Assembly: GCF_011927695.1 (NCBI RefSeq)
Contig: NZ_JAATJE010000001.1
Coordinates: 1,178,001-1,242,000, forward strand
Length of the DNA: 64,000 nt
Reading direction: 5' to 3'
From: Sphingomonas jejuensis
Lineage (GTDB): Bacteria; Pseudomonadota; Alphaproteobacteria; Sphingomonadales; Sphingomonadaceae
The position numbers and the translations under genes are program-made. Within the stretch, counting starts at the first letter, position 1, and the number at the start of each line of letters is the position of its first letter. This document shows positions 1 to 64,000 of this stretch, in pieces. The notes under the pieces were generated by a model. The model had not been told where the DNA came from and made no database searches. It saw nothing but the letters and a program-made list of their open reading frames with translations.

Positions 1-2
1 AG

Positions 3-212
3 GCGAGCGAGTTTGTTCGCACGCTGCAGCGCCGCCAGGGTACGCAGATCGCCAGCCTGGAGGAGATCGCCTTCCAGCAGGGCTTCATCGATCGGGACCA
101 GCTGCGGCGCCGGGGAGAGCTGTTTGCAAAGACCAGCTATGGCCGGGCGCTGCTGGCGATCGCGGACGACGACGACGCTCAGGCCGATCAAGGGCATGGC
201 GCAAGCCGCTGA
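3..212 (+). CDS. rmlA: Glucose-1-phosphate thymidylyltransferase, C-terminal part
   Basis: Partial gene: its 5' end lies before the window, and the visible frame begins at base 3 and stops with TGA at 210-212. The 69 visible residues match the family's C-terminus, with an EFVRTLQRRQG stretch, an LEEIAFQQGFID stretch and a final YGRALLAI segment. RmlA makes dTDP-glucose from glucose-1-phosphate and dTTP, the first step to dTDP-L-rhamnose, in the cytoplasm. Lying directly before the EPS export and glycosyltransferase genes, it suggests a rhamnose-containing polymer and that the other rml genes lie upstream. The tail after the conserved end is acidic (four Asp in a row). Family assignment is fairly sure; the rest of the gene cannot be seen. 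Confidence 0.8.
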   Translation, partial: ASEFVRTLQRRQGTQIASLEEIAFQQGFIDRDQLRRRGELFAKTSYGRALLAIADDDDAQADQGHGASR

Positions 213-370
213 AATCGGGTAGGTCGATGCAGCCGTCATAAGGCGGGCGTCCGAACCTCCTCCGGATCGGATCAGGTGGAGGGGACCGTGCGCACACCAA
301 ATCTTAGAGCCTTCGGGCACAGGTGTCCGATGAGCCGGACAAGCCGATCGGCGCAGCGCATGGGACGGCG

Positions 371-1303
371 ATGAAGATCGAGACGAGCAGCGGATCCCTG
401 CATTCGGGCGGCGCGGTGTCGCTGACGCCGACGATGGCAACGGTGATCGAGCATATCAAAGCAAACTGGCTGCTGTGGATCGGGCTGGCCGCGCTGGTGC
501 TGCCCACCATGTTGTTCGTGGCCCGGGAAAGCTGGTCCACCGAGCAGGGCGCGCATGGCCCGATCGTGCTGGCGACCGGCCTGTGGCTGATCGCCCGGCA
601 GCTGGACGCCGCGCGCGCCGTGGCCGTGCCCGGATCGAACGCGGTGACGGCGCTGATCCTGGTGCCGAGCCTGCTGATCTACACCTTTTCGCGCATCACC
701 GGCATCGTCGAGATGGAGGGTTTCGCCGTGTACGGCGCGGTGATCGCCGCCATCTATTCGATCGGCGGCTCTCCGGTGCTGAAGCTGTTGTGGTTTCCGC
801 TCGTCTACCTTGCCTTCGTCTTTCCGCCGCCCGACACGATGGTGGCGATGGTCACGCAGCCGCTGAAGATCTGGATTTCCGAGGCGGCGATCGACCTGCT
901 CTATGCGCTGGGCTATCCGATCGCGGGGTCGGGCGTGACGATCCAGATCGGGCAGTATCAGCTGCTGGTCGCGGCGGCGTGCGCCGGTCTGAATTCGCTG
1001 ATCAGCCTGTCCGCCATCGGCCTGTTCTACGTATATATCCGGCACAACGCGAACTGGCGTTATGCCGCGCTGCTGATGCTGGCGATCGTGCCGGTCGCGA
1101 TCCTGGCCAACTTCATCCGGGTCATCATCCTGGTGCTGACGACCTATTATGCCGGTGAGGCGGTGGCGCAGGGCTTCGTCCACAATTTCGCGGGCCTGAC
1201 CATGTTCATCATCTCCGTGCTCGGCATCTTCGCGGTGGATGCGGCGGCCTCCCCGCTGCGGCGCCGACTGGCGCGCAAGCAGGAACAGGAGGGCGCACGA
1301 TGA
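371..1303 (+). CDS. xrtV: Exosortase, probably V-type (XrtV)
   Basis: Polytopic inner-membrane cysteine transpeptidase that is expected to process proteins carrying PEP-CTERM tails. The three family signature sites are visible: Cys204 in AACAGLNS, Arg250 in NFIRV and His271 in VHNFAG, all within hydrophobic segments. With the ATG at 371 the protein is 310 aa; the frame is open back to a GTG at 323, and another ATG exists at 434. I chose 371 because a G-rich stretch lies just upstream and the first membrane segment follows soon after. The stop overlaps the start of the EpsI-like gene (ATGA), so the two are translationally coupled. There is no fused EpsI domain, unlike XrtA. The V-type label is inferred from the separate EpsI gene and the sphingomonad EPS setting. 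Confidence 0.88.
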   Translation: MKIETSSGSLHSGGAVSLTPTMATVIEHIKANWLLWIGLAALVLPTMLFVARESWSTEQGAHGPIVLATGLWLIARQLDAARAVAVPGSNAVTALILVPSLLIYTFSRITGIVEMEGFAVYGAVIAAIYSIGGSPVLKLLWFPLVYLAFVFPPPDTMVAMVTQPLKIWISEAAIDLLYALGYPIAGSGVTIQIGQYQLLVAAACAGLNSLISLSAIGLFYVYIRHNANWRYAALLMLAIVPVAILANFIRVIILVLTTYYAGEAVAQGFVHNFAGLTMFIISVLGIFAVDAAASPLRRRLARKQEQEGAR

Positions 1304-2010
1304 GCAGCGACCAGGCGCACGGCGCCGGCCCTACCGCTCCCGCTTCTCCCATGCTGAACCGGCGCAACATGCTGATCGGCGGAGCGATGCTGGGCGCGGT
1401 CGGGATCGGCTATGCGCGCCAGCCGACCGTCAGCGAACCGCTGCTCGGCCGGCGGAAGCTGGACGACGTGGTGCCGAAGACGCTGGGGCCGTGGAAGTTC
1501 GAGACGGCGAGCGGGCTGGTGCTGCCGCCGCCCGACCAGATGCGAGACGAGATCTATTCGGACCTTCTGACGCGCGTCTACTATGCGCCGAACGGCGACG
1601 GGGTGATGCTGCTGGTCGCCTATAGCGGCTCGCAGGATGGCGTGATCCAGGTCCATCGGCCGGAGGTCTGCTATCCGGCGAGCGGCTATACGCTGACCAG
1701 GACGGAGGAGCGCGCGCTGGACGTGGGACCGCGCAAGATTCCCACCCGCTTCATCGTGGCGGAAGGCGGCGGGCGGCTGGAACAGCTGATCTACTGGACA
1801 CGGCTGGGGCCGAGCTTCCCGACCACCTGGCTTCAGCAACGCATCGACGTGATCGAGGAAAACCTGAAGGGGTTGATCCCGGACGGCGTGCTGGTGCGGA
1901 TTTCCACCAACGCACTGGATTCCGCGTCCGGCATCGCGATCATCGAACGCTTCGCCGCCGACTTCATCGGCGCGCTGCCCGCGGTGGGGCGGCGCGTGAT
2001 GATCGGCTGA
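1300..2010 (+). CDS. epsI: EpsI family protein, exosortase partner
   Basis: Periplasmic or membrane-anchored partner of the exosortase, 236 aa. An N-terminal NRRNML sequence followed by a hydrophobic Gly/Ala run looks like a signal or anchor (twin-Arg-like). The family hallmark HRPEVCYPASGY is at residues 119-130 with Cys124, followed by a YWTRLG segment typical of EpsI. EpsI-family proteins occur beside or fused to exosortases; their exact biochemical role is not settled. The gene overlaps the exosortase stop by 4 bases, so co-expression is likely. The next gene is on the other strand, which ends this short operon. Confidence 0.88.
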   Translation: MSSDQAHGAGPTAPASPMLNRRNMLIGGAMLGAVGIGYARQPTVSEPLLGRRKLDDVVPKTLGPWKFETASGLVLPPPDQMRDEIYSDLLTRVYYAPNGDGVMLLVAYSGSQDGVIQVHRPEVCYPASGYTLTRTEERALDVGPRKIPTRFIVAEGGGRLEQLIYWTRLGPSFPTTWLQQRIDVIEENLKGLIPDGVLVRISTNALDSASGIAIIERFAADFIGALPAVGRRVMIG

Positions 2011-2016
2011 GCGCGG

Positions 2017-2283
2017 TCAGGATTTTTTGGAGAAGTTGAAGGGTTTCAGCACGACGACGATGTAACCGACCGTGGCGGCCAGCAGGATCAGCGCGATCAG
2101 ATGGCTGCCCTCACCCTCCATCGCCTCGTTGCCGAAGTAATTGGTTGCCATGCACCCCACTGATGGGGCGAGATAATGGAGAATATTGTCCTGATCGGAT
2201 TGTTCGTTGGTAGATCGCTGCATGAACAGCACGATCAATCCGGCGAAGATCGCGACGGTGATCCAGTCGTACGGCGTTTCCAA
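2017..2283 (-). CDS. Small two-helix membrane protein, exosortase-locus accessory
   Basis: An 88-aa protein with two predicted membrane helices (about residues 8-22 and 63-80) and a short polar loop between them. It starts at a TTG at 2283 preceded by AAAGGGG on the minus strand; the upstream extension of this frame is antisense to the EpsD-like gene and is not believed. It ends facing the epsI stop, six bases away. From memory, short proteins of this kind beside V-type exosortases are annotated as XrtV sorting system accessory proteins, but I cannot verify that here. No catalytic motif is visible. A role in the exosortase complex is inferred only from position. Confidence 0.65.
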   Translation of the reverse strand: METPYDWITVAIFAGLIVLFMQRSTNEQSDQDNILHYLAPSVGCMATNYFGNEAMEGEGSHLIALILLAATVGYIVVVLKPFNFSKKS

Positions 2284-2389
2284 GACAATCCCCTTTGTGG
2301 CGACGAGCCGCTGTGTATCGCCGAATAACGAGTAACGAAAGACGGCTTCGCCCCTCCGTCCATCGGGGCCGCCAACATGGGAGACCGAG

Positions 2390-3271
2390 GTGAAGATGAA
2401 GTTGATGCCCATCGTCGGCGCGGTCGCGCTGACGCTTTCGCTGGCAGCGTGCGAGAAGACGCCGACCGGCCAGGTCGTCGCGGTGGTCAACGGCGAGGAA
2501 ATCTCCCTCCAGGAGCTGAACGCCGAGCTGCAGGGCCAGCAGATCCCCGAGAATGTCGACCGCCAGCTGGTCATGAACCAGCTGCTGCAGCGCGTGATCG
2601 ATCGCAAGCTGCTGGCGCAGCAGGCGGCCGAGCAGGGGCTGGACCGCGATCCGGAATATCTGTCGCAGCAGCGCCGCATGAACGAGACGCTTCTGGTGCA
2701 GATGATGGGACAGCGCGCCGCCCGCGCCATCCGCATCCCGCCGGCGGCCGAGGTGGACAAGTTCATCGCGTCCAACCCGCAGATGTTCAACCAGCGCACG
2801 CGCTATGCGCTGCAGCAGCTGCAGTTCGAAGCCCCGGCCAACATGCAGACGCTGCAGCCGCTGGAGGACGATCGCACGCTTGACGAGGTGGCGGCGACGC
2901 TCGACCAGCTCGGCATCCGGTATCAGCGCGGCCAGTCGGTGCTCGATTCCGCCACGGCGCCGCCCGAGCTGATGCAGCGCATCCTCGCGCTTCCGGAAGG
3001 CGAGCCGTTCATCGTGCCGGCGCAGGGCAAGCTGATCGCCAACGTCATCGTCGGCCGGCAGGTGACGCCGACACCGGCCGAGCAGGCCCGTCCGGCAGCG
3101 ACCCAGGCCTTGCAGCGCCAGTCGCTGCAGCAGACGATCGAGCGGCAGCTCGCGACCGCGCGCCAGGGTGCCGAGATCGAGTATCAGAGCGGCTACAGCG
3201 CGGAAGCCGCCAAGGGCAAGGCGGCTCCGGCGGCTGGCGCCACCAACCGGGCGGCGACGCCGGGAAGCTGA
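2390..3271 (+). CDS. EpsD-like peptidyl-prolyl cis-trans isomerase lipoprotein
   Basis: A 293-aa lipoprotein: the N-terminus has a hydrophobic run ending in a lipobox (LSLAAC), then a SurA-like N-terminal region with VVAVVNGEEIS and a helical LVMNQLLQRVIDRKLLAQQA segment, a parvulin-like middle, and a low-complexity Ala/Gly/Lys tail. Members of this group (EpsD-type) are found in exosortase/EPS loci and probably help fold secreted or outer-membrane EPS components in the periplasm. The start may be GTG 2390 or ATG 2396; both have G-rich sequence upstream. A strong terminator follows at 3294-3329. The family call rests on the N-terminal motif and context; the isomerase domain itself is weakly conserved. 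Confidence 0.8.
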   Translation: MKMKLMPIVGAVALTLSLAACEKTPTGQVVAVVNGEEISLQELNAELQGQQIPENVDRQLVMNQLLQRVIDRKLLAQQAAEQGLDRDPEYLSQQRRMNETLLVQMMGQRAARAIRIPPAAEVDKFIASNPQMFNQRTRYALQQLQFEAPANMQTLQPLEDDRTLDEVAATLDQLGIRYQRGQSVLDSATAPPELMQRILALPEGEPFIVPAQGKLIANVIVGRQVTPTPAEQARPAATQALQRQSLQQTIERQLATARQGAEIEYQSGYSAEAAKGKAAPAAGATNRAATPGS

Positions 3272-3293
3272 GCGCGTCCGGCGACGGCAACAT

Positions 3294-3329
3294 GGGGCTC
3301 CGAAGCGACAGGCTTCGGAGCCCCTTTTT
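3294..3329 (+). terminator. Rho-independent terminator, probably bidirectional
   Basis: A near-perfect 13-bp stem (GGGGCTCCGAAGC pairing with GCTTCGGAGCCCC) with a short loop is followed by TTTTT. It sits between the convergent ends of the EpsD-like gene and the WecG-type glycosyltransferase gene. It clearly serves the plus-strand gene; the reverse direction lacks a comparable T-run. Confidence 0.9.
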
Positions 3330-4097
3330 CTATGGTCGGGGCGCCTGGCGTCGGTTCCAGCGGCGACGAATGGCGAAGATGCGCGGTGCCTCGATGAGGT
3401 AGCGTCGCCACAGCCGGGCCGGATCGCTGCCAAGCCGGTGGAGCCATTCGATATGCGCGCGCTGCATCCAGCGCGGTGCCCGGCGGGCCCGGCCGGTCAG
3501 GAAGTCGAGCGAGGCGCCGACGCACAGGATGAGCCCCCCTGCCCGCCGGCGATCGCGCAGCAGCGCGGCCAGCAGCTCCTGCTGCGGCGATCCGACCGCC
3601 AGGAAGCTGAAGCGGGCGCGCGCATCCTCCACGAAGTCGGCGGCGGCGGCCATCGCCTCAGGGTTGCGGCGCATGCCCATGGGCGGGCGGTGCTGCACGA
3701 GGTCGAGTCCGGGGAAACGAGCGTCGAGCGCCGCCACCGTCGTCTCGTCACCGCCGACAAGCGCCACACGGTCGCCGGGGCGAACCACCGTGGCCAGGAT
3801 CCGTTCGGTCAGGTCGCTTCCCGGGACGACCGGCAGGTGGATGCCGTCCATGGCGGCGAGACGGGCGACGATGCGGCTGTCGCACACGCTGATGTCGGCA
3901 TGCGCGTAGGCAGCAGCGACGGCGCCGTCGTTCGGTCCGGGATTGTTCAGCCGGACAACATGATCGACATTGGGTGTAACGACGCTGGTCCCCGGCGAGC
4001 CCGGCGTGGTGGACCGCGCGATCGCGAGCATCGCGTCCATGTCGAGCGGATCGAAGCCAACGCCGAGATAGGCGATGCGGGCCGGACGCGCGCTCAT
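3330..4097 (-). CDS. WecG/TagA/CpsF family glycosyltransferase
   Basis: A 255-aa GT26-type enzyme. It shows the family blocks TPNVDHVVRL near residue 41, DSRIV and a PGSDL motif in the first half, and FLAVGSPQQE plus a CVGASLDFLTG block with RAPRWMQRAHIEWLHRL near the C-terminus. Family members transfer a sugar (for example ManNAcA) onto an undecaprenyl-linked acceptor at the cytoplasmic face of the membrane. Here it probably adds an early sugar of the EPS repeat after the WcaJ-like priming enzyme. Its ATG at 4097 overlaps the stop of the TPR gene by four bases, so both are in one minus-strand operon. The sugar donor cannot be told from the sequence. Confidence 0.88.
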   Translation of the reverse strand: MSARPARIAYLGVGFDPLDMDAMLAIARSTTPGSPGTSVVTPNVDHVVRLNNPGPNDGAVAAAYAHADISVCDSRIVARLAAMDGIHLPVVPGSDLTERILATVVRPGDRVALVGGDETTVAALDARFPGLDLVQHRPPMGMRRNPEAMAAAADFVEDARARFSFLAVGSPQQELLAALLRDRRRAGGLILCVGASLDFLTGRARRAPRWMQRAHIEWLHRLGSDPARLWRRYLIEAPRIFAIRRRWNRRQAPRP

Positions 4098-5641
4098 CCG
4101 TTGCCCGCCTCACCCACGATCTCGCGGATCGCCTGCTGGGCATCGGCAAAGCATGCGCTGTCGCCCGCCGCGCGGCACAAGGTCGCGCGGGCGCGCCACC
4201 CGCGCGGGTCCCCGGGATTGTCGCGGGTGAAGCCTTCGGCCAGACGCAGCGCCTCCCGTCGGCGGTCGTTCGCCAGCAGGAAGGCGGCGTAGCGATCGAG
4301 GATGTCGGCGCTGTCGGGAATCGCGCGCATGCCTTCCCGATACTTGCTGTCGGCGAGCCGGACGTCGCGCCGGCGCGCATAGATGTCGGCGAGAAGCACG
4401 CGCGGCTTCCACGCGGTCGGGTTGTCGCGCACCAAGATCTGCGCATCGATCAGGGCCGGCTCCAGCTCTCCCGCGGCTGCCAGCAGCTCTGCCCGGACGG
4501 TCAGCGCGCGGGGATTGGTGGGATCGAAGTCATGGATGCGCTCGATGCGGGCGCGGGCGTCGGCCGTGCGACCCAGCGCCGCCTCCGCCGCGGCGATCAG
4601 CACCTGGCTTTCGACATTGGCATAGCTGATCTGGTCGGGGCCGCGGATCGGCTCCAGCATGGCGAGCGCCTCCGCCGGGCGGCCGCGTTCGATCGTGTAG
4701 CGGGCAAGCGCGTGACGCTCCGCCTGGGTGCCGGCGGCGGCCGTCTCCGCGATCCAGCCGGGCCGGACGGGATCGCGGCCGGTGCGCAGCCACATGTCGA
4801 CGATGCGCTGCAGCACCGCCCCGTCCTCCCGATTGTTTGCCCACAGGTTCTCCGCCTGCCGGTTGGCAGCGGCGTCGTTCCCGCGCCGGTATAGGTCCGC
4901 CGCGTAGGACATGATGACGTTCGTGTCGTTGCCGGCCACGACCAGCAGGCGCTGGAACGTGCGGTCGAGTCCGGCGGTATCGCCGACCCTGGTGTACAGT
5001 CCGCGCAGCTCCTCGAGCGAGGGGCGACCGTTGCCGCGCAGCTTCAATTCGCCTTCCAGATAGGCGATCGCGGCCTCGGGCTCGTCCTTGCCGTCGAGCG
5101 CGCGCGCCTTCAGCACGCGGGCGTCCTCGTTAGCGGGGTCGGTCGTCAGGACGCGCTCGGCCCCGGCCAGCGCCCCGTCATACTGTTTGTTCTGAAAGGC
5201 CACCCCGGCCTTCAGCAGCTGCGCGCGCAGGTTGGCGGGATTGAGCGAGAGCATCTCGTCCGCATAGCGATCGGCGTCGCGGTAGCGGCCGGCCAGATAG
5301 GAGATCTCCATGACGAGCTGCAGCGCTTCCTGGTTGGTGCGATCGAGCTCGTTCATGCGCGAATAGGCGTTGAAGGCCGCGCTGTAATCGCCCGCGCTGA
5401 CCTCGATGCGGCCGAGAAGGCCCCAGATCTGCGGAAGGTCGTCGCGGGCGGACACGGCCTCCAGCGCGAAGCGGCGGGCAGTGACAAGGTCCCCCGCCTG
5501 GAATGCCTGTTCGGCGGTCGCTGCTGCCTCCATCGCGCGCTCCTCGCGCGAGGAACAGCCGGCGAGCAGCAGCCCGGCAAGAAGCGCAGCCGTGACCGGC
5601 CGCGTCGATCCTGTGATGAAACGCCTGGAACGCTTGAACAT
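4094..5641 (-). CDS. TPR-repeat lipoprotein of the EPS/exosortase locus
   Basis: A 515-aa secreted lipoprotein. The start at 5641 (MFKRSRR) has GGGGGC just upstream, a hydrophobic segment and a lipobox LLAGCSS; an in-frame upstream extension to 5743 would destroy the signal peptide. The mature protein is a long array of TPR-like helix pairs, e.g. AEQAFQAGDLVTARRFALEA and later degenerate copies, ending near residue 510. Such proteins resemble the PrsT/TPR proteins of PEP-CTERM loci and probably scaffold EPS assembly or export in the periplasm. It is divergent from the export operon; the 148-bp gap between them should hold promoters for both. Function is inferred from fold and position. Confidence 0.82.
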   Translation of the reverse strand: MFKRSRRFITGSTRPVTAALLAGLLLAGCSSREERAMEAAATAEQAFQAGDLVTARRFALEAVSARDDLPQIWGLLGRIEVSAGDYSAAFNAYSRMNELDRTNQEALQLVMEISYLAGRYRDADRYADEMLSLNPANLRAQLLKAGVAFQNKQYDGALAGAERVLTTDPANEDARVLKARALDGKDEPEAAIAYLEGELKLRGNGRPSLEELRGLYTRVGDTAGLDRTFQRLLVVAGNDTNVIMSYAADLYRRGNDAAANRQAENLWANNREDGAVLQRIVDMWLRTGRDPVRPGWIAETAAAGTQAERHALARYTIERGRPAEALAMLEPIRGPDQISYANVESQVLIAAAEAALGRTADARARIERIHDFDPTNPRALTVRAELLAAAGELEPALIDAQILVRDNPTAWKPRVLLADIYARRRDVRLADSKYREGMRAIPDSADILDRYAAFLLANDRRREALRLAEGFTRDNPGDPRGWRARATLCRAAGDSACFADAQQAIREIVGEAGNG

Positions 5642-5789
5642 GGCGCCCCCATAGAACGGCGCCGCCCGTCGGGCAAAAAGCAAAGCGTCCGACGGAGGCG
5701 CCACGGGTGTGAACGATTTTGAAGGGGACTTGCATCCATGCATCCGTTATGAGCGGCGCATGTTTGCGTTCACTGGGGGAAAGATCCTG

Positions 5790-6404
5790 ATGATCCCGTC
5801 TCGCCTTGTTCTGGCCTTGTCGTTGTTGCCGATTTCCGCCGCGGCCCTTGCCCAGAGCACCCCTGCCCCCCAGCCCGCCGGTTCGCCTGCCCCGCAATAT
5901 CCCGCCTACCGCATCAATCCCGGCGACCAGCTGGAAGTCTATGTCTGGGGCGAAGAGCGGCTGTCGCGCGAGATCCGCGTGCTGCCGGACGGCACTTTCT
6001 CCTTCCCGCTGGTCGGCCGCGTGCAGGCCGCCGGGCAGCTGCCGGCTGACATCGAGCGGCAGATCTCCGTCGGCCTGACCGAGCAGTATCGCGGACAGGT
6101 GCCGCAGGTGACCGTGTCGGTGACGGCGCCTGCCGGCTTCCAGGTGTCGGTGGCGGGCAAGGTCCGCACGCCCGGATCGATCCAGCCCGGCCGTTACATC
6201 AACGTGCTGGAGGCCGTGATCCAGGCCGGCGGCCCGACCGAATTCGCCGACACCAGCAACGTGACCATCCTGCGCAAGCAGGGCGCGGGGATCGAGCGTA
6301 TCCGCGTGCGCCTGTCCGATGCGCTGCGCGGATCGCCCAATGATCGCGACCGCGAGGGCGGCCTGCCCCAGCTGCTGTCCGGCGATACGGTGGTGGTCCC
6401 TTGA
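5790..6404 (+). CDS. Polysaccharide biosynthesis/export protein (Wza/GumB type)
   Basis: A 204-aa exported protein with a signal peptide (about residues 1-21, ending AALAQ), then a poly-export domain beginning YRINPGDQLEVYVWGE and a SLBB-like region with VSVAGKVRTPGSIQPGRY. It forms or is part of the outer-membrane conduit for EPS. There is no lipobox Cys, unlike E. coli Wza. The ATG at 5790 is preferred (GGGGGA upstream; signal peptide directly follows); longer starts at 5760 or 5709 would add a non-signal leader. The stop overlaps the ATG of the next gene (TGATG). It is the first gene of the operon export protein, beta-barrel, Wzz, tyrosine kinase. Confidence 0.88.
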   Translation: MIPSRLVLALSLLPISAAALAQSTPAPQPAGSPAPQYPAYRINPGDQLEVYVWGEERLSREIRVLPDGTFSFPLVGRVQAAGQLPADIERQISVGLTEQYRGQVPQVTVSVTAPAGFQVSVAGKVRTPGSIQPGRYINVLEAVIQAGGPTEFADTSNVTILRKQGAGIERIRVRLSDALRGSPNDRDREGGLPQLLSGDTVVVP

Positions 6405-7747
6405 TGCGCCTGCTTCCGCACCGCGCCGCCGTCGCGGTGGCGTCCGTCGCCGCCCTGACGGTCCCCACCGCGCTTGCGACCGCGCAGGTGGTGCGCAGCT
6501 CCGTCGACCTGAGCGCAGGTGCCGGATATGCGACCAACCCGTTCCTGATCAGCGGCGATGACACGGACAGCGCGCTGGTGGAGGTCTCGGTGCGCCCGGA
6601 GCTGCGCATCGAGGAGGAAAGCAGCGCGACGACGATCGCCGCATATGCGCGGCATCAGCAATATTTCGAGCGGTTCGACGGCAACACGGATTTCGGCGCG
6701 TCGGCGGACCACCGGACGCAGCTGAGCCCGCGCACCGCCATTCGTGCCGGCCTCGTTTTCGACAGCTCGATCCTGGGCGGATCCGATTTCGTAACCCCGA
6801 CCTTCACGCCGCCCGTGGCGCCGGGCACGACCGTGCCGGGCACCGGTGGTGCGGTCGTCCCTGGATCAGGCGTGACGCCGGGGACAGGTGTGGGCGTCGT
6901 GCCGGGCACGGGAACCGGCGTCACGCCGGGCACGGCTCCTGGCACGCCGATCGTCGATCCGGTGCTTGGCGACATCGGCCTGATCGGGTCGCGGTCTCGT
7001 CGAACAACGTTTGGCGGTTCGCTTGGCGCCGACTTCACACTCGGGCCCCGTGACACGTTGAACGTCGGCGTGAGTGCGCAGCGATCGACGTACGGCAACC
7101 AGATTTTTGGTGCCGACTTCAGCCAGTATGTCGCAAACGCCGGATATTCTCGCCAGATCAACGAAGGTCTGTCGGTCGGCGCGCAGGGCATCATCAGCAT
7201 CGTCGACTACGACGAAGCGCCTGACGTCACCGTTTATCAGCCGCAGCTGACCTTCACGCAGCGGCTGTCGTCTGCCTGGACCCTGACCGGAAGCGTCGGC
7301 GTTGCATTCGTGGACAACAAGGGCGGGTTCGGATTGCCGTCCGATCAATCCACCAGCATCACCGGAAGCCTGTCGGCCTGTCGGCAGCAGGTGCGGAGCA
7401 CGCTTTGCCTGAGCGGTCTGCGGAACACCTCCCCGTCGGGTCTTGGCGACGTGCGCACGGTGACATCGCTGAACGCGAGCTACAACTATCAGCTTGGCGA
7501 ACGCGACGGCCTCACCTTGAACGCCGGCTACTCACGCGCCGACGGCGGCAGTCTGGCGGCAGCCAACCAGCTGGTCGGCGATCAGGACTTTCTCTCCGCG
7601 TCGGCGAGCTGGTCCCGGCAGGTTGCCGAGCGGCTGCGCGTGAACGCGACCGTCGGTTACCGCGACATCTTCGCCGATGATTTCGACCGCGACGCCGATA
7701 TCAGCGGCCTGATCGGCATCGGCTATCTTCTGGGTGACCGTCGATGA
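6404..7747 (+). CDS. Outer-membrane beta-barrel protein of the EPS export operon
   Basis: A 447-aa protein with a cleavable signal (about 1-27, ending ALATAQ) and a run of alternating amphipathic strands typical of beta-barrels, ending in a GLIGIGYLLGDRR strand. Residues about 133-185 are an unusual Pro/Gly/Thr-rich insert made of VVPGTG- and VTPGTG-like units. It resembles the PEP-CTERM/EPS-locus outer-membrane proteins of sphingomonads (gellan-type clusters also have a barrel here). Its role is probably in passage of polymer across the outer membrane, but this is inferred. The start at 6404 overlaps the previous stop; the next gene overlaps its stop by four bases. Confidence 0.75.
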   Translation: MRLLPHRAAVAVASVAALTVPTALATAQVVRSSVDLSAGAGYATNPFLISGDDTDSALVEVSVRPELRIEEESSATTIAAYARHQQYFERFDGNTDFGASADHRTQLSPRTAIRAGLVFDSSILGGSDFVTPTFTPPVAPGTTVPGTGGAVVPGSGVTPGTGVGVVPGTGTGVTPGTAPGTPIVDPVLGDIGLIGSRSRRTTFGGSLGADFTLGPRDTLNVGVSAQRSTYGNQIFGADFSQYVANAGYSRQINEGLSVGAQGIISIVDYDEAPDVTVYQPQLTFTQRLSSAWTLTGSVGVAFVDNKGGFGLPSDQSTSITGSLSACRQQVRSTLCLSGLRNTSPSGLGDVRTVTSLNASYNYQLGERDGLTLNAGYSRADGGSLAAANQLVGDQDFLSASASWSRQVAERLRVNATVGYRDIFADDFDRDADISGLIGIGYLLGDRR

Positions 7748-9225
7748 GCAGCAACGCACAGCGCCTGGAGCGTGAGGACAGCCTGTCCGACAGCTTCCTG
7801 GCACATCTCCCCGTGATCTTCTGGCAGCGCCGGTGGTTCATCATCGTGCCGGCGGTGCTGCTGTCGATCGCCGGCATCGCCGCGGCGTTCCTGCTGCCGA
7901 CGACCTACCAGTCACGCGCCGTGCTTCTGGTGGAATCGCAGGAGCTGCCGAAGGAGATCGTCGGGACGCCGGTCACCGACGTGATCGATCAGCGCATCGC
8001 GCGCATGCGGCAGCAGATCCTGAGCCGCCCCGACCTGATCGAGCTGATCCAGACCAACGACCTCTACGCCGACAAGCGGCAGAGCGAGCCCCTGTCCCGC
8101 GTGATCGAGGACATGCGGGAATCGACCAGCATCGACGCGATCAACGCCGATATCGAGCAGGGGCAGAACGGGTCCAACACGATCGCCTTCTCGCTCGCCT
8201 TCAACTATCCGGAAGCCGCCAAGGCGCAGCTTGTTGCGCAGTCTTTCGTCGAGCGCTTCCTGGAGCTCGATTCCGCACAAAGCGAGGAGCAGACCGCCAA
8301 CACCGTGTCGTTCCTGACCGAGCAGGCCGAGCAGGTCGGCACGCAGCTGCGCGACGTCGAAGGGCAGATCGAGCGGATCAAGGCCGAAAACGGGCTGGCG
8401 CTTGTGTCCGGCGGCTTCACCGGCCTTGCCGGTGGCGGCGGCGGATATGAGGCGCAGATCGCCGCGCTGCAGCGCGAAAACAGCGTCTTGACGGCGCAGC
8501 TGAGCCAGCAGGCGACCGCCGATACCCGTGACCCGGTGGTCGTCAGCGCGGAAGCGGCGCTGGCGTCGGCGCGGGCTGTCTACTCGGACAATCATCCGGA
8601 CGTTCGCCTTGCCGAACAGCGCCTTGCCGAGGCGCGATCCTTCGCACGGTCGAATTCGTCGAAGCAGAGCGCGCCGGCGGGCGCCGCCATCCGGGCGCAG
8701 ATCTCTGGCAACAATGCCGTGATCGCGCAGCTGCAGGCGGCCCGCGCCGCCGACACCGCGCGTGCGGGTGCGGCCATGTCCGCCCAGTCGCAGGCGCCGC
8801 TCGTGATGGAGCGGGTCAACCAGCTCCAGGCGCGTGCGGACGGGCTGCGCAGCAACTACGAGCGCATCTCGCAGCAGCTGATGAGCGCGCAGGCGGCAGC
8901 GCAGATGTCGAGCGAGCAGCGCGGCGAACGGCTGTCGGTGATCGACCCGCCGGTGGTGCCGGACCGCCCTGCCTCCCCCAACCGCCTGATGCTGATCGCC
9001 GGCGGTATCCTGGGCGGGATCGGGCTTGGCCTCGCGCTGGCGCTCGCGGTAGAGCTGCTGCTGCAGCCGATCCGCGGCGTCGCGTCGCTCAACAAGCTGC
9101 TCGGCGTGCCGCCGATGGTGGTGGTGCCGACGATGCGTCCCGGTGAGAGCCGGCGGGCACGCATCCTTAACCGTTTCAAGTCTCTGGCGTTCTGGCGTCG
9201 GCGACGGACTGCGCGCGCAGCCTGA
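7744..9225 (+). CDS. Wzz-like polysaccharide chain-length determinant
   Basis: A 493-aa inner-membrane protein with a Wzz N-terminal domain, membrane helices near residues 32-53 (FIIVPAVLLSIAG) and 415-440, and a long periplasmic coiled-coil region between them that contains heptad-like Gln/Ala-rich segments. A Pro-rich stretch (VIDPPVVPDRPASPN) precedes the second helix, as in Wzz/GNVR proteins. There is no fused kinase domain; the kinase is the next gene, as in CpsC/CpsD and GelC/GelE arrangements. It should set EPS chain length and link the kinase to the export pore. The C-terminal basic tail is cytoplasmic. Confidence 0.88.
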   Translation: MSSNAQRLEREDSLSDSFLAHLPVIFWQRRWFIIVPAVLLSIAGIAAAFLLPTTYQSRAVLLVESQELPKEIVGTPVTDVIDQRIARMRQQILSRPDLIELIQTNDLYADKRQSEPLSRVIEDMRESTSIDAINADIEQGQNGSNTIAFSLAFNYPEAAKAQLVAQSFVERFLELDSAQSEEQTANTVSFLTEQAEQVGTQLRDVEGQIERIKAENGLALVSGGFTGLAGGGGGYEAQIAALQRENSVLTAQLSQQATADTRDPVVVSAEAALASARAVYSDNHPDVRLAEQRLAEARSFARSNSSKQSAPAGAAIRAQISGNNAVIAQLQAARAADTARAGAAMSAQSQAPLVMERVNQLQARADGLRSNYERISQQLMSAQAAAQMSSEQRGERLSVIDPPVVPDRPASPNRLMLIAGGILGGIGLGLALALAVELLLQPIRGVASLNKLLGVPPMVVVPTMRPGESRRARILNRFKSLAFWRRRRTARAA

Positions 9226-9264
9226 GCGGCGTTTTCCCGCAGAGTATCATTCGGGGGTTTGTTC

Positions 9265-10059
9265 GTGTTCGAGACCAACATCATCCGGCCGCAGAGCCTG
9301 ACGTCGATCCTTCCGGAGCCTGGCCAGGCGCTGGCGGGCACGATCGGCACGAAGGCGCTTCCGGAAGAGAATATCTTCGGCTTCAACAGCCGGGATCAGC
9401 GGTCGCGTCCGTTCAACCTGCTGCGATCGCAGCTCCTCAAGACCGCGCGTAGCCGCGGATGGCGCCTGATCGGCGTTACCTCGGCAACGCCGCGGGTCGG
9501 CAAGTCGTTCATCGCGTCCAATCTGGCGGCGGCGCTTGCCCGGACGCCGGAGCTGCACACCTATCTCCTCGACCTGGACCTTCGCCGTTCCACCATCGCC
9601 AAGAATTTCGGCCTTCAGGGCGATCGTGGAATCGCGGACTTTCTCGACGGAGAGATCGAGGACCTGCGCGGCATCTCGTGGAACGTCGAGGCAGGCGCCC
9701 TGACGATCGTGCCGAGCTTCTCCAACGACGTCGCATCGGCCGAGGTGCTGGCGGGCCCGCGCATGGACGCGCTGATCGCCGCGATGCGCGCGCTGCCCGA
9801 AGGCATGCTCTGCATCCTCGACCTTCCCCCCGTTTTCGCGAACGACGATGCCGTCATCATCGCGCAGAAGATCGACGCCTACATCCTGGTCGTCCAGGAG
9901 GGCGCCACGACGGTCAAGCAGGTGCGCGACTCGTTCAACCTGCTGCAGCCGGCACCGTGCCTGGGTACCGTCCTCAACCACTATAATGGCGGGCTGATGG
10001 GCGACGATTACGGCTATGGCTACGGCCAGAGCGGCAAGTACGCGGAATATTACAAGTAG
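9265..10059 (+). CDS. CpsD/CapB-type tyrosine autokinase
   Basis: A 264-aa cytoplasmic BY-kinase. It has a P-loop at TPRVGKSF (Lys80, Ser81), a Walker A' at LLDLDLRR (Asp103, Asp105), a Walker B at CILDLPP (about 184), and a Tyr-rich tail with seven Tyr in the last 18 residues, the usual autophosphorylation cluster. The P-loop has PRVGKS where BY-kinases usually have PGEGKS. GTG 9265 is preferred over TTG 9259 because GGGGG lies seven bases before it. Phosphorylation cycles with the Wzz partner are thought to control EPS export. It is the last gene of the export operon. Confidence 0.87.
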   Translation: MFETNIIRPQSLTSILPEPGQALAGTIGTKALPEENIFGFNSRDQRSRPFNLLRSQLLKTARSRGWRLIGVTSATPRVGKSFIASNLAAALARTPELHTYLLDLDLRRSTIAKNFGLQGDRGIADFLDGEIEDLRGISWNVEAGALTIVPSFSNDVASAEVLAGPRMDALIAAMRALPEGMLCILDLPPVFANDDAVIIAQKIDAYILVVQEGATTVKQVRDSFNLLQPAPCLGTVLNHYNGGLMGDDYGYGYGQSGKYAEYYK

Positions 10060-10164
10060 GATCGCACCGGCGGAGTCTCCGTCGCTGCCCTGACCGCTCG
10101 CTTCCCGGCGGCCCGCGAAAGGGCGAGCCGCAACAGCCCAAGCGCCAGAAAGTTCCATTTTGTC

Positions 10165-10205
10165 GCACCGCAGCAACGGTGCGCCGACGGCGCGGGCGCT
10201 TTTAA
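10165..10205 (+). terminator. Possible terminator after the export operon
   Basis: Two short adjacent hairpins (GCACCG/CGGTGC, then GCGCC/GGCGC) are followed a few bases later by TTTT. The T-run is short and not directly adjacent to the stem. The rest of the 289-bp gap before the next gene has an AT-richer stretch around 10201-10240 that may hold a promoter, but no clear -35/-10 pair is visible. Confidence 0.35.
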
Positions 10206-10348
10206 CAATTTGTTAACCATGTTGAGCCACCAGCCACTAACTAGCTCGACACACGAAATTTCCACCCAAAAACGCGATGTTGCTGCCCGACCCGCCCGCT
10301 CCCTGCCGGAGTGGGCGACGCTTGAGCCGTGGATCGCAAGGACCTATC

Positions 10349-12013
10349 ATGACCGAAGCAAAGACGACGACCATCGCCGCCGACAAGCGTCGGGGCAACC
10401 GGGCCCTGCTGGCTGGATCAGCGGCGTTCCTGGTGATTGGAGCCATGACCGCCCATGCCGCATCGAGTGCAACGAGCGTGAGCAAGAAGCGCACCGTATC
10501 GAGCCTGATGTCGGCGGCGCTTGCCTCCATCATGGTCAACAAGACCCCGATCGCCGCTCCGGCGCCGACGCCTGCCCCCGCGCCGGCTCCTGTCGCGTCC
10601 AGCGGCGATGCGGCCTTCAAGGTCGGTATCAACCTGACGGGCGTCGACTATTTCAACAACGACCGGCCGTTCATGAACCTGCTCTATGGCGGCCACTGGC
10701 AGCTGAACCGCGCTGGTGGAAGCTACCGCGACATGCCGGCGGAACATCTCGATGCGAATGGCTGGGTGAAGTCTCTTCCCGCAGGCGGCGAGGCTGTCCG
10801 CCTCCTGAGCCAACCGGCAGTGCCGGTGGGCGGCGCTGATTTCATCTGCCGCTATGAGGGTTCTGGCACATTCAACATCAACGGCGTTCAGAACGTCGTG
10901 CGAGGACCGAATCAGGTCCGCTTCCGGGTGAATACGCGGTTCCCGAACCGGGAGAACATCGCGATCTACTACGAGAATGTTTCCGGATCGGACTACATCC
11001 GCAACATCGATTGCCGCGAGGTCTCCGCTGCCCGCAATCAGACCTTCTCGCCCGACTATGTGAGTTCGCTGCGGGGCTTCAAGGTCCTGCGCTTTATGGA
11101 CTGGCAGGCAACCAACGGCAATTCCATTCGCACCTGGGCAAACCGCAGCCGTCCCGGCGGCAGCGACGTCCTGAAGAACGATGCCGTGCCCGTCGAGTAT
11201 ATGGTCGAGCTGACGAAGCTCGTTGGTGCCGATCCGTGGTTCAACATCGGCTGGAACTCCGATGATGACTATATCCGTCGTTTCGCCGAGTATGTGCGCG
11301 ACAACGTCCCGTCGGACCGCAAGATCTACGTCGAGACCAGCAACGAGGTCTGGAACCCGATCATGCCGGTTTCTCCGCAAGCCGAGCAGGAAGGTCTCGC
11401 GCGTGGACTCTCGACCAACCCGTTCGAGGCGAAGCTGAAGCGTTACTCGCAGCGGTCGGCCGAAGTGATGCGGATCTGGACCGAAGTGTTCGCCGGGCAG
11501 CAGCAGCGCTTGGTCCGGCTCGTCGCCACCCAGCATGCGAATCCCTGGACCACTGAGGTCGTCCTTGGCTTCGGAGACACGAAGAACTGGATCGATGGCG
11601 TCGCCACCGCTCCCTATTTCGGCTACTCGGTCAATAACGATGATCGTCGGGGCGATCTCACCGCCATGTTTGCCGCCCTTCGCTCCGAGATTACCCCGGT
11701 CATCACGACGGCTCTGCAGCACAAGCGTCTGGCGACGTCTTACGGCAAGCGCTACATGACGTATGAAGCCGGCCATCACATCCTCATGCGAAACGATGTT
11801 CCGTTGCTCATACAGATGAACCGGGACGAGCGGATGGCCGACATCTACCGTCAGTACATGTCGCAGTGGCAGGCCCAGGTCGGGGATGTGCTGGCGATGT
11901 TCTCCCACAACAGCCCGACCACCGAGTGGGGATCGTGGGGCCTGACCGAGTATCGCGGCCAGCCCTTGTCCGAAGCGCCCAAGGCACGCGCTGTTCGGGA
12001 ATTCTTGAACTAA
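10349..12013 (+). CDS. Secreted glycoside-hydrolase-like protein of the EPS locus
   Basis: A 554-aa protein, starting at the ATG 10349 with AAGGA upstream. It has a signal or anchor helix (about residues 19-37), a spacer, and an Ala/Pro repeat linker at residues 69-81. The main domain begins near residue 88 (FKVGINLTGVDYF). Two sites suggest a clan GH-A-like TIM barrel: SNEVWNP at 331-337 (Glu333 as possible acid/base) and YEAGHH at 472-477 (Glu473 as possible nucleophile). I do not recognise a numbered GH family. Its place between the export operon and the glycosyltransferases suggests trimming or release of the EPS in the periplasm or outside. Activity is inferred. Confidence 0.65.
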   Translation: MTEAKTTTIAADKRRGNRALLAGSAAFLVIGAMTAHAASSATSVSKKRTVSSLMSAALASIMVNKTPIAAPAPTPAPAPAPVASSGDAAFKVGINLTGVDYFNNDRPFMNLLYGGHWQLNRAGGSYRDMPAEHLDANGWVKSLPAGGEAVRLLSQPAVPVGGADFICRYEGSGTFNINGVQNVVRGPNQVRFRVNTRFPNRENIAIYYENVSGSDYIRNIDCREVSAARNQTFSPDYVSSLRGFKVLRFMDWQATNGNSIRTWANRSRPGGSDVLKNDAVPVEYMVELTKLVGADPWFNIGWNSDDDYIRRFAEYVRDNVPSDRKIYVETSNEVWNPIMPVSPQAEQEGLARGLSTNPFEAKLKRYSQRSAEVMRIWTEVFAGQQQRLVRLVATQHANPWTTEVVLGFGDTKNWIDGVATAPYFGYSVNNDDRRGDLTAMFAALRSEITPVITTALQHKRLATSYGKRYMTYEAGHHILMRNDVPLLIQMNRDERMADIYRQYMSQWQAQVGDVLAMFSHNSPTTEWGSWGLTEYRGQPLSEAPKARAVREFLN

Positions 12014-12052
12014 GGCCTTTGATTGACGGTGACCGCTGGTAGGAGACGAGAC

Positions 12053-13069
12053 ATGCGCTCGCTCCCGCCAGTCGGCATCGTCATCATCGGCCGTAACGAG
12101 GGTGAGCGCCTCGTCCGCTGCCTCGCCTCGGCAGGTGGCGCACACGCCATCGTCTATGTCGACAGCGGCTCCACCGACGGCAGCGTGGCGGCGGCGCGGG
12201 AGGCCGGCGCAGAGGTGGTCGAGCTTGACGTGTCGGTGCCGTTCACCGCGGCACGGGCCCGCAATGCCGGGCTTGCGCGGCTGCTGGAGATCGCGCCGGA
12301 CGCGCGCTTCGTCCAGATGGTGGATGGCGACTGCGAACTGGCGCGCGACTGGATCGGCGTCGGATCGGCCGCGCTGGAAGACGACGGGACGCTTGCCGCG
12401 GTATTCGGCCGGCGGCGGGAACGGCATCCGGACGCCAGCCTCTACAACGCGATGTGCGACGAGGAATGGGACGTGCCGGTGGGCCCCGTGCGCGCCTGTG
12501 GCGGCGACGCGCTGTTCCGCATCGCCGCGTTGCAGGAGGCGGGCGGCTACGACCCGACGCTGATCGCGGGCGAGGAGCCTGATCTCTGCTGGCGGATGGG
12601 CGCGCGTGGCTGGGCGATCAGGCGCCTGCCTGCCGAAATGACGCTGCATGACGCGGCCATGACCCGTTTCAGCCAGGCGCACCGCCGGTCAAAGCGCGCG
12701 GGGCACGCCTTCGCCGAGCTTGTCTGGCGCCACGGGTCGGTCGCAGATCCGTCCTGGCGCCGTGCGGTCAAGAGCACGCTTCTGTGGGGAATAGGTCTTC
12801 CGGGGATCGCCGTGGCTGGTGCGCTGGGTGCGTTCGCGTGGCTGCCGGCGCTGATCCTTCCGATCGGCGTGGCCGGCCTGTTCGGCGTTCAATGGCTGCG
12901 GATCGCGTCGGCGAAGCGCCGGGCCGGCTTCGGCGCGCGTTATGCGCAAGGGGCGGCCGGGGTGCTGCTTGCCACCAAGATCTCCCAGGCGGCAGGGCTG
13001 CTCCGCTTCCATCTGAACCGCCTGCGCGGGCGCCGCGGCGGGCTGATCGAATACAAGGCTTCCGGCTGA
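12053..13069 (+). CDS. Glycosyltransferase family 2, membrane-linked
   Basis: A 338-aa GT-A fold enzyme. It has VGIVIIGRNEGERLVRCL at the N-terminus, the nucleotide-site Asp in YVDSGSTDGS, a DGDCEL metal-binding motif and an EEPDLCWRM acceptor-site block. The C-terminal 80 residues contain hydrophobic segments that anchor it. I chose ATG 12053 because AGGAG lies seven bases upstream; a TTG at 12023 would add ten residues. Its stop and the next start share TGATG, so it is coupled to the acyltransferase gene. It probably adds one sugar of the EPS repeat; donor and linkage are unknown. Confidence 0.85.
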   Translation: MRSLPPVGIVIIGRNEGERLVRCLASAGGAHAIVYVDSGSTDGSVAAAREAGAEVVELDVSVPFTAARARNAGLARLLEIAPDARFVQMVDGDCELARDWIGVGSAALEDDGTLAAVFGRRRERHPDASLYNAMCDEEWDVPVGPVRACGGDALFRIAALQEAGGYDPTLIAGEEPDLCWRMGARGWAIRRLPAEMTLHDAAMTRFSQAHRRSKRAGHAFAELVWRHGSVADPSWRRAVKSTLLWGIGLPGIAVAGALGAFAWLPALILPIGVAGLFGVQWLRIASAKRRAGFGARYAQGAAGVLLATKISQAAGLLRFHLNRLRGRRGGLIEYKASG

Positions 13070-13575
13070 TGGGCGCTCTGTTCGACCAAATCCGGGAGGA
13101 TTACCGGGCGCACGGCCGCGACTGGACACGGCCCGGATTTCGGGCGGTGGCCACCCACCGGTTCGGCGTGTGGCGCATGGACGTCCGCAGCAAGTGGCTG
13201 CGCGCGCCGCTGAGCCTCGCCTATCGCTGGGCCTTCCGGCATTGCCGCAACGTCTATGGCATTGAGCTTCCCTACACGGTCCGGCTCGGGCGGCGCGTGA
13301 TCGTGGAGCATCAGGGCGGGATCGTGGTTCACGGAGCCACCGTCATCGGTGACGACTGCATCATTCGCCAGAACTGCACGCTGGGCATCCGGTCGCTCGA
13401 TGCGCTCGATGCCGCGCCGATCCTTGGCCGACGCGTCAATGTCGGTGCGGGCGCTGCAATCCTGGGCCGGATCGAGATCGGCGACGACGCGGCCATCGGC
13501 GCCAATGCGGTGGTGCTCTCAGACGTGCCGGCAGGCGCGCTTGCCGCCGGCGTCCCTGCCCGCCTGCTCCGCTAG
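13069..13575 (+). CDS. Serine O-acetyltransferase-like hexapeptide acyltransferase
   Basis: A 168-aa left-handed beta-helix protein. The N-terminal part is helical (DQIREDYRAHGRDW), and the C-terminal half has hexapeptide turns such as IVVHGATVIGDDCIIRQNC and VGAGAAILGRIEIG, with a GAGAAI loop typical of the CysE branch. CysE itself is longer and makes O-acetylserine. This short version in a sugar cluster more probably acetylates a sugar or supports EPS decoration. It overlaps the upstream GT2 stop by one base and meets the flippase gene tail to tail (13572-13575 shared). Confidence 0.75.
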   Translation: MGALFDQIREDYRAHGRDWTRPGFRAVATHRFGVWRMDVRSKWLRAPLSLAYRWAFRHCRNVYGIELPYTVRLGRRVIVEHQGGIVVHGATVIGDDCIIRQNCTLGIRSLDALDAAPILGRRVNVGAGAAILGRIEIGDDAAIGANAVVLSDVPAGALAAGVPARLLR

Positions 13576-15077
13576 ACGACGGTCGCCGCCTCGCCGGGCT
13601 GACGTTCGGCGCCGGCGTCGCCTGCCACGGTCTCGTCCCCCCGGTGCGCGCGCGGCAGGCCGTAGCGCCTGAACATGAGCAACAGCGCGGCGCCGCCGAC
13701 GATCCCGAGGATGAGGAGCGCCGCGACCGGACCGAGCGCTGCCCAACTGACCTGCGCCAGACCGTAGAAGACTGCCGACAGGACGATGAAGGCGAGGAGC
13801 GGGATCGCCTCTCCGCGAAGTCGCGTGAAGTGGAAGCCGCGGGCAAGGACCACATAGGCGAAATAGACGATGATCTGGGTGACGACGTAGATCTGGATGT
13901 AACGCATTGCATCGGCTTCGCGGCCGTAGATCAGGATGCCGATCAACGACAGGAAGATGGCCAAGCGGGAGACCTCACCCAGCGCGTCGAACATCTGCCG
14001 GCGGCTGACGATGAAGGGCTGTCGCAACGCCGCCTCGCTGAGATTGAAGAAGATCGCCACGGCCATCAGCGGCGAGAAGGTGGCGGCCAAGGCGAAGTCG
14101 GCAGGGTAGACCCAGCTGAAGAAGGGTCCCGACGCCGCAACGACGCCCGCGCACAGGATCGCGGCATAGGTCATCGCGATCATCCGTGGGCGCAGCGCAT
14201 CGACATGGTCGAGCCGGTCGCCGTCGTGGAGGATCCTCTGGATCGCCGGCATGAAGACCTGGAAGGCCCAGCGCTGACCAAGCGCCAGCGGGATCATCGC
14301 CAGCGTCTGCGCGATGGTGTAGACGCCGAACAGACTGGCACCGAAGAACAGCGGAAAGACGATCTTGTCGACCTGCGCGCCCATGAACGAGAACATGGAC
14401 GCGACCTGGAACCAGCGCATGAAGCGGAGCTGTTCCGACATGAAGCCGCGCTGCATGAAGATGCGCGGGCGATAGCTGTCGCCCCAGTAGCTCAGGATGA
14501 CATAGGCGATGCCGCCGATGAGGCCGCCCCACACGATCGCCCACGGACTTGGATAATAGAGGCCAACCGCAATGATCCCGATCGCGCTGAGCACCTGGCG
14601 CGCGACCTCGAGGTTCATCAGAAGTTCAGGGCGCCCTTTCCGGACCTCAAGGATCGGTCGAAGGCTCGCCAACCCGTTCAGCAACAGGCTGAGGCTGCCC
14701 GCGCCGAGCAGGAAAGTGAGCTCCGGCTCCCCATAGATCCAGGCGATCAGCGGGCCGAGCGCGAAGGACAAGGCGGTGATGACGACGCCGCGGCCGAACT
14801 GAAGAGTCCAGAAGCTGTCCAGTTCGGCGCGCGGGATATCCCCCTTGCGACCGACCATGCCGACATACATCGCGGTATCGAACAGGTTCTGCAGCCCCAC
14901 CATGACCGTGGTGGTAATCGCAACGAGGCCGAAAGCTTCCGGGTAGAGGACGTAGGACAGCGCCACGTTGCTGACGAGGCGCAGCACATAGGACGCGAGC
15001 GTGACGAGGAAGACGGCCATGTCCGCCTCCCCCAACAAGCGTCGAAGGCCGCTCAATCGGCTTGTGGTCGCGGTCAT
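13572..15077 (-). CDS. Wzx-like oligosaccharide flippase
   Basis: A 501-aa polytopic membrane protein of the MOP/polysaccharide-transporter type. It has about 12-14 hydrophobic segments and a family-like start (a short amphipathic helix, then MAVFLVTLASYVLRL). Such proteins move undecaprenyl-linked repeat units across the inner membrane. The start at 15077 overlaps the stop of the upstream glycosyltransferase gene (ATGA). The open frame extends to 15557 but only as antisense to that gene. It is the last gene of a minus-strand operon of five genes (19684 to 13572). A polar, acidic C-terminal tail lies in the cytoplasm. Confidence 0.85.
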   Translation of the reverse strand: MTATTSRLSGLRRLLGEADMAVFLVTLASYVLRLVSNVALSYVLYPEAFGLVAITTTVMVGLQNLFDTAMYVGMVGRKGDIPRAELDSFWTLQFGRGVVITALSFALGPLIAWIYGEPELTFLLGAGSLSLLLNGLASLRPILEVRKGRPELLMNLEVARQVLSAIGIIAVGLYYPSPWAIVWGGLIGGIAYVILSYWGDSYRPRIFMQRGFMSEQLRFMRWFQVASMFSFMGAQVDKIVFPLFFGASLFGVYTIAQTLAMIPLALGQRWAFQVFMPAIQRILHDGDRLDHVDALRPRMIAMTYAAILCAGVVAASGPFFSWVYPADFALAATFSPLMAVAIFFNLSEAALRQPFIVSRRQMFDALGEVSRLAIFLSLIGILIYGREADAMRYIQIYVVTQIIVYFAYVVLARGFHFTRLRGEAIPLLAFIVLSAVFYGLAQVSWAALGPVAALLILGIVGGAALLLMFRRYGLPRAHRGDETVAGDAGAERQPGEAATVV

Positions 15078-16105
15078 TTGTTTTCCTGCCAGAGCGGCGG
15101 CGAGAGGCGGTGGCGGGTCCAGGCCGTATCGCTCCGACGCGCATCGGTCGCCTGCGGCCAGCCGTGACGCAGCCGGTCCCGCCCCGCAAGGGGAAGGCCC
15201 GTTGCCTCGCGCCGATCTATAAGATGGCGCAGCCGCCAGAGAAGATGGCCGAAGAGCCACGCGACGGTCGCGCTTGCCGCAGCGGCCTTGCCCTGGGTCA
15301 GCGCGAAGAACCGGCGCTGCGATGCATACCAATAGGGTGGGTTGCGGCGCGCCACCTCGTTGGTAACCCCGGTGGAGGCGCCGCCGAGATGCATCACCCG
15401 GCTGCGTGGGTCGTGCAGGATGGTCCACCCCTTCGCACGCATCCGCCACATCAATTCGATTTCTTCGAAATAGAGGAAGAAGCCGTCGTCGAAGATGCCG
15501 GCGTCGCGGAGCGCGTCGGAGCGGAGCAGCACGCAAGCTCCGGTCGCCCAGTCGCATTCCACGAGATCGTCGGCCGGAGGCATGCCGCCGCCGGATGTGC
15601 CGAGCAGCTTGTCGACCAACCCGGTGCGGGCGCCGCGCACCAGCTCCCGCCGCGGGGTTGGAAAGCGGAAGTGGCTGCCCGCGCGCGAGCCGTCCGGATC
15701 GATGATCTGGCTGCCGACCGCGGCGGCGCGGGGTTGGGTGCGCATGTGGGGGATCAGTCGGGCGATCGCGCCGGGCTCTATCACTGCGTCAGGGTTCAGA
15801 AGATAGATGAACTCGGGAGGTTCGGGAGCCTGGAGAAGCGCCAGGATCGCCTGGTTGTTCGCCCAGCCATAGCCGCCGTTGATCGGAAGCGGCATCGCCT
15901 CTGCCCAGCCGGAGAACGCGGGATCAGCAAGGCCATCCGCGATCCGGTCGGCCGAGCCGTCGCCAGAGCCGCCGTCGACGAGGACGAGCGACAGGTTCGG
16001 GAGCAACTCGCGCTCAGCGATCAGGGCGCGGGCGCAATCCAGCGCAAGATCGGGGGTCCGATAGTTGACGGTGACGACGGCAATCCTTGCGAAGTCAGGG
16101 GTCAT
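15074..16105 (-). CDS. Glycosyltransferase family 2, rhamnosyltransferase-like
   Basis: A 343-aa GT2 enzyme of the WbbL/rhamnosyltransferase type. Motifs in order are [24 protein letters not shown], a [13 protein letters not shown] metal-site block, [14 protein letters not shown] and [14 protein letters not shown] with RAKGW. These are characteristic of enzymes that add L-rhamnose or similar sugars from dTDP donors. This agrees with the rmlA gene at the window start, though substrate specificity cannot be read directly. Its start at 16105 overlaps the stop of the upstream GT4 gene, and its stop overlaps the start of the flippase gene. The C-terminal 60 residues are basic. Confidence 0.85.
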
Positions 16106-17400
16106 GCCAGTTCCCCGAACGGCTGGGGCCTCGACCCGCGCCCAAGAACCCAGTCATACACTTGGGCGACCTGCGCGGCCTTTGCGGGCCAGCTGAAGCA
16201 ATCGAGCGCATGATCGCGGGCTGCTGTCGCCCGCGCGGCCATGCCGGGACGGTCGGCGGCGATCGCGATCAGCGCGGCCCGCACGGCAGCGACGATCTCA
16301 TCGCGGGACCCGATCGGAACCTTGTAGCCGGTGCGATCGTCGACAAGCTCGCCAGGGCCGGCATAATCGCAGACCAGCGGTGCAAGACCAAGGGCCATTG
16401 CCTCCAGCACCGCTCCGCCACCGAATTCCCGGACGCTGGGAAAGCCGAACAGGTCGCACCTGCCCGCAACGGCCGGAACGTCGCCATGCGCGACCCAGCC
16501 GTGGAAGCGGACTGCCGCGGCCACGCCCTGTGCATCGACCAGCGCCGCCAGATCCGCCATCATCGGGCCATCGCCGACCACGTCGATGGTCGCGCGTCCG
16601 TCCTTCAGCAGCGGCAAGGCGGCCTCGATCAACATGTCGCATCCCTTGTAGGGAACGAGGCGGCCGATGAAGGCGATGCGGAGACGATCGGACGGCGCAC
16701 GCGGGATCTGCGTGCCGAACCGTGCCGGATCAAGACCGTTTTCCGGCATGTAGATGCGCTTCGGGTGGAAGCGCGCCGGAACCTCGCCGGCGGTGTGACG
16801 CGACCCGCACAATATGGCTGCCGCGTTCGCCAGGGTGGCACGCCGTCCCGGCATGAGCTTGTAGAGGCCGCGGACATAGGACAGCCACTCACGCTCGCGC
16901 CGCCGCTCCGCATCGAACCCGGCCGGCCACGGTACGCCGCCATTGAGGGGGCCGAGCACGAAGGGAACGCGGGCCTTTCGGCAACGCCGGGCGATGCTGC
17001 TGGGCGTCGTCGGGGTCAGCGGCGTGACGCGGTGGACGATGTCGAACCGTCCCGCGCGGATGTCGCGGCCGAAACGCGCCCACACCGCCCGCTCGAACAA
17101 GGGATAGGCGACCGCCGACAGGGCAGTGAGCATGGTCCACCCCTTGCCGGCACCGCCGCGCAGCCGCTCGGCCAGCTTCCACATGGGCGCTGCCAGACGC
17201 TCGTTGTCAATCGCGGTGAAATCGCGGCCCTCGACCAGGCCTGCGCGCAGGAACGCGTCACGGTTGCGCACCTGGGTGACGATGTGGACGTCCGCGACCT
17301 GACGCAGGGCGCTTGCAAGGGACCAGCCGACCAGCGGCACGCTGACCCACTCGGGATTAGCGGCCTCGGCAATCACCAGCACGCGCGGGCGGATCGTCAC
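16102..17400 (-). CDS. Glycosyltransferase family 4
   Basis: A 432-aa GT-B fold enzyme. The N-terminal domain has [12 protein letters not shown] and a Gly-rich acceptor region with [11 protein letters not shown]. The C-terminal domain has [30 protein letters not shown] and [19 protein letters not shown], the last being the EX7E-type nucleotide-sugar site. Expected to use an activated sugar to extend the lipid-linked EPS repeat on the cytoplasmic face. It overlaps both neighbours by four bases, so it is in the middle of the coupled minus-strand operon. Donor unknown. Confidence 0.88.
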
Positions 17401-18593
17401 GGGGCGATCACCGCCATCAGCTTGGCCGCCTCGCCGCGGGTGCTGAAGTGCGCCTCGGCATGCGCCCGCGCAGCGGCGCCTATCGTGCGTCGCAAGTCGG
17501 TATCGCGGGCCAGCGCCGCCATGCGGTCGGCAAGCGCGGCCACGTCCTTTTGCGGGGTGAGGAAGCCGGTGCGGCCGTCGTCGATCATCTCTCCGGTGCC
17601 ACCGATCAGCGAGCAGATCACGGGCAGGCCCGCGCCCATGGCCTCCATGACCGACACCGGCGCGGCCTCGCCCAGGCCGTGGCTCGGCAGCACGAACGCG
17701 TCGGCGGCGAGAAGGTGATCGACCACCTGATCGGCGGATCGAGTGCCATGCAGCGTCACGCGGCCGACCAGGCCGAGGTCGGCGATGTCACGTTCGATCT
17801 CGTCGCGCATGTGGCCCTGCCCGACGATGTCGTAGCGGATGTCGAGGCCCGCCTGCACGAGACGCGCGATCGCCTCGAGCGCAAAGCGGTGACCCTTGAA
17901 AGGATCGAGCCGCGCCACAGTCAGGAGCCGCAGCGTTCCCCCGGCGCTCCAGACGCGGTCCTGCCAGCCGGTGAACTTGTCCAGGTCGGCGCCCATGCGG
18001 ATCATGGAAAGGGGGGTGCCCACGTCGCCGACGCGTTCGCGCACCTGATCGATTAGCGCATGGGTCACGCACGTCACCGCCTCAGCATGACGAAACTTGA
18101 AGGCATGGCCGTCGCCGTAAACGTCCAGATCGCCGTGGAGCGTCAGGCTGTAGCGGGGCCCACCCAGCAGGCGGGAGAAGGCGAGCACGTAGCCGACGTC
18201 GGCACAGCTGTGCCCGTGGACATGGCGCAGGCCGCGCCTGCCGGCCCGGCGCGCGAGGACGGCGCCGATCACGGCAAGAGCTGTCAGCCGTGCAATCGTC
18301 CGTGGCGATCCCCCCTGCCCCTTGTCGGCCGCGGCGCGGCGCGCGAGCAGGACCAGCCTTGGCAGGGACGGCAGGATCGCCGCCAGTTCGGCCGGCCGCG
18401 GCGGCATCAGATAGTCGGTCCGCGCCACCGCCTCGTCCGCAAAGGCGTGCGGGCAGGAGGCGGTCGGGCGCCGGGTCGACAGGATCGCCAGCGGCAGGCC
18501 GGCTTCCTCGATCGCACGGAGTTCCCGCCAGAAGAAGATGTGCGTCTGGGTCGGAAACTCGGGCACCAGATAGCCGACAACGGGCTTGGTCAT
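17397..18593 (-). CDS. Glycosyltransferase family 4
   Basis: A 398-aa GT-B enzyme of the group with an N-terminal [20 protein letters not shown] segment. Later motifs are [46 protein letters not shown] and [19 protein letters not shown] with the donor-site Glu residues. Similar proteins are found in colanic-acid-like and sphingan EPS loci. The start at 18593 is chosen because it overlaps the acyltransferase stop; the frame stays open upstream only as antisense or shadow. Likely adds a sugar during repeat assembly; specificity unknown. Confidence 0.87.
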
Positions 18594-19684
18594 GACAGCG
18601 CCGCCCTCCCCACCGTGTGCGGGATCTTGGCAGGACGCGGCCGCAGCAGGCGCAGCAGCGGCTTTTCGACAAGCAGATAGGCCATGATGCCGACGAGGGT
18701 GCCTGCGACGAGGATGCCGATATAGGCCGCCCATCCCGGCAGCATCGTGAACAGGCCGAGCTTCGCGGCGATCAGCGCCAGGTAGGTCTGCATGGTCACA
18801 TGGGTGAGGTAGATGGAGTAGCTGGCATCCCCCACCAGCGACAGCCCGGGAAAGCTCATGCGCAGCCCGTTTGCTTCCGCCCGCGCCGCGCCGAATATGG
18901 CGAGCGCGAACGCCGCCGCATAGCCGGCGTGAAGGAGCATGCCGCCGACGCCTCCCGCTTCCAGCGCGATCATCACGCCCAGAAGGACGGGCGATGCCGC
19001 AAGCGCGGCAAGGCCGGCGGATGCCGACAGTCGCCGGAATGCACCATAAGCCGCCAGACCGAAGAAGAAGTTCATGTTGTAGCTGCCGATCAACGTGCCG
19101 GCGAGGCTGTGCGGAGTCGGCTCCAGAGCCGACCAGAGGATGGTCACTCCCCATATGGCAAACAACGCGATCCCGAGCCGTCGATTGATGATCAGCGCGG
19201 CAAAGGCCGTGTAGAAGACGATTTCGTGAAACAGCGTCCACGCCACGCCGATCGCGGGATCGACATCGCCGAACCGGACCAGGGTCAGCGTGGACAGGAA
19301 GTCGCCGCCCGTCGCGATCGAGGCAAGGAGCGTCCCGGACCCGGCCGCGCTGATCGCCAGGACCACGGCGGTGTAGAGCCAGTAGGCGGGATAGATGCGG
19401 CTTGCCCGCTTCCAGGCGTATCGTCCGAGCCGATCGGGTCGGCCAATATCGCGCCGATGTGCGAGCAGGATGATGAAGCCCGACAGAACGAAGAAGAAAT
19501 CGACGCCGCGGTACCCCCACCAGGTAACCGATGCGAAGACGGGCACACCGGCGAAGCGATCGGTGCCGATCGTGATCGAGAGATGAAAGGCAGCGACCAG
19601 CATGGCGGCGATCCCGCGCGCGGCCTGGATGCTATGGAGTTCTCCTTGACCGCCCGTGGCGGCCGGAGCCGGTACGCTCGCCAA
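18590..19684 (-). CDS. Membrane acyltransferase (acyltransferase 3 family)
   Basis: A 364-aa polytopic protein with about ten membrane helices. It has the family N-terminus LHSIQAARGIAAMLVAAFH (catalytic-type His), GVDFFFVLSGFII, the RIYPAYWL motif, and SIYLTHV near the C-terminus. Such enzymes put O-acetyl or succinyl groups on polysaccharides. It probably modifies the EPS made by this locus. The start is a TTG at 19684, the only good candidate before the conserved region. It is the first gene of the minus-strand operon; the 116-bp divergent gap to the GT4 gene at 19801 should hold promoters. Confidence 0.87.
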   Translation of the reverse strand: MASVPAPAATGGQGELHSIQAARGIAAMLVAAFHLSITIGTDRFAGVPVFASVTWWGYRGVDFFFVLSGFIILLAHRRDIGRPDRLGRYAWKRASRIYPAYWLYTAVVLAISAAGSGTLLASIATGGDFLSTLTLVRFGDVDPAIGVAWTLFHEIVFYTAFAALIINRRLGIALFAIWGVTILWSALEPTPHSLAGTLIGSYNMNFFFGLAAYGAFRRLSASAGLAALAASPVLLGVMIALEAGGVGGMLLHAGYAAAFALAIFGAARAEANGLRMSFPGLSLVGDASYSIYLTHVTMQTYLALIAAKLGLFTMLPGWAAYIGILVAGTLVGIMAYLLVEKPLLRLLRPRPAKIPHTVGRAALS

Positions 19685-19800
19685 ACAACTTCCCCCGGAA
19701 GGCGCGATCGCCCTTAGCGGCAGCGGATTTACCCGGCAATCATTGCTTTGGGATAAACGTCAGAATAGGCGCCAAGCCGACAACTGCCGGGGGTTCGGCC

Positions 19801-21003
19801 TTGAAGATCGCCTATCTGTGCAATCGCTACCCGGCGGTAAGCCACAGTTTCGTGCGCCGGGAGATCGCCGGCGTCGAAGCCTGCGGGCATCAGGTGGTGC
19901 GCTACACCGTCCGCGCACCCGGAGAGCTGGTCGACGAGGCGGACCGCGCCGAGGCCAGCCGGACGACGGCAATCCTGGGACAAGGAGCCGCCGCGCTCAT
20001 CGCGGCCGGAGCCGGCGCGGCGATCCGGTCACCCGGCCGCTTCGCCTCCGCCGCGAAGCTTGCGCTCGGCGCCGCCGGCGCACGACCGAAGGAGCTGGTG
20101 CGTGCGATCGCCTATCTTCTGGAAGCGGCCTGGCTGGAGCGAAGCCTCCGGCGGCAAGCCGTGGACCACCTCCATGTCCATTTCGGCACAAACCCGACGA
20201 TGGTGGCGCGGCTCGTGCGGCGGCTCGGGGGACCTCACTACAGCTTCACTGTGCATGGTCCGGACGAGTTCGACCGTCCCGAGGCGCTCGATCTGAAAGG
20301 CAAGGTTGCAGATGCGAAGCTCGCGGTCGCGATTTCCAGCTTCGGCCGCAGCCAGCTGATGCGCTGGTCCTCCCCTGCCGACTGGGACCGCATCGCTGTC
20401 GTCCGGTGCGGGGTCGATGGCGGCTTCCTGGCAACGCGTCCGCCGGTGGCGAGCAGCGCGCCCCGCTTTGCCGCGGTGGCGCGCCTGAGCGGGCAAAAGG
20501 GACTGCCGGTGCTGATCGAGGCAGCGCGCATCCTGAAGTCGCGCGGTCGTGACTTCCAGCTGGAGATCGCGGGTGACGGCGACCTGCGCGCGGCATTGGT
20601 GAAGCAGATCGCCGACGGCGGCCTCGACCATCATGTGCACCTGCTCGGGTCGCTGGACGGAGCCGGCGTGCGGGCGCTGCTTGAGAGGTCGCGCGCCTTC
20701 GTGCTGCCGAGCTTCGCCGAAGGGCTGCCCGTCGTCATCATGGAGGCACTGGCGCTGGAACGCCCCGTGATCGCAACCGCGATCGCCGGCACGCCCGAGC
20801 TGGTCGACGCCGGCTGTGGCTGGATCGTGCCCGCAGGGTCCGCAGCAGCGGTCGCCGATGCGATGGAAGCCGCCATCGACGCCAGCGACGCCACGATCGC
20901 CGCGATGGGCACGGAAGGACGCCGCCGGGTCGCCGATGCGCACGACGCCGAGCGCAATGCCCGGTCGCTGACACGCGCCATCGAGGAGGCGCGGGCATGC
21001 TGA
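19801..21003 (+). CDS. Glycosyltransferase family 4
   Basis: A 400-aa GT-B enzyme starting at TTG 19801 with GGGGG upstream. It has KIAYLCNRYPAVSHSFVRRE, HLHVHFGTNPT, SFTVHGPDEFD, FAAVARLSGQKGLPVLIEA, LEIAGDGDL and FAEGLPVVIMEALA. The region resembles the GT4 proteins of other bacterial EPS clusters (colanic-acid WcaL-like). It likely extends the repeat unit in the cytoplasm. It overlaps the next gene by seven bases, forming a two-gene unit with the GT2 enzyme. Donor sugar not identifiable. Confidence 0.87.
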   Translation: MKIAYLCNRYPAVSHSFVRREIAGVEACGHQVVRYTVRAPGELVDEADRAEASRTTAILGQGAAALIAAGAGAAIRSPGRFASAAKLALGAAGARPKELVRAIAYLLEAAWLERSLRRQAVDHLHVHFGTNPTMVARLVRRLGGPHYSFTVHGPDEFDRPEALDLKGKVADAKLAVAISSFGRSQLMRWSSPADWDRIAVVRCGVDGGFLATRPPVASSAPRFAAVARLSGQKGLPVLIEAARILKSRGRDFQLEIAGDGDLRAALVKQIADGGLDHHVHLLGSLDGAGVRALLERSRAFVLPSFAEGLPVVIMEALALERPVIATAIAGTPELVDAGCGWIVPAGSAAAVADAMEAAIDASDATIAAMGTEGRRRVADAHDAERNARSLTRAIEEARAC

Positions 21004-22175
21004 CGCTGATCGCATGGCTGATCCTGATCGCGATCCTCGTTCCCAACCTGGTGATCGCAGTGGAGCTGCTGGCCGGATCGAACCCGCGTGGGCTCCCCCT
21101 GCCCGGCGCGCCCGTGCCCCAAGTGACCGTGCTGATGCCCGCGCATGACGAGGCGGCCGTGATCGGACCGATCGTCGACACGGTGCTGGAGCGTTTGCCG
21201 GAGGGTGGCCGGCTGCTGGTGGTGGCGGACAACTGCTCCGACGACACGGCGCAGATCGCGCGTGCCGCAGGAGCCGAGGTGGTCGAGCGGCAGGACCCCA
21301 CAAAGCGCGGCAAGGGCTTTGCGCTCGATTTCGGCCGCAGCCACCTGCAGGCGAGTCCGCCGGATGTGGTGGTGGTGCTGGACGCCGACTGCATTCCGGA
21401 GCCACGCGCCATCGAGCGGCTGGCGCGCGGCGCGGTGGCGCACGGCCGCCCGGTGCAGGCGACCTATCTGTTCGAGCCGCAGCCGACGGGATCGCCGATG
21501 CTGCAGATCTCCGGCTTTGCCTTCCTGGTGAAGAACCTTGTGCGCGAAGCGGGGCTGGAGCGGATCGGGGCACCGGTGGTGCTGACCGGATCGGGCATGG
21601 CGTTTCCGTGGCAAGCCTTTGCCGCCGCGCCCCTCGATACCGGAGACATCGTGGAGGATCTGGCGATCGGCGTTGCCCTGGCGCGGCAGCGGCTTTCGCC
21701 GCGTTTTGATGCGGCGGCACGCATCTGGACCAAGCCGGCCGCGACGGGCAGCACGCTGGGGCAACGGACCCGGTGGGAACATGGCTTCATCGCGACGGCG
21801 CGCCGGACCGGCCTGCCGCTGGTCCGGGAGGGCATGCGCACGAGGCGCCCCGGCCTCAGCTGGCTGGGGCTGCACCTGCTGGTGCCGCCGCTCGCCCTCC
21901 TTCTCGCCATCGACGCTGCCGCGCTGGCGCTGCTGCTCGGCGCCACGCTGCTGGGGGCCGCGCGCGCGCCATTCCTGCTCGCGCTGATCCTGGTGGGGTT
22001 GGTTGTCGCCGGCGTTCTTCTCGCCTGGCGCCGCCACGGGCGGGAACAGGTGACGGCGGGAACGCTGGCCCGCGTGCCGCTCTACCTCCTGTGGAAGCTT
22101 CCCATCTACCTGAAGCTGGTGCGCGGCGGCGCGGAGACTCAATGGGTCCGGACGGACCGCACGGGCGATGAGTGA
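20997..22175 (+). CDS. Membrane glycosyltransferase family 2
   Basis: A 392-aa inner-membrane GT2. It has an N-terminal helix (residues 4-24), then VTVLMPAHDEAAVI, a VVVVLDADC (DxD-type) motif, VEDLAIGVAL and the QRTRWEHG block (QxxRW). The last third contains two or three more helices. The QxxRW motif and membrane anchoring are typical of processive or polymer-linked GT2 enzymes, so this could be a polymerising transferase, or simply one of the repeat-unit transferases. It overlaps the preceding GT4 by seven bases. Confidence 0.85.
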   Translation: MLTLIAWLILIAILVPNLVIAVELLAGSNPRGLPLPGAPVPQVTVLMPAHDEAAVIGPIVDTVLERLPEGGRLLVVADNCSDDTAQIARAAGAEVVERQDPTKRGKGFALDFGRSHLQASPPDVVVVLDADCIPEPRAIERLARGAVAHGRPVQATYLFEPQPTGSPMLQISGFAFLVKNLVREAGLERIGAPVVLTGSGMAFPWQAFAAAPLDTGDIVEDLAIGVALARQRLSPRFDAAARIWTKPAATGSTLGQRTRWEHGFIATARRTGLPLVREGMRTRRPGLSWLGLHLLVPPLALLLAIDAAALALLLGATLLGAARAPFLLALILVGLVVAGVLLAWRRHGREQVTAGTLARVPLYLLWKLPIYLKLVRGGAETQWVRTDRTGDE

Positions 22176-22277
22176 TCGTCGGCTTCACTATCTTTCTGCA
22201 AGCTTTGACGCTTAAACGGTCGAACGCGGGCGAGTCGGCTTTCCCCGAACCAAGCCGAACCGCCTTGGGGGCGTAAG

Positions 22278-23813
22278 ATGGGTGCAGAACCAAGACTGGG
22301 CGTAAGCGGATCGGACGGCAGCATGCCGCCCGCGCTTTCGTCGTCGCTGCCGCCCGTGATCGACACCGCGGACCTGGCAACCGAGGCACCCGCCGGACGG
22401 CGCAGCCCGATGCTCCTCGAGGTGTCGACCCTGCTGCTGCGGTTGTTCGAGTTCCTGGCGGTCACCGGCAGCGCGGCGCTGATCACCTCCGTCGTGGGCG
22501 GGCTCGGCGACCAGAGCGACGTCAGCCGTTACATCAACGCCTCGATCGTCGCCGGCTTCTTCTACGCGGGCCTGGCCGAGGTGATCGGCGCGTATGACAC
22601 GGATGTCCGCTTCTCCGTCAGGCGTGCGTGGGGCCGCGTGCTGACGGCATGGCTGTCCACCGGCATGTTCATGCTGACGATGGGCTTCCTCCTGAAGGTG
22701 TCCGACGATTTCTCACGCGGGTGGGGCATCGGCTGGTTCGTGACGGGCGCGGGGGCGCTGTGCCTGGTGCGGGCGGCCGGCACCGGCTGGATGCGCAGCA
22801 TGAAGCGCCAGGGCGTCTTCAACCAGCGTGTCGCCATTTTCGGCGCAGGGTCGCAGGGCGACCGGCTGGCCGGCTACATCATCGGCAACGAGAAGCTGAC
22901 CATCGATCTGGTCGGCTTCTTCGACGATCGCATGCCCGACCGGCTGCCCGACCGGGACGTCAAGCTGGCGCTGAAGGTCAACCTGCGCGACCTGGTGAAG
23001 CGCATCCGCGATGGCGAGGTGGACCAGGTCATCGTCGCGCTGCCCTGGTCTGCGGAGACGCGGTTGCAGGAGGTGGTCGCCGCGCTCGCGATCACGCCGG
23101 TGCGGATCAGGCTGGCGCCCGACCTCGCCTCCTTCGCCTTTGCACAGCGGCCGGTGGTGCTGCTTGGCGACCTGCCGGTGATGACGCTGTTCGAGCGTCC
23201 GATTTCCGGCTTCGACCAGATCATCAAGAAGATCGAGGACATGACGATCGGCCTGATCGCGCTGGTGATCGCATCACCCGTCCTGATCGTGGCGGCCATC
23301 GCCATCAAGCTGGACAGTAAGGGGCCAGTCTTCTTCCGCCAGCCGCGCGAAGGCTTCAACAACCGGACCTTCCACATCTGGAAGTTCCGGTCGATGCGGA
23401 CCGACCATTGCGAAACTGACGGCATCAAGCAGGCGACGCGCCGCGACCCGCGCATCACCCGCGTGGGTGCGGTGCTGCGCCGGACCAGCATCGACGAGCT
23501 GCCGCAACTGTTCAACGTGCTGGCCGGCGAGATGTCGCTTGTGGGGCCACGCCCGCATGCCCCCTCCACCCGCGCCGGCGACCGCCTGTTCAGCGAGGTG
23601 GTCGCCACCTATGCCGCCCGGCACAAGGTAAAGCCGGGGATCACCGGCTGGGCGCAGGTGTCCGGTTGGCGCGGCGAGACCGACACGGAGGAAAAGCTGC
23701 TGAAGCGGCTCGAGTGCGATCTTTATTATATCGAGAACTGGTCGGTCGGCCTCGACATCTACATCCTGCTGCGCACCGCGCTGACCGGCTTCATCTCCAA
23801 GGCCGCCTACTGA
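22278..23813 (+). CDS. WcaJ-like EPS priming sugar-phosphate transferase
   Basis: A 511-aa polyprenyl-phosphate sugar-1-phosphate transferase that starts repeat-unit assembly on undecaprenyl phosphate. It has four or five N-terminal membrane helices, a Rossmann-like CoA-binding-type middle (VAIFGAGSQGDRLAGYI), one further helix near 322-344, and the catalytic domain with GPVFFRQPREGF, WKFRSMRTD, DELPQLFNVLAGEMSLVGPR and ITGWAQVSGWRG. The length fits the WcaJ/GumD type. It is preceded by a 102-bp gap and meets the next gene tail to tail with a 7-bp overlap. The sugar is probably glucose or galactose. Confidence 0.9.
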   Translation: MGAEPRLGVSGSDGSMPPALSSSLPPVIDTADLATEAPAGRRSPMLLEVSTLLLRLFEFLAVTGSAALITSVVGGLGDQSDVSRYINASIVAGFFYAGLAEVIGAYDTDVRFSVRRAWGRVLTAWLSTGMFMLTMGFLLKVSDDFSRGWGIGWFVTGAGALCLVRAAGTGWMRSMKRQGVFNQRVAIFGAGSQGDRLAGYIIGNEKLTIDLVGFFDDRMPDRLPDRDVKLALKVNLRDLVKRIRDGEVDQVIVALPWSAETRLQEVVAALAITPVRIRLAPDLASFAFAQRPVVLLGDLPVMTLFERPISGFDQIIKKIEDMTIGLIALVIASPVLIVAAIAIKLDSKGPVFFRQPREGFNNRTFHIWKFRSMRTDHCETDGIKQATRRDPRITRVGAVLRRTSIDELPQLFNVLAGEMSLVGPRPHAPSTRAGDRLFSEVVATYAARHKVKPGITGWAQVSGWRGETDTEEKLLKRLECDLYYIENWSVGLDIYILLRTALTGFISKAAY

Positions 23814-25135
23814 TCAGGCGCGAGGCGTGCGGCAAGGACCGCCGCCTGCTGGCGGATATCCGGAACGGCCACCACCTCCCAGAAGCGCTCGCGGGTGATC
23901 GGTCCGATGGCGTGGATGCGTGATGACGCTGCTCCGGCGCTGTCGAGCGTGTCGCATTGGTCAGAAACCTCCACGCCGAGCCTGAGCGGCCCCGAGCGGA
24001 CGGTGCCGCGCTGAAGGAGGGTCGTCAGCAGTGGATCTCCCGAGCGGGAGACATCGGTGCCGGGACCGGTGCAGTTGACCAGACGGCGGGCATGGATGAC
24101 CTCCGTCGCAGACGCGCCGCGGCGCCGGATCGTCAGTGCCACGCCGCTCGGCTCCGCCACGGTCGCGAATGTGCGCGCGGCAAGGACCTCCAGCCGTCCG
24201 GCCTTGGCCATGGCCGCGAGCCGCTCTCCCACCTGCGGCGCGATGCGGTGACGATGCACGTCCCACCATGGCCGAAGATGCCGCAGGAAGCGGCGTCGCA
24301 CGCGCAAGTCTGCTTCCTGCCAGAGCGGCTGCGTGACCGGCCTGAGCGCGTCCACCGCCGCGCGCCAGCCGATCTCGTCACCCAGCCGGCGAATGCGGCG
24401 GAGCATGCCTGACAGGCGGTCGTCATCAAGCGTTGGTGGCGCCGGACGCGGCTCCGGATCGGCATGGACGCGCGGCATGAGACCGCGCCGTGACACGGCC
24501 GTGATCTTGCCGCCGAAGCCGGCCGCGTCGAGCTGCACCGCCACGTCGACGGCCGTGAGCCCGGTCCCGACCAGGACCACATGGTCGGCATCGCGCAGGC
24601 CCGACGCCGGATCGCTGGCCCAAGGGTCTGCGACCCAGATATCGGGCGGAAGCGTCTGATCGATGCCGGGCGGCGGCAGCGGAGGCAGGTTGCCGCTGGC
24701 GATCACGGCATGGCGCGCATGGAGGTGCCGGCCATCGGGCAGGATCGCGGTCACCCCGTCCCCGGCTTCCTGAAGGTCGACAATCTCGCCATCCACCCGT
24801 TCGAGCACGCCCGGCCCGCGCGTTTCGGCATCGGCGAGCAGCGCGACTAGGTAGTCGCCATAATCGCGCCGCAACGCGAAACTGGTCCCAGCGCCCCGGC
24901 CCTTCGCCTCCAGCCATGCGGCGAAATGATCGGGGCGATCGGGATAAGCGCTCATGCCGGCGGCACGGACGTTCAGCAGGTGAAGCGGGCCTGCCTCGCC
25001 ATAGGCGACGCCGCGGCCTTCGAGCCGGCCGTGTCGCTCCACGAGGATGACGGAGGCGCCGCGACCGAGCAGATGCACCCCGAGCAGCGTTCCGGAGGCC
25101 CCTGCCCCCACGATCAAGACGTCGGCTGTCTGCAT
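23807..25135 (-). CDS. FAD/NAD(P)-binding protein
   Basis: A 442-aa cytoplasmic flavoprotein-like oxidoreductase. An N-terminal dinucleotide-binding motif (VLIVGAGASGTLLGVHLL) is followed by a VERHGRLEGRGVAYGE segment, and a second Rossmann motif VVLVGTGLTAVDVAVQL begins near residue 182. This is the NAD-binding-9 type found in sphingomonads and rhizobia, for which substrates are unknown. The start at 25135 puts the Rossmann motif at the N-terminus; the longer open frame upstream is antisense to the ExoD-like gene. It is divergent from that gene and tail to tail with the priming transferase. No direct evidence for a role in EPS. Confidence 0.78.
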   Translation of the reverse strand: MQTADVLIVGAGASGTLLGVHLLGRGASVILVERHGRLEGRGVAYGEAGPLHLLNVRAAGMSAYPDRPDHFAAWLEAKGRGAGTSFALRRDYGDYLVALLADAETRGPGVLERVDGEIVDLQEAGDGVTAILPDGRHLHARHAVIASGNLPPLPPPGIDQTLPPDIWVADPWASDPASGLRDADHVVLVGTGLTAVDVAVQLDAAGFGGKITAVSRRGLMPRVHADPEPRPAPPTLDDDRLSGMLRRIRRLGDEIGWRAAVDALRPVTQPLWQEADLRVRRRFLRHLRPWWDVHRHRIAPQVGERLAAMAKAGRLEVLAARTFATVAEPSGVALTIRRRGASATEVIHARRLVNCTGPGTDVSRSGDPLLTTLLQRGTVRSGPLRLGVEVSDQCDTLDSAGAASSRIHAIGPITRERFWEVVAVPDIRQQAAVLAARLAPDQ

Positions 25136-25227
25136 CGCAGGCAAAAGCCATGGCGCCCCGTCCTTTGCAAGCCGGGAACAGCGCCGCCGCGCCGGTCGTT
25201 CGCCGGCAAAGGTCATGGGAGGATCGA

Positions 25228-25821
25228 ATGGCCGGAGACCAACAGGATGGCGGCGTCGGCGACATCCTTGACCGGTTAAAGGAAGCGGGCGAGAAGCAGG
25301 ACAGGATGACCATCGGCACGCTGCGCGACGAGATGGGACAGCGCAGCTACGGCCCGTTCCTGCTGGTGCCGGCGCTGATCGAGATCTCACCGATCGGCGG
25401 CATCCCGGGTGTTCCGACGGCATTGGCCGCGATCATCATCCTCTTTGCCGCCCAGATGCTGATGGGGCGCAAGAGCTTCTGGTTGCCGGGCTTTGTCGAG
25501 CGCCGCTCGCTGTCTGGGCGCAAGCTGGTCAAGGCGACCGAAAAGCTGCGCGGCATCGGGCGCTGGCTCGACCGGTGGTTCCACGGGCGGCTGCGTCGCC
25601 TGACCGAAGGCCCATGGGTCAAGGTTGCAGCGGCGCTGTCGATCCTGCTGGCGCTGACCGTCCCGCCGCTCGAGCTGCTCCCGTTTGCGAGCACTGCGCC
25701 GATGGCGGCGATCGCCATGTTCGGGCTGGCGCTGCTGGTGCACGACGGTGCTTTGATGATCGCCGGCAGCCTGCTCTCCGGCGTTGCCGTCGCCGTCGGG
25801 CTGGGCAGCATCGGCGGGTGA
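25228..25821 (+). CDS. ExoD-like exopolysaccharide synthesis protein
   Basis: A 197-aa membrane protein of the ExoD family. It has an N-terminal soluble segment (DILDRLKEAG), then MTIGTLRDEMGQRSYGPFLLVPALIEISPIGGIPGVP, a family-typical stretch divided here across two parts, and three or four helices after residue 60. ExoD in Sinorhizobium affects exopolysaccharide production and alkali tolerance; the molecular activity is unclear. The start ATG 25228 follows a GGAGG-like sequence. The gene flanks the EPS locus and is close to the secreted GH3 gene. Confidence 0.82.
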   Translation: MAGDQQDGGVGDILDRLKEAGEKQDRMTIGTLRDEMGQRSYGPFLLVPALIEISPIGGIPGVPTALAAIIILFAAQMLMGRKSFWLPGFVERRSLSGRKLVKATEKLRGIGRWLDRWFHGRLRRLTEGPWVKVAAALSILLALTVPPLELLPFASTAPMAAIAMFGLALLVHDGALMIAGSLLSGVAVAVGLGSIGG

Positions 25822-25855
25822 CTTTGCCGTGAGGCGCGCTAACATCCCGGAAAGC

Positions 25856-25884
25856 TTGACAGCCGCGCGCGAAGTGTGAACGTT
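25856..25884 (+). promoter_or_regulatory. Possible sigma-70 promoter of the GH3 gene
   Basis: A perfect TTGACA at 25856-25861 is followed 17 bases later by AACGTT at 25879-25884, a poor -10 match. It lies about 45 bases upstream of the GH3 start in a 106-bp gap. Only the -35 element is convincing. Confidence 0.3.
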
Positions 25885-25927
25885 CTCAGGCAGAACAAGC
25901 TGAGACGCCGTGCGGCGGGGGATGATG

Positions 25928-28453
25928 ATGGGTTACAAGACGGCTTTGCGGCGCTGGGCGCTGTGCGGAACGATGTTCGCGGCGCTTGCCGCTCCCCTGC
26001 CCTCCGCGGCGCAAACGAGCGAGGCCGAGATCCGCGCGAGCATCGCGCCGGCGGCGCGGGTGCATCCGGAGATCTGGCCGCAGGCGAACTGGCCGTTCCA
26101 GCGCGACGCCGCGATGGAAGCGCGCATCGATGCGCTGATCGCGCGCATGACGATCGAGGAGAAGGTCGGCCAGCTGGTCCAGGCCGACATCGGCAGCGTC
26201 ACTCCCGAAGAGGTGAAGCGCTACAACCTCGGATCGGTCCTGAACGGCGGCAACAGCGGCCCTTATGGCGACGAATATGCCGGGCCGGATCGCTGGCTGG
26301 CGCTTGCCGACGAATTCTATGACGCGTCCGTCGACACCAGCGACGGCGGTGTCGGCATACCCGTGATCTGGGGCACGGACGCCGTGCACGGGCACAGCAA
26401 TGTGGTGGGCGCGACGCTGTTCCCGCACAATGTCGGCCTGGGTGCCGCGCACGACCCCGCGCTGATGCGGCGGATCGCCGAAGCGACGGCCGTGGAGATC
26501 CGGGTGACCGGCCAGGAGTGGACCTTCGCGCCCACCATCACGGTGCCGCAGGACGTGCGGTGGGGCCGCGCCTATGAAGGCTACTCATCGGACCCCGCGC
26601 TGGTGCAATCCTATGTCGGCGAGTTCATCCGCGGCCTTCAGGGCGAGCCGGGTGCAGGCGCGATCCTGGCAGGGCCGCACGTGCTTGCGTCCACCAAGCA
26701 CTTCCTGGCGGACGGCGGCACCTTTGAAGGGCGCGACCAGGGCGATGCGCGCATCACGGAGGAGCAGCTCCGCGACATCCATGGTCGCCCCTATCTGGCC
26801 GCGATCGATGCCGGCGTGCAGACGGTGATGGCAAGCTTTTCGTCGTGGAACGGCGAAAAGGTGACCGGCCACCCCGGCCTCCTCACGGATGTGCTGAAGG
26901 AGCGGATGGGCTTTGGCGGCTTCATCGTGTCCGATTGGAACGCGCACGGCCAGGTGACGGGATGCACCAACGCCACCTGCCCCCGAGCCGTGAACGCGGG
27001 CCTGGACATGTACATGGCGCCCGACAGCTGGCGGCAGATCCATGACAGCCTGCTCGCCCAGGCGCGCGACGGCACCGTGCCGGCGGAGCGGCTGGACGAC
27101 GCCGTCCGGAACATCCTGCGCGTGAAGATGCGGGCCGGTCTGTTCGAGGCGGGGCGCCCCTCCTCCCGCCCCTTGTCCGGGGACTATGACCGGCTGGGCA
27201 GCGCCAATCACCGTGCGATCGCGCGCGAGGCGGTGCGAAAGTCGCTGGTCCTGATCAAGAACGAGGGATCTGTGCTGCCGCTGCGTCCGGGCGCCAACAT
27301 CCTGGTGGCAGGCGACGGCGCCGACGACGTCGCCCGTCAATCGGGTGGCTGGACGCTCACCTGGCAGGGCACGGGCATCCCCGACGGCAAGTTTCCCGGC
27401 GCGACCTCGATCTGGAACGGCATCGAGCAGGCCGTGGCCGCTGGCGGCGGACGCGCCACCCTGTCTGCCGACGGGCGCTATAGCGGCGCCAAGCCCGATG
27501 CCGCCATCGTGGTGTTCGGCGAGACGCCCTATGCGGAGTTCCAAGGCGACATCGCCACCCTGCAGCTGAAGCCGGAGCTGCGCGCGCCGCTGGAGACGAT
27601 GCGGCGCCTGAAGGCCGAAGGCGTTCCCGTGGTGGCGGTGTTCCTGAGTGGACGGCCGCTCTGGATGAACGAGTGGCTGAACGCCTCGGACGCGTTCGTC
27701 GCGGCCTGGCTGCCGGGATCGGAAGGCGGTGGCGTGGCCGACGTGCTGTTCCAGCGCCCGGCGGGCGGCGTCGCCCATGATTTCACCGGCAGCCTGTCCT
27801 TTGCCTGGCCTGCAACCGCGAATGCGACGGGTCCGGTGCTGTTCCCGCTCGGCTATGGCCTCAGCTATGCCGAGGGCGGGACGGTGCCGCGGCTGCCGGA
27901 GGATGCGGGCGTCGCGGAGACCGCGGCGAGCGGCGTGTTCTTCGACCGCGGCGTTCCATCCGCTGCGCATTCTCTTCAGATCACCGATGGCGCCGCCGAC
28001 ATCACGCGGATCACCACCGTTCCGGCAACCGTGCTGCGCGGCCGGGTGCAGGTGACCTCGACCGACCATGTGGTCCAGGAAGGTGCCCGCCGGTTCGCGA
28101 TCCGCGGCGGCGGGCCCGCGGTTGTCGAGGTGACGGCGCCCGGTGGCGACTGGACCCGCGAGGCGAACGGCGACAGCAAGTTGACAGCGCGCATCCGGCT
28201 CGATGCCGCCCCCACCCGCGAGGTGTTCCTGGGGCTTGGCGATGAGCGGGTTTCGCTGGGCCGGATGGAGGCCTTCCGGCCCGGTCAATGGACAACCGTC
28301 GGCATCGACCTGAAGTGCTTCGGCCGGCTGGGCGCCGACCTTGCTAACGTGTCCGCGCCGTTCCGCCTGTCCACCGACGGCGATCTGACCTTCAGCCTGG
28401 CACGCGTCGCGCTTGGCTATGACGCCGAGACGGTGGTGCGCTGCCCGGAGTGA
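25928..28453 (+). CDS. Secreted glycoside hydrolase family 3 beta-glucosidase
   Basis: An exported enzyme of about 841 aa that removes beta-linked glucose from the non-reducing end of glucans. It has a signal peptide (about 1-26, ending PSAAQ), the GH3 N-terminal TIM barrel with MTIEEKVGQLVQADI, HVLASTKHFLADGGT and the nucleophile site IVSDWNAHG (Asp336), a GH3 alpha/beta sandwich domain with KSLVLIKNEGSVLPLRPG, and a C-terminal galactose-binding-like beta-sandwich from about residue 650. Three ATGs lie at 25922, 25925 and 25928; I use the last, six bases after GGGG. Related enzymes are exo-1,3/1,4-beta-glucosidases. It could act on the local EPS or on plant glucans; the cluster does not decide this. 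Confidence 0.9.
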   Translation: MGYKTALRRWALCGTMFAALAAPLPSAAQTSEAEIRASIAPAARVHPEIWPQANWPFQRDAAMEARIDALIARMTIEEKVGQLVQADIGSVTPEEVKRYNLGSVLNGGNSGPYGDEYAGPDRWLALADEFYDASVDTSDGGVGIPVIWGTDAVHGHSNVVGATLFPHNVGLGAAHDPALMRRIAEATAVEIRVTGQEWTFAPTITVPQDVRWGRAYEGYSSDPALVQSYVGEFIRGLQGEPGAGAILAGPHVLASTKHFLADGGTFEGRDQGDARITEEQLRDIHGRPYLAAIDAGVQTVMASFSSWNGEKVTGHPGLLTDVLKERMGFGGFIVSDWNAHGQVTGCTNATCPRAVNAGLDMYMAPDSWRQIHDSLLAQARDGTVPAERLDDAVRNILRVKMRAGLFEAGRPSSRPLSGDYDRLGSANHRAIAREAVRKSLVLIKNEGSVLPLRPGANILVAGDGADDVARQSGGWTLTWQGTGIPDGKFPGATSIWNGIEQAVAAGGGRATLSADGRYSGAKPDAAIVVFGETPYAEFQGDIATLQLKPELRAPLETMRRLKAEGVPVVAVFLSGRPLWMNEWLNASDAFVAAWLPGSEGGGVADVLFQRPAGGVAHDFTGSLSFAWPATANATGPVLFPLGYGLSYAEGGTVPRLPEDAGVAETAASGVFFDRGVPSAAHSLQITDGAADITRITTVPATVLRGRVQVTSTDHVVQEGARRFAIRGGGPAVVEVTAPGGDWTREANGDSKLTARIRLDAAPTREVFLGLGDERVSLGRMEAFRPGQWTTVGIDLKCFGRLGADLANVSAPFRLSTDGDLTFSLARVALGYDAETVVRCPE

Positions 28454-28510
28454 TGAAAAACCGTCAGCACGGTTGACGGAGCAGACGCTAAGCTTGTTCA
28501 GAGGATCGGC

Positions 28511-31249
28511 ATGGTTCTGCTGCTCCTCCTCGCCCTTGTCGGCAGCATCACGGTGCCGCTGGTCGCGCGGGTGGTGGGACGCGGCGCGGGATTAATCATC
28601 GCGCTGTTCCCGATCGCCCTCCTGGCCGGGTTCGTGCGGATGGCCGACACGGTCGAGCGCGGCTGGGTGCGGGGCGAAGGCATCAACTGGGCCACGTCGA
28701 TGGGCGCGGACCTGACCTTCCGGCTGGACGGCTTCTCCTTCCTGTTCTGCCTGCTGGTGACGGCGATCGGTGCGCTCGTCATCGTCTATTCGGGCGCGTA
28801 CCTGACGGGAAAGCCGCGGGCGGAGCGAACGCGCTTCTTCACGCTCATCCTCTTGTTCATGACGGCCATGCTGGGCGCCGTCCTGGCCGAGAACCTGCTG
28901 GTGCTCGCCACCTTCTGGGAGGCGACGTCGATCCTGTCCTTCCTGCTCGTGGGCTTCGACAATCGCTCGGCCCGATCACGGCGCGCGGCGCTGATGGCGT
29001 TGCAGGTGACGGCGGGCGGCGGCCTCGCCCTTCTGGCCGCGGTGCTGATGATCGGGGAGGTCGTCGGCAGCTTCTCAATGGCGGAAGCGGTGGAGCGCGC
29101 GTCCGAGATCGCGGCGCATCCGCTCGGCGCGCCCATCATCATCTGCCTGATGCTCGCGGCCTTCACGAAATCCGCGCAGGTCCCGTTCCACTTCTGGCTG
29201 CCCAACGCCATGCAGGCGCCGACGCCGGCATCGGCGTTTCTCCATTCGGCAACGATGGTGAAGCTTGGCATCTACCTGCTCGCCCGCTTCGAGCCGGTGG
29301 TGGCGTCGGTGCCTTGGGGGCGGACGACAATCATCGTCGTGGCATGCGTGACGATGCTGGTGGCGTCGCTGCAGGCGCTGCGAGCGGAAGGGTTCAAGTC
29401 CGCGCTGGCTTATTCGACAATGGCGTCGCTCGGCATCCTGATGCTGCTGGTCGGGCTCGATGGTCCGCAGGCAACGGTTGCGATGATCGGCTTCCTGTTC
29501 AGCCATGCCATCTACAAGGCAGCGCTGTTCTTCTGCGCAGGATCGGTGCTGCACGCGACGGGCAGCCAGTCCCTCCGTTCGCTGGGCGGCCTGTATCGCT
29601 TTCTTCCTTACACCGCGCTGGCGACGATCGGCGCCAGCCTGTCGATGGCGGGCATCCCGCCCTTTCTGGGTTTTATCTCGAAGGAGTTTCTGTTCCAGGC
29701 ACAGCTGGAGAGCAGCTGGGACATCACGCCGCTTGCCATCGCCGTCCTGGTCAATGCCGTGATGGTCGGCGTGGCCGCCGTGGTGACGCTGCGTCCCTTC
29801 TTCCTGGGGCACGGCAAGGTGACGTCGGTCAAGCACCGTGAGACGCCGTCGCTGGTGGCGCCGCCGCTGATCCTTGCGCTGGCAGGCCTCACCATCAGCC
29901 TCAATCCGGACTGGATCACGCGGGTCGCGCTGCGACCGGCGGTGGCAGCGGTTTACGGGCGAGCGGTCGAGGTCGAGATCGAGGTGTGGCACGGCATCAC
30001 GCCGATGCTGCTGCTGTCGATCGTCGTCGTGTCGATCGGCGCGCTGATCGCCCGCTACTGGAAGGCGATCCATATCCGCCTGAACGGGCTTGAGCGGTTC
30101 GAGACGCATGCGCTGGAGCGGCGGTGGGACCTGTTGCAGGCGTCCGCCACACGCGGCGCGCGGATCGTCAGCCGCTGGCTGCAGAACGGGCAGTTGCCCG
30201 ATTATCTGCTCGCCTGTCTCGTCGGCGCATCCGTTCTGATGGGCGCTGCCCTCTGGGCGGCCGGCGCCTTGCCACGGATGCCGGCGGACGTGCCGTGGCG
30301 CTGGGACGCGGCAGCCGTCGCGGTGATCGGACTAGCCGGGGCGATCGCGGCGACACGCGCGAGCACGCTTGTCTCGGCGATGATCGCGGTGGGGCTGACC
30401 GGATTTGCCGCCGCGATCGGCTTTCTGCTGAACGGCGCGCCGGACCTGGCGCTGACGCAGTTCACGGTCGAAGCGCTGCTGGTCGTGCTCCTGACCGCCC
30501 TGCTGCTAGCGGTGCCGCTGGCGACGCCACCCACCCGCAGTCGCGAACGCGGCTGGCTGGACAGCGCGGTGGTGATCCTGTTCTCCGCATTGCTGCTGGT
30601 TGCGGTGATCGACATGGCCGGCGCCGATCCGGTGCGCCGCGCGTCCGATTTCTTCGGCGAGGCGAGCTACATCGCGGCCAAGGGGCTGAATGTGGTAAAC
30701 GTCATCCTTGTCGACTTCCGCGGGTTCGACACCTTGGGTGAAACGGTGGTGATCGCGCTGGCGGCACTGTTGGGTCGATCCCTGCTCGGCCAGCGGGGGC
30801 GCCTTGACGTCGCGCCGGAGCGCGAGCGGGAGCGCCACCTGATCCTAACGCTGACCGCGCGTCCTTTTGCGGTGCTGCTGGGGATCATCGCGGTCGTGCT
30901 GCTGTTGCGGGGGCACGACCAGCCCGGAGGCGGCTTCGTGGGCGGGCTGGTCGCGGCGCTCGCCTTTGCCGTGCTGTCGCTGTCCGAAGGCCCGACCGCG
31001 ACCGAGCGCACATTGAGGGTGCCGCCGATGGGGCTGGTCGGAGCCGGACTGCTGCTGTGCTTCGGCAGCGGGCTTTTGGCCATGGCGGGCGGCGCGCCGT
31101 TCCTCACCCACCTGTGGTGGGAGCCGACGGTTGCCGGCATCGACCTGAAGCTCAGCACCACGATCGTCTTCGATCTTGGCGTGATGCTGGTGGTGGTGGG
31201 CACCGTCCTGTCCTTCCTGTTCGGTCTGCAGCGGGAGGCGGCGCGGTGA
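28511..31249 (+). CDS. mrpA: Mrp Na+/H+ antiporter subunit A fused to B (MnhAB/PhaAB)
   Basis: A 912-aa inner-membrane protein. Residues about 1-500 are the NuoL-like MrpA core with many helices, including FWEATSILSFLLVGFDN, FHFWLPNAMQAPTPASAFLHSATMVK (the quinone-oxidoreductase-like block, given here in parts) and FSHAIYKAALFFCAGS. After further helices, residues about 770-905 match MrpB (DQPGGGFVGGLVAALAFAVL). MrpA-MrpB fusions are known from PhaAB systems. The complex exchanges cytoplasmic Na+ or K+ for H+ and supports alkali and salt tolerance. Its stop overlaps the GTG start of mrpC (GTGA), beginning a chain of six coupled genes. Confidence 0.92.
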   Translation: MVLLLLLALVGSITVPLVARVVGRGAGLIIALFPIALLAGFVRMADTVERGWVRGEGINWATSMGADLTFRLDGFSFLFCLLVTAIGALVIVYSGAYLTGKPRAERTRFFTLILLFMTAMLGAVLAENLLVLATFWEATSILSFLLVGFDNRSARSRRAALMALQVTAGGGLALLAAVLMIGEVVGSFSMAEAVERASEIAAHPLGAPIIICLMLAAFTKSAQVPFHFWLPNAMQAPTPASAFLHSATMVKLGIYLLARFEPVVASVPWGRTTIIVVACVTMLVASLQALRAEGFKSALAYSTMASLGILMLLVGLDGPQATVAMIGFLFSHAIYKAALFFCAGSVLHATGSQSLRSLGGLYRFLPYTALATIGASLSMAGIPPFLGFISKEFLFQAQLESSWDITPLAIAVLVNAVMVGVAAVVTLRPFFLGHGKVTSVKHRETPSLVAPPLILALAGLTISLNPDWITRVALRPAVAAVYGRAVEVEIEVWHGITPMLLLSIVVVSIGALIARYWKAIHIRLNGLERFETHALERRWDLLQASATRGARIVSRWLQNGQLPDYLLACLVGASVLMGAALWAAGALPRMPADVPWRWDAAAVAVIGLAGAIAATRASTLVSAMIAVGLTGFAAAIGFLLNGAPDLALTQFTVEALLVVLLTALLLAVPLATPPTRSRERGWLDSAVVILFSALLLVAVIDMAGADPVRRASDFFGEASYIAAKGLNVVNVILVDFRGFDTLGETVVIALAALLGRSLLGQRGRLDVAPERERERHLILTLTARPFAVLLGIIAVVLLLRGHDQPGGGFVGGLVAALAFAVLSLSEGPTATERTLRVPPMGLVGAGLLLCFGSGLLAMAGGAPFLTHLWWEPTVAGIDLKLSTTIVFDLGVMLVVVGTVLSFLFGLQREAAR

Positions 31250-31620
31250 TCCTCCTTTATGCCCTGGTCGGCGCCGGCGTGGTCGGGTGCGCGCTCCACA
31301 TGATGCTTTCACGCAATCTGGTGCGGCTGCTGCTCGGCGTTTCCCTTCTGTCCACGGGCGTGAACATCCTGCTGTTCGTGGCTGGCGGCATGGGGAACCG
31401 GCAGCCGCCGTTGATCCGTGCGGGCGAGACGCAGCTTGGCGACAGCGCCGATCCGCTCACCCAGGCGCTGATCCTGACTGCGATCGTGATCGGCTTTGCG
31501 CTGACGGTGGTGTTTGCCGCCTTTGTGCTGCGCGCCTGGCGAACAGAGCGCACGGTCGACGGCCGGGCGGTGGACGCTGCCGAACGCCTTGGCCTGCCGC
31601 GGCAAGAGGATGACGCGTGA
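31246..31620 (+). CDS. mrpC: Mrp Na+/H+ antiporter subunit C
   Basis: A 124-aa NuoK-like subunit with three membrane helices. It has LHMMLSRNLVRLLLGVSLLS and a PLTQALILTAIVIGFALT segment with the conserved Pro and Ala/Glu-type membrane positions of the family. Start GTG at 31246 overlaps the mrpA stop. The stop overlaps the GTG of mrpD. It is part of the membrane module of the Mrp complex. The longer open frame upstream (from 31057) is antisense-free but belongs to the mrpA region in another frame. Confidence 0.9.
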   Translation: MILLYALVGAGVVGCALHMMLSRNLVRLLLGVSLLSTGVNILLFVAGGMGNRQPPLIRAGETQLGDSADPLTQALILTAIVIGFALTVVFAAFVLRAWRTERTVDGRAVDAAERLGLPRQEDDA

Positions 31621-33104
31621 GCGACGGTGCGCTGCTGATCGCGCCCGTGCTGATCCCCTTGATCGGCGCCGCCGTCGCCATGCTGCTGCGGAACCGCCCG
31701 GACGCGGCGCGGATCACCGGCGGTGTCGCGATCGCCGTGATGACGGTGGCATCCATGCTGCTGCTGTCGCGCGTGGTGGGCACGGGCGTGCTGCCCGTCA
31801 TGCGCTTCGGCGGCTGGCCGGCCGGCTTCGCCGTCAGTTTCGTCGGCGACACACTGGCGGCGCTGCTGACGCTGGTTACCGGGCTGGTCGGCACGGCGGC
31901 GGCGCTGTTCGCGCATGCCGACGTGCGTGCGCGGCGCCGCCGTGCCGGCTTCGATGCCATGCTGCTGGCGCTGCTGGGATCGGTCAACGGTGCGTTCCTG
32001 ACCGGCGATCTTTTCAACCTCTATGTGTGGTTCGAACTCGCGCTGGTCGCCGCGCTTTCGCTGATCACGATCGATCGGGCGCGCGCGGCGATCGATGGCG
32101 CGATCCGCTATGCCACCCTGTCGATCGCGGGGGCGAGCCTGATCCTCCTGGGCGTCGGCCTCGTCTATGGCAGCACCGGCACGCTCGACCTCGCCACGCT
32201 CGGCGCGATCCTGGGCGACCAGCCGCCGGTGCCCGCCACCGCAGTGGCGGGCGCGCTGATGCTCGCCGGCTTCGGGCTGAAGGCGGGGCTGGTGCCGTTC
32301 CACAGCTGGCTGACGGCATCCTACCACAGCGCCCCCATTGCCGTGTCGGCAGTGCTGGCCGGCTTGCTGACGAAGATGGGCTTCTATGCCCTCATGCGGG
32401 TGATGGTCGCGGTCTACGGCATCGGCGCGGAGGGAAGCGGCGGCGCCATGTATGAGCCGATGCTGGCAACGATCGCGATCCTGACCATGGTCGGCTGCGC
32501 GCTGGCCGCGCTCGGCCAGACCGACATGCGGCGCATCCTGGCGTGGCACGTCATCGCCCAGGTGGGTTACATGGCGATGGGTCTTGCGGTCGCCACCCGC
32601 GCCGGGCTGATCGCGGCAATCTTCTACATGGTGCATTCCATGCTGGTGCAGGCCAACCTCTTCCTCGGCGCCGGCGTGATCCACCGGGCGACCGGCAGCT
32701 GGGGATTGCGGCGCGCCGGCGGCACCATGCGCACCAACCCGAGCTTCGCGCTGCTGTTCGCCGTGCCTGTGCTGTCACTCGCCGGGATCCCGCCCTTGTC
32801 CGGTTTCTGGGCGAAGATCACCGTTATCCGTGCAGGCCTCGGCGACGGCGCCCTGATGCTGGTTCTGGCGGCGTTCGGCGCGGCGATGCTGACCATCGTC
32901 TCCATGGCGGCTTTCTGGTCGGAAGCGCTGTGGAAGGCGCCGCCGCGTGGGCACCGGACGCGGCCCGTGCCGGCCGCGATGCTGTGGGGCATGGCGGTTC
33001 TGTCGGTCGGGACAGTCGCCATTTCCCTCCAGCCGCACCGGCTGCTGGCGCTGGCGCAGCTGAGCGCAAGCGCACTGACCATGAACGTGGGCGGTGCACG
33101 ATGA
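31617..33104 (+). CDS. mrpD: Mrp Na+/H+ antiporter subunit D
   Basis: A 495-aa NuoM/NuoN-like antiporter subunit with about 14 helices. It has LFNLYVWFELALVAALSLIT, LKAGLVPFHSWLTASYHSAP (proton-channel block), IAQVGYMAMGLA and FYMVHSMLVQANLF. The Lys, Glu and His residues in these blocks are those used for proton translocation in the family. Starts at GTG 31617 inside the end of mrpC. It ends with an ATGA overlap to mrpE, so all subunits are expressed together. Confidence 0.92.
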   Translation: MSDGALLIAPVLIPLIGAAVAMLLRNRPDAARITGGVAIAVMTVASMLLLSRVVGTGVLPVMRFGGWPAGFAVSFVGDTLAALLTLVTGLVGTAAALFAHADVRARRRRAGFDAMLLALLGSVNGAFLTGDLFNLYVWFELALVAALSLITIDRARAAIDGAIRYATLSIAGASLILLGVGLVYGSTGTLDLATLGAILGDQPPVPATAVAGALMLAGFGLKAGLVPFHSWLTASYHSAPIAVSAVLAGLLTKMGFYALMRVMVAVYGIGAEGSGGAMYEPMLATIAILTMVGCALAALGQTDMRRILAWHVIAQVGYMAMGLAVATRAGLIAAIFYMVHSMLVQANLFLGAGVIHRATGSWGLRRAGGTMRTNPSFALLFAVPVLSLAGIPPLSGFWAKITVIRAGLGDGALMLVLAAFGAAMLTIVSMAAFWSEALWKAPPRGHRTRPVPAAMLWGMAVLSVGTVAISLQPHRLLALAQLSASALTMNVGGAR

Positions 33105-33436
33105 GGCTGATCCGCAAGGCCGCCGCGCTCGTCACGCTGGCCGTGGTGTTCGCCTGGGACCTGGTGCGATCGTCGGCGCAGGTGACCGCGATCGTGCTGC
33201 AGCCGCGCGCGCGGCATCACCCAAAGATCGTGGCCGTCCCGACCGTGCTGGAGAAGGACTGGAGCGTCGGCACGTTGGCCTACCTCACCTCCCTGACGCC
33301 GGGGTCGACCTGCCTCCACGTGTCGGAAGATCGCCGGCTGCTCTACATCCACATGCTGGACGCGCCCGACGAGCAGGCGGCGATCGCCAAGTTCCAGAGT
33401 CACTATGAAATCCGGCTGAGGATCCTAGAGCGATGA
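33101..33436 (+). CDS. mrpE: Mrp Na+/H+ antiporter subunit E
   Basis: A 111-aa subunit. One or two N-terminal helices (LVTLAVVFAWDLVRSS) are followed by the MrpE signature TLAYLTSLTPGSTCLHVSED and RLLYIHMLDA. MrpE is needed for full activity but is not itself a proton channel. The start ATG overlaps the mrpD stop, and the stop overlaps the mrpF start. Confidence 0.9.
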   Translation: MRLIRKAAALVTLAVVFAWDLVRSSAQVTAIVLQPRARHHPKIVAVPTVLEKDWSVGTLAYLTSLTPGSTCLHVSEDRRLLYIHMLDAPDEQAAIAKFQSHYEIRLRILER

Positions 33437-33708
33437 TCGCCTCTTCCGTCCTGGCTGCCGTGCTGGGCATCGTCTTGTCCGTTGCGCTGGCGCTGACCGC
33501 GTGGCGGATGGTCGTGGGGCCGACCTTTGCCGATCGCTTCGTCGCGCTGGACATGCTGACCGCGCTTGCCGTGGCGTTCGGCGTGCTGGCGGCGGTGGCG
33601 ACCGGCCGGAGCGCCTTTCTCGACGTCGGCCTCGGCATTTCGATCATCAATTTCGTTGCGACGATTGCCTTTGCGACCTTCCTTGAGCGCCGGGGGACAA
33701 GCGAATGA
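33433..33708 (+). CDS. mrpF: Mrp Na+/H+ antiporter subunit F
   Basis: A 91-aa subunit with three helices. It contains the family block VVGPTFADRFVALDMLTALA with its conserved Asp residues, and a final FLDVGLGISIINFVATIAFA helix. It overlaps both neighbours by four bases. Length is normal for MrpF/PhaF. Confidence 0.9.
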   Translation: MIASSVLAAVLGIVLSVALALTAWRMVVGPTFADRFVALDMLTALAVAFGVLAAVATGRSAFLDVGLGISIINFVATIAFATFLERRGTSE

Positions 33709-34076
33709 TCGGCCAGCTGTTCCTGATCGCGGGAGCCGCCCTGCTGCTGGTCGCAGCGGTCGGCCTGCTTCGCCTGACCGACCCGTTCCAGCGGATGCAT
33801 GCCGCCACCAAGGCGGGAACACTGGGGGTGGCGCTGATGCTGATCGGCGCGATCCTGATCGACGATGTGGCGCGCACCTCCACCGGATTGTTCACGATCC
33901 TGTTTCTGCTCCTGACGCTGCCGGTGGGCGCGCAGCTGCTGGGCCGCGCCGCCTATATGTCGGGCGCGACACTGGACCAGATCGAGTGCGACGATCCGCT
34001 GGCCGGCGTGCTTGACCGCCAGCAGGCGCCGCTGTCCGAACGTCTGGACGGCACGGAGCCGGAGGAACAGCGATGA
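33705..34076 (+). CDS. mrpG: Mrp Na+/H+ antiporter subunit G
   Basis: A 123-aa subunit with three helices and the MrpG signature LLRLTDPFQRMHAATKAGTLG. The C-terminal cytoplasmic tail is longer and polar. It closes the Mrp set (AB, C, D, E, F, G). Its stop overlaps the ATG of the DUF72 gene, so that gene is read with the operon. Confidence 0.9.
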   Translation: MIGQLFLIAGAALLLVAAVGLLRLTDPFQRMHAATKAGTLGVALMLIGAILIDDVARTSTGLFTILFLLLTLPVGAQLLGRAAYMSGATLDQIECDDPLAGVLDRQQAPLSERLDGTEPEEQR

Positions 34077-34822
34077 GCGACAGGATCAGGTCGGGAACCG
34101 GTGGGTGGACGTTCCCGCCGTGGCGCGGGCCCTTCTACCCTGCCGGATTGCCGCACGCGCGCGAGCTGTCGCATGCGGCGACGCGCCTGACCGCCATCGA
34201 GATCAACGCGACCTTCCACCGGCTGCAAGCGCCCAAGAGCTTCACCAAATGGCATGACGAGACGCCGGCCGACTTCGTTTTCGCAGTGAAGGCATCCCGG
34301 TACGCCACCAACCGGCGCGACCTGGGCGAAGCGGGGGAGTCGATCGCGAAGTTCATGGATCAGGGACTGACGGAGCTTGGTGACAAGCTGGGACCGATCC
34401 TGTGGCAGCTGGCGGCGACCAAGCGGTTCGATGCGGACGAGGTCGCCCGCTTCTTCGACCTGCTGCCGCGCAGCCTGGCCGGTCGGCCGCTGCGCCATGC
34501 GGTGGAGGCGCTGCACGAAAGCTTCGCGGATGATCGCTTCCGCGCGATGGCCCGGGCGGCGGACATTGCCATCGCGCATGTCGAGGCCGACGGCGGCGGC
34601 GCCATCGGCCAGCCGGCGCGCGATTTCGCCTACGCCCGCTTCAAGCAATCGCGTGAGGACGTTCCAACGGGATATGACGAGGCAGGATTGGACCGGGTCG
34701 AGAGCCTCTGCCGCGAATGGTCGGATGGTGGGCAGCGAGACGTGTTCGCCTTCTTCATTGCGGGCGACAAGGTCCGAGCCCCGGCAGCTGCCGAGGCGCT
34801 GATCGCCCGGGTGGGCGCCTAA
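34073..34822 (+). CDS. DUF72 (YecE-like) family protein
   Basis: A 249-aa TIM-barrel-like protein. It has the family start RSGTGGWTFPPWRGPFYP, TAIEINATFHRLQ, FVFAVKASRYATNRRDL and LGPILWQLAAT, and ends in a DVFAFFIAGDK segment. Family members are widespread but the function is unknown; a nucleic-acid or metal-related role has been suggested for relatives. Coupling to mrpG by a 4-bp overlap is not expected from family knowledge and probably reflects operon crowding. The end meets the next minus-strand gene. Confidence 0.85.
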   Translation: MSDRIRSGTGGWTFPPWRGPFYPAGLPHARELSHAATRLTAIEINATFHRLQAPKSFTKWHDETPADFVFAVKASRYATNRRDLGEAGESIAKFMDQGLTELGDKLGPILWQLAATKRFDADEVARFFDLLPRSLAGRPLRHAVEALHESFADDRFRAMARAADIAIAHVEADGGGAIGQPARDFAYARFKQSREDVPTGYDEAGLDRVESLCREWSDGGQRDVFAFFIAGDKVRAPAAAEALIARVGA

Positions 34823-35046
34823 CGCTTCAGCGCCGAGGCGAGCAGCACGCCCGCCGATGCCTGCAGGACGCCGTAAAGCCGCCGCCGCGTCGGGTGCTTG
34901 TGGAATGGACGGACGAGCAGGTCGACCGCTGTGACGTCCGACCGCCACAGCTTCACGTGACGTTTGGGCTGCAGCACGCCCAGCAGGCCGTCGCCGATCA
35001 TGAACACCGCCGCCATCTCGGCCGCGCGCTTCACCGCAAGGTTCAT
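34819..35046 (-). CDS. Small conserved-looking hypothetical protein
   Basis: A 75-aa protein when started at the ATG 35046 (GGAG upstream on the minus strand); the frame is open to 35106 with other ATGs. It has a hydrophobic MAAVFMIGDGLLGVLQP segment that may be a membrane helix, a central WRSDVTAVDLL stretch and a second weak hydrophobic helix (GVLQASAGVLLASAL). I do not recognise the family. It overlaps the DUF72 stop by four bases tail to tail and is divergent from priA. Confidence 0.5.
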   Translation of the reverse strand: MNLAVKRAAEMAAVFMIGDGLLGVLQPKRHVKLWRSDVTAVDLLVRPFHKHPTRRRLYGVLQASAGVLLASALKR

Positions 35047-35126
35047 CGTTTCGTTCTCCATCATCACGCCAACGCATGGCGCGCGGGATGATTCCATCGG
35101 CATCAATGCCCAGCTAGGGACCTGTC

Positions 35127-37295
35127 ATGGCCCGCGCGCGCGTCCTCCTTCTCAATGCCGCCCTCGGGCCGCTGGACTACCGCGTGCCGCGGGAGATGTC
35201 GGCGCCGGTCGGGTCGATCGTCGTGGCGCCGCTCGGGCCGCGACAGATGGTTGGCGCCGTCTGGGACCCGGCGCGGATGCCGTCGGACGCGGAGGTGGGC
35301 GACAACCGGCTGCGCAACATCCTGGCCGTCTGCGACGTCCCGCCGCTGCGTGAGCCGCTCATGCGACTGATCGAGTGGACCGCGGACTACTATCTCGCGG
35401 CGCCGGCGTCGGTGCTTCGGATGGCGCTGGCATCCTCCGCCGCCCTCGAAGGCGCGCGGACGGTGGTGGAGTATCGACCGACCGGCGTCGTACCCCCGCG
35501 CCAGACGCCGCAGCGCACGCAGGCGCTGGAGCGGATCGACGGCCGCCAGGGACTTGTTCGGGAGCTCGCGACGATTGCGGGCGTGTCCGACGGGGTCATC
35601 CGCGGGCTGGTCAAGGCGGGTGCGATCGAACCGGTCGAAGTGGCGCTGGACAGCCTCTTTCCCGCGCCCGACCCCGACCACCACCAGCCGGATCTGTCGG
35701 TTGCGCAGGCCACGGTTGCCGCGCGGCTGGTGGCGGCGGTTGGCGCGCACGCATTCGCGCCCATCCTGCTCGACGGGGTAACCGGGTCGGGGAAGACCGA
35801 GGTCTATCTGGAAGCGGTGGCGGCGGCGATCCGCGACGGGCGGCAGGTGCTGGTGCTGCTGCCCGAGATCGCACTGACCGAGCCGTTCCTGAAGCGCTTT
35901 GCGGAGCGCTTCGGCGCGGCGCCGGTCGCGTGGCACAGCGACCTGCGCCAGTCGCAGCGCAGGCGCGCCTGGCGGGCGGTGGCGGCGGGCGAGGCGAAGG
36001 TGGTGGTGGGCGCTCGCTCCGCGCTGTTCCTGCCCTTCGCCGACCTTGGCCTGATCGTCGTCGACGAGGCGCACGAGACGAGCTTCAAGCAGGAGGACGG
36101 CGTCGCCTACCACGCGCGGGACGTGGCGGTGATGCGCGGCCGGTTCGAGGAGGTGCCGGTGGTGCTTGCCTCCGCCACGCCGGCCATCGAGACACGCCAG
36201 CAGGTCGCGCTCGGCCGCTACGAGGCACTGGTGCTGCCCGCGCGTTTCGGCGGAGCGGCGATGCCGGACATCGCTGCGGTGGACATGACCGCGGACCCGC
36301 CGCCGCGGGGGCGTTGGCTGGCGCCCACGCTGGTGCGGGCGGTGGACGAGACGCTGGCGCGGGGCGAGCAGGCGCTGCTGTTCCTCAACCGGCGCGGCTA
36401 TGCTCCGCTGACGCTCTGCCGGCATTGCGGGCACCGTTTCCAGTGCCCCAACTGCACGGCATGGATGGTGGAGCACCGTTTGATCCACCGGCTGCAATGC
36501 CATCATTGCGGCCATCTGGAGCCGCCGCCGCGCCGCTGCCCGGAATGTGGCGAGGAAGACAGCCTGGTTGCCTGCGGCCCGGGGGTGGAGCGCATCGCCG
36601 ACGAGGTCGCCGCGTTGTTCCCCGGTGCGCGGGCCGCAGTCGTCACGTCCGACACCATCACATCGCCGGCGCGGGCGGCCGAGTTCGTCGCCCGGATGGA
36701 GCAGGGCGAGATCGACATCGTGGTCGGCACCCAACTGGTCACGAAAGGATATCACTTCCCCAACCTGACGCTGGTCGGCGTCGTCGACGCGGACCTGGGC
36801 CTTCAGGGCGGTGACCTGCGCGCAGCCGAGCGGAGCTTCCAGCAGATCGCGCAGGTCGCCGGCCGCGCCGGCCGCGCCGAAAAGCCCGGACGCGTGCTGG
36901 TGCAGACCCACGACCCCGGGGCGCCGGTGATCCGCGCCCTGGTGAGCGGCGACGCGGAAGGCTTCTACGAGGCGGAAACCGAATCGCGGCGGGAAGCGGG
37001 CGCCCCGCCCTTCGGCCGCTTCGCCGCGATCATCGTGTCGGCGGAGGACAAGGCCGCAACAGCCGACGTGGCGGAGCGGATCGCCCGCGCCGCGCCGCAG
37101 GTGGAGGGGATGGCCGTCTACGGCCCGGCGCCCGCTCCGCTCGCCATGCTGCGCGGTCGTCACCGGCAGCGCCTGCTGGTGCATGCCCGTCGCGCGCTGG
37201 ACGTGCAGGACGTGCTGCGCGACTGGTTGGGCAGCGTCGACTGGCCGACCTCCGTCCGCGTCGCGGTCGACGTCGACCCCTACAGCTTCGTCTAG
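35127..37295 (+). CDS. priA: Primosomal protein N' (replication restart helicase)
   Basis: A 722-aa DNA helicase that reloads the replisome at stalled forks. The order is an N-terminal DNA-binding domain with GPLDYRVPREM, Walker A GVTGSGKTEVYLEAV (about 214-228), the DEAH box VVDEAHETSFKQ, the SATPAIET motif, paired zinc-binding sets (CRHCGHRFQCPNC and CHHCGH...CPECG), and helicase motifs V and VI (QLVTKGYHFPN, QVAGRAGRAEKPG). All key residues are present. The stop TAG lies inside the 3' end of the open frame of a Sel1-repeat gene on the other strand. Confidence 0.93.
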   Translation: MARARVLLLNAALGPLDYRVPREMSAPVGSIVVAPLGPRQMVGAVWDPARMPSDAEVGDNRLRNILAVCDVPPLREPLMRLIEWTADYYLAAPASVLRMALASSAALEGARTVVEYRPTGVVPPRQTPQRTQALERIDGRQGLVRELATIAGVSDGVIRGLVKAGAIEPVEVALDSLFPAPDPDHHQPDLSVAQATVAARLVAAVGAHAFAPILLDGVTGSGKTEVYLEAVAAAIRDGRQVLVLLPEIALTEPFLKRFAERFGAAPVAWHSDLRQSQRRRAWRAVAAGEAKVVVGARSALFLPFADLGLIVVDEAHETSFKQEDGVAYHARDVAVMRGRFEEVPVVLASATPAIETRQQVALGRYEALVLPARFGGAAMPDIAAVDMTADPPPRGRWLAPTLVRAVDETLARGEQALLFLNRRGYAPLTLCRHCGHRFQCPNCTAWMVEHRLIHRLQCHHCGHLEPPPRRCPECGEEDSLVACGPGVERIADEVAALFPGARAAVVTSDTITSPARAAEFVARMEQGEIDIVVGTQLVTKGYHFPNLTLVGVVDADLGLQGGDLRAAERSFQQIAQVAGRAGRAEKPGRVLVQTHDPGAPVIRALVSGDAEGFYEAETESRREAGAPPFGRFAAIIVSAEDKAATADVAERIARAAPQVEGMAVYGPAPAPLAMLRGRHRQRLLVHARRALDVQDVLRDWLGSVDWPTSVRVAVDVDPYSFV

Positions 37296-37803
37296 GGAAC
37301 ACCGCCTCATTGCCGGCGATCCAGGCGCGCGCCTCCGCGTCGCCGCTTTCCGCCGCGCGCTCGATCATGCGGCGGCCGCGTGCCTCGTCCCGCTCCACTC
37401 CGCGGCCGGCGAGGTACAGCAGGCCCAGCCGGTAGCGTGCCGCGGCCAGACCGGTGCGGGCGTTGGCGTTCGGCATGAGCATGACGTGCCCTGCCGTCTG
37501 CCCGACCGGCGGCACATAGATCGCCGTGGTCGGAGGGATGTCGGCGGCGGCAGCGGCGTAGAGGGCGGCGGCGCGCGCCGGATCTGCGTCGACGCCCTCC
37601 CCCGCCTCATAAAGCCTGCCGAGCAGCAGCTGGGCCAGCGGGACACCGCGTTCCGCATCGCAGATCAGGCGGCCAAGCGGCTTGCCGGATCGCACGGCGG
37701 CCTCGCACCCCGCCGTCTGCCGCGGTGTCGTGCAGGCCCCGCAGAGGACGGCCAGGGCGGCCAAGGCAATCAGCACTTCATGTCGTTTTCGGCAGGTCCC
37801 CAT
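37030..37803 (-). CDS. Sel1/TPR-repeat secreted protein, 3' end probably shifted
   Basis: The first 165 or so residues are convincing: a signal segment (LIALAALAVLCGAC), then Sel1-like repeats PLAQLLLGRLYEAGEGVDAD and ARYRLGLLYLAGRGVERDEARG, then AEARAWIAGNEAVFP. After that the frame continues for about 90 Arg/Pro-rich codons that are purely antisense to the priA 3' end and look non-coding. The stop TAG lies one frame away immediately after VFP, in the palindromic CTAG of the priA stop. I infer a lost base or a sequencing error near 37295. Starts are uncertain: ATG 37803, GTG 37812 or GTG 37776. The gene follows ada and overlaps it slightly. Function unknown. Confidence 0.6.
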   Translation of the reverse strand: MGTCRKRHEVLIALAALAVLCGACTTPRQTAGCEAAVRSGKPLGRLICDAERGVPLAQLLLGRLYEAGEGVDADPARAAALYAAAAADIPPTTAIYVPPVGQTAGHVMLMPNANARTGLAAARYRLGLLYLAGRGVERDEARGRRMIERAAESGDAEARAWIAGNEAVFPRRSCRGRRRPRRGRRSASRRCPTSRAARPARPARDGHAPAGAAGDDRAAWRAERAPGRRRPSPPPAARRGRSAPPRRLLRPCPPPTR

Positions 37804-38824
37804 CCGCCTCACGTCGACACAGTTCGGCTTTCATGTCGAGCCCCCAGGCATAGCCACCCGCGCTGCCGTCGCCGCGCCTCGCACGATGACAGGGAACGAG
37901 GACCGCGACCGGGTTCGCCCCGCAGGCGCTGCCCGCAGCACGGCTGGCATCGGGGCGACCGGCACGGGCCGCGAGCGCAGCATAGCTGACGCTCTCCCCC
38001 GGCGGAACGCGAGCAAGCTCCCGCCACACTGCTTCCTGAAAGGCGGTGCCGCGCAGATCGAGCGGGAGCCCGTGCGCGGCCGCGGGCATCTCGACGGCTG
38101 CAACCGCGCGGGCAAGCAGATCCTCCATATCCGGGCCACCGGCCTCCACCACAGCGTGCGGGAAGCGGCGTCGCAGCGCGGCCTCATCCTCGCCGAAGGT
38201 CAGGCGGCAGATGCCGATGTCGGTGGCCGCAAGGAGCATGGGGCCGAAGCTGGTGGCGGCGGTGGCGAAGCGGATGCGCTCGCCAGCGGCACCGCGTCGC
38301 CGCACGGAGGGCGCCATTCCCAGACGATCCGTCGCCGCCGCATAAAGCCGGCTGGGTGCGCCGAAGCCCGCGTCATGCACGGCGTCGGTCACGGTTCCGC
38401 CCCCATCCAGCACGGTCGCGGCCCGCGCTGCGCGGAGCGAGCGGGCATAAGCCGCAGGGGTGGTGCCCATCGCGCGGGTGAACAGCCGATGAAAATGATG
38501 CGGCGCATAGCCGACCGCCGCAGCGAGTCGATCCAGCGTCAACGGCTGGTCCGCCGATCCGATCAGCGCCGCCGCCTTCGCCACGGCGGCATCGTCGCGC
38601 GCGGCGCCATCGGGTCTGCAGCGCAGGCACGCCCGAAATCCGCCCGCCTGCGCCTCCGCCGAGGAGGCGAAGAAGCGGACATTGTCAGCGCGCGCATGTC
38701 GCGCCGGACAGGAGGGGCGACAGTAGATGCCGGTCGAGGTGATCGCCACCACGAACCGGCCGTCGGCTTTGCGGTCGCGGGTCTGGTACGCGGTCCAGGC
38801 CGTCTGCTCGTCGATCGGTGTCAT
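37778..38824 (-). CDS. ada: Ada: methylated-DNA-protein methyltransferase and regulator
   Basis: A 348-aa protein that repairs alkylated DNA and activates the adaptive response. The N-terminal zinc domain has TSTGIYCRPSCPARHARADNV and CLRCRPDG with the four Cys ligands; the middle AraC-type HTH has LTLDRLAAAVGYAPHHFHRLF; the C-terminal methyltransferase has GTAFQEAVW, GANPVAVLVPCHR with methyl-acceptor Cys312, and a GGYAWGL tail. All catalytic parts are present, as in bifunctional Ada. Its start at 38824 is an ATG. The gene's 3' end overlaps the Sel1 gene start region. Confidence 0.9.
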   Translation of the reverse strand: MTPIDEQTAWTAYQTRDRKADGRFVVAITSTGIYCRPSCPARHARADNVRFFASSAEAQAGGFRACLRCRPDGAARDDAAVAKAAALIGSADQPLTLDRLAAAVGYAPHHFHRLFTRAMGTTPAAYARSLRAARAATVLDGGGTVTDAVHDAGFGAPSRLYAAATDRLGMAPSVRRRGAAGERIRFATAATSFGPMLLAATDIGICRLTFGEDEAALRRRFPHAVVEAGGPDMEDLLARAVAAVEMPAAAHGLPLDLRGTAFQEAVWRELARVPPGESVSYAALAARAGRPDASRAAGSACGANPVAVLVPCHRARRGDGSAGGYAWGLDMKAELCRREADGDLPKTT

Positions 38825-38872
38825 GCCCGATGTCTAGCGGCCCCCGCGCCGTTCCGCCTCCCCCGGCTTGCT

Positions 38873-38915
38873 TTCAAAAGAAAAACGCCGCCGGTCCGGG
38901 CTGGACCGACGGCGT
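38873..38915 (-). terminator. Rho-independent terminator of the PEPxxWA-CTERM gene
   Basis: On the minus strand, ACGCCGTCGGTCC pairs with GGACCGGCGGCGT, with a short loop, followed by TTTTTCTTTT. It lies 22 bases past the stop of the PEPxxWA-CTERM gene and separates it from ada, which starts at 38824. Confidence 0.85.
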
Positions 38916-38937
38916 CTTGCCAAGCTTCGCTACAAGA

Positions 38938-39576
38938 TCAGGCGAGGAGCGAGGCGGTCCGGCTGCGGCGGCGGGCGACGCCACCGACCAGGCCGAAGCC
39001 CGCAATCATCATCGCCCAGGTTGCCGGCTCCGGAACCGGAGCAGCCGCCGTCGTGGCGATGTTGTCGACTTCGAACGCGTTGTTGGCTGACGCCAGGATC
39101 AGCCCCGTGATGCGCTCGCCAGCCGTGGAGGTGAAGCGGAAGCGACCATTGGTGCGGTCTTCCACCTGGTTGCCGTCAGCCGGGCCGGCCACCAGCTCAG
39201 TGCCGGTGAACGCCTGGGTGGTGCCATCGGCAAACTGCAGCGTCAGCGTGTTGAAGCTGTCGAGCGAACCGATGTCGATGCTGAACGACGACAGGCCGGC
39301 ACTGCCGAAGTCGATGTTCGCCACGCCGTCGGTCAGGACGGACAGATAGCGCGAGTTGTCACCGGCACCGGGGGCGGCACCCTGAGAATTCGTGCCCGAC
39401 TGGAAGATGAAGTTGGTGCCCGTGACGGACCCGTCATTGGCGGCCGAGTTGAAATCATAGGTGATGGTTTCGGTCGGCAGGAGGGCATCGGAGCCCGGAA
39501 CGAAAACAAAGGTGGCGGCCTGAGCCGAGCCACCGAACGCCGCGAGGGCCACGGCCGCCGCAAGATACTTCTTCAT
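38938..39576 (-). CDS. PEPxxWA-CTERM sorting-domain protein
   Basis: A 212-aa exported protein. It has a signal peptide (about 1-22, ending GSAQAA), a beta-rich body that includes a DNIATT segment, and a C-terminal sorting signal: VPEPATWAMMIAGFG, a hydrophobic helix, then ARRRSR and a short tail. PEP-CTERM tails are processed by exosortases, so this is a candidate client of the exosortase at 371-1303. The start at 39576 follows AGGGGAG; the 8-residue extension to 39600 is not needed. A 227-bp upstream gap and a strong downstream terminator suggest a single-gene transcript. The body has no recognised domain. Confidence 0.9.
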   Translation of the reverse strand: MKKYLAAAVALAAFGGSAQAATFVFVPGSDALLPTETITYDFNSAANDGSVTGTNFIFQSGTNSQGAAPGAGDNSRYLSVLTDGVANIDFGSAGLSSFSIDIGSLDSFNTLTLQFADGTTQAFTGTELVAGPADGNQVEDRTNGRFRFTSTAGERITGLILASANNAFEVDNIATTAAAPVPEPATWAMMIAGFGLVGGVARRRSRTASLLA

Positions 39577-39803
39577 ACGCTCACTCCCCTGAGGACTCAC
39601 ACAAGCCCCGGTTGCGCGCAGATTGACCCCACACGCGTGCGACCCGAGACGATGCTTAAATCCACGTTAAGGACGATCGTTCCCGCCAAAATTGTGCGCT
39701 GCGGCAAACCGGGGCGAGTTGTTGCAGCGCAGCGACGAGACGAGACTGATCGCGCGGGATCACCGGAACCGGCGACGCGTTCAGAGTGCGAGGAGAAGCC
39801 GGA

Positions 39804-39962
39804 ATGACCGAACGTCGCAGCGATGGCGAGCACAAGCCCGAGCCGAGCCATGGTCCGGATGAAGAAGGCGAGGTCCCGCTGCCGGAGCACGCGCATGACG
39901 ACGACCGGGCGGCGTGGGTCCACAAGCGCGGGAGCGACAAGCGACCTGTTGACGACCGCTAA
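39804..39962 (+). CDS. Small, highly charged protein (52 aa)
   Basis: A short frame from ATG 39804 with AGGAG eight bases upstream to TAA 39962. It is very hydrophilic (MTERRSDGEHKPEPSHG, then Asp- and Glu-rich, ending KRGSDKRPVDDR), has no membrane segment and overlaps the otsA stop by four bases tail to tail. The good ribosome-binding site and composition suggest it is real, possibly a stress-type small protein near the trehalose genes. Family unknown. Confidence 0.5.
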   Translation: MTERRSDGEHKPEPSHGPDEEGEVPLPEHAHDDDRAAWVHKRGSDKRPVDDR

Positions 39963-41344
39963 CGAGTGGTCGGGCGCTTCTCCAGCGCATCGGTGAAGCG
40001 CCGCAGCCACCAGGCGACATTTTCGGTGGTGACGTTGTGCATCATCGCTTCCCACCGGGCGGTGCGCTCCCCCCGCCGCATCGTCAGCGCCTGGCTGATC
40101 CCGTCGGCGATGTCATCGGAGCTGTACGGATTGACCAGCACCGCATCCTTCAGCTGCGCGGCCGCCCCGGCGAAGCGGGACAGGATCAGCACGCCGGGAT
40201 CCTCCGGGTCCTGCGCGGCCACATATTCCTTCGCGACCAGGTTCATGCCGTCGCGAAGCGGCGTCACCAGGCCGATCTTGGCAGCGCGATAGATGCCCGC
40301 GAGCTTCGCACGGGGATAACCCTGGTTGACGTAGCGGATGGGCACCCAGTCGATGTCGGCATAATTGCCGTTGATGCGGCCCGAGAGCGCATCGAGGGTG
40401 GAGCGGATGGCCTGGTAGCTTTCCACCTCGCCGCGTGACGGCGGCGCGATCTGCAGCAGGAACACCTCGCTATGCTGTTCCGGGTTGTTGGCGAGGAAGC
40501 GTTCGTAGCCGAGGAAGCGCTCCTCCAGCCCCTTTGAGTAGTCGAGCCGGTCGACCCCGACGATGAGGTCGCGCCCGGTCGCGCTCTGCTTCATGCGATA
40601 GCGGGAGTAGCGCGCCGCCGGCGACCGGGAGAGCTCGGCGAATTCCTCACCATCAATGCCGATCGGACAGGCGAGGACGCGGAAGCTGCGTTCGCCCAGG
40701 CGGTATTCGCCGTCTGCATTCGGCTCGAGGCCGAGCTCGGTCGAGAGGTAATGCTCGAAATTGTTCAGCCATTCCTCCGTCTGGAAGCCGATCAGATCAT
40801 AATCGAACAGGCTTTCGACCAACGTGCGGTGGCTGGGGAGCGACAGCAGCAGCTGGGTGGGCGGCCAGGGCGTGTGCAGGAAGAAGCCGATGCGATTGCG
40901 CACACCGAGCTGGCGGAGGTCGCGCCCGAGCGGGAACAGGTGGTAGTCGTGGACCCAGACGAGGTCGTCGCCCTCGATCAGCGGCGCGAAGATGTCGGCG
41001 AACCGCTGGTTCACCCGCTCATATCCGCCGGCGAACTCGCGCTCATGCTCCGCCAGGTCGGTGCGGTGATGGAGCAGCGGCCACAACGTCCGGTTCGCAA
41101 AGCCGTTATAATATTCCTCGACGTCCTGTTCCTCGAGGTCGATCGTCGCGGTGGTCACGCCGGCAGCGGTCTGCATCCGGATGTCGCCGGTAAAGACATC
41201 GGTGGTCTCCCCGGACCAGCCGCACCAGATGCCGTCATGTTCGCGAAGCGCGGAGGCCAGCGCGACGGCGAGGCCGCCCTGGTTGGCGGGTGCGGTGTCG
41301 GCGGGCGGCTGGACCCGGTTCGAAACGATGATGAGACGGCTCAA
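39959..41344 (-). CDS. otsA: Trehalose-6-phosphate synthase
   Basis: A 461-aa GT20 enzyme that makes trehalose-6-phosphate from UDP-glucose and glucose-6-phosphate. It has LIIVSNRVQPP at the N-terminus, NQGGLAVALASAL, VWVHDYHLFPL, FFLHTPWPP, the sugar-site VGVDRLDYSKGLEERFLGY and the DGMNLVAKEYVAAQ donor-site block. The start is a TTG at 41344 that overlaps the GH15 gene stop (TTGA), since the conserved region begins at once and no ATG is upstream. It is the last gene of the otsB-GH15-otsA operon. Confidence 0.92.
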   Translation of the reverse strand: MSRLIIVSNRVQPPADTAPANQGGLAVALASALREHDGIWCGWSGETTDVFTGDIRMQTAAGVTTATIDLEEQDVEEYYNGFANRTLWPLLHHRTDLAEHEREFAGGYERVNQRFADIFAPLIEGDDLVWVHDYHLFPLGRDLRQLGVRNRIGFFLHTPWPPTQLLLSLPSHRTLVESLFDYDLIGFQTEEWLNNFEHYLSTELGLEPNADGEYRLGERSFRVLACPIGIDGEEFAELSRSPAARYSRYRMKQSATGRDLIVGVDRLDYSKGLEERFLGYERFLANNPEQHSEVFLLQIAPPSRGEVESYQAIRSTLDALSGRINGNYADIDWVPIRYVNQGYPRAKLAGIYRAAKIGLVTPLRDGMNLVAKEYVAAQDPEDPGVLILSRFAGAAAQLKDAVLVNPYSSDDIADGISQALTMRRGERTARWEAMMHNVTTENVAWWLRRFTDALEKRPTTR

Positions 41345-43137
41345 CGAACAGCACTCCACGGTTTGCTGAGCAGGACGGCGCAGTTGATCAATCCGACCAG
41401 CGAGTAGGTCTGCGGGTAGTTCCCCCACAGTTCGCCGGTTTGCGGATCGATGTCCTCCGACAACAGCCCGGCTGCGGTGCGCCGTTCCAGCATCTCCTCG
41501 AACAGCTGACGTGCATCCGCGATGCGGCCGGTGGCGTGCAGCGCCTCGATCAACCAGAAAGTGCAGACGTTGAACGCGGTGTGTGGAAGGCCGAAATCAT
41601 CCTCGCTGGCGTAGCGCAGCATGTGGCTGCCGCGTCGAAGGCCCTGCTCCACCGCCACCAGCGTGCCGGTGAAGCGCGGATCGTCCGGGGCCAGGAAGCG
41701 GAGGTCGAGCAGCTGGATGATGCTGGCGTCCAGATCGTCTCCGCCAAAGGTCGCGGACATGCGCCCGGTGTCGGGGCGCCAGGCCTGCTCCTCGATCACG
41801 CGCCGCATGGTGGCGGCGCGCTCCGCCCAGAAGGCCCTCCGATCGGCCAGTCCGAGAACATCGGCCGCGTTCGCGAGCCGGTCGCACGCCGCCCAGCACA
41901 TCGCCGCGGAATAGGTGTGCACATGGCTTTTGGTGCGCAGTTCCCACAGCCCGGCGTCCGGCTTGTCATAGACGGCCCAGGCACGCTCCCCGACATCCTC
42001 GAGCGCGCGGAAATCCTCTATGCCGGCGACGCGCAGCAGGCGATGGTCGAAGAACGCCTGCGCGTTGGAGAGTACGATCTGGCCGTAAGCGTCGTGCTGG
42101 ATCTGCTCATAGGCCTGGTTGCCGACACGCACCGGCCCCATGCCGCGATAGCCGTCGAGCCCGGCTGCCTCACGCTCCACCAGGGTTGCCTCACCGCCGA
42201 CGCCGTAGAGCGGCTGGATGTGCCCGCCCTTCGCATTGTCGACGATGTTGCGGAGATATTCGAGATAGCCTTCGAGCACGTCGAGCGCACCAAGGCGGTT
42301 GAGCGCCTGAACCGTGTAGTAGGCGTCGCGGATCCAGCAGTAGCGATAATCCCAGTTGCGGCCGCTGTCGGCATGTTCGGGGATCGAGGTGGTGAGCGCC
42401 GCGACGATGGCGCCCGTTTCCTCATGCTGGCAGAGCTTCAGCGTGATGGCGGATCGGATCACCGCTTCCTGCCATTCGGGTGGCGTCGCGAGCCCGCGGG
42501 CCCACCGCCGCCAACTGTCGACGGTGCGGTCAAGCATCGTCTCCGTGGCGGCCCGCACATCGTCCGAAAAGCTCTCGTCCGGGCCGAGGAAGAAATGCAG
42601 CGGCCGTTCGACGCGGAAGAGCCGTTCGTCCTCGATCCAGCCAACGGCAGCGCTGGTCGTGAGGCGCAGCACCTGATCGCCCAGGAGGTAGCGGATATGG
42701 TTGGATCCGCGCGTGGTCTTGGCGCGCTCCGCCGCCCAGTCGCGCGCCGGGCGCAGCCGGATGCGGATGCGCGGGCTGCCGGCCACCGGCTTGACGATCC
42801 GGCAGAAGGCGACCGGCCGGTAGGCACGTCCGTTGCGGTCGAAGCGCGGGCAGAAGTCGGTGACCTCGATCGCGTTGCCCTCCCCGTCCGTGTGGCGGGT
42901 GACGAGCACCGGCGTGTTGCGGCGGTAGTGCTGCGTCGTCTCGACCGTGCCGTCGAGCTCGATCTCCCAGAAACCGTAGGCGCCTTCGCCGGCGACCGGA
43001 CGGCTGTCGAGAAGCGAGGAAAAGCACGGATCGCCGTCGACGCGCGGCGCGCAGCCCCATACGAAGCGGCCGTGCCGGTCGACCAGCGCCGAAACCTGGC
43101 AGTTTCCGATCGGCCATAGGTCGAGCGTTGCGGTCAT
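41341..43137 (-). CDS. Glycoside hydrolase family 15 protein (glucoamylase/trehalase-like)
   Basis: A 598-aa cytoplasmic-type enzyme with no signal peptide. The N-terminal beta-sandwich (LWPIGNCQVSALVDRHGRF) is followed by the (alpha/alpha)6 barrel with RNWDYRYCWIRDAYYTVQ, GNQAYEQIQHDAYGQIV, and a C-terminal LLSEDIDPQTGELWGNYPQTY stretch that contains the likely second acidic residue. This is the GH15 branch often found in trehalose clusters; members include glucoamylases and trehalases. It lies between otsB and otsA with 4-bp overlaps on both sides, so a role in trehalose or glucan turnover is likely. The substrate is not decided by the sequence. Confidence 0.88.
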   Translation of the reverse strand: MTATLDLWPIGNCQVSALVDRHGRFVWGCAPRVDGDPCFSSLLDSRPVAGEGAYGFWEIELDGTVETTQHYRRNTPVLVTRHTDGEGNAIEVTDFCPRFDRNGRAYRPVAFCRIVKPVAGSPRIRIRLRPARDWAAERAKTTRGSNHIRYLLGDQVLRLTTSAAVGWIEDERLFRVERPLHFFLGPDESFSDDVRAATETMLDRTVDSWRRWARGLATPPEWQEAVIRSAITLKLCQHEETGAIVAALTTSIPEHADSGRNWDYRYCWIRDAYYTVQALNRLGALDVLEGYLEYLRNIVDNAKGGHIQPLYGVGGEATLVEREAAGLDGYRGMGPVRVGNQAYEQIQHDAYGQIVLSNAQAFFDHRLLRVAGIEDFRALEDVGERAWAVYDKPDAGLWELRTKSHVHTYSAAMCWAACDRLANAADVLGLADRRAFWAERAATMRRVIEEQAWRPDTGRMSATFGGDDLDASIIQLLDLRFLAPDDPRFTGTLVAVEQGLRRGSHMLRYASEDDFGLPHTAFNVCTFWLIEALHATGRIADARQLFEEMLERRTAAGLLSEDIDPQTGELWGNYPQTYSLVGLINCAVLLSKPWSAVR

Positions 43138-43877
43138 GCTGTCTCCTCAAGCGATTGGGCAAGCCAGTGCCGCACCGCAGCAACGTCGGGCAGGCGATAT
43201 CGTGCCGCCGTCGGCCGCTCCGCGCCAACAAGCACGCCGAAGCCGCCCCCCGCCCCGGCAGCGGCAAAGCCCGGCTCGTCCGTGACATCGTCGCCCAGGA
43301 ACACCGGCACGGTGCCGGCAAGCTCCGGGCGCTGGAGCAAGGCGGTGATGGCCGTTCCCTTGTCGGCTCCGTCCAGGCGAAGCTCTGCCATCATCTTGCC
43401 GGGCTGGTAGTGGAGGCCCGGTGCCTCCCCGAGCCGGGACGCGAGCGCGACGGCCGCATTCTCCGCATCGGGCGCGAGGCGAAAGTGGAGCGCCACCCCC
43501 AGCGACTTGCGCTCCACCAGGACGCCCGATCGATTGGCGGCGAAGTCATCGAAGGCATGTTCTGCATCGGTGAGCGCCTGCGGACGGTCGGGCGTCGACA
43601 GACTGCCCTGCCAACGCTCCTCCAGCCCGTGGCTTCCGGCGATCGCGAGCGGCGCGGCCGCGGCGCCCAGCATCTCGTCGAGTTGCGCAACCGATCGGCC
43701 GGAGATCAGCGCCACCCTGTTTCCGAAGCGGGTGCCGAGCGCGTCCAGCAGGTCCGTCAGCGCCCGGTCCACAACGACCCCGTCCGGTCGCTCGGCGAGC
43801 TCGACAAGGGTGCCGTCAAAATCGAGGAACAGGCTGGCGTCGGACGGCAGCCGGGGCGGGGTCGGAAGATCGGCCAT
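43134..43877 (-). CDS. otsB: Trehalose-6-phosphate phosphatase
   Basis: A 247-aa HAD-superfamily phosphatase that converts trehalose-6-phosphate to trehalose. The nucleophile site SLFLDFDGTLVEL is near residue 15 (Asp19-type), followed by ALISGRSVAQLDEML, IAGSHGLE, and VFLGDDVTDEPGF near residue 205, the metal site. First gene of the operon; the start is ATG at 43877, and its stop overlaps the GH15 start. The upstream gap is 110 bp, divergent from the DUF1440 gene. Confidence 0.92.
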   Translation of the reverse strand: MADLPTPPRLPSDASLFLDFDGTLVELAERPDGVVVDRALTDLLDALGTRFGNRVALISGRSVAQLDEMLGAAAAPLAIAGSHGLEERWQGSLSTPDRPQALTDAEHAFDDFAANRSGVLVERKSLGVALHFRLAPDAENAAVALASRLGEAPGLHYQPGKMMAELRLDGADKGTAITALLQRPELAGTVPVFLGDDVTDEPGFAAAGAGGGFGVLVGAERPTAARYRLPDVAAVRHWLAQSLEETA

Positions 43878-43988
43878 GGCCGCTCATCTAGGGCCGGGAG
43901 CCCGCGCGTCCACCCCCGCGCTGCCTGGTCGGCCGGAACCCGCCCCTGTTCCCCCGGTTATCTGCTCGACCCGATCGCAGGAGAGTAG

Positions 43989-44507
43989 ATGATGGCCGAC
44001 ACGACCGCCGTGACCCGCAAACCAAATCTTCTGGCCGGGGCGCTTGCCGGGCTGGCGGCCGGGCTGGTGGCGTCGTTCGCCATGTCGCAGGCGCAGGCCA
44101 TCGCCGGCAAGCTGGGGCTCGACCCGTCTGCGGACTCCGACGAGGATCCGGCAACGGTGAAGGCCGCCCAGGCAGTGTCGCGATCGGCCCGCGGAATGGA
44201 ATTGCAGGACCCCAGCAGCAAGGAACTGGCCGGATCGGCTGTCCATTACGTCACGGGCACGCTGCTGGGCGTCGCCTATGGCATTGCGGCCGAGTACCGG
44301 CCCGAGACCACCGTTGGCGCGGGAACGGCGTTCGGGCTCGGCACGTCGCTTCTGCTCGACGAAGCCGCGGTTCCCGCCGTTGGCCTGTCGGCACCGCCGA
44401 CCGAGATCGACGCAGGAACGCATGCATTCGGCCTGGCGTCGCACATCGTTTTCGGCCTCGCAGCGGAAGGCACCCGCAAGCTCGTGCGTGACCTGTTCGA
44501 CGACTGA
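43989..44507 (+). CDS. DUF1440 family membrane protein
   Basis: A 172-aa inner-membrane protein with about three or four hydrophobic segments: LLAGALAGLAAGLVASFAMS (residues 14-33), a YVTGTLLGVAYGIAAEY helix, and a final HIVFGLAAE helix. The arrangement fits DUF1440 (YagU-like) proteins. GGAGAG lies eight bases before the ATG pair at 43989/43992. Relatives may affect acid or salt tolerance, but that is weakly supported. Divergent from otsB. Confidence 0.75.
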   Translation: MMADTTAVTRKPNLLAGALAGLAAGLVASFAMSQAQAIAGKLGLDPSADSDEDPATVKAAQAVSRSARGMELQDPSSKELAGSAVHYVTGTLLGVAYGIAAEYRPETTVGAGTAFGLGTSLLLDEAAVPAVGLSAPPTEIDAGTHAFGLASHIVFGLAAEGTRKLVRDLFDD

Positions 44508-44552
44508 TCCGTCAGACTCCGAGAAGGTCGGCGGGCAGGACGCTCGCTGACC

Positions 44553-45677
44553 TCAGGAGCCCTGCGCGTCGCGGCCGAGCGCGATGTAACGCGCCAGGTG
44601 GTGGTCCTCGTCCCCCAATTGATGGTCGATCATCACCAGTCGCTTCGCATAATGCGACAGCGGCAGCTCCCACGTCATGCCGATGCCGCCGTGAAGCTGC
44701 ACCGCTTCCTCCGCCACCATGCGACCGATGCGGCCGGCCGTGTATTTCGCGGCGGCGAGCGCGCGGCTGCGGGCGGAGCTGGTGGGCTCGTCGAACGCCG
44801 CGGCCGCGTTGATCACCGCCGACCGGGCCTGCTCGATCTCCAGCAGCAGGTCGGCCATGCGGTGCTGAAGCGCCTGGAACTTGCCGATGGCGACGCCGAA
44901 CTGCTGGCGGGTCCTGAGGTAATCGAGCGTTAGATCGCGCACGACTTCCATCGCGCCCAGCGCTTCGGCCGACAGCGCGAGCAGACCGGCGTCGGTCGCG
45001 GCTTCGATCGCCGCGGCGCCCGCGCCCTCGCCGCCGACCAGCGTTGCGGGTGCCGCATCGAAGCCGATGTCTGCCGATCGTCCGCCGTCGATGTTGGTGT
45101 AGCCGCGACGGGTGACCCCGGGGTCGGAGGGGTCGACCAGGAACAGCGAGACGCCGTCCCGCTCACCCGCCTCGCCCGCGGTGCGCGCCGTTACCAGGAG
45201 CAGCCCGGCCGCCTCCCCGTGCGGCACCACGATCTTGGTGCCTTCGATCCTCCAGCCGTCGCCGGCGCGATCCGCGCGCACGGCAATGTCGGCAACCTCG
45301 TCCGCGCCTGCCTCGTCATGCGCGAAGGCGACGATCGTCTCACCCGCGACGATGGCGGCGAGCCGATCATGATCGCCGGTGACCGCAAGCGCGCGACCCG
45401 CCATCAGCGATCCCAAAAACGGCTCCACAACCAGGCCGCGGCCCAGCTCCTCGAACAGAACGGCGATGTCGAAGCCATGCCCGCCAAAGCCCCCCGCGTC
45501 CTCGGGGAACAGCGCGCCGGCGATGCCGAGCTCGGCCAGCCTTGCCCAGGCCGCGGGATCGTGGCCGCGCTCGCCATAGGCGGCCTTGTTGCGCGCATCG
45601 ATCGGCAGCTCGTCCGCCACGAAGCGGCGGAGCGTCTCGGCGATCATCCGCCGATCTTCGCTTTGCTGAAAATCCAC
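44553..45677 (-). CDS. Acyl-CoA dehydrogenase (smaller partner)
   Basis: A 374-aa flavoprotein of the acyl-CoA dehydrogenase superfamily. It has FGGHGFDIAVLFEELGRG, a middle beta-domain with VPHGEAAGLLLVTA, and the C-terminal helical domain with RTRQQFGVAIGKFQALQHRMADLL and VQLHGGIGMTWELPLSHY. The start is ATG at 45677, three bases after the stop of its partner gene, so the two are co-transcribed. Paired acyl-CoA dehydrogenases with unequal sequences often form a heteromeric enzyme (as in steroid or branched-chain catabolism). The substrate is not determined by the sequence. Confidence 0.85.
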   Translation of the reverse strand: MDFQQSEDRRMIAETLRRFVADELPIDARNKAAYGERGHDPAAWARLAELGIAGALFPEDAGGFGGHGFDIAVLFEELGRGLVVEPFLGSLMAGRALAVTGDHDRLAAIVAGETIVAFAHDEAGADEVADIAVRADRAGDGWRIEGTKIVVPHGEAAGLLLVTARTAGEAGERDGVSLFLVDPSDPGVTRRGYTNIDGGRSADIGFDAAPATLVGGEGAGAAAIEAATDAGLLALSAEALGAMEVVRDLTLDYLRTRQQFGVAIGKFQALQHRMADLLLEIEQARSAVINAAAAFDEPTSSARSRALAAAKYTAGRIGRMVAEEAVQLHGGIGMTWELPLSHYAKRLVMIDHQLGDEDHHLARYIALGRDAQGS

Positions 45678-45679
45678 CG

Positions 45680-46876
45680 TCAGAGCCCCAGGATCGCTTT
45701 GGTGATGATGCCCTTCTGGATCTCATTCGACCCGCCGAAGATCGACAGCTTGCGGTTGTTGAAATAGCCCGCAGCGGCGGGCGCGGCCTCGTCCGGTCCG
45801 ATCGGCTCCTCGTTCCAGCCGTCCTCCAGCGCCTCCTCGACAAAGGGGCGGGCATGCGCGCCGAACGCACGCCGGTAGAGATCGGTGATCTCCTGCCGGA
45901 TGATGGTGCCCTTAATCTTCAGCATCGAGCTTTCGGCACCCGGCGCCCCGCCGCCGGCCGCCGCCGCGATGACGCGCAGATTGGTGGTGGCCATGTTCGC
46001 GAGATCGATCTCCACCCGCGCAAGGCGGGCGGCGAACAGCGGATCATCGATGAGCGCGCGACCGCCGCGACGCTGCGTGCGGGCGACCGCCTTCAACTGC
46101 TCGAGCGCAGCCTGCGACGCGCCCACGCCGGCGATGTTCGTTCGTTCATAGGTCAGCAGATATTTGGCAATCGTCCAGCCCTGGTTCTCCTCGCCCACGA
46201 GGTTCTCAACCGGCACGCGGACGTCGGTGAAGAACACCTCGTTCACCTCGGCTTCGCCATCGAGCAGGCGGATCGGCCGCACCTCGATGCCGGGCGATCG
46301 CATGTCGATGAGCAGGAACGAGATGCCATCCTGCTTCTTGCCACTGTTGTCCGTCCGCACGAGGCAGAAGATCATGTCGGCATACTGGGCAAGCGTGGTC
46401 CAGGTCTTCTGCCCGTTGACCACATAATGGTCGCCATCGCGCACTGCGCTCGTCTTCAGGCCGGCGAGGTCGGATCCCGCCCCCGGCTCCGAATAGCCCT
46501 GGCACCACCAGTCGGTGCCGTCGAGAATGCGCGGCAGCCAGTGCCGCTTCTGGGCGTCCGTGCCGAACTTCAGCAGCACCGGTCCCAGCATGTTGATGCC
46601 AAAGGGCAGGATGCGGGGCGCGTAGGCCAGTGCCGCTTCCTCCTCGAAGATGTGGCGCTCCACCACGTCCCACCCGGTACCGCCCCATTCGCGCGGCCAG
46701 TGCGTGGCAAGCCAGCCGCGCTCGTTCAGGATCGCGTGCCATTCCTCCATGTCGGCCTTGCCGAGCCGCCGTCCGGTGCGGACCTTGTCCGCCAGTCGCC
46801 GCGGCAGCTTGTCCCGCAGGAATTGCTGCACTTCCAAACGGAACGCGGCCTGCTCCGCTGTGTCGTTCAGGTTCAT
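45680..46876 (-). CDS. Acyl-CoA dehydrogenase (larger partner)
   Basis: A 398-aa acyl-CoA dehydrogenase. It has WLATHWPREWGGTGWDVVER, GINMLGPVLLKFGTDAQKRHWL, CQGYSEPGAGSDLAGLKTSA (FAD/substrate block), VNGQKTWTTLAQYAD and a C-terminal GGSNEIQKGIITKAIL. It is first in the two-gene minus-strand operon and should oxidise acyl-CoA with electrons passed to ETF. The start is ATG at 46876. The 201 bp between it and the divergent DUF885 gene hold no motif that I can recognise. Confidence 0.87.
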   Translation of the reverse strand: MNLNDTAEQAAFRLEVQQFLRDKLPRRLADKVRTGRRLGKADMEEWHAILNERGWLATHWPREWGGTGWDVVERHIFEEEAALAYAPRILPFGINMLGPVLLKFGTDAQKRHWLPRILDGTDWWCQGYSEPGAGSDLAGLKTSAVRDGDHYVVNGQKTWTTLAQYADMIFCLVRTDNSGKKQDGISFLLIDMRSPGIEVRPIRLLDGEAEVNEVFFTDVRVPVENLVGEENQGWTIAKYLLTYERTNIAGVGASQAALEQLKAVARTQRRGGRALIDDPLFAARLARVEIDLANMATTNLRVIAAAAGGGAPGAESSMLKIKGTIIRQEITDLYRRAFGAHARPFVEEALEDGWNEEPIGPDEAAPAAAGYFNNRKLSIFGGSNEIQKGIITKAILGL

Positions 46877-47077
46877 CTCGCCTCCTGCCGGCCGGTCGTG
46901 TCGCGGCCGCTTTTGCGCAGATTAGCGGGCGGCGCGGCGCCTGTCGCGAGACTTCGCGCCGGCCGTGGACGACGTAGCGGCAAGCGCGCAGGCACCCACA
47001 GCCGACTCGCCGGATGCGGGTGGATCGCGGGCGCAAAAGGCGGCAGGACGGCGGCGGGCAAGAAAAAGGGGAGTCGC

Positions 47078-48904
47078 ATGGACCGTCGCGCATTCATGAG
47101 CGGAACCGCGCTCGCAACGGCGGGCATGCTGCTGCCGGCGCGCGCATCGTCGCAGACCCCTGCCCCACCTGCTGTCGGCCGCACCGCCGAAGACCAGCGG
47201 CTGCGCCAGATGCTCGACCGCTTCTTTGAACAGCGCGTGGCCGACAGCCCGGAGGCGATGACGCGGCTCGGCACCGATGTCGGCCCGGCTGCCGCGATGC
47301 GCCGACAGCTCGACGATCGGTCCGCCAGCGCGAAGGCGGTGGAGGATCGGCGAACGACGGCCGAGCTGCAGCAGCTCCGCACCATCAACCGGGACGCGCT
47401 GAGCCCGGCCGGCCGCATCGATCACGACGTCGTCGCCTACCAGCTGGAGCGCAGCGTGGCGGGCCAACGCTACACATTCGGATCCGCGGGCGGCCGATAC
47501 TCGCCTTATGTGCTCAGCCAGCTGTCGGGCGCCTACCGCGACCTGCCCGACTTCATGGAAAGCCAGCACCCGGTCCGCGATGCCAGCGACGCCGACGCCT
47601 ATCTGGCGCGGCTGGAAGCCATGCCGGTCGCCTTCGACCAGGAACTGGAGCGACAGCGAGCGGACGCTGCCGCAGGCATCTTCGCGCCCGACTACATCCT
47701 GGACACGACGCTGGTGCAGCTCCGCAACCTGCGTGATCGCCCGGCGGCCGAGACGGTCCTCGTCACCGCGCTTGCCGCCAAGCTTTCCGCGGCGAACCTG
47801 CCGCCCTCAGCCGCCGCCCGCGCCGCGACCATCGTGGAGCAGGCGATCCATCCGGCGCTCGACCGGCAGATCGCGCTGGTGACGGAGCTGCGCGGACGGG
47901 CGACGCATGATGCCGGCGTGTGGCGGCTGCCGCAGGGCGCCGACTATTATGCGGACGCAATCAAGGCGGCGACCACCACCGACTATTCGGCCGACGATGT
48001 CCACCGCATCGGGCTTGAGCAGGTCGCCGAGATCGAGGCGCGGATCGACAGCATCCTGCGCGAACAGGGAATGACGGGAGGCACGGTCGGCGCGCGGCTG
48101 GTGGCGCTCAACGAGCGACCCGACCAGCTTTTCGCCAACACCGATGCCGGCCGTGCCGAGCTGCTGGCGCAGCTGAACGCGCAGGTGCTCGCGATGAACC
48201 GGCGCCTGCCAGAGCTGTTCGGGACGCTGCCGCAGGCGCCTGTCGAGGTGCGGCGCGTGCCGGCGCACATCCAGGCCGGGGCGCCCGGCGGATATTATCA
48301 GGCAGCGTCGCTCGATGGGACGCGGCCGGGCATCTACTACATCAACCTGCGCGATACGTTCGACCGGCCGAAGTTCGGGCTGGCGACGCTTACCCATCAC
48401 GAGGCGACGCCGGGTCACCACCTGCAGGTCAGCCTTGCGCAGGAATCGGACGACATCCCCATGCTGCGCCGGCGCGGCGGCTTTTCCGCCTATTCGGAAG
48501 GCTGGGCCCTTTATTCAGAGCAGCTGGCCGACGAGATCGGCATGTTCGAGGGCGATCCGCTCGGACGGGTGGGCTACCTCCAGTCGCTGCTGTTCCGCGC
48601 GACCCGGCTGGTGGTCGACACAGGCCTCCATCACAAGCGCTGGTCGCGCGAGCGGGCGACCGATTACCTGATCGCCACCACAGGCATCGCGCGCGGACGC
48701 AGCCAGGGCGAGATCGACCGCTACACCGTCTGGCCCGGGCAGGCGACGAGCTACAAGATCGGGCACACCGTCTGGACGCGGCTGCGCGACGAGGAACGCC
48801 AGCGGCGCGGCGATGCATTCGACCCGAAGCGCTTCCACCAGGTGCTGCTGCTGGGTGCGATGCCCCTGGCCGTGCTGGAGCGAGTGGTGCGCGAGCAGGC
48901 GTGA
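47078..48904 (+). CDS. Secreted DUF885 (metallopeptidase-like) protein
   Basis: A 608-aa exported protein. The N-terminus [19 protein letters not shown] looks like a Tat-type signal (RRxF with a following hydrophobic stretch). The body matches DUF885, and has the metal-site-like [13 protein letters not shown], then [15 protein letters not shown], which together resemble a HExxH-type peptidase site. Members include putative periplasmic or lipoprotein peptidases. The start at 47078 follows GGGGAG. The same frame is open for 1,500 bases upstream, but only as antisense of the two acyl-CoA dehydrogenase genes. Confidence 0.85.
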
Positions 48905-48929
48905 CTGGACGGCGGCGCGGCGATTGGCG

Positions 48930-49382
48930 ATGGGCAACCCCATGACGATCCGCATCCAGCTTAGCCGCCTGCCCCATGGCGAGGGGCTGCCCCTGCCCGC
49001 CTACGCCACCGCCCATGCCGCCGGTCTGGACATCTGCGCGGCGGAAAGCCTGACGCTCGCCCCCGGGGCACGCCATGCGGTGGCGACCGGCTTCGCGATC
49101 GCCATTCCTCCCGGGCACGAGGTTCAGGTACGGCCGCGATCGGGGCTGGCGCTGAAGCACGGCATCACCTGCCTCAACACACCGGGCACGATCGACGCGG
49201 ACTATCGCGGCGAGGTGAAGGTCATCCTGGCTAACCTCGGGTCTGATCCCTTCGAGGTGACCCGGGGCGAGCGGATCGCCCAGCTTGTCCCTGCCGTCGT
49301 GACACAGGCCGTGTTCGACGAGGTTGACGCGCTCGACGACACGGATCGGGGCGTGGGAGGCTTCGGCTCGACCGGGCGATGA
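48930..49382 (+). CDS. dut: dUTP diphosphatase
   Basis: A 150-aa dUTPase that hydrolyses dUTP to dUMP and limits uracil in DNA. The five family motifs are visible: [11 protein letters not shown] (I), RPRSGLAL (II), [19 protein letters not shown] (III), RGERIAQLV (IV) and [12 protein letters not shown] (V). Starts at 48930 (MGNP) or 48942 (MTIR); neither has a strong ribosome site. The stop overlaps the moeB start by four bases. Confidence 0.92.
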
Positions 49383-50131
49383 CGCTCAGCGACGCGCAGA
49401 TCGACCGCTATGCCCGCCACCTCGTGTTGAAGGAGGTCGGCGGCGTCGGACAGCAGCGGCTGCTCGGCGCGCATGTGGCGGTGCTGGGCGCCGGCGGCAT
49501 CGGGTGCCCGGCGATCCAAGCGCTTGCGGCCGCCGGGGTCGGAGGCCTCACCATCATCGACGACGACCATGTCGCCCTGTCGAACCTGCAGCGCCAGACG
49601 CTGTTCAGCACCGGCGATGTCGGCAGACCCAAGGCGATCGCGGCGGCGGACGCTGTCGCCCGCCTCAATCCGGACGTTGCGATCAGCGCCCATGTGCAGC
49701 GCCTGTCGGCCGGCAACGCCGCGCAGATGCTTGCCGGCGCCGACGTCATCCTGGACGGGTGCGACAACTTCGCGACCCGCCTGCTGGTGGCCGAGGCGGC
49801 GCTGGCGGCGGAGGTTCCGCTGGTCTCGGCGGCGGTCGGACAGTTCGAGGGGCAGGTCGCGACATATCGCGGGTGGGAGCCGGACCAGCCCTGCTACCGC
49901 TGCTTCGTCGGCGATGATCCGGAGCGGGAGGAAGCAAGCTGCGCCGAACAAGGCGTGATGGGCGCGGCCACCGCCGTGGTCGGCAGCCTTGCAGCAACGG
50001 AGGTGCTGCGCGCGTTGACGGGCTTCGGCCGCGATGTGGCAGGCGACCTGTTGCTCATCGATCTCCTCGCATTGCGCTTTCGCACGGTGCGGATCGCGAA
50101 GGATCCGGGCTGCCCCTCATGCAGCCGCTGA
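49379..50131 (+). CDS. moeB: MoeB/ThiF/HesA-family adenylyltransferase
   Basis: A 250-aa E1-like enzyme that adenylates the C-terminus of a small sulfur-carrier protein (MoaD or ThiS). It has [20 protein letters not shown], the ATP-binding [38 protein letters not shown], and zinc Cys pairs CYRC and CPSC. There is no C-terminal rhodanese domain. It is coupled to dut and overlaps the small DsrE-like gene by 13 bases. MoeB and ThiF cannot be separated by eye, and the usual MoeB name is used. Confidence 0.88.
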
Positions 50132-50424
50132 CGCTGGTGGTGCTCGGCCCGGATCCGGACCGGGCGGCGGGCGCGGCGGCGATGGCGGCGGCGGCGGCGG
50201 CGCTGGGCGCGGAAACGACGATCTACCTGCACGAAGGCGCTGTTCCACTGGCGACGGGCACGCTGTTCGCGGACGCGCAGGCGCTCGGCGCGCGCGTGAT
50301 CCTCTGCCAGACGGGGCTGGCGGCGGCAGCGCTCGACCTGTCGGACCTTGATCCGCGGCTCGACAGCGGCGGGCTGGTGGGCCTGTTTGCCGGACTCGGG
50401 AACGGACGGCTGGTGGTGGTCTGA
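50119..50424 (+). CDS. Small DsrE-like protein
   Basis: A 101-aa protein with the alternating fold of the DsrE/DsrF-like family: [20 protein letters not shown] at the start, ETTIYLHEGAV in the middle, and GARVILCQTGLAAAAL with a single Cys at about residue 64 that could carry sulfur. An Ala-rich stretch is at residues 17-29. It starts inside the end of moeB, so co-translation is likely. Proximity to a sulfur-carrier activating enzyme suggests sulfur relay, but that is only inferred. Confidence 0.6.
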   Translation: MQPLTLVVLGPDPDRAAGAAAMAAAAAALGAETTIYLHEGAVPLATGTLFADAQALGARVILCQTGLAAAALDLSDLDPRLDSGGLVGLFAGLGNGRLVVV

Positions 50425-50445
50425 TCGCCACCACCAGCGCTGAAA

Positions 50446-53052
50446 TCAGGCCTTGCTTGTCTTCTTCGTCGCCGTCTTCCCGGCGGCGGTCTTCTTAGCG
50501 ACCGGCTTCTTCGCCGACGCCTTGTCCCCCGACTTAGCGGGTTCCGCCTTCTTGGCAGCCGCCTTCTTCGCAGGCGCCTTCCGCCCCTTCTTGGCGGGCG
50601 CGGCGGCGGCGCGCGCGTCGATCAGTTGCGCGGCTTCCTCAAGCGTCAGCTGCTCCGGCGCGATGTCCTTCGGCAGCGTCGCGTTGGTGGTGCCGTCGGT
50701 GACATAGGGGCCGTAGCGGCCCTCCATCAGCCGCAGCTCGAGCTCCGTCCGCGGATGCTTGCCGAGCTGGCGAAGCGGCTCCCGCGCGGCGCCGCGCTGT
50801 GGCCGGCCGCCGCCCGCCGCCGCCTCTGCAAGCTTGACCACGGCGGCGTTCATGCCCGTCTCGAACACCTCCACCGTCGAGGCCAGGCGGGCATATTTTC
50901 CCGCATGCAGCAGATAAGGTCCGTATCGCCCGATCGACGCCGTGATCGGCTCTCCCGTCTCCGGGTGGGCACCGACGGTCCGGGGCAGCGCCAGAAGCTT
51001 CAGCGCAAATTCAAGGTCGACGTCGGGCGCATCCTTCGGGATCGACGCGCGCTTGGCATCCTTGCCCTCACCGAGCTGAAGATAGGGACCGAACCGACCG
51101 GAGCGGCGGCTGACCTCCAGGTCGGTGTCCGGGTCGCGGCCCAGCACCTCGGGCCCGGCATCGCCGCCCGCATCCTCGCTCCCGCCCTGCGCGAAGCGGC
51201 GGGTGAACTTGCAGTCGGGATAGTTGGAGCAGGCGACAAACGCACCGAAGCGTCCGCCGCGCAGCGCCAGGCGCCCTTCACCGCAATTGGGGCACAGGCG
51301 CGCATCGCTGCCATCCGCCTTTGGCGGGAAGAGGAAGTCCGACAGGAACTCGTCCAGCGCGGCGGTGATCTCGGACGGCTTCTGCTCCATGACCTCGGCG
51401 GTCTTGGGCTTGAAGTCGCGCCAGAAGGCATCGAGCACCGCCTGCCACTGCGCCCGGCCGCCGGACACGTCGTCCAGTTCCTCCTCCAGCCCGGCCGTGA
51501 AGTCATAACTGACGTAGCGAGCGAAGAAGCGCTCAAGGAAGGCGATCAGCAGCCGGCCGCTCTCCTCCGGCAGGAACCGGTTCTTATCGACCCGCACATA
51601 GGCGCGGTCCTTCAGCACCTGGAGGATCGATGCATAGGTGGACGGGCGCCCGATCCCCAGCTCCTCCATGCGCTTGACCAGGCTCGCCTCCGAATAGCGC
51701 GGTGGCGGCTGCGTGAAATGCTGTTCGGCGGACACGCCGGTCTTCGCGGGCGCATCGCCCTCAGCCAGCCGCGGGAGACGGCGACTGTCCTCGTCACCGT
51801 CGTCGTCGCGGCCCTCCTCGTAGAGCGCGAGATATCCGGGGAAGAGCACAACCTGACCGGTGGCACGAAGCGCATGGCGGCCGGTGCCGTCGACCAGCTC
51901 CACGGCGGTGCGCACCAGCCGCGCGGATGCCATCTGACTGGCGAGCGCGCGACGCCAGATGAGATCATACAGGCGCGCCTCGTCGCCGGCGCCGTGCCGA
52001 TCCTTGCCGAAGTCCGTAGGCCGGATCGCTTCGTGCGCTTCCTGCGCGTTCTTGGCCTTGGTCTGATACTGGCGCGGCTTGTCGGGAACATAGCCGGCGT
52101 CGTAGCGCCGCGCGATCGCGCCGCGCGCGGCGGAGATGGCGTCACCGTCCATCTGCACGCCATCAGTGCGCATATAGGTGATCGCGCCCGCCTCGTAGAG
52201 CGTCTGCGCCACGCGCATCGTATGGCTGGCGGAAAAGCCCAGCTTGCGCGCGGCTTCCTGCTGGAGCGTGGAGGTGGTGAACGGCGGTGCCGGGTTGCGC
52301 GTCGCGGGCTTTGTTTCCACCGAGGACACGGTGAAGCGGCCGGCTTCGACCGCAGCCCTGGCGCGGGCAGCCGTGTCCCCGTCGCCGATCGTCAGCCGCT
52401 CGATCTTGTCGCCGTCGAAGCGGACGAGCCGCGCCTGGAAGGTCTGGCCGTCATGCTCCATGTCGGCCGTGATCGACCAGTATTCGCGCGGCACGAAGCT
52501 TTCGATCTCGCGCTCGCGCTCCACCACCAATCGCAGCGCGACGGACTGCACGCGTCCGGCCGACTTGGCGCCCGGCAGCTTGCGCCACAACACGGGCGAC
52601 AGGGTGAAGCCGACGAGATAGTCGAGCGCGCGCCGCGCCCGGTAGGCATCAATCAGATCGGTGTCGAGCTGGCGTGGCCGCGCCATCGCGCTTGTCACCG
52701 CAGGCTTTGTGATGGCGTTGAAGGTCACGCGCTGAACATCCTGCGGCAGCGCCTTTTTCTGGCGCAGCACTTCCTGCACGTGCCAGCTGATCGCCTCGCC
52801 CTCCCGGTCCGGGTCGGTCGCGAGGATCAGCCGGTCGGCCTTCTTCGCCTCGTCGGCGATGGCCTTCAGCTGCTTGCCCTTGTCGGCGTAGTTCTCCCAC
52901 TGCATCGCAAAGCCGTCATCCGGATCCACCGATCCATCCTTGGGCGGCAGGTCGCGGATATGGCCGTAGGAGGCGAGGACCCTGAAATCCTTGCCGAGAT
53001 ACCCCTCGATGGTCTTGGCCTTGGCGGGAGATTCAACGATGACGAGCTGCAT
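50446..53052 (-). CDS. topA: DNA topoisomerase I
   Basis: An 868-aa type IA topoisomerase that relaxes negative supercoils. It has the TOPRIM start MQLVIVESPAKAKTIEGYLG and TDPDREGEAISWH, the catalytic TYMRTDG with Tyr293, and zinc-finger-like repeats in the C-terminal half (CPNCGEGRLALRGGRFGAF, then SRRSGRFGPYLQLG-type repeats). The final 60 residues are a Lys/Ala-rich tail that alternates KKA and AKK, as in other alphaproteobacteria. The start at 53052 is an ATG. The next gene is divergent. Confidence 0.93.
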   Translation of the reverse strand: MQLVIVESPAKAKTIEGYLGKDFRVLASYGHIRDLPPKDGSVDPDDGFAMQWENYADKGKQLKAIADEAKKADRLILATDPDREGEAISWHVQEVLRQKKALPQDVQRVTFNAITKPAVTSAMARPRQLDTDLIDAYRARRALDYLVGFTLSPVLWRKLPGAKSAGRVQSVALRLVVEREREIESFVPREYWSITADMEHDGQTFQARLVRFDGDKIERLTIGDGDTAARARAAVEAGRFTVSSVETKPATRNPAPPFTTSTLQQEAARKLGFSASHTMRVAQTLYEAGAITYMRTDGVQMDGDAISAARGAIARRYDAGYVPDKPRQYQTKAKNAQEAHEAIRPTDFGKDRHGAGDEARLYDLIWRRALASQMASARLVRTAVELVDGTGRHALRATGQVVLFPGYLALYEEGRDDDGDEDSRRLPRLAEGDAPAKTGVSAEQHFTQPPPRYSEASLVKRMEELGIGRPSTYASILQVLKDRAYVRVDKNRFLPEESGRLLIAFLERFFARYVSYDFTAGLEEELDDVSGGRAQWQAVLDAFWRDFKPKTAEVMEQKPSEITAALDEFLSDFLFPPKADGSDARLCPNCGEGRLALRGGRFGAFVACSNYPDCKFTRRFAQGGSEDAGGDAGPEVLGRDPDTDLEVSRRSGRFGPYLQLGEGKDAKRASIPKDAPDVDLEFALKLLALPRTVGAHPETGEPITASIGRYGPYLLHAGKYARLASTVEVFETGMNAAVVKLAEAAAGGGRPQRGAAREPLRQLGKHPRTELELRLMEGRYGPYVTDGTTNATLPKDIAPEQLTLEEAAQLIDARAAAAPAKKGRKAPAKKAAAKKAEPAKSGDKASAKKPVAKKTAAGKTATKKTSKA

Positions 53053-53095
53053 GGGCGGAGTTTCGATGTCCTTACGTGTACGCGCGAGAGTGGGG

Positions 53096-53731
53096 ATGGG
53101 GCAGATGCGTCGTCAAGCAGGTGTCGCAGCCATGGCACTGCTGCTGATCGCCACGTCCGGCGACGCCATCGCTGCCGCGCCCCCGCCGACGCTTGGCTTC
53201 GAGGAGGGCATGTCGGCCGAGGAGATCGGCCAGACCATCGCCGCGATCGAAGCTCATCCGGATCAGGCCGACCCCTTCCAGTGGGCGATCGTCGCCGCGC
53301 GCGAATTCGAACGGGGGAACCGGCTGCGCGCAACCTTCTGGTTCTACATGTTCCAGATCCGCAGCCGGCCTTGGGCCCGCGCAGACGGGGCGGGCAGCGG
53401 CGCCGCGGCGCTCCGCGCATCGTTGAACGCGACGCTTGGGCCGACCGTGAACGCGTGGATCGCAGCGGATCCCGCGATCTGGCAAGATGTCGCAACCCGT
53501 GCGATCGCGTTTGAAGCGCGCCTGCCGCTTCATCCGGACCGACCCGAGGGCATGGACGAGGCCGCCTGGCGCCGCCTGGTCGCGGAACAGCGCGCCGCTT
53601 ATGCCGCAGAAGCGCGCTCCGCCTTCGCCGACCTGGAGCCCGCCGAGGTCGCGCGCGCGCGGCGGGAGAACGGCCTGCCGTCCGGTTCGCTGACGGACCA
53701 GGGCCGGCCGCTTGACGAGAGCTGGCGCTAG
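53096..53731 (+). CDS. Exported hypothetical protein
   Basis: A 211-aa protein with an N-terminal signal (about residues 4-27, with AAMALLLIATSG) and a helical mature part. It has GMSAEEIGQTIAAIEAHPDQ, RLRATFWFYMFQIRSRPWA, and ends in LTDQGRPLDESWR. Starts at ATG 53096 or ATG 53105 are both plausible. I do not recognise a family with a known role. It is divergent from topA and meets dprA tail to tail. Confidence 0.7.
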   Translation: MGQMRRQAGVAAMALLLIATSGDAIAAAPPPTLGFEEGMSAEEIGQTIAAIEAHPDQADPFQWAIVAAREFERGNRLRATFWFYMFQIRSRPWARADGAGSGAAALRASLNATLGPTVNAWIAADPAIWQDVATRAIAFEARLPLHPDRPEGMDEAAWRRLVAEQRAAYAAEARSAFADLEPAEVARARRENGLPSGSLTDQGRPLDESWR

Positions 53732-53732
53732 A

Positions 53733-54815
53733 TCAGGCTGACGCGGCCGCCCGCGTGGCGGTCGAGCCGCCCGGCAAGTTCCAGCTCCAGCAGCACGGTT
53801 TGGAAGAGGCGCTGGGCAGCCCCGACAGCCGGATCAGCTCGTCGACCGGCACGGCGACGGGGCCAAGCAGGTCGGTGATCGCCACCCGGTCGGCATCGGC
53901 TGCGTCGTCGACCAGGGCAGCGCTGTGGAAAGTCTCGTTGGGTGACGCCACCAGCCCCTCGCCGATCGGCGCCAGCGTTTCCAGGATGTCGGCTGCCGAC
54001 TGGATCAGCGTCGCGCCATCACGGATGAGGCCGTTGCAGCCCTGCGCACGCGGATCGAGCGGGCTTCCGGGAACGGCCATCACCTCGCGCCCCGCCTCCG
54101 CCGCCAGTCGCGCGGTGATCAGCGATCCCGACCGAGGCGCGGCCTCCACCACCACCGTTCCCGCTGCAAGGCCGGCGATGATGCGGTTGCGGTGTGGAAA
54201 GTGCCGGGCACGCGGCTCGGTCCCCGGCGGCATCTCCGCGATCAGCAGGCCGCGCGCGGCGATCTCCTCCTGCAGCGCGGCGTTTTCCGGCGGATAGACG
54301 ATGTCTGCGCCCCCTGCGATCACCGCAATCGTGCCGCCGTCCAGTGCCCCCTGGTGCGCGGCGGTGTCGATGCCCCGCGCGAGGCCGGACACGACCGCCA
54401 CCCCCGCATCCGCAAGGTCGCGGGCGAGGCCGCGTGCGAAGCGGCAGGCCGCGGCCGACGCGTTGCGCGCCCCCACCATCGCGACCGCGCGCCGCTCCAG
54501 CAAGGCGGCATCGCCGCGAAGCGTGAGCACGGCGGGTGCCCCTTCGCTCGCGGCGAGCGCGGCGGGATAATCATGATCGCCAAGGATCAGATAGCGTCCG
54601 CCAAGCGCCGCAGTCGCGCGCAGTTCGGCATCGATCAAGCGATCATCGGCGATGCGGGGCGCACGGCCGCCGCCTCGCGCTGCGATCGCAGGTACCGCCT
54701 CGAGCGCGGCAAGGGCGCTGCCGAAACGGTCGATGAGCATCCGAAAGCTGACCGGCCCCACATTGGCCGAGCGTGCCAGCCGGATGCGCGCACGCCGCTC
54801 CGCCGACAGCGTCAT
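53733..54815 (-). CDS. dprA: DNA processing protein DprA, frameshifted near its C-terminus
   Basis: A 360-aa open frame for the DNA-protection protein DprA, which loads RecA on incoming single-stranded DNA. The Rossmann-like domain has YLILGDHDYPAAL, AVAMVGARNASAAACRFARG, VSGLARGIDTAAHQGAL and FPHRNRIIAGLAAGTVVVEA, all complete. After LIRLSGLPSA (about residue 334) the frame changes to a Cys/Trp/Ala-rich stretch. In the +1 frame the next residues are FQTVLLELELAGRLDRHAG and then a GRVSLI end, the expected winged-helix tail. One C missing from a GCC run at about 53808-53811 explains this, and the restored stop would be at 53728-53730. It may be a sequencing error or a real mutation. Confidence 0.85.
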   Translation of the reverse strand: MTLSAERRARIRLARSANVGPVSFRMLIDRFGSALAALEAVPAIAARGGGRAPRIADDRLIDAELRATAALGGRYLILGDHDYPAALAASEGAPAVLTLRGDAALLERRAVAMVGARNASAAACRFARGLARDLADAGVAVVSGLARGIDTAAHQGALDGGTIAVIAGGADIVYPPENAALQEEIAARGLLIAEMPPGTEPRARHFPHRNRIIAGLAAGTVVVEAAPRSGSLITARLAAEAGREVMAVPGSPLDPRAQGCNGLIRDGATLIQSAADILETLAPIGEGLVASPNETFHSAALVDDAADADRVAITDLLGPVAVPVDELIRLSGLPSASSKPCCWSWNLPGGSTATRAAASA

Positions 54816-54828
54816 CCGCGGCGGAAGA

Positions 54829-55440
54829 TCACTGGGCGCGCCGCCCGATCTTCGGTTCGGTTCCGGCGACGAGCCGCGCGAGATTGCCGCGGTGCTTCCA
54901 CAGCACGAGGAGGCCGAGGCCGAGGAACAGCGTCGCGAGATCGAACCGGTTGGCAGCCGCCAGCGCGACGGGAGCGATCACCGCCACGCTCATGCCGCCA
55001 ACCGACGAGTAGCGCGACAGGAGCAGCGCCGCGATCCAGGTGGCAGCGCAGACGAGCGCCACCGGCCAGCTGAGCGCCGCCAGCACGCCCAGCAGCGTCG
55101 CCACGCCCTTTCCGCCGCGGAAGCGCAGCCAGACGGGGTAGAGATGCCCCAGGAAGGCGCCCACGGCACCGAGCAGCGGCTGACCCGCGATCGCCGCTGC
55201 CAGCCAGACGCCGCCCGCGCCCTTCAGAGCGTCGAGTGCGAGCGTTGCAGCGGCCAGTGACTTGCGGCCGGTGCGGAGCACGTTGGTGGCGCCGATGTTG
55301 CCGGAACCGACCGTCCGGAGATCCTGCGTCCCCGCGAGCCGGGTCAGGACGAGGCCGAACGGGACCGATCCCAAAAGGTAGGACAGCAGCAGCGCGAGCG
55401 CCGGCGCCTGCCAGATGATCTCGATCAAGCCCCGGTCCAC
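54829..55440 (-). CDS. plsY: Glycerol-3-phosphate acyltransferase PlsY
   Basis: A 203-aa inner-membrane enzyme that makes lysophosphatidate from acyl-phosphate and glycerol-3-phosphate. It has five or six helices and the family loops SYLLGSVPFGLVL, GSGNIGATNVLRTG, FLGHLYPVWLRFRGGKGVAT and VLWKHRGNLARLVAGTE. The start is GTG at 55440. It ends 14 bases before dprA, so the two may be co-transcribed. The plsY-dprA order is common in alphaproteobacteria. Confidence 0.92.
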   Translation of the reverse strand: MDRGLIEIIWQAPALALLLSYLLGSVPFGLVLTRLAGTQDLRTVGSGNIGATNVLRTGRKSLAAATLALDALKGAGGVWLAAAIAGQPLLGAVGAFLGHLYPVWLRFRGGKGVATLLGVLAALSWPVALVCAATWIAALLLSRYSSVGGMSVAVIAPVALAAANRFDLATLFLGLGLLVLWKHRGNLARLVAGTEPKIGRRAQ

Positions 55441-55540
55441 CCTTTCACCGAGGCGAAATGATCGGTTTATCGCTCTGGTGCAACAGTCTAGTTGACGGCG
55501 CCCCCTGCCCGCCGGGCAAGCAACAAGGAGCGCATCGGCC

Positions 55541-56338
55541 TTGCGTGACGATCAACCGGTGCTGTTCTTCGATTCGGGCGTGGGCGGGCTCTCCGTGCTG
55601 GCGCCGACGCGCCGGCTGTTGCCGCATGCGCCCATCGTCTACGCCGCCGACAGCGCCGGATTTCCGTACGGCACCCGTACGGAGGCGGAGATTGCCGCGC
55701 GCGTGCCCGCGCTGCTCGGCCGGCTGGTGGAACGCTATCGACCGCGCCTGGCGGTGATCGCTTGCAATACGGCCTCCACGATTGCGCTGGATGCGGTGCG
55801 CGCGGCGCTCGACCTGCCCGTGGTGGGCACCGTTCCGGCGATCAAGCCGGCCGCGGCGCTGTCCCGAACACGGGTTATCGGCGTGCTCGGCACCGACGCC
55901 ACCGTGCGCCAGCCCTATGTCGACCGGCTCGCGACCGAGTTCGCGGCCGATTGCACGATCCTTCGGCACGGCTCCGCCCGGCTGGTGGCACTGGCCGAAG
56001 CAGCGCTGCGCGGCGATGCGCCTCCTGCCCACGCGCTGCGGGAGATCCTCGCTGGTCTGCTGGATCAGCCCGGCGGAGATCGGATGGATGCGGTGGTTCT
56101 CGCCTGCACGCATTTCCGGCTGCTGGACGCCGCGCTCGCCGCCGCGGCGCCGCGGCCGCTGATGCTGGTCGACGGCGGCGACGGGATCGCCCGGCGCATC
56201 GCCCACCTGACGCAAGGCCAGGGATGGCCGGTTGCATCCGCGCAGGGCGCCGCCGTGTTCACCCGGGTGGGAGACGAAGAACGGGCCCTTGCACCGGCGC
56301 TCGCCCGGTTCGGCCTGGGTGCGCCCGAGTTGCTCTGA
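55541..56338 (+). CDS. murI: Glutamate racemase
   Basis: A 265-aa enzyme that makes D-glutamate for peptidoglycan. It has [39 protein letters not shown] (Cys75) and LACTHFRLL (Cys189), the paired catalytic Cys of the family, and a C-terminal [10 protein letters not shown]. The start is TTG at 55541, ten bases after AAGGAG. The 70-bp gap to hemA has no clear terminator. Confidence 0.9.
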
Positions 56339-56408
56339 GCCCGTTGAGAGCCGTTTGCACTGGCGTTTCGCACCATCCGGGCCTAGATCGCGGGCACCCG
56401 GCACAAGA

Positions 56409-57632
56409 GTGAGCCTGTTGGACTACGCCCGAATCTTTTCCGATGCGATCGACCGGCTGCACGAGGAAGGCCGGTACCGTGTCTTCATCGATATCCTGCG
56501 CAACAAGGGCGCCTACCCGAACGCGCGCTGCTTTGCCGGTCACAATGGGCCGAAGCCGATCACGGTCTGGTGCTCGAACGACTACCTGACCATGGGCCAG
56601 CATCCCGACGTGATCGCGGCGATGGAAGAAGCGCTGCACGACGTCGGTGCCGGATCGGGCGGCACGCGCAACATCGGCGGCAACACGCACTACCATGTCG
56701 ACCTGGAAGCCGAACTGGCCGATCTGCACGGCAAGCAGGCGGCGCTGCTGTTCACGTCCGGCTATGTGTCGAACGAGGCGACGCTCTCCACGCTGGCCAA
56801 GGTCCTGCCGGACTGCATCATCTTCTCGGACGAGCTCAACCACGCTTCGATGATCGCCGGCATCCGCAATTCCGGCTGCGAGAAGCGGGTGTGGAAGCAC
56901 AACGACCTTGAGGATCTGGAGCGGCTGCTGTCGGCTGCTCCGCCCGAGGCCGCCAAGCTGATCGCGTTCGAGAGCGTTTATTCGATGGACGGCGATGTCG
57001 CGCCCATCGCCGAGATCTGCGACCTCGCCGACAAATATGGTGCCCTGACCTACCTGGACGAGGTCCATGCGGTCGGCATGTACGGCGCCCGCGGCGGCGG
57101 CATTTCAGAGCGTGACGCGGTGGCCGATCGCGTGACCATCATCGAAGGCACGCTCGGCAAGGCATTCGGCGTGATGGGCGGGTACATCGCCGCCGATCGC
57201 ACGATCGTTGACGTGATCCGCAGCTATGCCCCCGGCTTCATCTTCACGACGTCGCTGTCGCCGGTGCTGGTCGCCGGCGCGCTCGCCAGCGTCCGGCACC
57301 TGAAGCGGTCGTCGGTGGAGCGCGAGGCGCAGCAGCGTAACGCACAGCGGCTGAAGGAAGTGTTCGCAGACGCCGGCCTGCCGGTAATGAACAGCGCGAC
57401 GCACATCGTGCCGCTGATGGTGGGCGATCCGGTGAAGGCCAAGCGCATCAGCGACGTGCTGCTGGCGGAATATGGCTGCTACGTTCAGCCCATCAACTAT
57501 CCCACGGTGCCGCGCGGCACCGAACGGCTGCGCTTCACGCCCGGACCGTCGCACAGCGAAGAGATGATGCGCGAACTGGCCGACGCGCTGGTGGAGATCT
57601 GGGACCGGCTGGAGCTTCGGCTGGCGGCCTGA
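56409..57632 (+). CDS. hemA: 5-aminolevulinate synthase
   Basis: A 407-aa PLP enzyme that condenses glycine and succinyl-CoA to 5-aminolevulinate, the first step of haem synthesis in alphaproteobacteria (Shemin route). It has [58 protein letters not shown] and the PLP-lysine block [13 protein letters not shown] with Lys251. The start is a GTG at 56409. It meets the next gene (DUF3429) tail to tail. All active-site blocks are complete. Confidence 0.93.
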
Positions 57633-57638
57633 AGGCCC

Positions 57639-58100
57639 CTAGCGAACGAGCCAGACGGCGGCGCCCAGCAGGGTCGACAGCCCGATCGATAGCGGCATGC
57701 GCAAGCGCATCCACCATGTCGGTGCAAGGCCACGCCGGCGGAAACGCAGATCGATGACCGGCGACACGAGCACAAGCAGCGCCAGCAGCACGGCGCCGTC
57801 AGGACCTGTCTGGGCGACGAGCGGCAGCGTCAGGAAGGCGGCGAGCGACGGGAACACGGCGAGCGTCAGATCGGCCCACCCCGGCCGGCGGCCATCCGCC
57901 GACGAGAAGCCCCACCAGACGCCTCCGATGAACGAGAAGATCAGCGTGGTGTAGGCGAAGATCGCGGTGAACATCGCCTCCGATGATGCCGGGTCGTCCA
58001 ACATCATCATCGCCCAGAGGGCTGTGAGCGGTGGAAGAAGCCCAGCAAAGCCGAGCAGCAGAGCGGGGCGCGGAATCGCCAGGGATGCGGTGGTCGCCAT
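57639..58100 (-). CDS. DUF3429-like membrane protein
   Basis: A 153-aa membrane protein with four or five helices. It has LLGFAGLLPPLTALWAMM, FAYTTLIFSFIGGVWWGFS, FLTLPLVAQTG and a final MPLSIGLSTLLGAAVWLVR. The pattern and the GGVWWG motif fit DUF3429. The start is ATG at 58100, one base after the upstream gene's stop, so the two are an operon. No known function. Confidence 0.75.
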   Translation of the reverse strand: MATTASLAIPRPALLLGFAGLLPPLTALWAMMMLDDPASSEAMFTAIFAYTTLIFSFIGGVWWGFSSADGRRPGWADLTLAVFPSLAAFLTLPLVAQTGPDGAVLLALLVLVSPVIDLRFRRRGLAPTWWMRLRMPLSIGLSTLLGAAVWLVR

Positions 58101-58101
58101 A

Positions 58102-58563
58102 TCAGTCCCGGCAGTAGCCCTCCCCGGGCTCCACATAAAGGCAGTCGCGCTTGTCCGCGAGCCACTTCAGCCCCGTGTCGGCGCCGGTCCCCGCCCGCAG
58201 CCGGCGGGTCTCGCCACCGCGCTCGAAAACGATCGAGTCGCCGTCGGGGCGGCCGACAAAGGTGCCGCTGTCGTCGAGCGACCAGGTCATCGCCAGATCA
58301 TAGTCGCCGTCCGGACGAGCGGCGACGTTGAGCACCAGCCCTTCAACGCCGACCCAGCGTCCGACCCAGTCGTCCGTCGGCCGGGCGCGCTCCCCCGATC
58401 CGCCGACCAGCTCCGTCTCGGAGGGCGGAACCTCCTCGATATCGGGGGGCGGCAGCGCGTTTGCGGGTGGCAGCGTGTCCGCGTCGGCAGTCGCATTGGG
58501 ATCGCTGGAGCCCGAGCAAGCAGCGAGCAGCAGGAGCATTGCGGTGGCTATCGGCTTGATCAT
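58102..58563 (-). CDS. Hypothetical lipoprotein
   Basis: A 153-aa exported lipoprotein. A signal peptide of about 15 residues ends in the lipobox LLLAAC. Next is a Pro/Asp-rich linker and then a beta-rich domain with DDWVGRWVGVEGLVLNV and IVFERGGETRRLRAG, and a final DCLYVEPGEGYCRD with two Cys. It resembles small sphingomonad lipoproteins of unknown role. It is the first gene of a two-gene unit with the DUF3429-like gene. Confidence 0.7.
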   Translation of the reverse strand: MIKPIATAMLLLLAACSGSSDPNATADADTLPPANALPPPDIEEVPPSETELVGGSGERARPTDDWVGRWVGVEGLVLNVAARPDGDYDLAMTWSLDDSGTFVGRPDGDSIVFERGGETRRLRAGTGADTGLKWLADKRDCLYVEPGEGYCRD

Positions 58564-58688
58564 GGTTAAGGCCTAGCATCCGCAGGCGCGCTGCGCCAAG
58601 CGCTCCCCTGCAAGCGGTGGCAATCAGGCGTCCGAGCGCTTAGAGCCTGCCGCATCACGTCACCCGAGTCCAAGAGCCGACCGTCACC

Positions 58689-59147
58689 ATGTCACAGCGC
58701 ATCGTCATCGCGTCCGATCATGCCGCCGTCCGATTGAAGGCGGACCTGGCCGACTGGCTGCGAAGCGCCGGGCACGACGTGGTGGATCTTGGCCCCGATG
58801 ACGAACGTTCGGTCGATTATCCAGATTACGGATACCGCCTCGCCCGCGCCGTTGCCGCGGGGGAAGGCCGGTTCGGTGTCGCGCTGTGCGGATCGGGCAT
58901 CGGCATCGCGATCGCGGTCAACCGTGACCCTGCGTGCCGCTGCGCGCTGGTGTCCGAGCCGCTGTCGGCCCGGCTGGCCCGCAGCCACAACGACGCGAAC
59001 GTGATCGCCATGGGCGCCCGTCTGATCGGCCTGGAGATGGCCAAGGCCTGCCTCGACGCCTTTCTCACCACCAATTTTCTGGGCGATCGCCACACGGCGC
59101 GCGTCGACCAGCTTTCCCACCCCATCCTGCAGGAGCCCGCCGCATGA
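58689..59147 (+). CDS. rpiB: Ribose-5-phosphate isomerase B
   Basis: A 152-aa enzyme that interconverts ribulose-5-phosphate and ribose-5-phosphate. It has [54 protein letters not shown] (catalytic Cys) and [15 protein letters not shown]. The start is ATG at 58689. Its stop overlaps the glyA start by four bases; rpiB-glyA-nrdR order is typical of alphaproteobacteria. Confidence 0.92.
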
Positions 59148-60451
59148 GCAGCAACGCCGCCTCCGCTTTTCCCCAGCAGCCGCTGGGCTTCTTCACCGAC
59201 GATCTCGCCACGATCGATCCGGACGTGGCGGCCGGCGTCGCCGCCGAGCTGGAACGCGAACAATATCAGATCGAGCTGATCGCGTCGGAGAACATCGTAT
59301 CGCGCGCCGTGCTGGAGGCGCAGGGTTCGATCTTCACGAACAAATATGCCGAAGGTTACCCCGGCAAGCGCTACTATCAGGGCTGCGGGCCGTCCGACAT
59401 TGTCGAGACGCTGGCGATCGAGCGGGCCAAGCAGCTGTTCGACTGCGGCTTCGCCAATGTGCAGCCGCATTCTGGTGCGCAGGCCAACGGCGCGGTGATG
59501 CTGGCGCTCACCAAGCCGGGCGACACCATCCTGGGCATGTCGCTGGATGCCGGTGGCCACCTGACGCACGGCGCAAAGCCGGCGATGTCGGGCAAGTGGT
59601 TCAACGCGGTCCAATATGGCGTGCGTCGCGAGGACCAGCTGATCGACTATGACGAGGTCGAGCGGCTCGCCAAGGAAAGCCGGCCGCAGCTGATCATCGC
59701 CGGAGGCTCCGCCTATCCGCGCGTGATCGATTTCGCGCGCTTCCGGCAGATTGCGGACGATGTCGGCGCGCTGTTCCTCGTCGACATGGCGCATTTCGCC
59801 GGGATCGTTGCGGGCGGCCTCCACCCGTCGCCCCTGCCCCATGCGCATGTCGTCACCACCACCACGCACAAGACGCTGCGCGGCCCGCGCGGCGGCATGA
59901 TCCTCTGCAATGACGAGGCGATCGCAAAGAAGATCAACTCGGCCGTCTTCCCCGGGCTTCAGGGCGGACCGCTGATGCATGCCGTCGCCGCCAAGGCGGT
60001 GGCTTTCGGTGAGGCGCTGCGACCCGACTACCGTGGCTATATCGCCGCCGTGGTGGAGAACGCCAAGGTGCTTGCCGCGCGGTTGAAGGAGCGCGGGGCC
60101 GATCTGGTCGCGGGCGGCACCGACACGCACCTGGCGCTCGTCGACCTCCGCCCGCTGGGCGTGACGGGCCGCGATGCGGACGAGGCGCTGGAGCGCGCGG
60201 GCATCACCTGCAACAAGAACGGCGTTCCCTTCGACCCGTTGCCGCCGATCAAGACGAGCGGCATTCGCGTCGGATCGCCTGCCGGGACCACGCGCGGCTT
60301 CGGCCCTGCCGAGTTCCGGGAGATCGGCGACCTGGTCGCCGACGTGCTGGACGGCCTGTCGCGAGCGGGTGAACATGGCGACGCCGCGGTGGAGAAGGAT
60401 GTGCGGCAGCGCGTTCGTGCATTGTGCGAGCGTTTCCCCATCTATCAGTGA
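59144..60451 (+). CDS. glyA: Serine hydroxymethyltransferase
   Basis: A 435-aa PLP enzyme that interconverts serine and glycine with tetrahydrofolate. It has [64 protein letters not shown], and the PLP-lysine [16 protein letters not shown] with Lys243. The ATG at 59144 overlaps the rpiB stop. The longer open frame upstream is inside rpiB and is not used. It is followed eight bases later by a small membrane protein gene. Confidence 0.93.
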
Positions 60452-60458
60452 GGCCGAC

Positions 60459-60632
60459 ATGATCGACGACATCCAGAACAACATCCGCAGCCAGCCTGGC
60501 CTGGGCAAGAGCATGGCGAAGTGGAGCGCGCTTGGCGCCGTCGTCGCCATTCCCGTACCCGTCGTCGGGCCGATCTTCGGTGCACTCGCCGGCGCGGCCT
60601 ATGCCTATTCGAAGCGGAACAAGCGGGTCTGA
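60459..60632 (+). CDS. Small membrane protein between glyA and nrdR (57 aa)
   Basis: A short frame from ATG 60459, just after glyA, to a stop that abuts nrdR. It has a polar N-terminus (MIDDIQNNIRSQPGLGKSM), one hydrophobic segment (WSALGAVVAIPVPVVGPIFG) and a basic end KRNKRV. The fit between the two genes and the clear membrane helix suggest it is a real gene. I do not recognise a function. It is co-transcribed with rpiB-glyA-nrdR. Confidence 0.65.
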   Translation: MIDDIQNNIRSQPGLGKSMAKWSALGAVVAIPVPVVGPIFGALAGAAYAYSKRNKRV

Positions 60633-61097
60633 ATGCGCTGCCCGTTCTGCGGACATGAAGACAGCCAGGTAAAGGACAGCCGCCCGTCCGAGGACGGCGC
60701 GGCCATCCGGCGGCGGCGGCAGTGCGAGGGCTGCGCCGCCCGCTTCACCACATTCGAACGCATTCAGCTTCGCGAACTCACCGTTGTGAAGAGCGAGAAC
60801 CGCCGCGAGGTGTTCGACCGGGACAAGCTCGCCCGGTCGGTCGCAATCGCGTGCTCGAAGCGCAACATCGACCCCGTCCGGATCGAACGGCTGCTGTCCG
60901 GCATCCAGCGTCAGCTGGAGACCGGTGGCGAGGGCGAGGTGGAGGCCAAGCGCATTGGCGAGATGGTGATGGACGGGCTGAAGGGCCTGGACACCGTCGC
61001 CTACATCCGCTTCGCCAGCGTCTACAAGGATTTCACCGAGGCACGCGACTTCGAGGAGTTCGCGGGCAACGTGTCGGAGGCGGGACGCGCCGCGTGA
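60633..61097 (+). CDS. nrdR: NrdR ribonucleotide reductase repressor
   Basis: A 154-aa zinc-binding regulator. The N-terminal zinc ribbon has [20 protein letters not shown] and [20 protein letters not shown], and the ATP-cone has [17 protein letters not shown]. It represses ribonucleotide reductase genes at high dATP. The start abuts the small protein's stop. No NrdR box was seen in the window. The stop overlaps the GTG of the methyltransferase gene. Confidence 0.93.
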
Positions 61098-61828
61098 CTG
61101 CCCCCGTGATCGTTCTTGTTCGCCCGCAGCTGGGCGAGAATATCGGCAAGGCGGCGCGCGCCATGCTGAACTTCGGCCTGGTTGACCTGCGGCTTGTCAG
61201 CCCGCGCGACGGCTGGCCCAACCCGGCAGCGGGTCCCGCCGCATCGGGCGCCGACATGGTGCTGGAGCAGGCCGCGGTCTTCGACAGCGTGGCGGCTGCC
61301 ACCGCCGACTGCGCCCATGTCTTTGCCACCACCGTGCGCCGGCGCGGACTGATAAAGCCTGTCATGACGCCGGAGGCTGCGGCGGCGGCGATGCGGGCCG
61401 AGGCGGGCCGCTCCGCGATCCTGTTCGGTCCCGAGCGATCGGGGCTTGAGACCGAGGACGTGGCCGTCGCGCGCACCATACTGACGGTGCCGATCAATCC
61501 GGAGTTCGGCTCGCTCAACCTGGCGCAGGCGGTCGTCATCGTCGCTTACGAATGGTCGCGGGGCGCCGCGCTGGCGCAGCCGTCCGCGATCCCGCTCGAT
61601 CCGCCCGCGCCGCAGGCGGAGCTCGACGGGCTCTACGATCATCTGGAGGGCTTGCTGGAGCCCGAAGGCTATTTCGAGCCGATCGACCGCGCGCATGTGA
61701 CGAAACGCAATCTGCGCTCCGTCCTCACCAAGCCCGGCTGGAGCAGCAACGAGGTCAGAACGATGCGCGGGGTGCTGACCTGCCTGTCCGGGCGGCGTCA
61801 ACGCCGGTCGAACGCCTCCAGCTCGTAG
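61094..61828 (+). CDS. RNA methyltransferase (TrmJ-like, SpoU family)
   Basis: A 244-aa SPOUT-type rRNA/tRNA 2'-O-methyltransferase. It has [39 protein letters not shown] and [16 protein letters not shown], the three S-adenosylmethionine and knot motifs. This matches the TrmH/TrmJ group. It starts at GTG 61094 overlapping nrdR. The 3' end overlaps chorismate mutase on the other strand by about 31 bases. The exact RNA target is inferred to be a tRNA wobble-region residue. Confidence 0.87.
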
Positions 61829-62100
61829 GCGATCGAGGCCTCGACCAGCGTCTCCCACATCGCCGCGATGGCGTCTGAGGGGATGCCCGCCGCTTCGGCG
61901 CGCGCGCGGACATTGTCGATCACCTGCGCTTTTCGGGCTTCGTCGCGGACGGCAGCACGATCCGGCTTGATGCGCGCCGCGGCCCGCATGTAGCCGAAAC
62001 GACGGTCCAGAAGCTCCACCAATGCACGGTCGACAGCGTCGACGCCCTGGCGGACCTCAGACATGGTGCGGCATTCGTGGGGATCGAGGTTCTTTTGCAT
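61798..62100 (-). CDS. Chorismate mutase
   Basis: A 100-aa AroQ-type helical enzyme, converting chorismate to prephenate. It has VRQGVDAVDRALVELLDRRFGYM, ARIKPDRAAVRDEARKAQVID and [19 protein letters not shown], with the conserved Arg, Lys and Glu residues. The start ATG 62100 (MQKNLDPHEC) is preferred; MSEVRQGVD at 62064 is the alternative. Its 3' end overlaps the methyltransferase gene by about 31 bases. Confidence 0.88.
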   Translation of the reverse strand: MQKNLDPHECRTMSEVRQGVDAVDRALVELLDRRFGYMRAAARIKPDRAAVRDEARKAQVIDNVRARAEAAGIPSDAIAAMWETLVEASIAYELEAFDRR

Positions 62101-62562
62101 CGGCCATGGCTTATGGGGCCCGAGCGTCAGCCACAAGGATGCCGACCTTAAAGGTTGCGATCACCGCGCTTATGATACATATTTACGCTTGGTAATCGAT
62201 TGAGAATCCAATGCTTCTTGGGCTGTTATTATAAAACGGGCTAAACCCCACCCCTTTATCTTCGACTGGGGCAACAGATGAAGCTTAGATATGTAGGCCT
62301 GTTCCGGTGACAGAATCGCGCCTGCAGACCCGACTTGTTTGCGAGACTGCGGTTCAGCGGGAGGCCACAGAGCGCCCGAACTTGCGGTGTGGCCAAGACA
62401 GTTTGCCGGGGGGGCGGAGCCATCCCATCAAGATAATCTGCACAATTGCTTGCAGCGATAGAGGAAGATGATTTCGAAGAAAGTTGCCTAAGCGCTCGCT
62501 TGGTCTGCTCGGCCTCAGTCGGCAAATGGATATTTGACGGTCTTCAGAAGGGATGCTTCACA
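62101..62562 (+). other. 462-bp stretch without a convincing gene
   Basis: This is less GC-rich than the rest. It has a TTGAGA (62200-62205) and TGTTAT (62224-62229) pair separated by 18 bases, which could be a promoter on the plus strand. A minus frame at 62256-62525 and the N-terminal extension of the plus frame from 62446 look like shadow frames. No tRNA or riboswitch-like fold was found. Confidence 0.4.
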
Positions 62563-62796
62563 ATGTTTTTTGCTCTTCTCCTTACGGTCGCTGCTCAGAC
62601 GGCAGATGCCGATCATACTGCCAATCCGACTGAGCCGGTCGCACAGCGACAGGTTTGCCGCAGAGTGGGATCGACCTCCTCACGCATCACCAGCCAACGT
62701 GTTTGTCGAACGGTTGCAGAGTGGGAGGCAAGCGATCGCGAGCAGCAGCGCGTAAACCGGGGCAGCTTGGGACGAACGATTTCTTCCCCCAACTGA
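62563..62796 (+). CDS. Small exported Cys/Arg-rich protein
   Basis: A 77-aa protein, starting at ATG 62563 after an AAGGG sequence. It has a short signal (MFFALLLTVAAQTADAD) and then QVCRRVGSTSSRITSQRVCRTV followed by a WEASDREQQ stretch. Small sphingomonad proteins with paired CRR/VCRT motifs are of this type; function is unknown, and it lies upstream of rpsD. The longer frame from 62446 is not needed. Confidence 0.6.
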   Translation: MFFALLLTVAAQTADADHTANPTEPVAQRQVCRRVGSTSSRITSQRVCRTVAEWEASDREQQRVNRGSLGRTISSPN

Positions 62797-62820
62797 TCCG
62801 CTTCCACACAAGCTTGACCT

Positions 62821-62845
62821 GCGCGCGCCTGTCAGCCATAGGCGC
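62821..62845 (+). repeat. Perfect 8-bp inverted repeat before rpsD
   Basis: GCGCGCCT (62821-62828) pairs with AGGCGCGC (62838-62845) around a nine-base loop. It is not followed by a T-run, so it is not a plain terminator. A TTGACC at 62814-62819 is just upstream. It could be a leader structure of the rpsD transcript. Confidence 0.5.
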
Positions 62846-62951
62846 GCCCTTCGCGATTGGCTCCGCACCCCGGTGAAGCGGTGGCCCGCCCGTGCCCTGG
62901 CACGCAAGCGGCGAGACCGGGACCAACGTCTGTAGCAATCAAGGACAGAAC

Positions 62952-63563
62952 ATGACGAAGCGCACCAGCGCCAAGTATAAGCTCGACCGCCGGATGGGCG
63001 AGAACATCTGGGGTCGCCCGAAGAGCCCGGTCAACAAGCGTGAGTACGGCCCCGGTCAGCATGGCCAGCGCCGCAAGGGCAAGGTGTCCGACTTTGGCAT
63101 TCAGCTGCGCGCCAAGCAGAAGCTGAAGGGCTATTACGGCGACATCACGGAAAAGCAGTTCAAGAAGAACTACACCGAGGCAAGCCGCATGAAGGGCGAC
63201 ACCTCGCAGAACCTGATCGGTCTGCTGGAGCGTCGCCTTGACGCGATCGTCTACCGCGCCAAGTTCACGCCGACGATCTGGTCTGCGCGCCAGCTGGTCA
63301 GCCACGGCCATGTCCGCGTGAACGGCGTGAAGTGCAACATCGCATCGCGACTGGTGAAGCCGGGCGACGAGATCACGCTGGGCACCAAGGCGCAGGAAAT
63401 GGCGCTGGTGCTCGAGGCGCAGAGCCTGTCCGAGCGCGAAGTGCCCGACTATATCGCAGCCGACGGCGCCAAGGTGACATTCACCCGCGTTCCGACGCTG
63501 GATGAGGTGCCCTATCCGGTGAAGATGGAGCCAAATCTGGTGGTCGAGTTCTACTCGCGCTGA
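62952..63563 (+). CDS. rpsD: 30S ribosomal protein S4
   Basis: A 203-aa ribosomal protein. It has [37 protein letters not shown], the S4 RNA-binding domain with [41 protein letters not shown], and the C-terminal [10 protein letters not shown]. It has no N-terminal Cys zinc set, as is usual for alphaproteobacteria. The start ATG 62952 follows AAGGAC. A terminator lies at 63641-63674. Confidence 0.95.
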
Positions 63564-63640
63564 TGATGGGGTGAGGCGGCTTCCAAAAGCTTCAGCCTTG
63601 GCCGCTCAATATAGAAGCGGATCCCACCATCAAGAACCCG

Positions 63641-63674
63641 GAAGGGCGCCTCGATGCGAGGCGCCCTTCTTTGT
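63641..63674 (+). terminator. Rho-independent terminator after rpsD
   Basis: GAAGGGCGCCTCG pairs perfectly with CGAGGCGCCCTTC around a 3-base loop, followed by TTTGTT. It separates rpsD from the convergent peptidase gene that ends at 63735. Confidence 0.9.
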
Positions 63675-63734
63675 TCCAACCTGCCTTTTGACGTCGAACT
63701 CCGCAGTCGGCTCAAGCAAGCCATCTCGCGCCGG

Positions 63735-64000
63735 CTAGCGCATTGATGCGGCCAGGAACCCGTCGACATCTTGAAGCATGCGCTGACGCGCGGTGTTGCT
63801 GACAAGGTAATGATCTAGCCCATCGAATTCTAGATAAACCGGATTTCTGCCTGCCGTTTGCAACGAACGCTGCATCAAGCGGGACTGTCCGACGCCGACA
63901 TTCTGATCAAGCGTGCCATGCACCAGCATCACGGGAGCCCGGATGCGCTCGGCGTGCCGCGCAGGTGATCCTTCCGCGATGTGCGGACCGCGGCCGATGA
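63735..64000 (-). CDS. S9-type serine peptidase (alpha/beta hydrolase), C-terminal part
   Basis: Partial: the 5' part is beyond the right edge of the window, and the frame stays open to base 64000. The visible 88 residues are the end of a prolyl-oligopeptidase-like alpha/beta-hydrolase: IRAPVMLVHGTLDQNV with the catalytic Asp in GTLDQNV, QTAGRNPVYLEFDG, and GLDHYL with the catalytic His, then a C-terminal helix ending FLAASMR. The nucleophile Ser is not visible. The whole protein would be about 600 aa or more if it is the S9 type. Confidence 0.8.
   Translation of the reverse strand, partial: IGRGPHIAEGSPARHAERIRAPVMLVHGTLDQNVGVGQSRLMQRSLQTAGRNPVYLEFDGLDHYLVSNTARQRMLQDVDGFLAASMR

Follow-up and report, generated by a model that had tools for sequence, protein, structure and literature searches.

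The protein encoded at 10349-12013 of the window, which is the whole 64,000-nucleotide stretch of the Sphingomonas jejuensis genome analysed here, belongs, judged by its structural model, to a GH-A-type family that has no name as yet and in which a beta domain interrupts the barrel after strand 1. We consider it probable, with real room for doubt, that this is a periplasmic or otherwise exported retaining endo-glycosidase whose predicted activity is to trim the EPS made by its own gene cluster, in the manner of PslG. Direct support exists for the gene itself, for its family and predicted fold, for the conservation of two glutamates and where they lie relative to the strands, and for the recurrent EPS neighbourhood; for the window protein we infer hydrolysis, retention and endo action.

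Gene and protein layout

The open reading frame described in the earlier note is real, with its stop at 12013, and the numbering of Glu333 and Glu473 given there is correct. The start codon, ATG at 10349, is preceded at 6 bases by AAGGA, a Shine-Dalgarno-like sequence, and the in-frame ATG at 10277 has no AAGGA-type site. The frame is not a chance one, because the gene is single-copy in its own genome (genome search) and has matches across genomes, plasmids, named loci and viral contigs. A pseudogene was ruled out by the open frame and the retained catalytic residues. Promoter and terminator scans around the gene gave counts near those of shuffles.

Both the Ala/Pro linker and the N-terminal hydrophobic stretch (residues about 19-33) that had been pointed out earlier are present in the sequence, and one catalytic region of about 470 residues, which contains SNEVWNP (residues 331-337) and YEAGHH (residues 472-477), follows the linker. 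The N-terminal helix is as likely to be a cleavable signal peptide as a membrane tether, and tethering to the inner membrane through it is possible. The relatives have mixed N-termini (lipobox-like, twin-arginine-like and plain hydrophobic) in a crude scan of stop-to-stop frames: of the 59 cellular rows, 48 have a hydrophobic stretch ahead of the domain and 11 a lipobox pattern, which is spurious in some cases.

Predicted fold and active-site residues

An AlphaFold2 model was obtained from an alignment of 56 sequences (model numbering plus 84 gives protein numbering) with a pLDDT of 93.3 and a pTM of 0.92; single-sequence folding reached a pLDDT of only 32. According to DSSP, the window protein is modelled as a (beta/alpha)8 barrel whose eight strands alternate with helices, and it ends with the helix following strand 8. 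Glycosidases accounted for all of the 50 matches listed by Foldseek. VIA-align, which re-examines Foldseek's own matches, gave Z scores of 20.4-26.0 for the best 50 rows; among the matches listed, the best was to GH51 (Z 26.0, 3.0 A, 290 residues), and a bacterial heparanase, which we take to represent GH79, and a GH39 xylosidase had Z scores of 24.1 and 21.9, respectively.

Among the non-redundant members of the family, Glu333 is kept in 111/111 and Glu473 in 110/111, and E329, N332 and Y472 are each found in 111/111. Two further residues, R248 past strand 2 (110/110) and Y423 past strand 6 (110/111), are similarly conserved. Enzymes of clan GH-A have an Asn-Glu pair with the acid/base after strand 4, the nucleophile Glu after strand 7, and arginine and tyrosine at sites such as these. 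The pattern of N332-E333, E473, R248 and Y423, combined with the barrel, therefore points to a protein of clan GH-A type, and the strand positions in the model imply that Glu333 and Glu473 share one cleft. The earlier note had proposed a GH-A barrel and named any fold other than a TIM barrel as evidence against it; the predicted fold is a TIM barrel, and the two glutamates come after strands 4 and 7. A divergent relative of 715 aa on a long branch (L216) has Ala at the position of Glu473, and is either a non-catalytic member or an alignment error.

Family assignment by sequence

The protein had also been called a member of an unassigned family, and this description holds, with no significant match in Pfam, NCBIfam or PDB sequences. 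The window protein matched 0 Pfam families and no NCBIfam model at E up to 10. Nothing significant was obtained with 40 cellular members in Pfam (best single-member E 0.053), with 56 members in NCBIfam (best single-member E 0.0054, to superoxide dismutase) or with 9 members in PHROGs (best E 0.089), and comparison of PDB sequences with the 40-row family profile (A2) gave no match at E up to 10. The best PDB sequence match of the window protein itself, a dioxygenase at E 0.06, was taken as chance. In hhalign, the probability was 0.5% against GH5 (10 sequences) and 0.2% against GH39, the latter a weak test with only two GH39 sequences; because these probabilities are below 1%, any relation to GH5 or GH39 would be at the level of the clan. 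In the short alignment to GH5, YMTYEAGHH lies opposite LMITEFGIV with the Glu aligned, which is suggestive only.

None of the Pfam models of GH5, GH39 and GH51 finds a match in the own genome. A search with PF22848 (GH51) gave three partial matches among 80 genomes, of which only L182 reads as an arabinofuranosidase-like protein, the frames chosen for L183 and L184 being poor, and GH39 was found in none of 40 genomes in a first search and in 3 of 115 in a second. In the open-access literature, the motif strings of the window protein occur in no paper, and among the papers listed none describes a family of this kind in EPS clusters or in phages, its inserted domain, or its joint occurrence in EPS clusters and phage contigs.

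The EPS cluster in the window

The gene was said in the earlier note to lie between EPS export and transferase genes, and profile searches agree, with Wza/OPX, Wzz and kinase-like genes upstream and a GT2 gene downstream (Table 1). Several further GT4 and GT2 genes are present within the EPS region. The names EpsE, EpsH and EpsU come from the Myxococcus EPS cluster; other glycosyltransferases of the window resemble EpsH and EpsU below cut-off. The true start of the acetyltransferase frame at 12784..13575 is probably near 13069. No Wzy polymerase was recognised among the open reading frames with at least 6 predicted membrane spans at window positions 1-31300, and the three Wzy_C (PF04932) matches of the genome are all outside the window (C1:969303, C1:1565951 and C2:476262). 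A GH3 gene at 25910-28453 closes the EPS region, and its product could process oligosaccharides freed by the GH-A-like enzyme. The short OPX next to a possible outer-membrane barrel resembles the composite translocon outlined in a published report (PMC9601211).

Table 1. Features of the GH-A-like gene and of the surrounding EPS cluster (window positions).
Feature	Position	Strand	Basis or remark
Exosortase of the cluster	323..1303	+	PF09721
Exosortase-associated EpsI, V-type	1300..2010	+	NF045608 above cut-off
Polysaccharide export protein (Wza/OPX, short)	5709..6404	+	PF02563; TIGR03027 below cut-off
Possible outer-membrane beta-barrel partner of OPX	6401..7747	+	Weak TIGR03016, 32.3 bits vs cut-off 90.85
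Wzz-type chain-length determinant	7744..9225	+	PF02706; TIGR03007 below cut-off
Tyrosine-kinase-like Wzz partner	9259..10059	+	TIGR03018 and TIGR01007 below cut-off
GH-A-like exported protein gene	10349..12013	+	554 aa; ORF, Shine-Dalgarno-like site, homologues over residues ~85-554
Export signal: basic n-region KRRGNR, hydrophobic core, AHA/AS site (residues 35-39)	10349..10459	+	Sequence
Ala/Pro-rich linker	10544..10603	+	Sequence; residues about 66-85
Predicted barrel strand beta1, GINL motif region	10619..10633	+	DSSP; residues 91-95; strand-1 assignment is our own reading
Predicted beta-rich domain between barrel strands 1 and 2	10697..11020	+	DSSP; residues about 117-224
Rest of predicted (beta/alpha)8 barrel, strands 2-8	11051..12007	+	Model, structure comparison
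Glu333 codon, predicted acid/base	11345..11347	+	Three residues past beta4 (model 242-246), after Asn332
Glu473 codon, predicted nucleophile	11765..11767	+	Two residues past beta7 (model 384-387)
GT2 glycosyltransferase directly downstream	12023..13069	+	PF00535; likely start 12056
Hexapeptide (CysE/EpsC-like) acetyltransferase	12784..13575	+	PF00132; NF041874 below cut-off, from residue 133 of ORF
Wzx flippase	13572..15557	-	PF13440
EpsE-type glycosyltransferase	17397-19520	-	NF041876, 404.6 vs cut-off 400 bits
Acyltransferase-family gene	18590-19684	-	
WcaJ-type initiating sugar phosphotransferase	22278..23813	+	TIGR03023 above cut-off

Distribution of relatives

The family is widespread but patchy, as the match counts across genomes, plasmids, named loci and IMG/VR indicate. 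Among 298 genomes of the same family, 32 have a match, the own genome included; four of these matches are weak and cover N-terminal parts only (G064, G255, G265 and G268), which leaves 27 other genomes with solid matches. In the order sample, part of which coincides with the same-family one, 10 of 246 genomes matched, two of them weakly, and in the phylum sample 12 of 349, the own genome again included. Relatives are also found in 25 plasmid records, in eight named loci (Planctomycetota, Spirochaetales, a Sandaracinaceae MAG and alphaproteobacteria) and at 145 places in viral contigs of IMG/VR, 80 of them retained. By sequence, the cellular relatives nearest to the window protein are L129-L133, with 41-45% identity. 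The best 20 of the 25 plasmid records label the relatives as hypothetical protein, calcium-binding protein and similar, or leave them without annotation.

Some members have additional sequence elements. RTX-like Gly-Asp repeats are located C-terminal of the catalytic region in L040, L004 and L005, and the calcium-binding protein annotation belongs to plasmid matches H5, H8 and H10. Several longer relatives have GNSL/GHSL motifs outside the catalytic region, N-terminal in L207, L208, L210 and L212 and C-terminal in L009; these motifs recall SGNH hydrolases, which would fit an acetylated substrate.

EPS genes around relatives

Stretches of up to 20 kb around 33 relatives were scanned with the EPS proteins of the window for eight classes counted as core (Wza, outer-membrane barrel, Wzz, kinase, Wzx, WcaJ, exosortase and EpsI). 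The relatives came from 28 genomes, of which 27 belong to the same family and one to the same order, and 20 stretches at hand-picked positions in 11 of the 28 genomes served as controls. At least two core EPS-assembly classes were present in 16/33 relatives' stretches and in 1/20 controls, which had three classes, and at least one class was present in 20/33 and 1/20, respectively (Fisher p 0.0009 for at least two classes and 0.00004 for at least one, with related loci and hand-picked controls). Counted per genome, 16/28 have at least two core classes and 20/28 at least one, and the nearest core gene is within 1.5 kb in 12 of the 33 stretches. The EPS association that the location had suggested in the earlier note therefore recurs beyond this locus, yet 13/33 stretches, those of the nearest cellular relatives L129-L133 among them, have no core EPS class, so that other substrates within the family are possible.

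In only five of the 33 stretches (L142, L143, L151, L152 and L157) did the scan detect an exosortase homologue. Gaps of 4 and 14 bases separate the open frame of the relative from that of the exosortase homologue in L151 and L152, which suggests a close link between the two. When 12 named and plasmid loci, some of them shorter than 6 kb, were scanned in the same way, only L125 (Shinella) had a set of export genes, and five further loci had one or two single matches. The Shinella plasmid copy is flanked by an O-antigen-ligase-family gene and an export gene, and the copy on Roseobacter pTB2 is near two glycosyltransferase genes.

Viral relatives and tree

For 14 viral loci, one or two neighbours each were compared with PHROGs. 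A head, packaging or tail match was nearby in six loci (L045, L047, L053, L054, L105 and, weakly, L119), a nucleotide-metabolism or sugar-epimerase match in two (L084 and L094), and nothing telling in the remaining six (L051, L078, L114, L118, L122 and L123). The viral evidence rests on uncultivated contigs, because the window protein, L094 and L122 as queries had no match in the annotated phage collection, and some of the viral contigs may contain bacterial DNA. Several viral-contig proteins are long and multi-domain (L093, which is cut by the contig end, L094, L095, L114 and L123), a number of them with repeats. Signal-peptide-like N-termini are seen in viral-contig copies that group near the window protein in the tree (L045, L046, L050, L051, L054 and L055); with such a start, the infected cell may export the phage copy, which would then not be part of the virion.

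In a quick, unrooted maximum-likelihood tree with SH-aLRT values as the only support, 17 label changes are needed for the 55 viral rows, at least 11 of them forced by well-supported branches. The smallest well-supported set around the window protein consists of 30 rows, of which 12 are viral. The label sphEPS needs 8 changes for 14 rows. This suggests repeated exchange of the gene between cells and phages, with some contigs possibly bacterial and no direction given by an unrooted tree, and in phages the domain may serve as a depolymerase.

Proposed function and alternative explanations

In the mechanism that we favour, export would bring the protein into the periplasm, where it would be either free or kept next to the export complex by its N-terminal helix. 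There the acid/base Glu333 after strand 4 and the nucleophile Glu473 after strand 7 would cleave the probably acetylated EPS of the cluster, and this cleavage would set the chain length or the release of the EPS. The substrate and its acetylation, the periplasmic location and the role in length or release are what we infer for this protein; acetyl groups on the EPS are expected because an acetyltransferase is encoded two genes downstream and an acyltransferase-family gene lies further along. That acetyltransferase and the GDSL hydrolase gene that adjoins relative L132 were counted for the EPS reading. A broader proposal, which we put forward tentatively and as somewhat less likely than not, is that EPS clusters and phages exchange a new GH-A-type glycosidase family, for periplasmic trimming during export in cells and for stripping of EPS by phages. 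In that case, phage copies would have a signal peptide or lie inside long tail-like proteins.

Three other explanations were weighed against trimming of the cluster's own EPS. An enzyme that degrades foreign polysaccharides as food, with its location in an EPS cluster accidental, would agree with the nearest cellular relatives, L129-L133, whose stretches have no core EPS genes; we regard it as unlikely, since the EPS neighbourhood recurs across the tree, as seen from the changes of the sphEPS label, and exceeds that of the controls, and all nameable neighbours of the window gene are EPS genes. Retaining GH-A chemistry permits transfer, and hence the same site could move an EPS chain to an acceptor, such as a chain, a surface anchor or an exosortase-sorted protein. 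Such a transglycosylase would fit the exosortase and EpsI genes of the cluster and the closely spaced exosortase homologues of L151 and L152, but the rarity of that homologue among the relatives' stretches and an acceptor that is hypothetical make it improbable as well. Least credible to us, and very unlikely, is a phage-derived gene that now serves the host, for example by blocking other phages. Viral and cellular members are indeed intermingled, also within the well-supported set that holds the window protein; however, the nameable neighbours are EPS genes, the Pfam and NCBIfam scans of window proteins met no phage gene, and the unrooted tree carries no direction of transfer.

Endo-glycosidic trimming of the EPS remains our preferred reading, and it bears on a wider question. 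Glycosidases in EPS clusters are already known, as in the published accounts of PslG and of the GH16 and GH10 enzymes of promonan (PMC11340318, in part), and the reason for a hydrolase in an EPS cluster is still called elusive in another report on PslG (PMC9075953). A family that is widespread, lacks a model in Pfam and NCBIfam, and combines conserved catalytic-type residues with a recurrent EPS context offers a testable case outside Pseudomonas and is a possible source of EPS-specific enzymes. If the sharing with phages is true, the type of EPS would be linked to the phages able to breach it, and knowing the EPS enzyme of a host would make it easier to foresee which depolymerase its phages carry. 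The sequences suggest that cells and viruses may employ the same tool to trim or to breach bacterial slime.

Comparison with known systems

GH51 arabinofuranosidases have the barrel in common with the window protein, as the best structural match reported above indicates. Their catalytic Glu residues are located after strands 4 and 7, and a beta-sandwich domain follows the barrel. In contrast, the window protein has no beta domain after the barrel, its beta-rich region is placed by the model between strands 1 and 2, and it has no Pfam or PDB sequence match.

PslG of Pseudomonas aeruginosa, a GH39 member encoded in the psl cluster, is like the window protein, in its published description, an EPS-cluster glycosidase with two catalytic Glu residues and an N-terminal signal; this likeness is drawn from that description, and PslG is absent among the 50 structure matches listed. 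Parts of the reports on PslG describe it as a retaining endo-glucosidase (PMC11912335), found at full length in the inner membrane and in a shorter form in the periplasm, and state that Psl production depends on its catalytic Glu and its inner-membrane association (PMC6813494). The window protein differs from PslG in that it has no Pfam or hhalign link to GH39 (a weak test with a two-sequence profile), has its predicted beta domain after strand 1 and ends right after the barrel.

PrmQ (GH16) and PrmN (GH10) of Sphingomonas sp. LM7 are glycosidases of the Wzx/Wzy-type promonan EPS cluster and belong to other families (PMC11340318). Deletion of prmQ gave a rugose phenotype and deletion of prmN had no effect on morphology; since a related EPS system could thus lose its GH10 enzyme without visible consequence, the role of the window enzyme may be small (PMC11340318). 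WceF of Pantoea stewartii, as part of its report describes, is an EPS-cluster enzyme with the fold of a phage depolymerase (tailspike), but it is a trimer of parallel beta-helices, whereas the window protein is modelled as a TIM barrel (PMC7949094).
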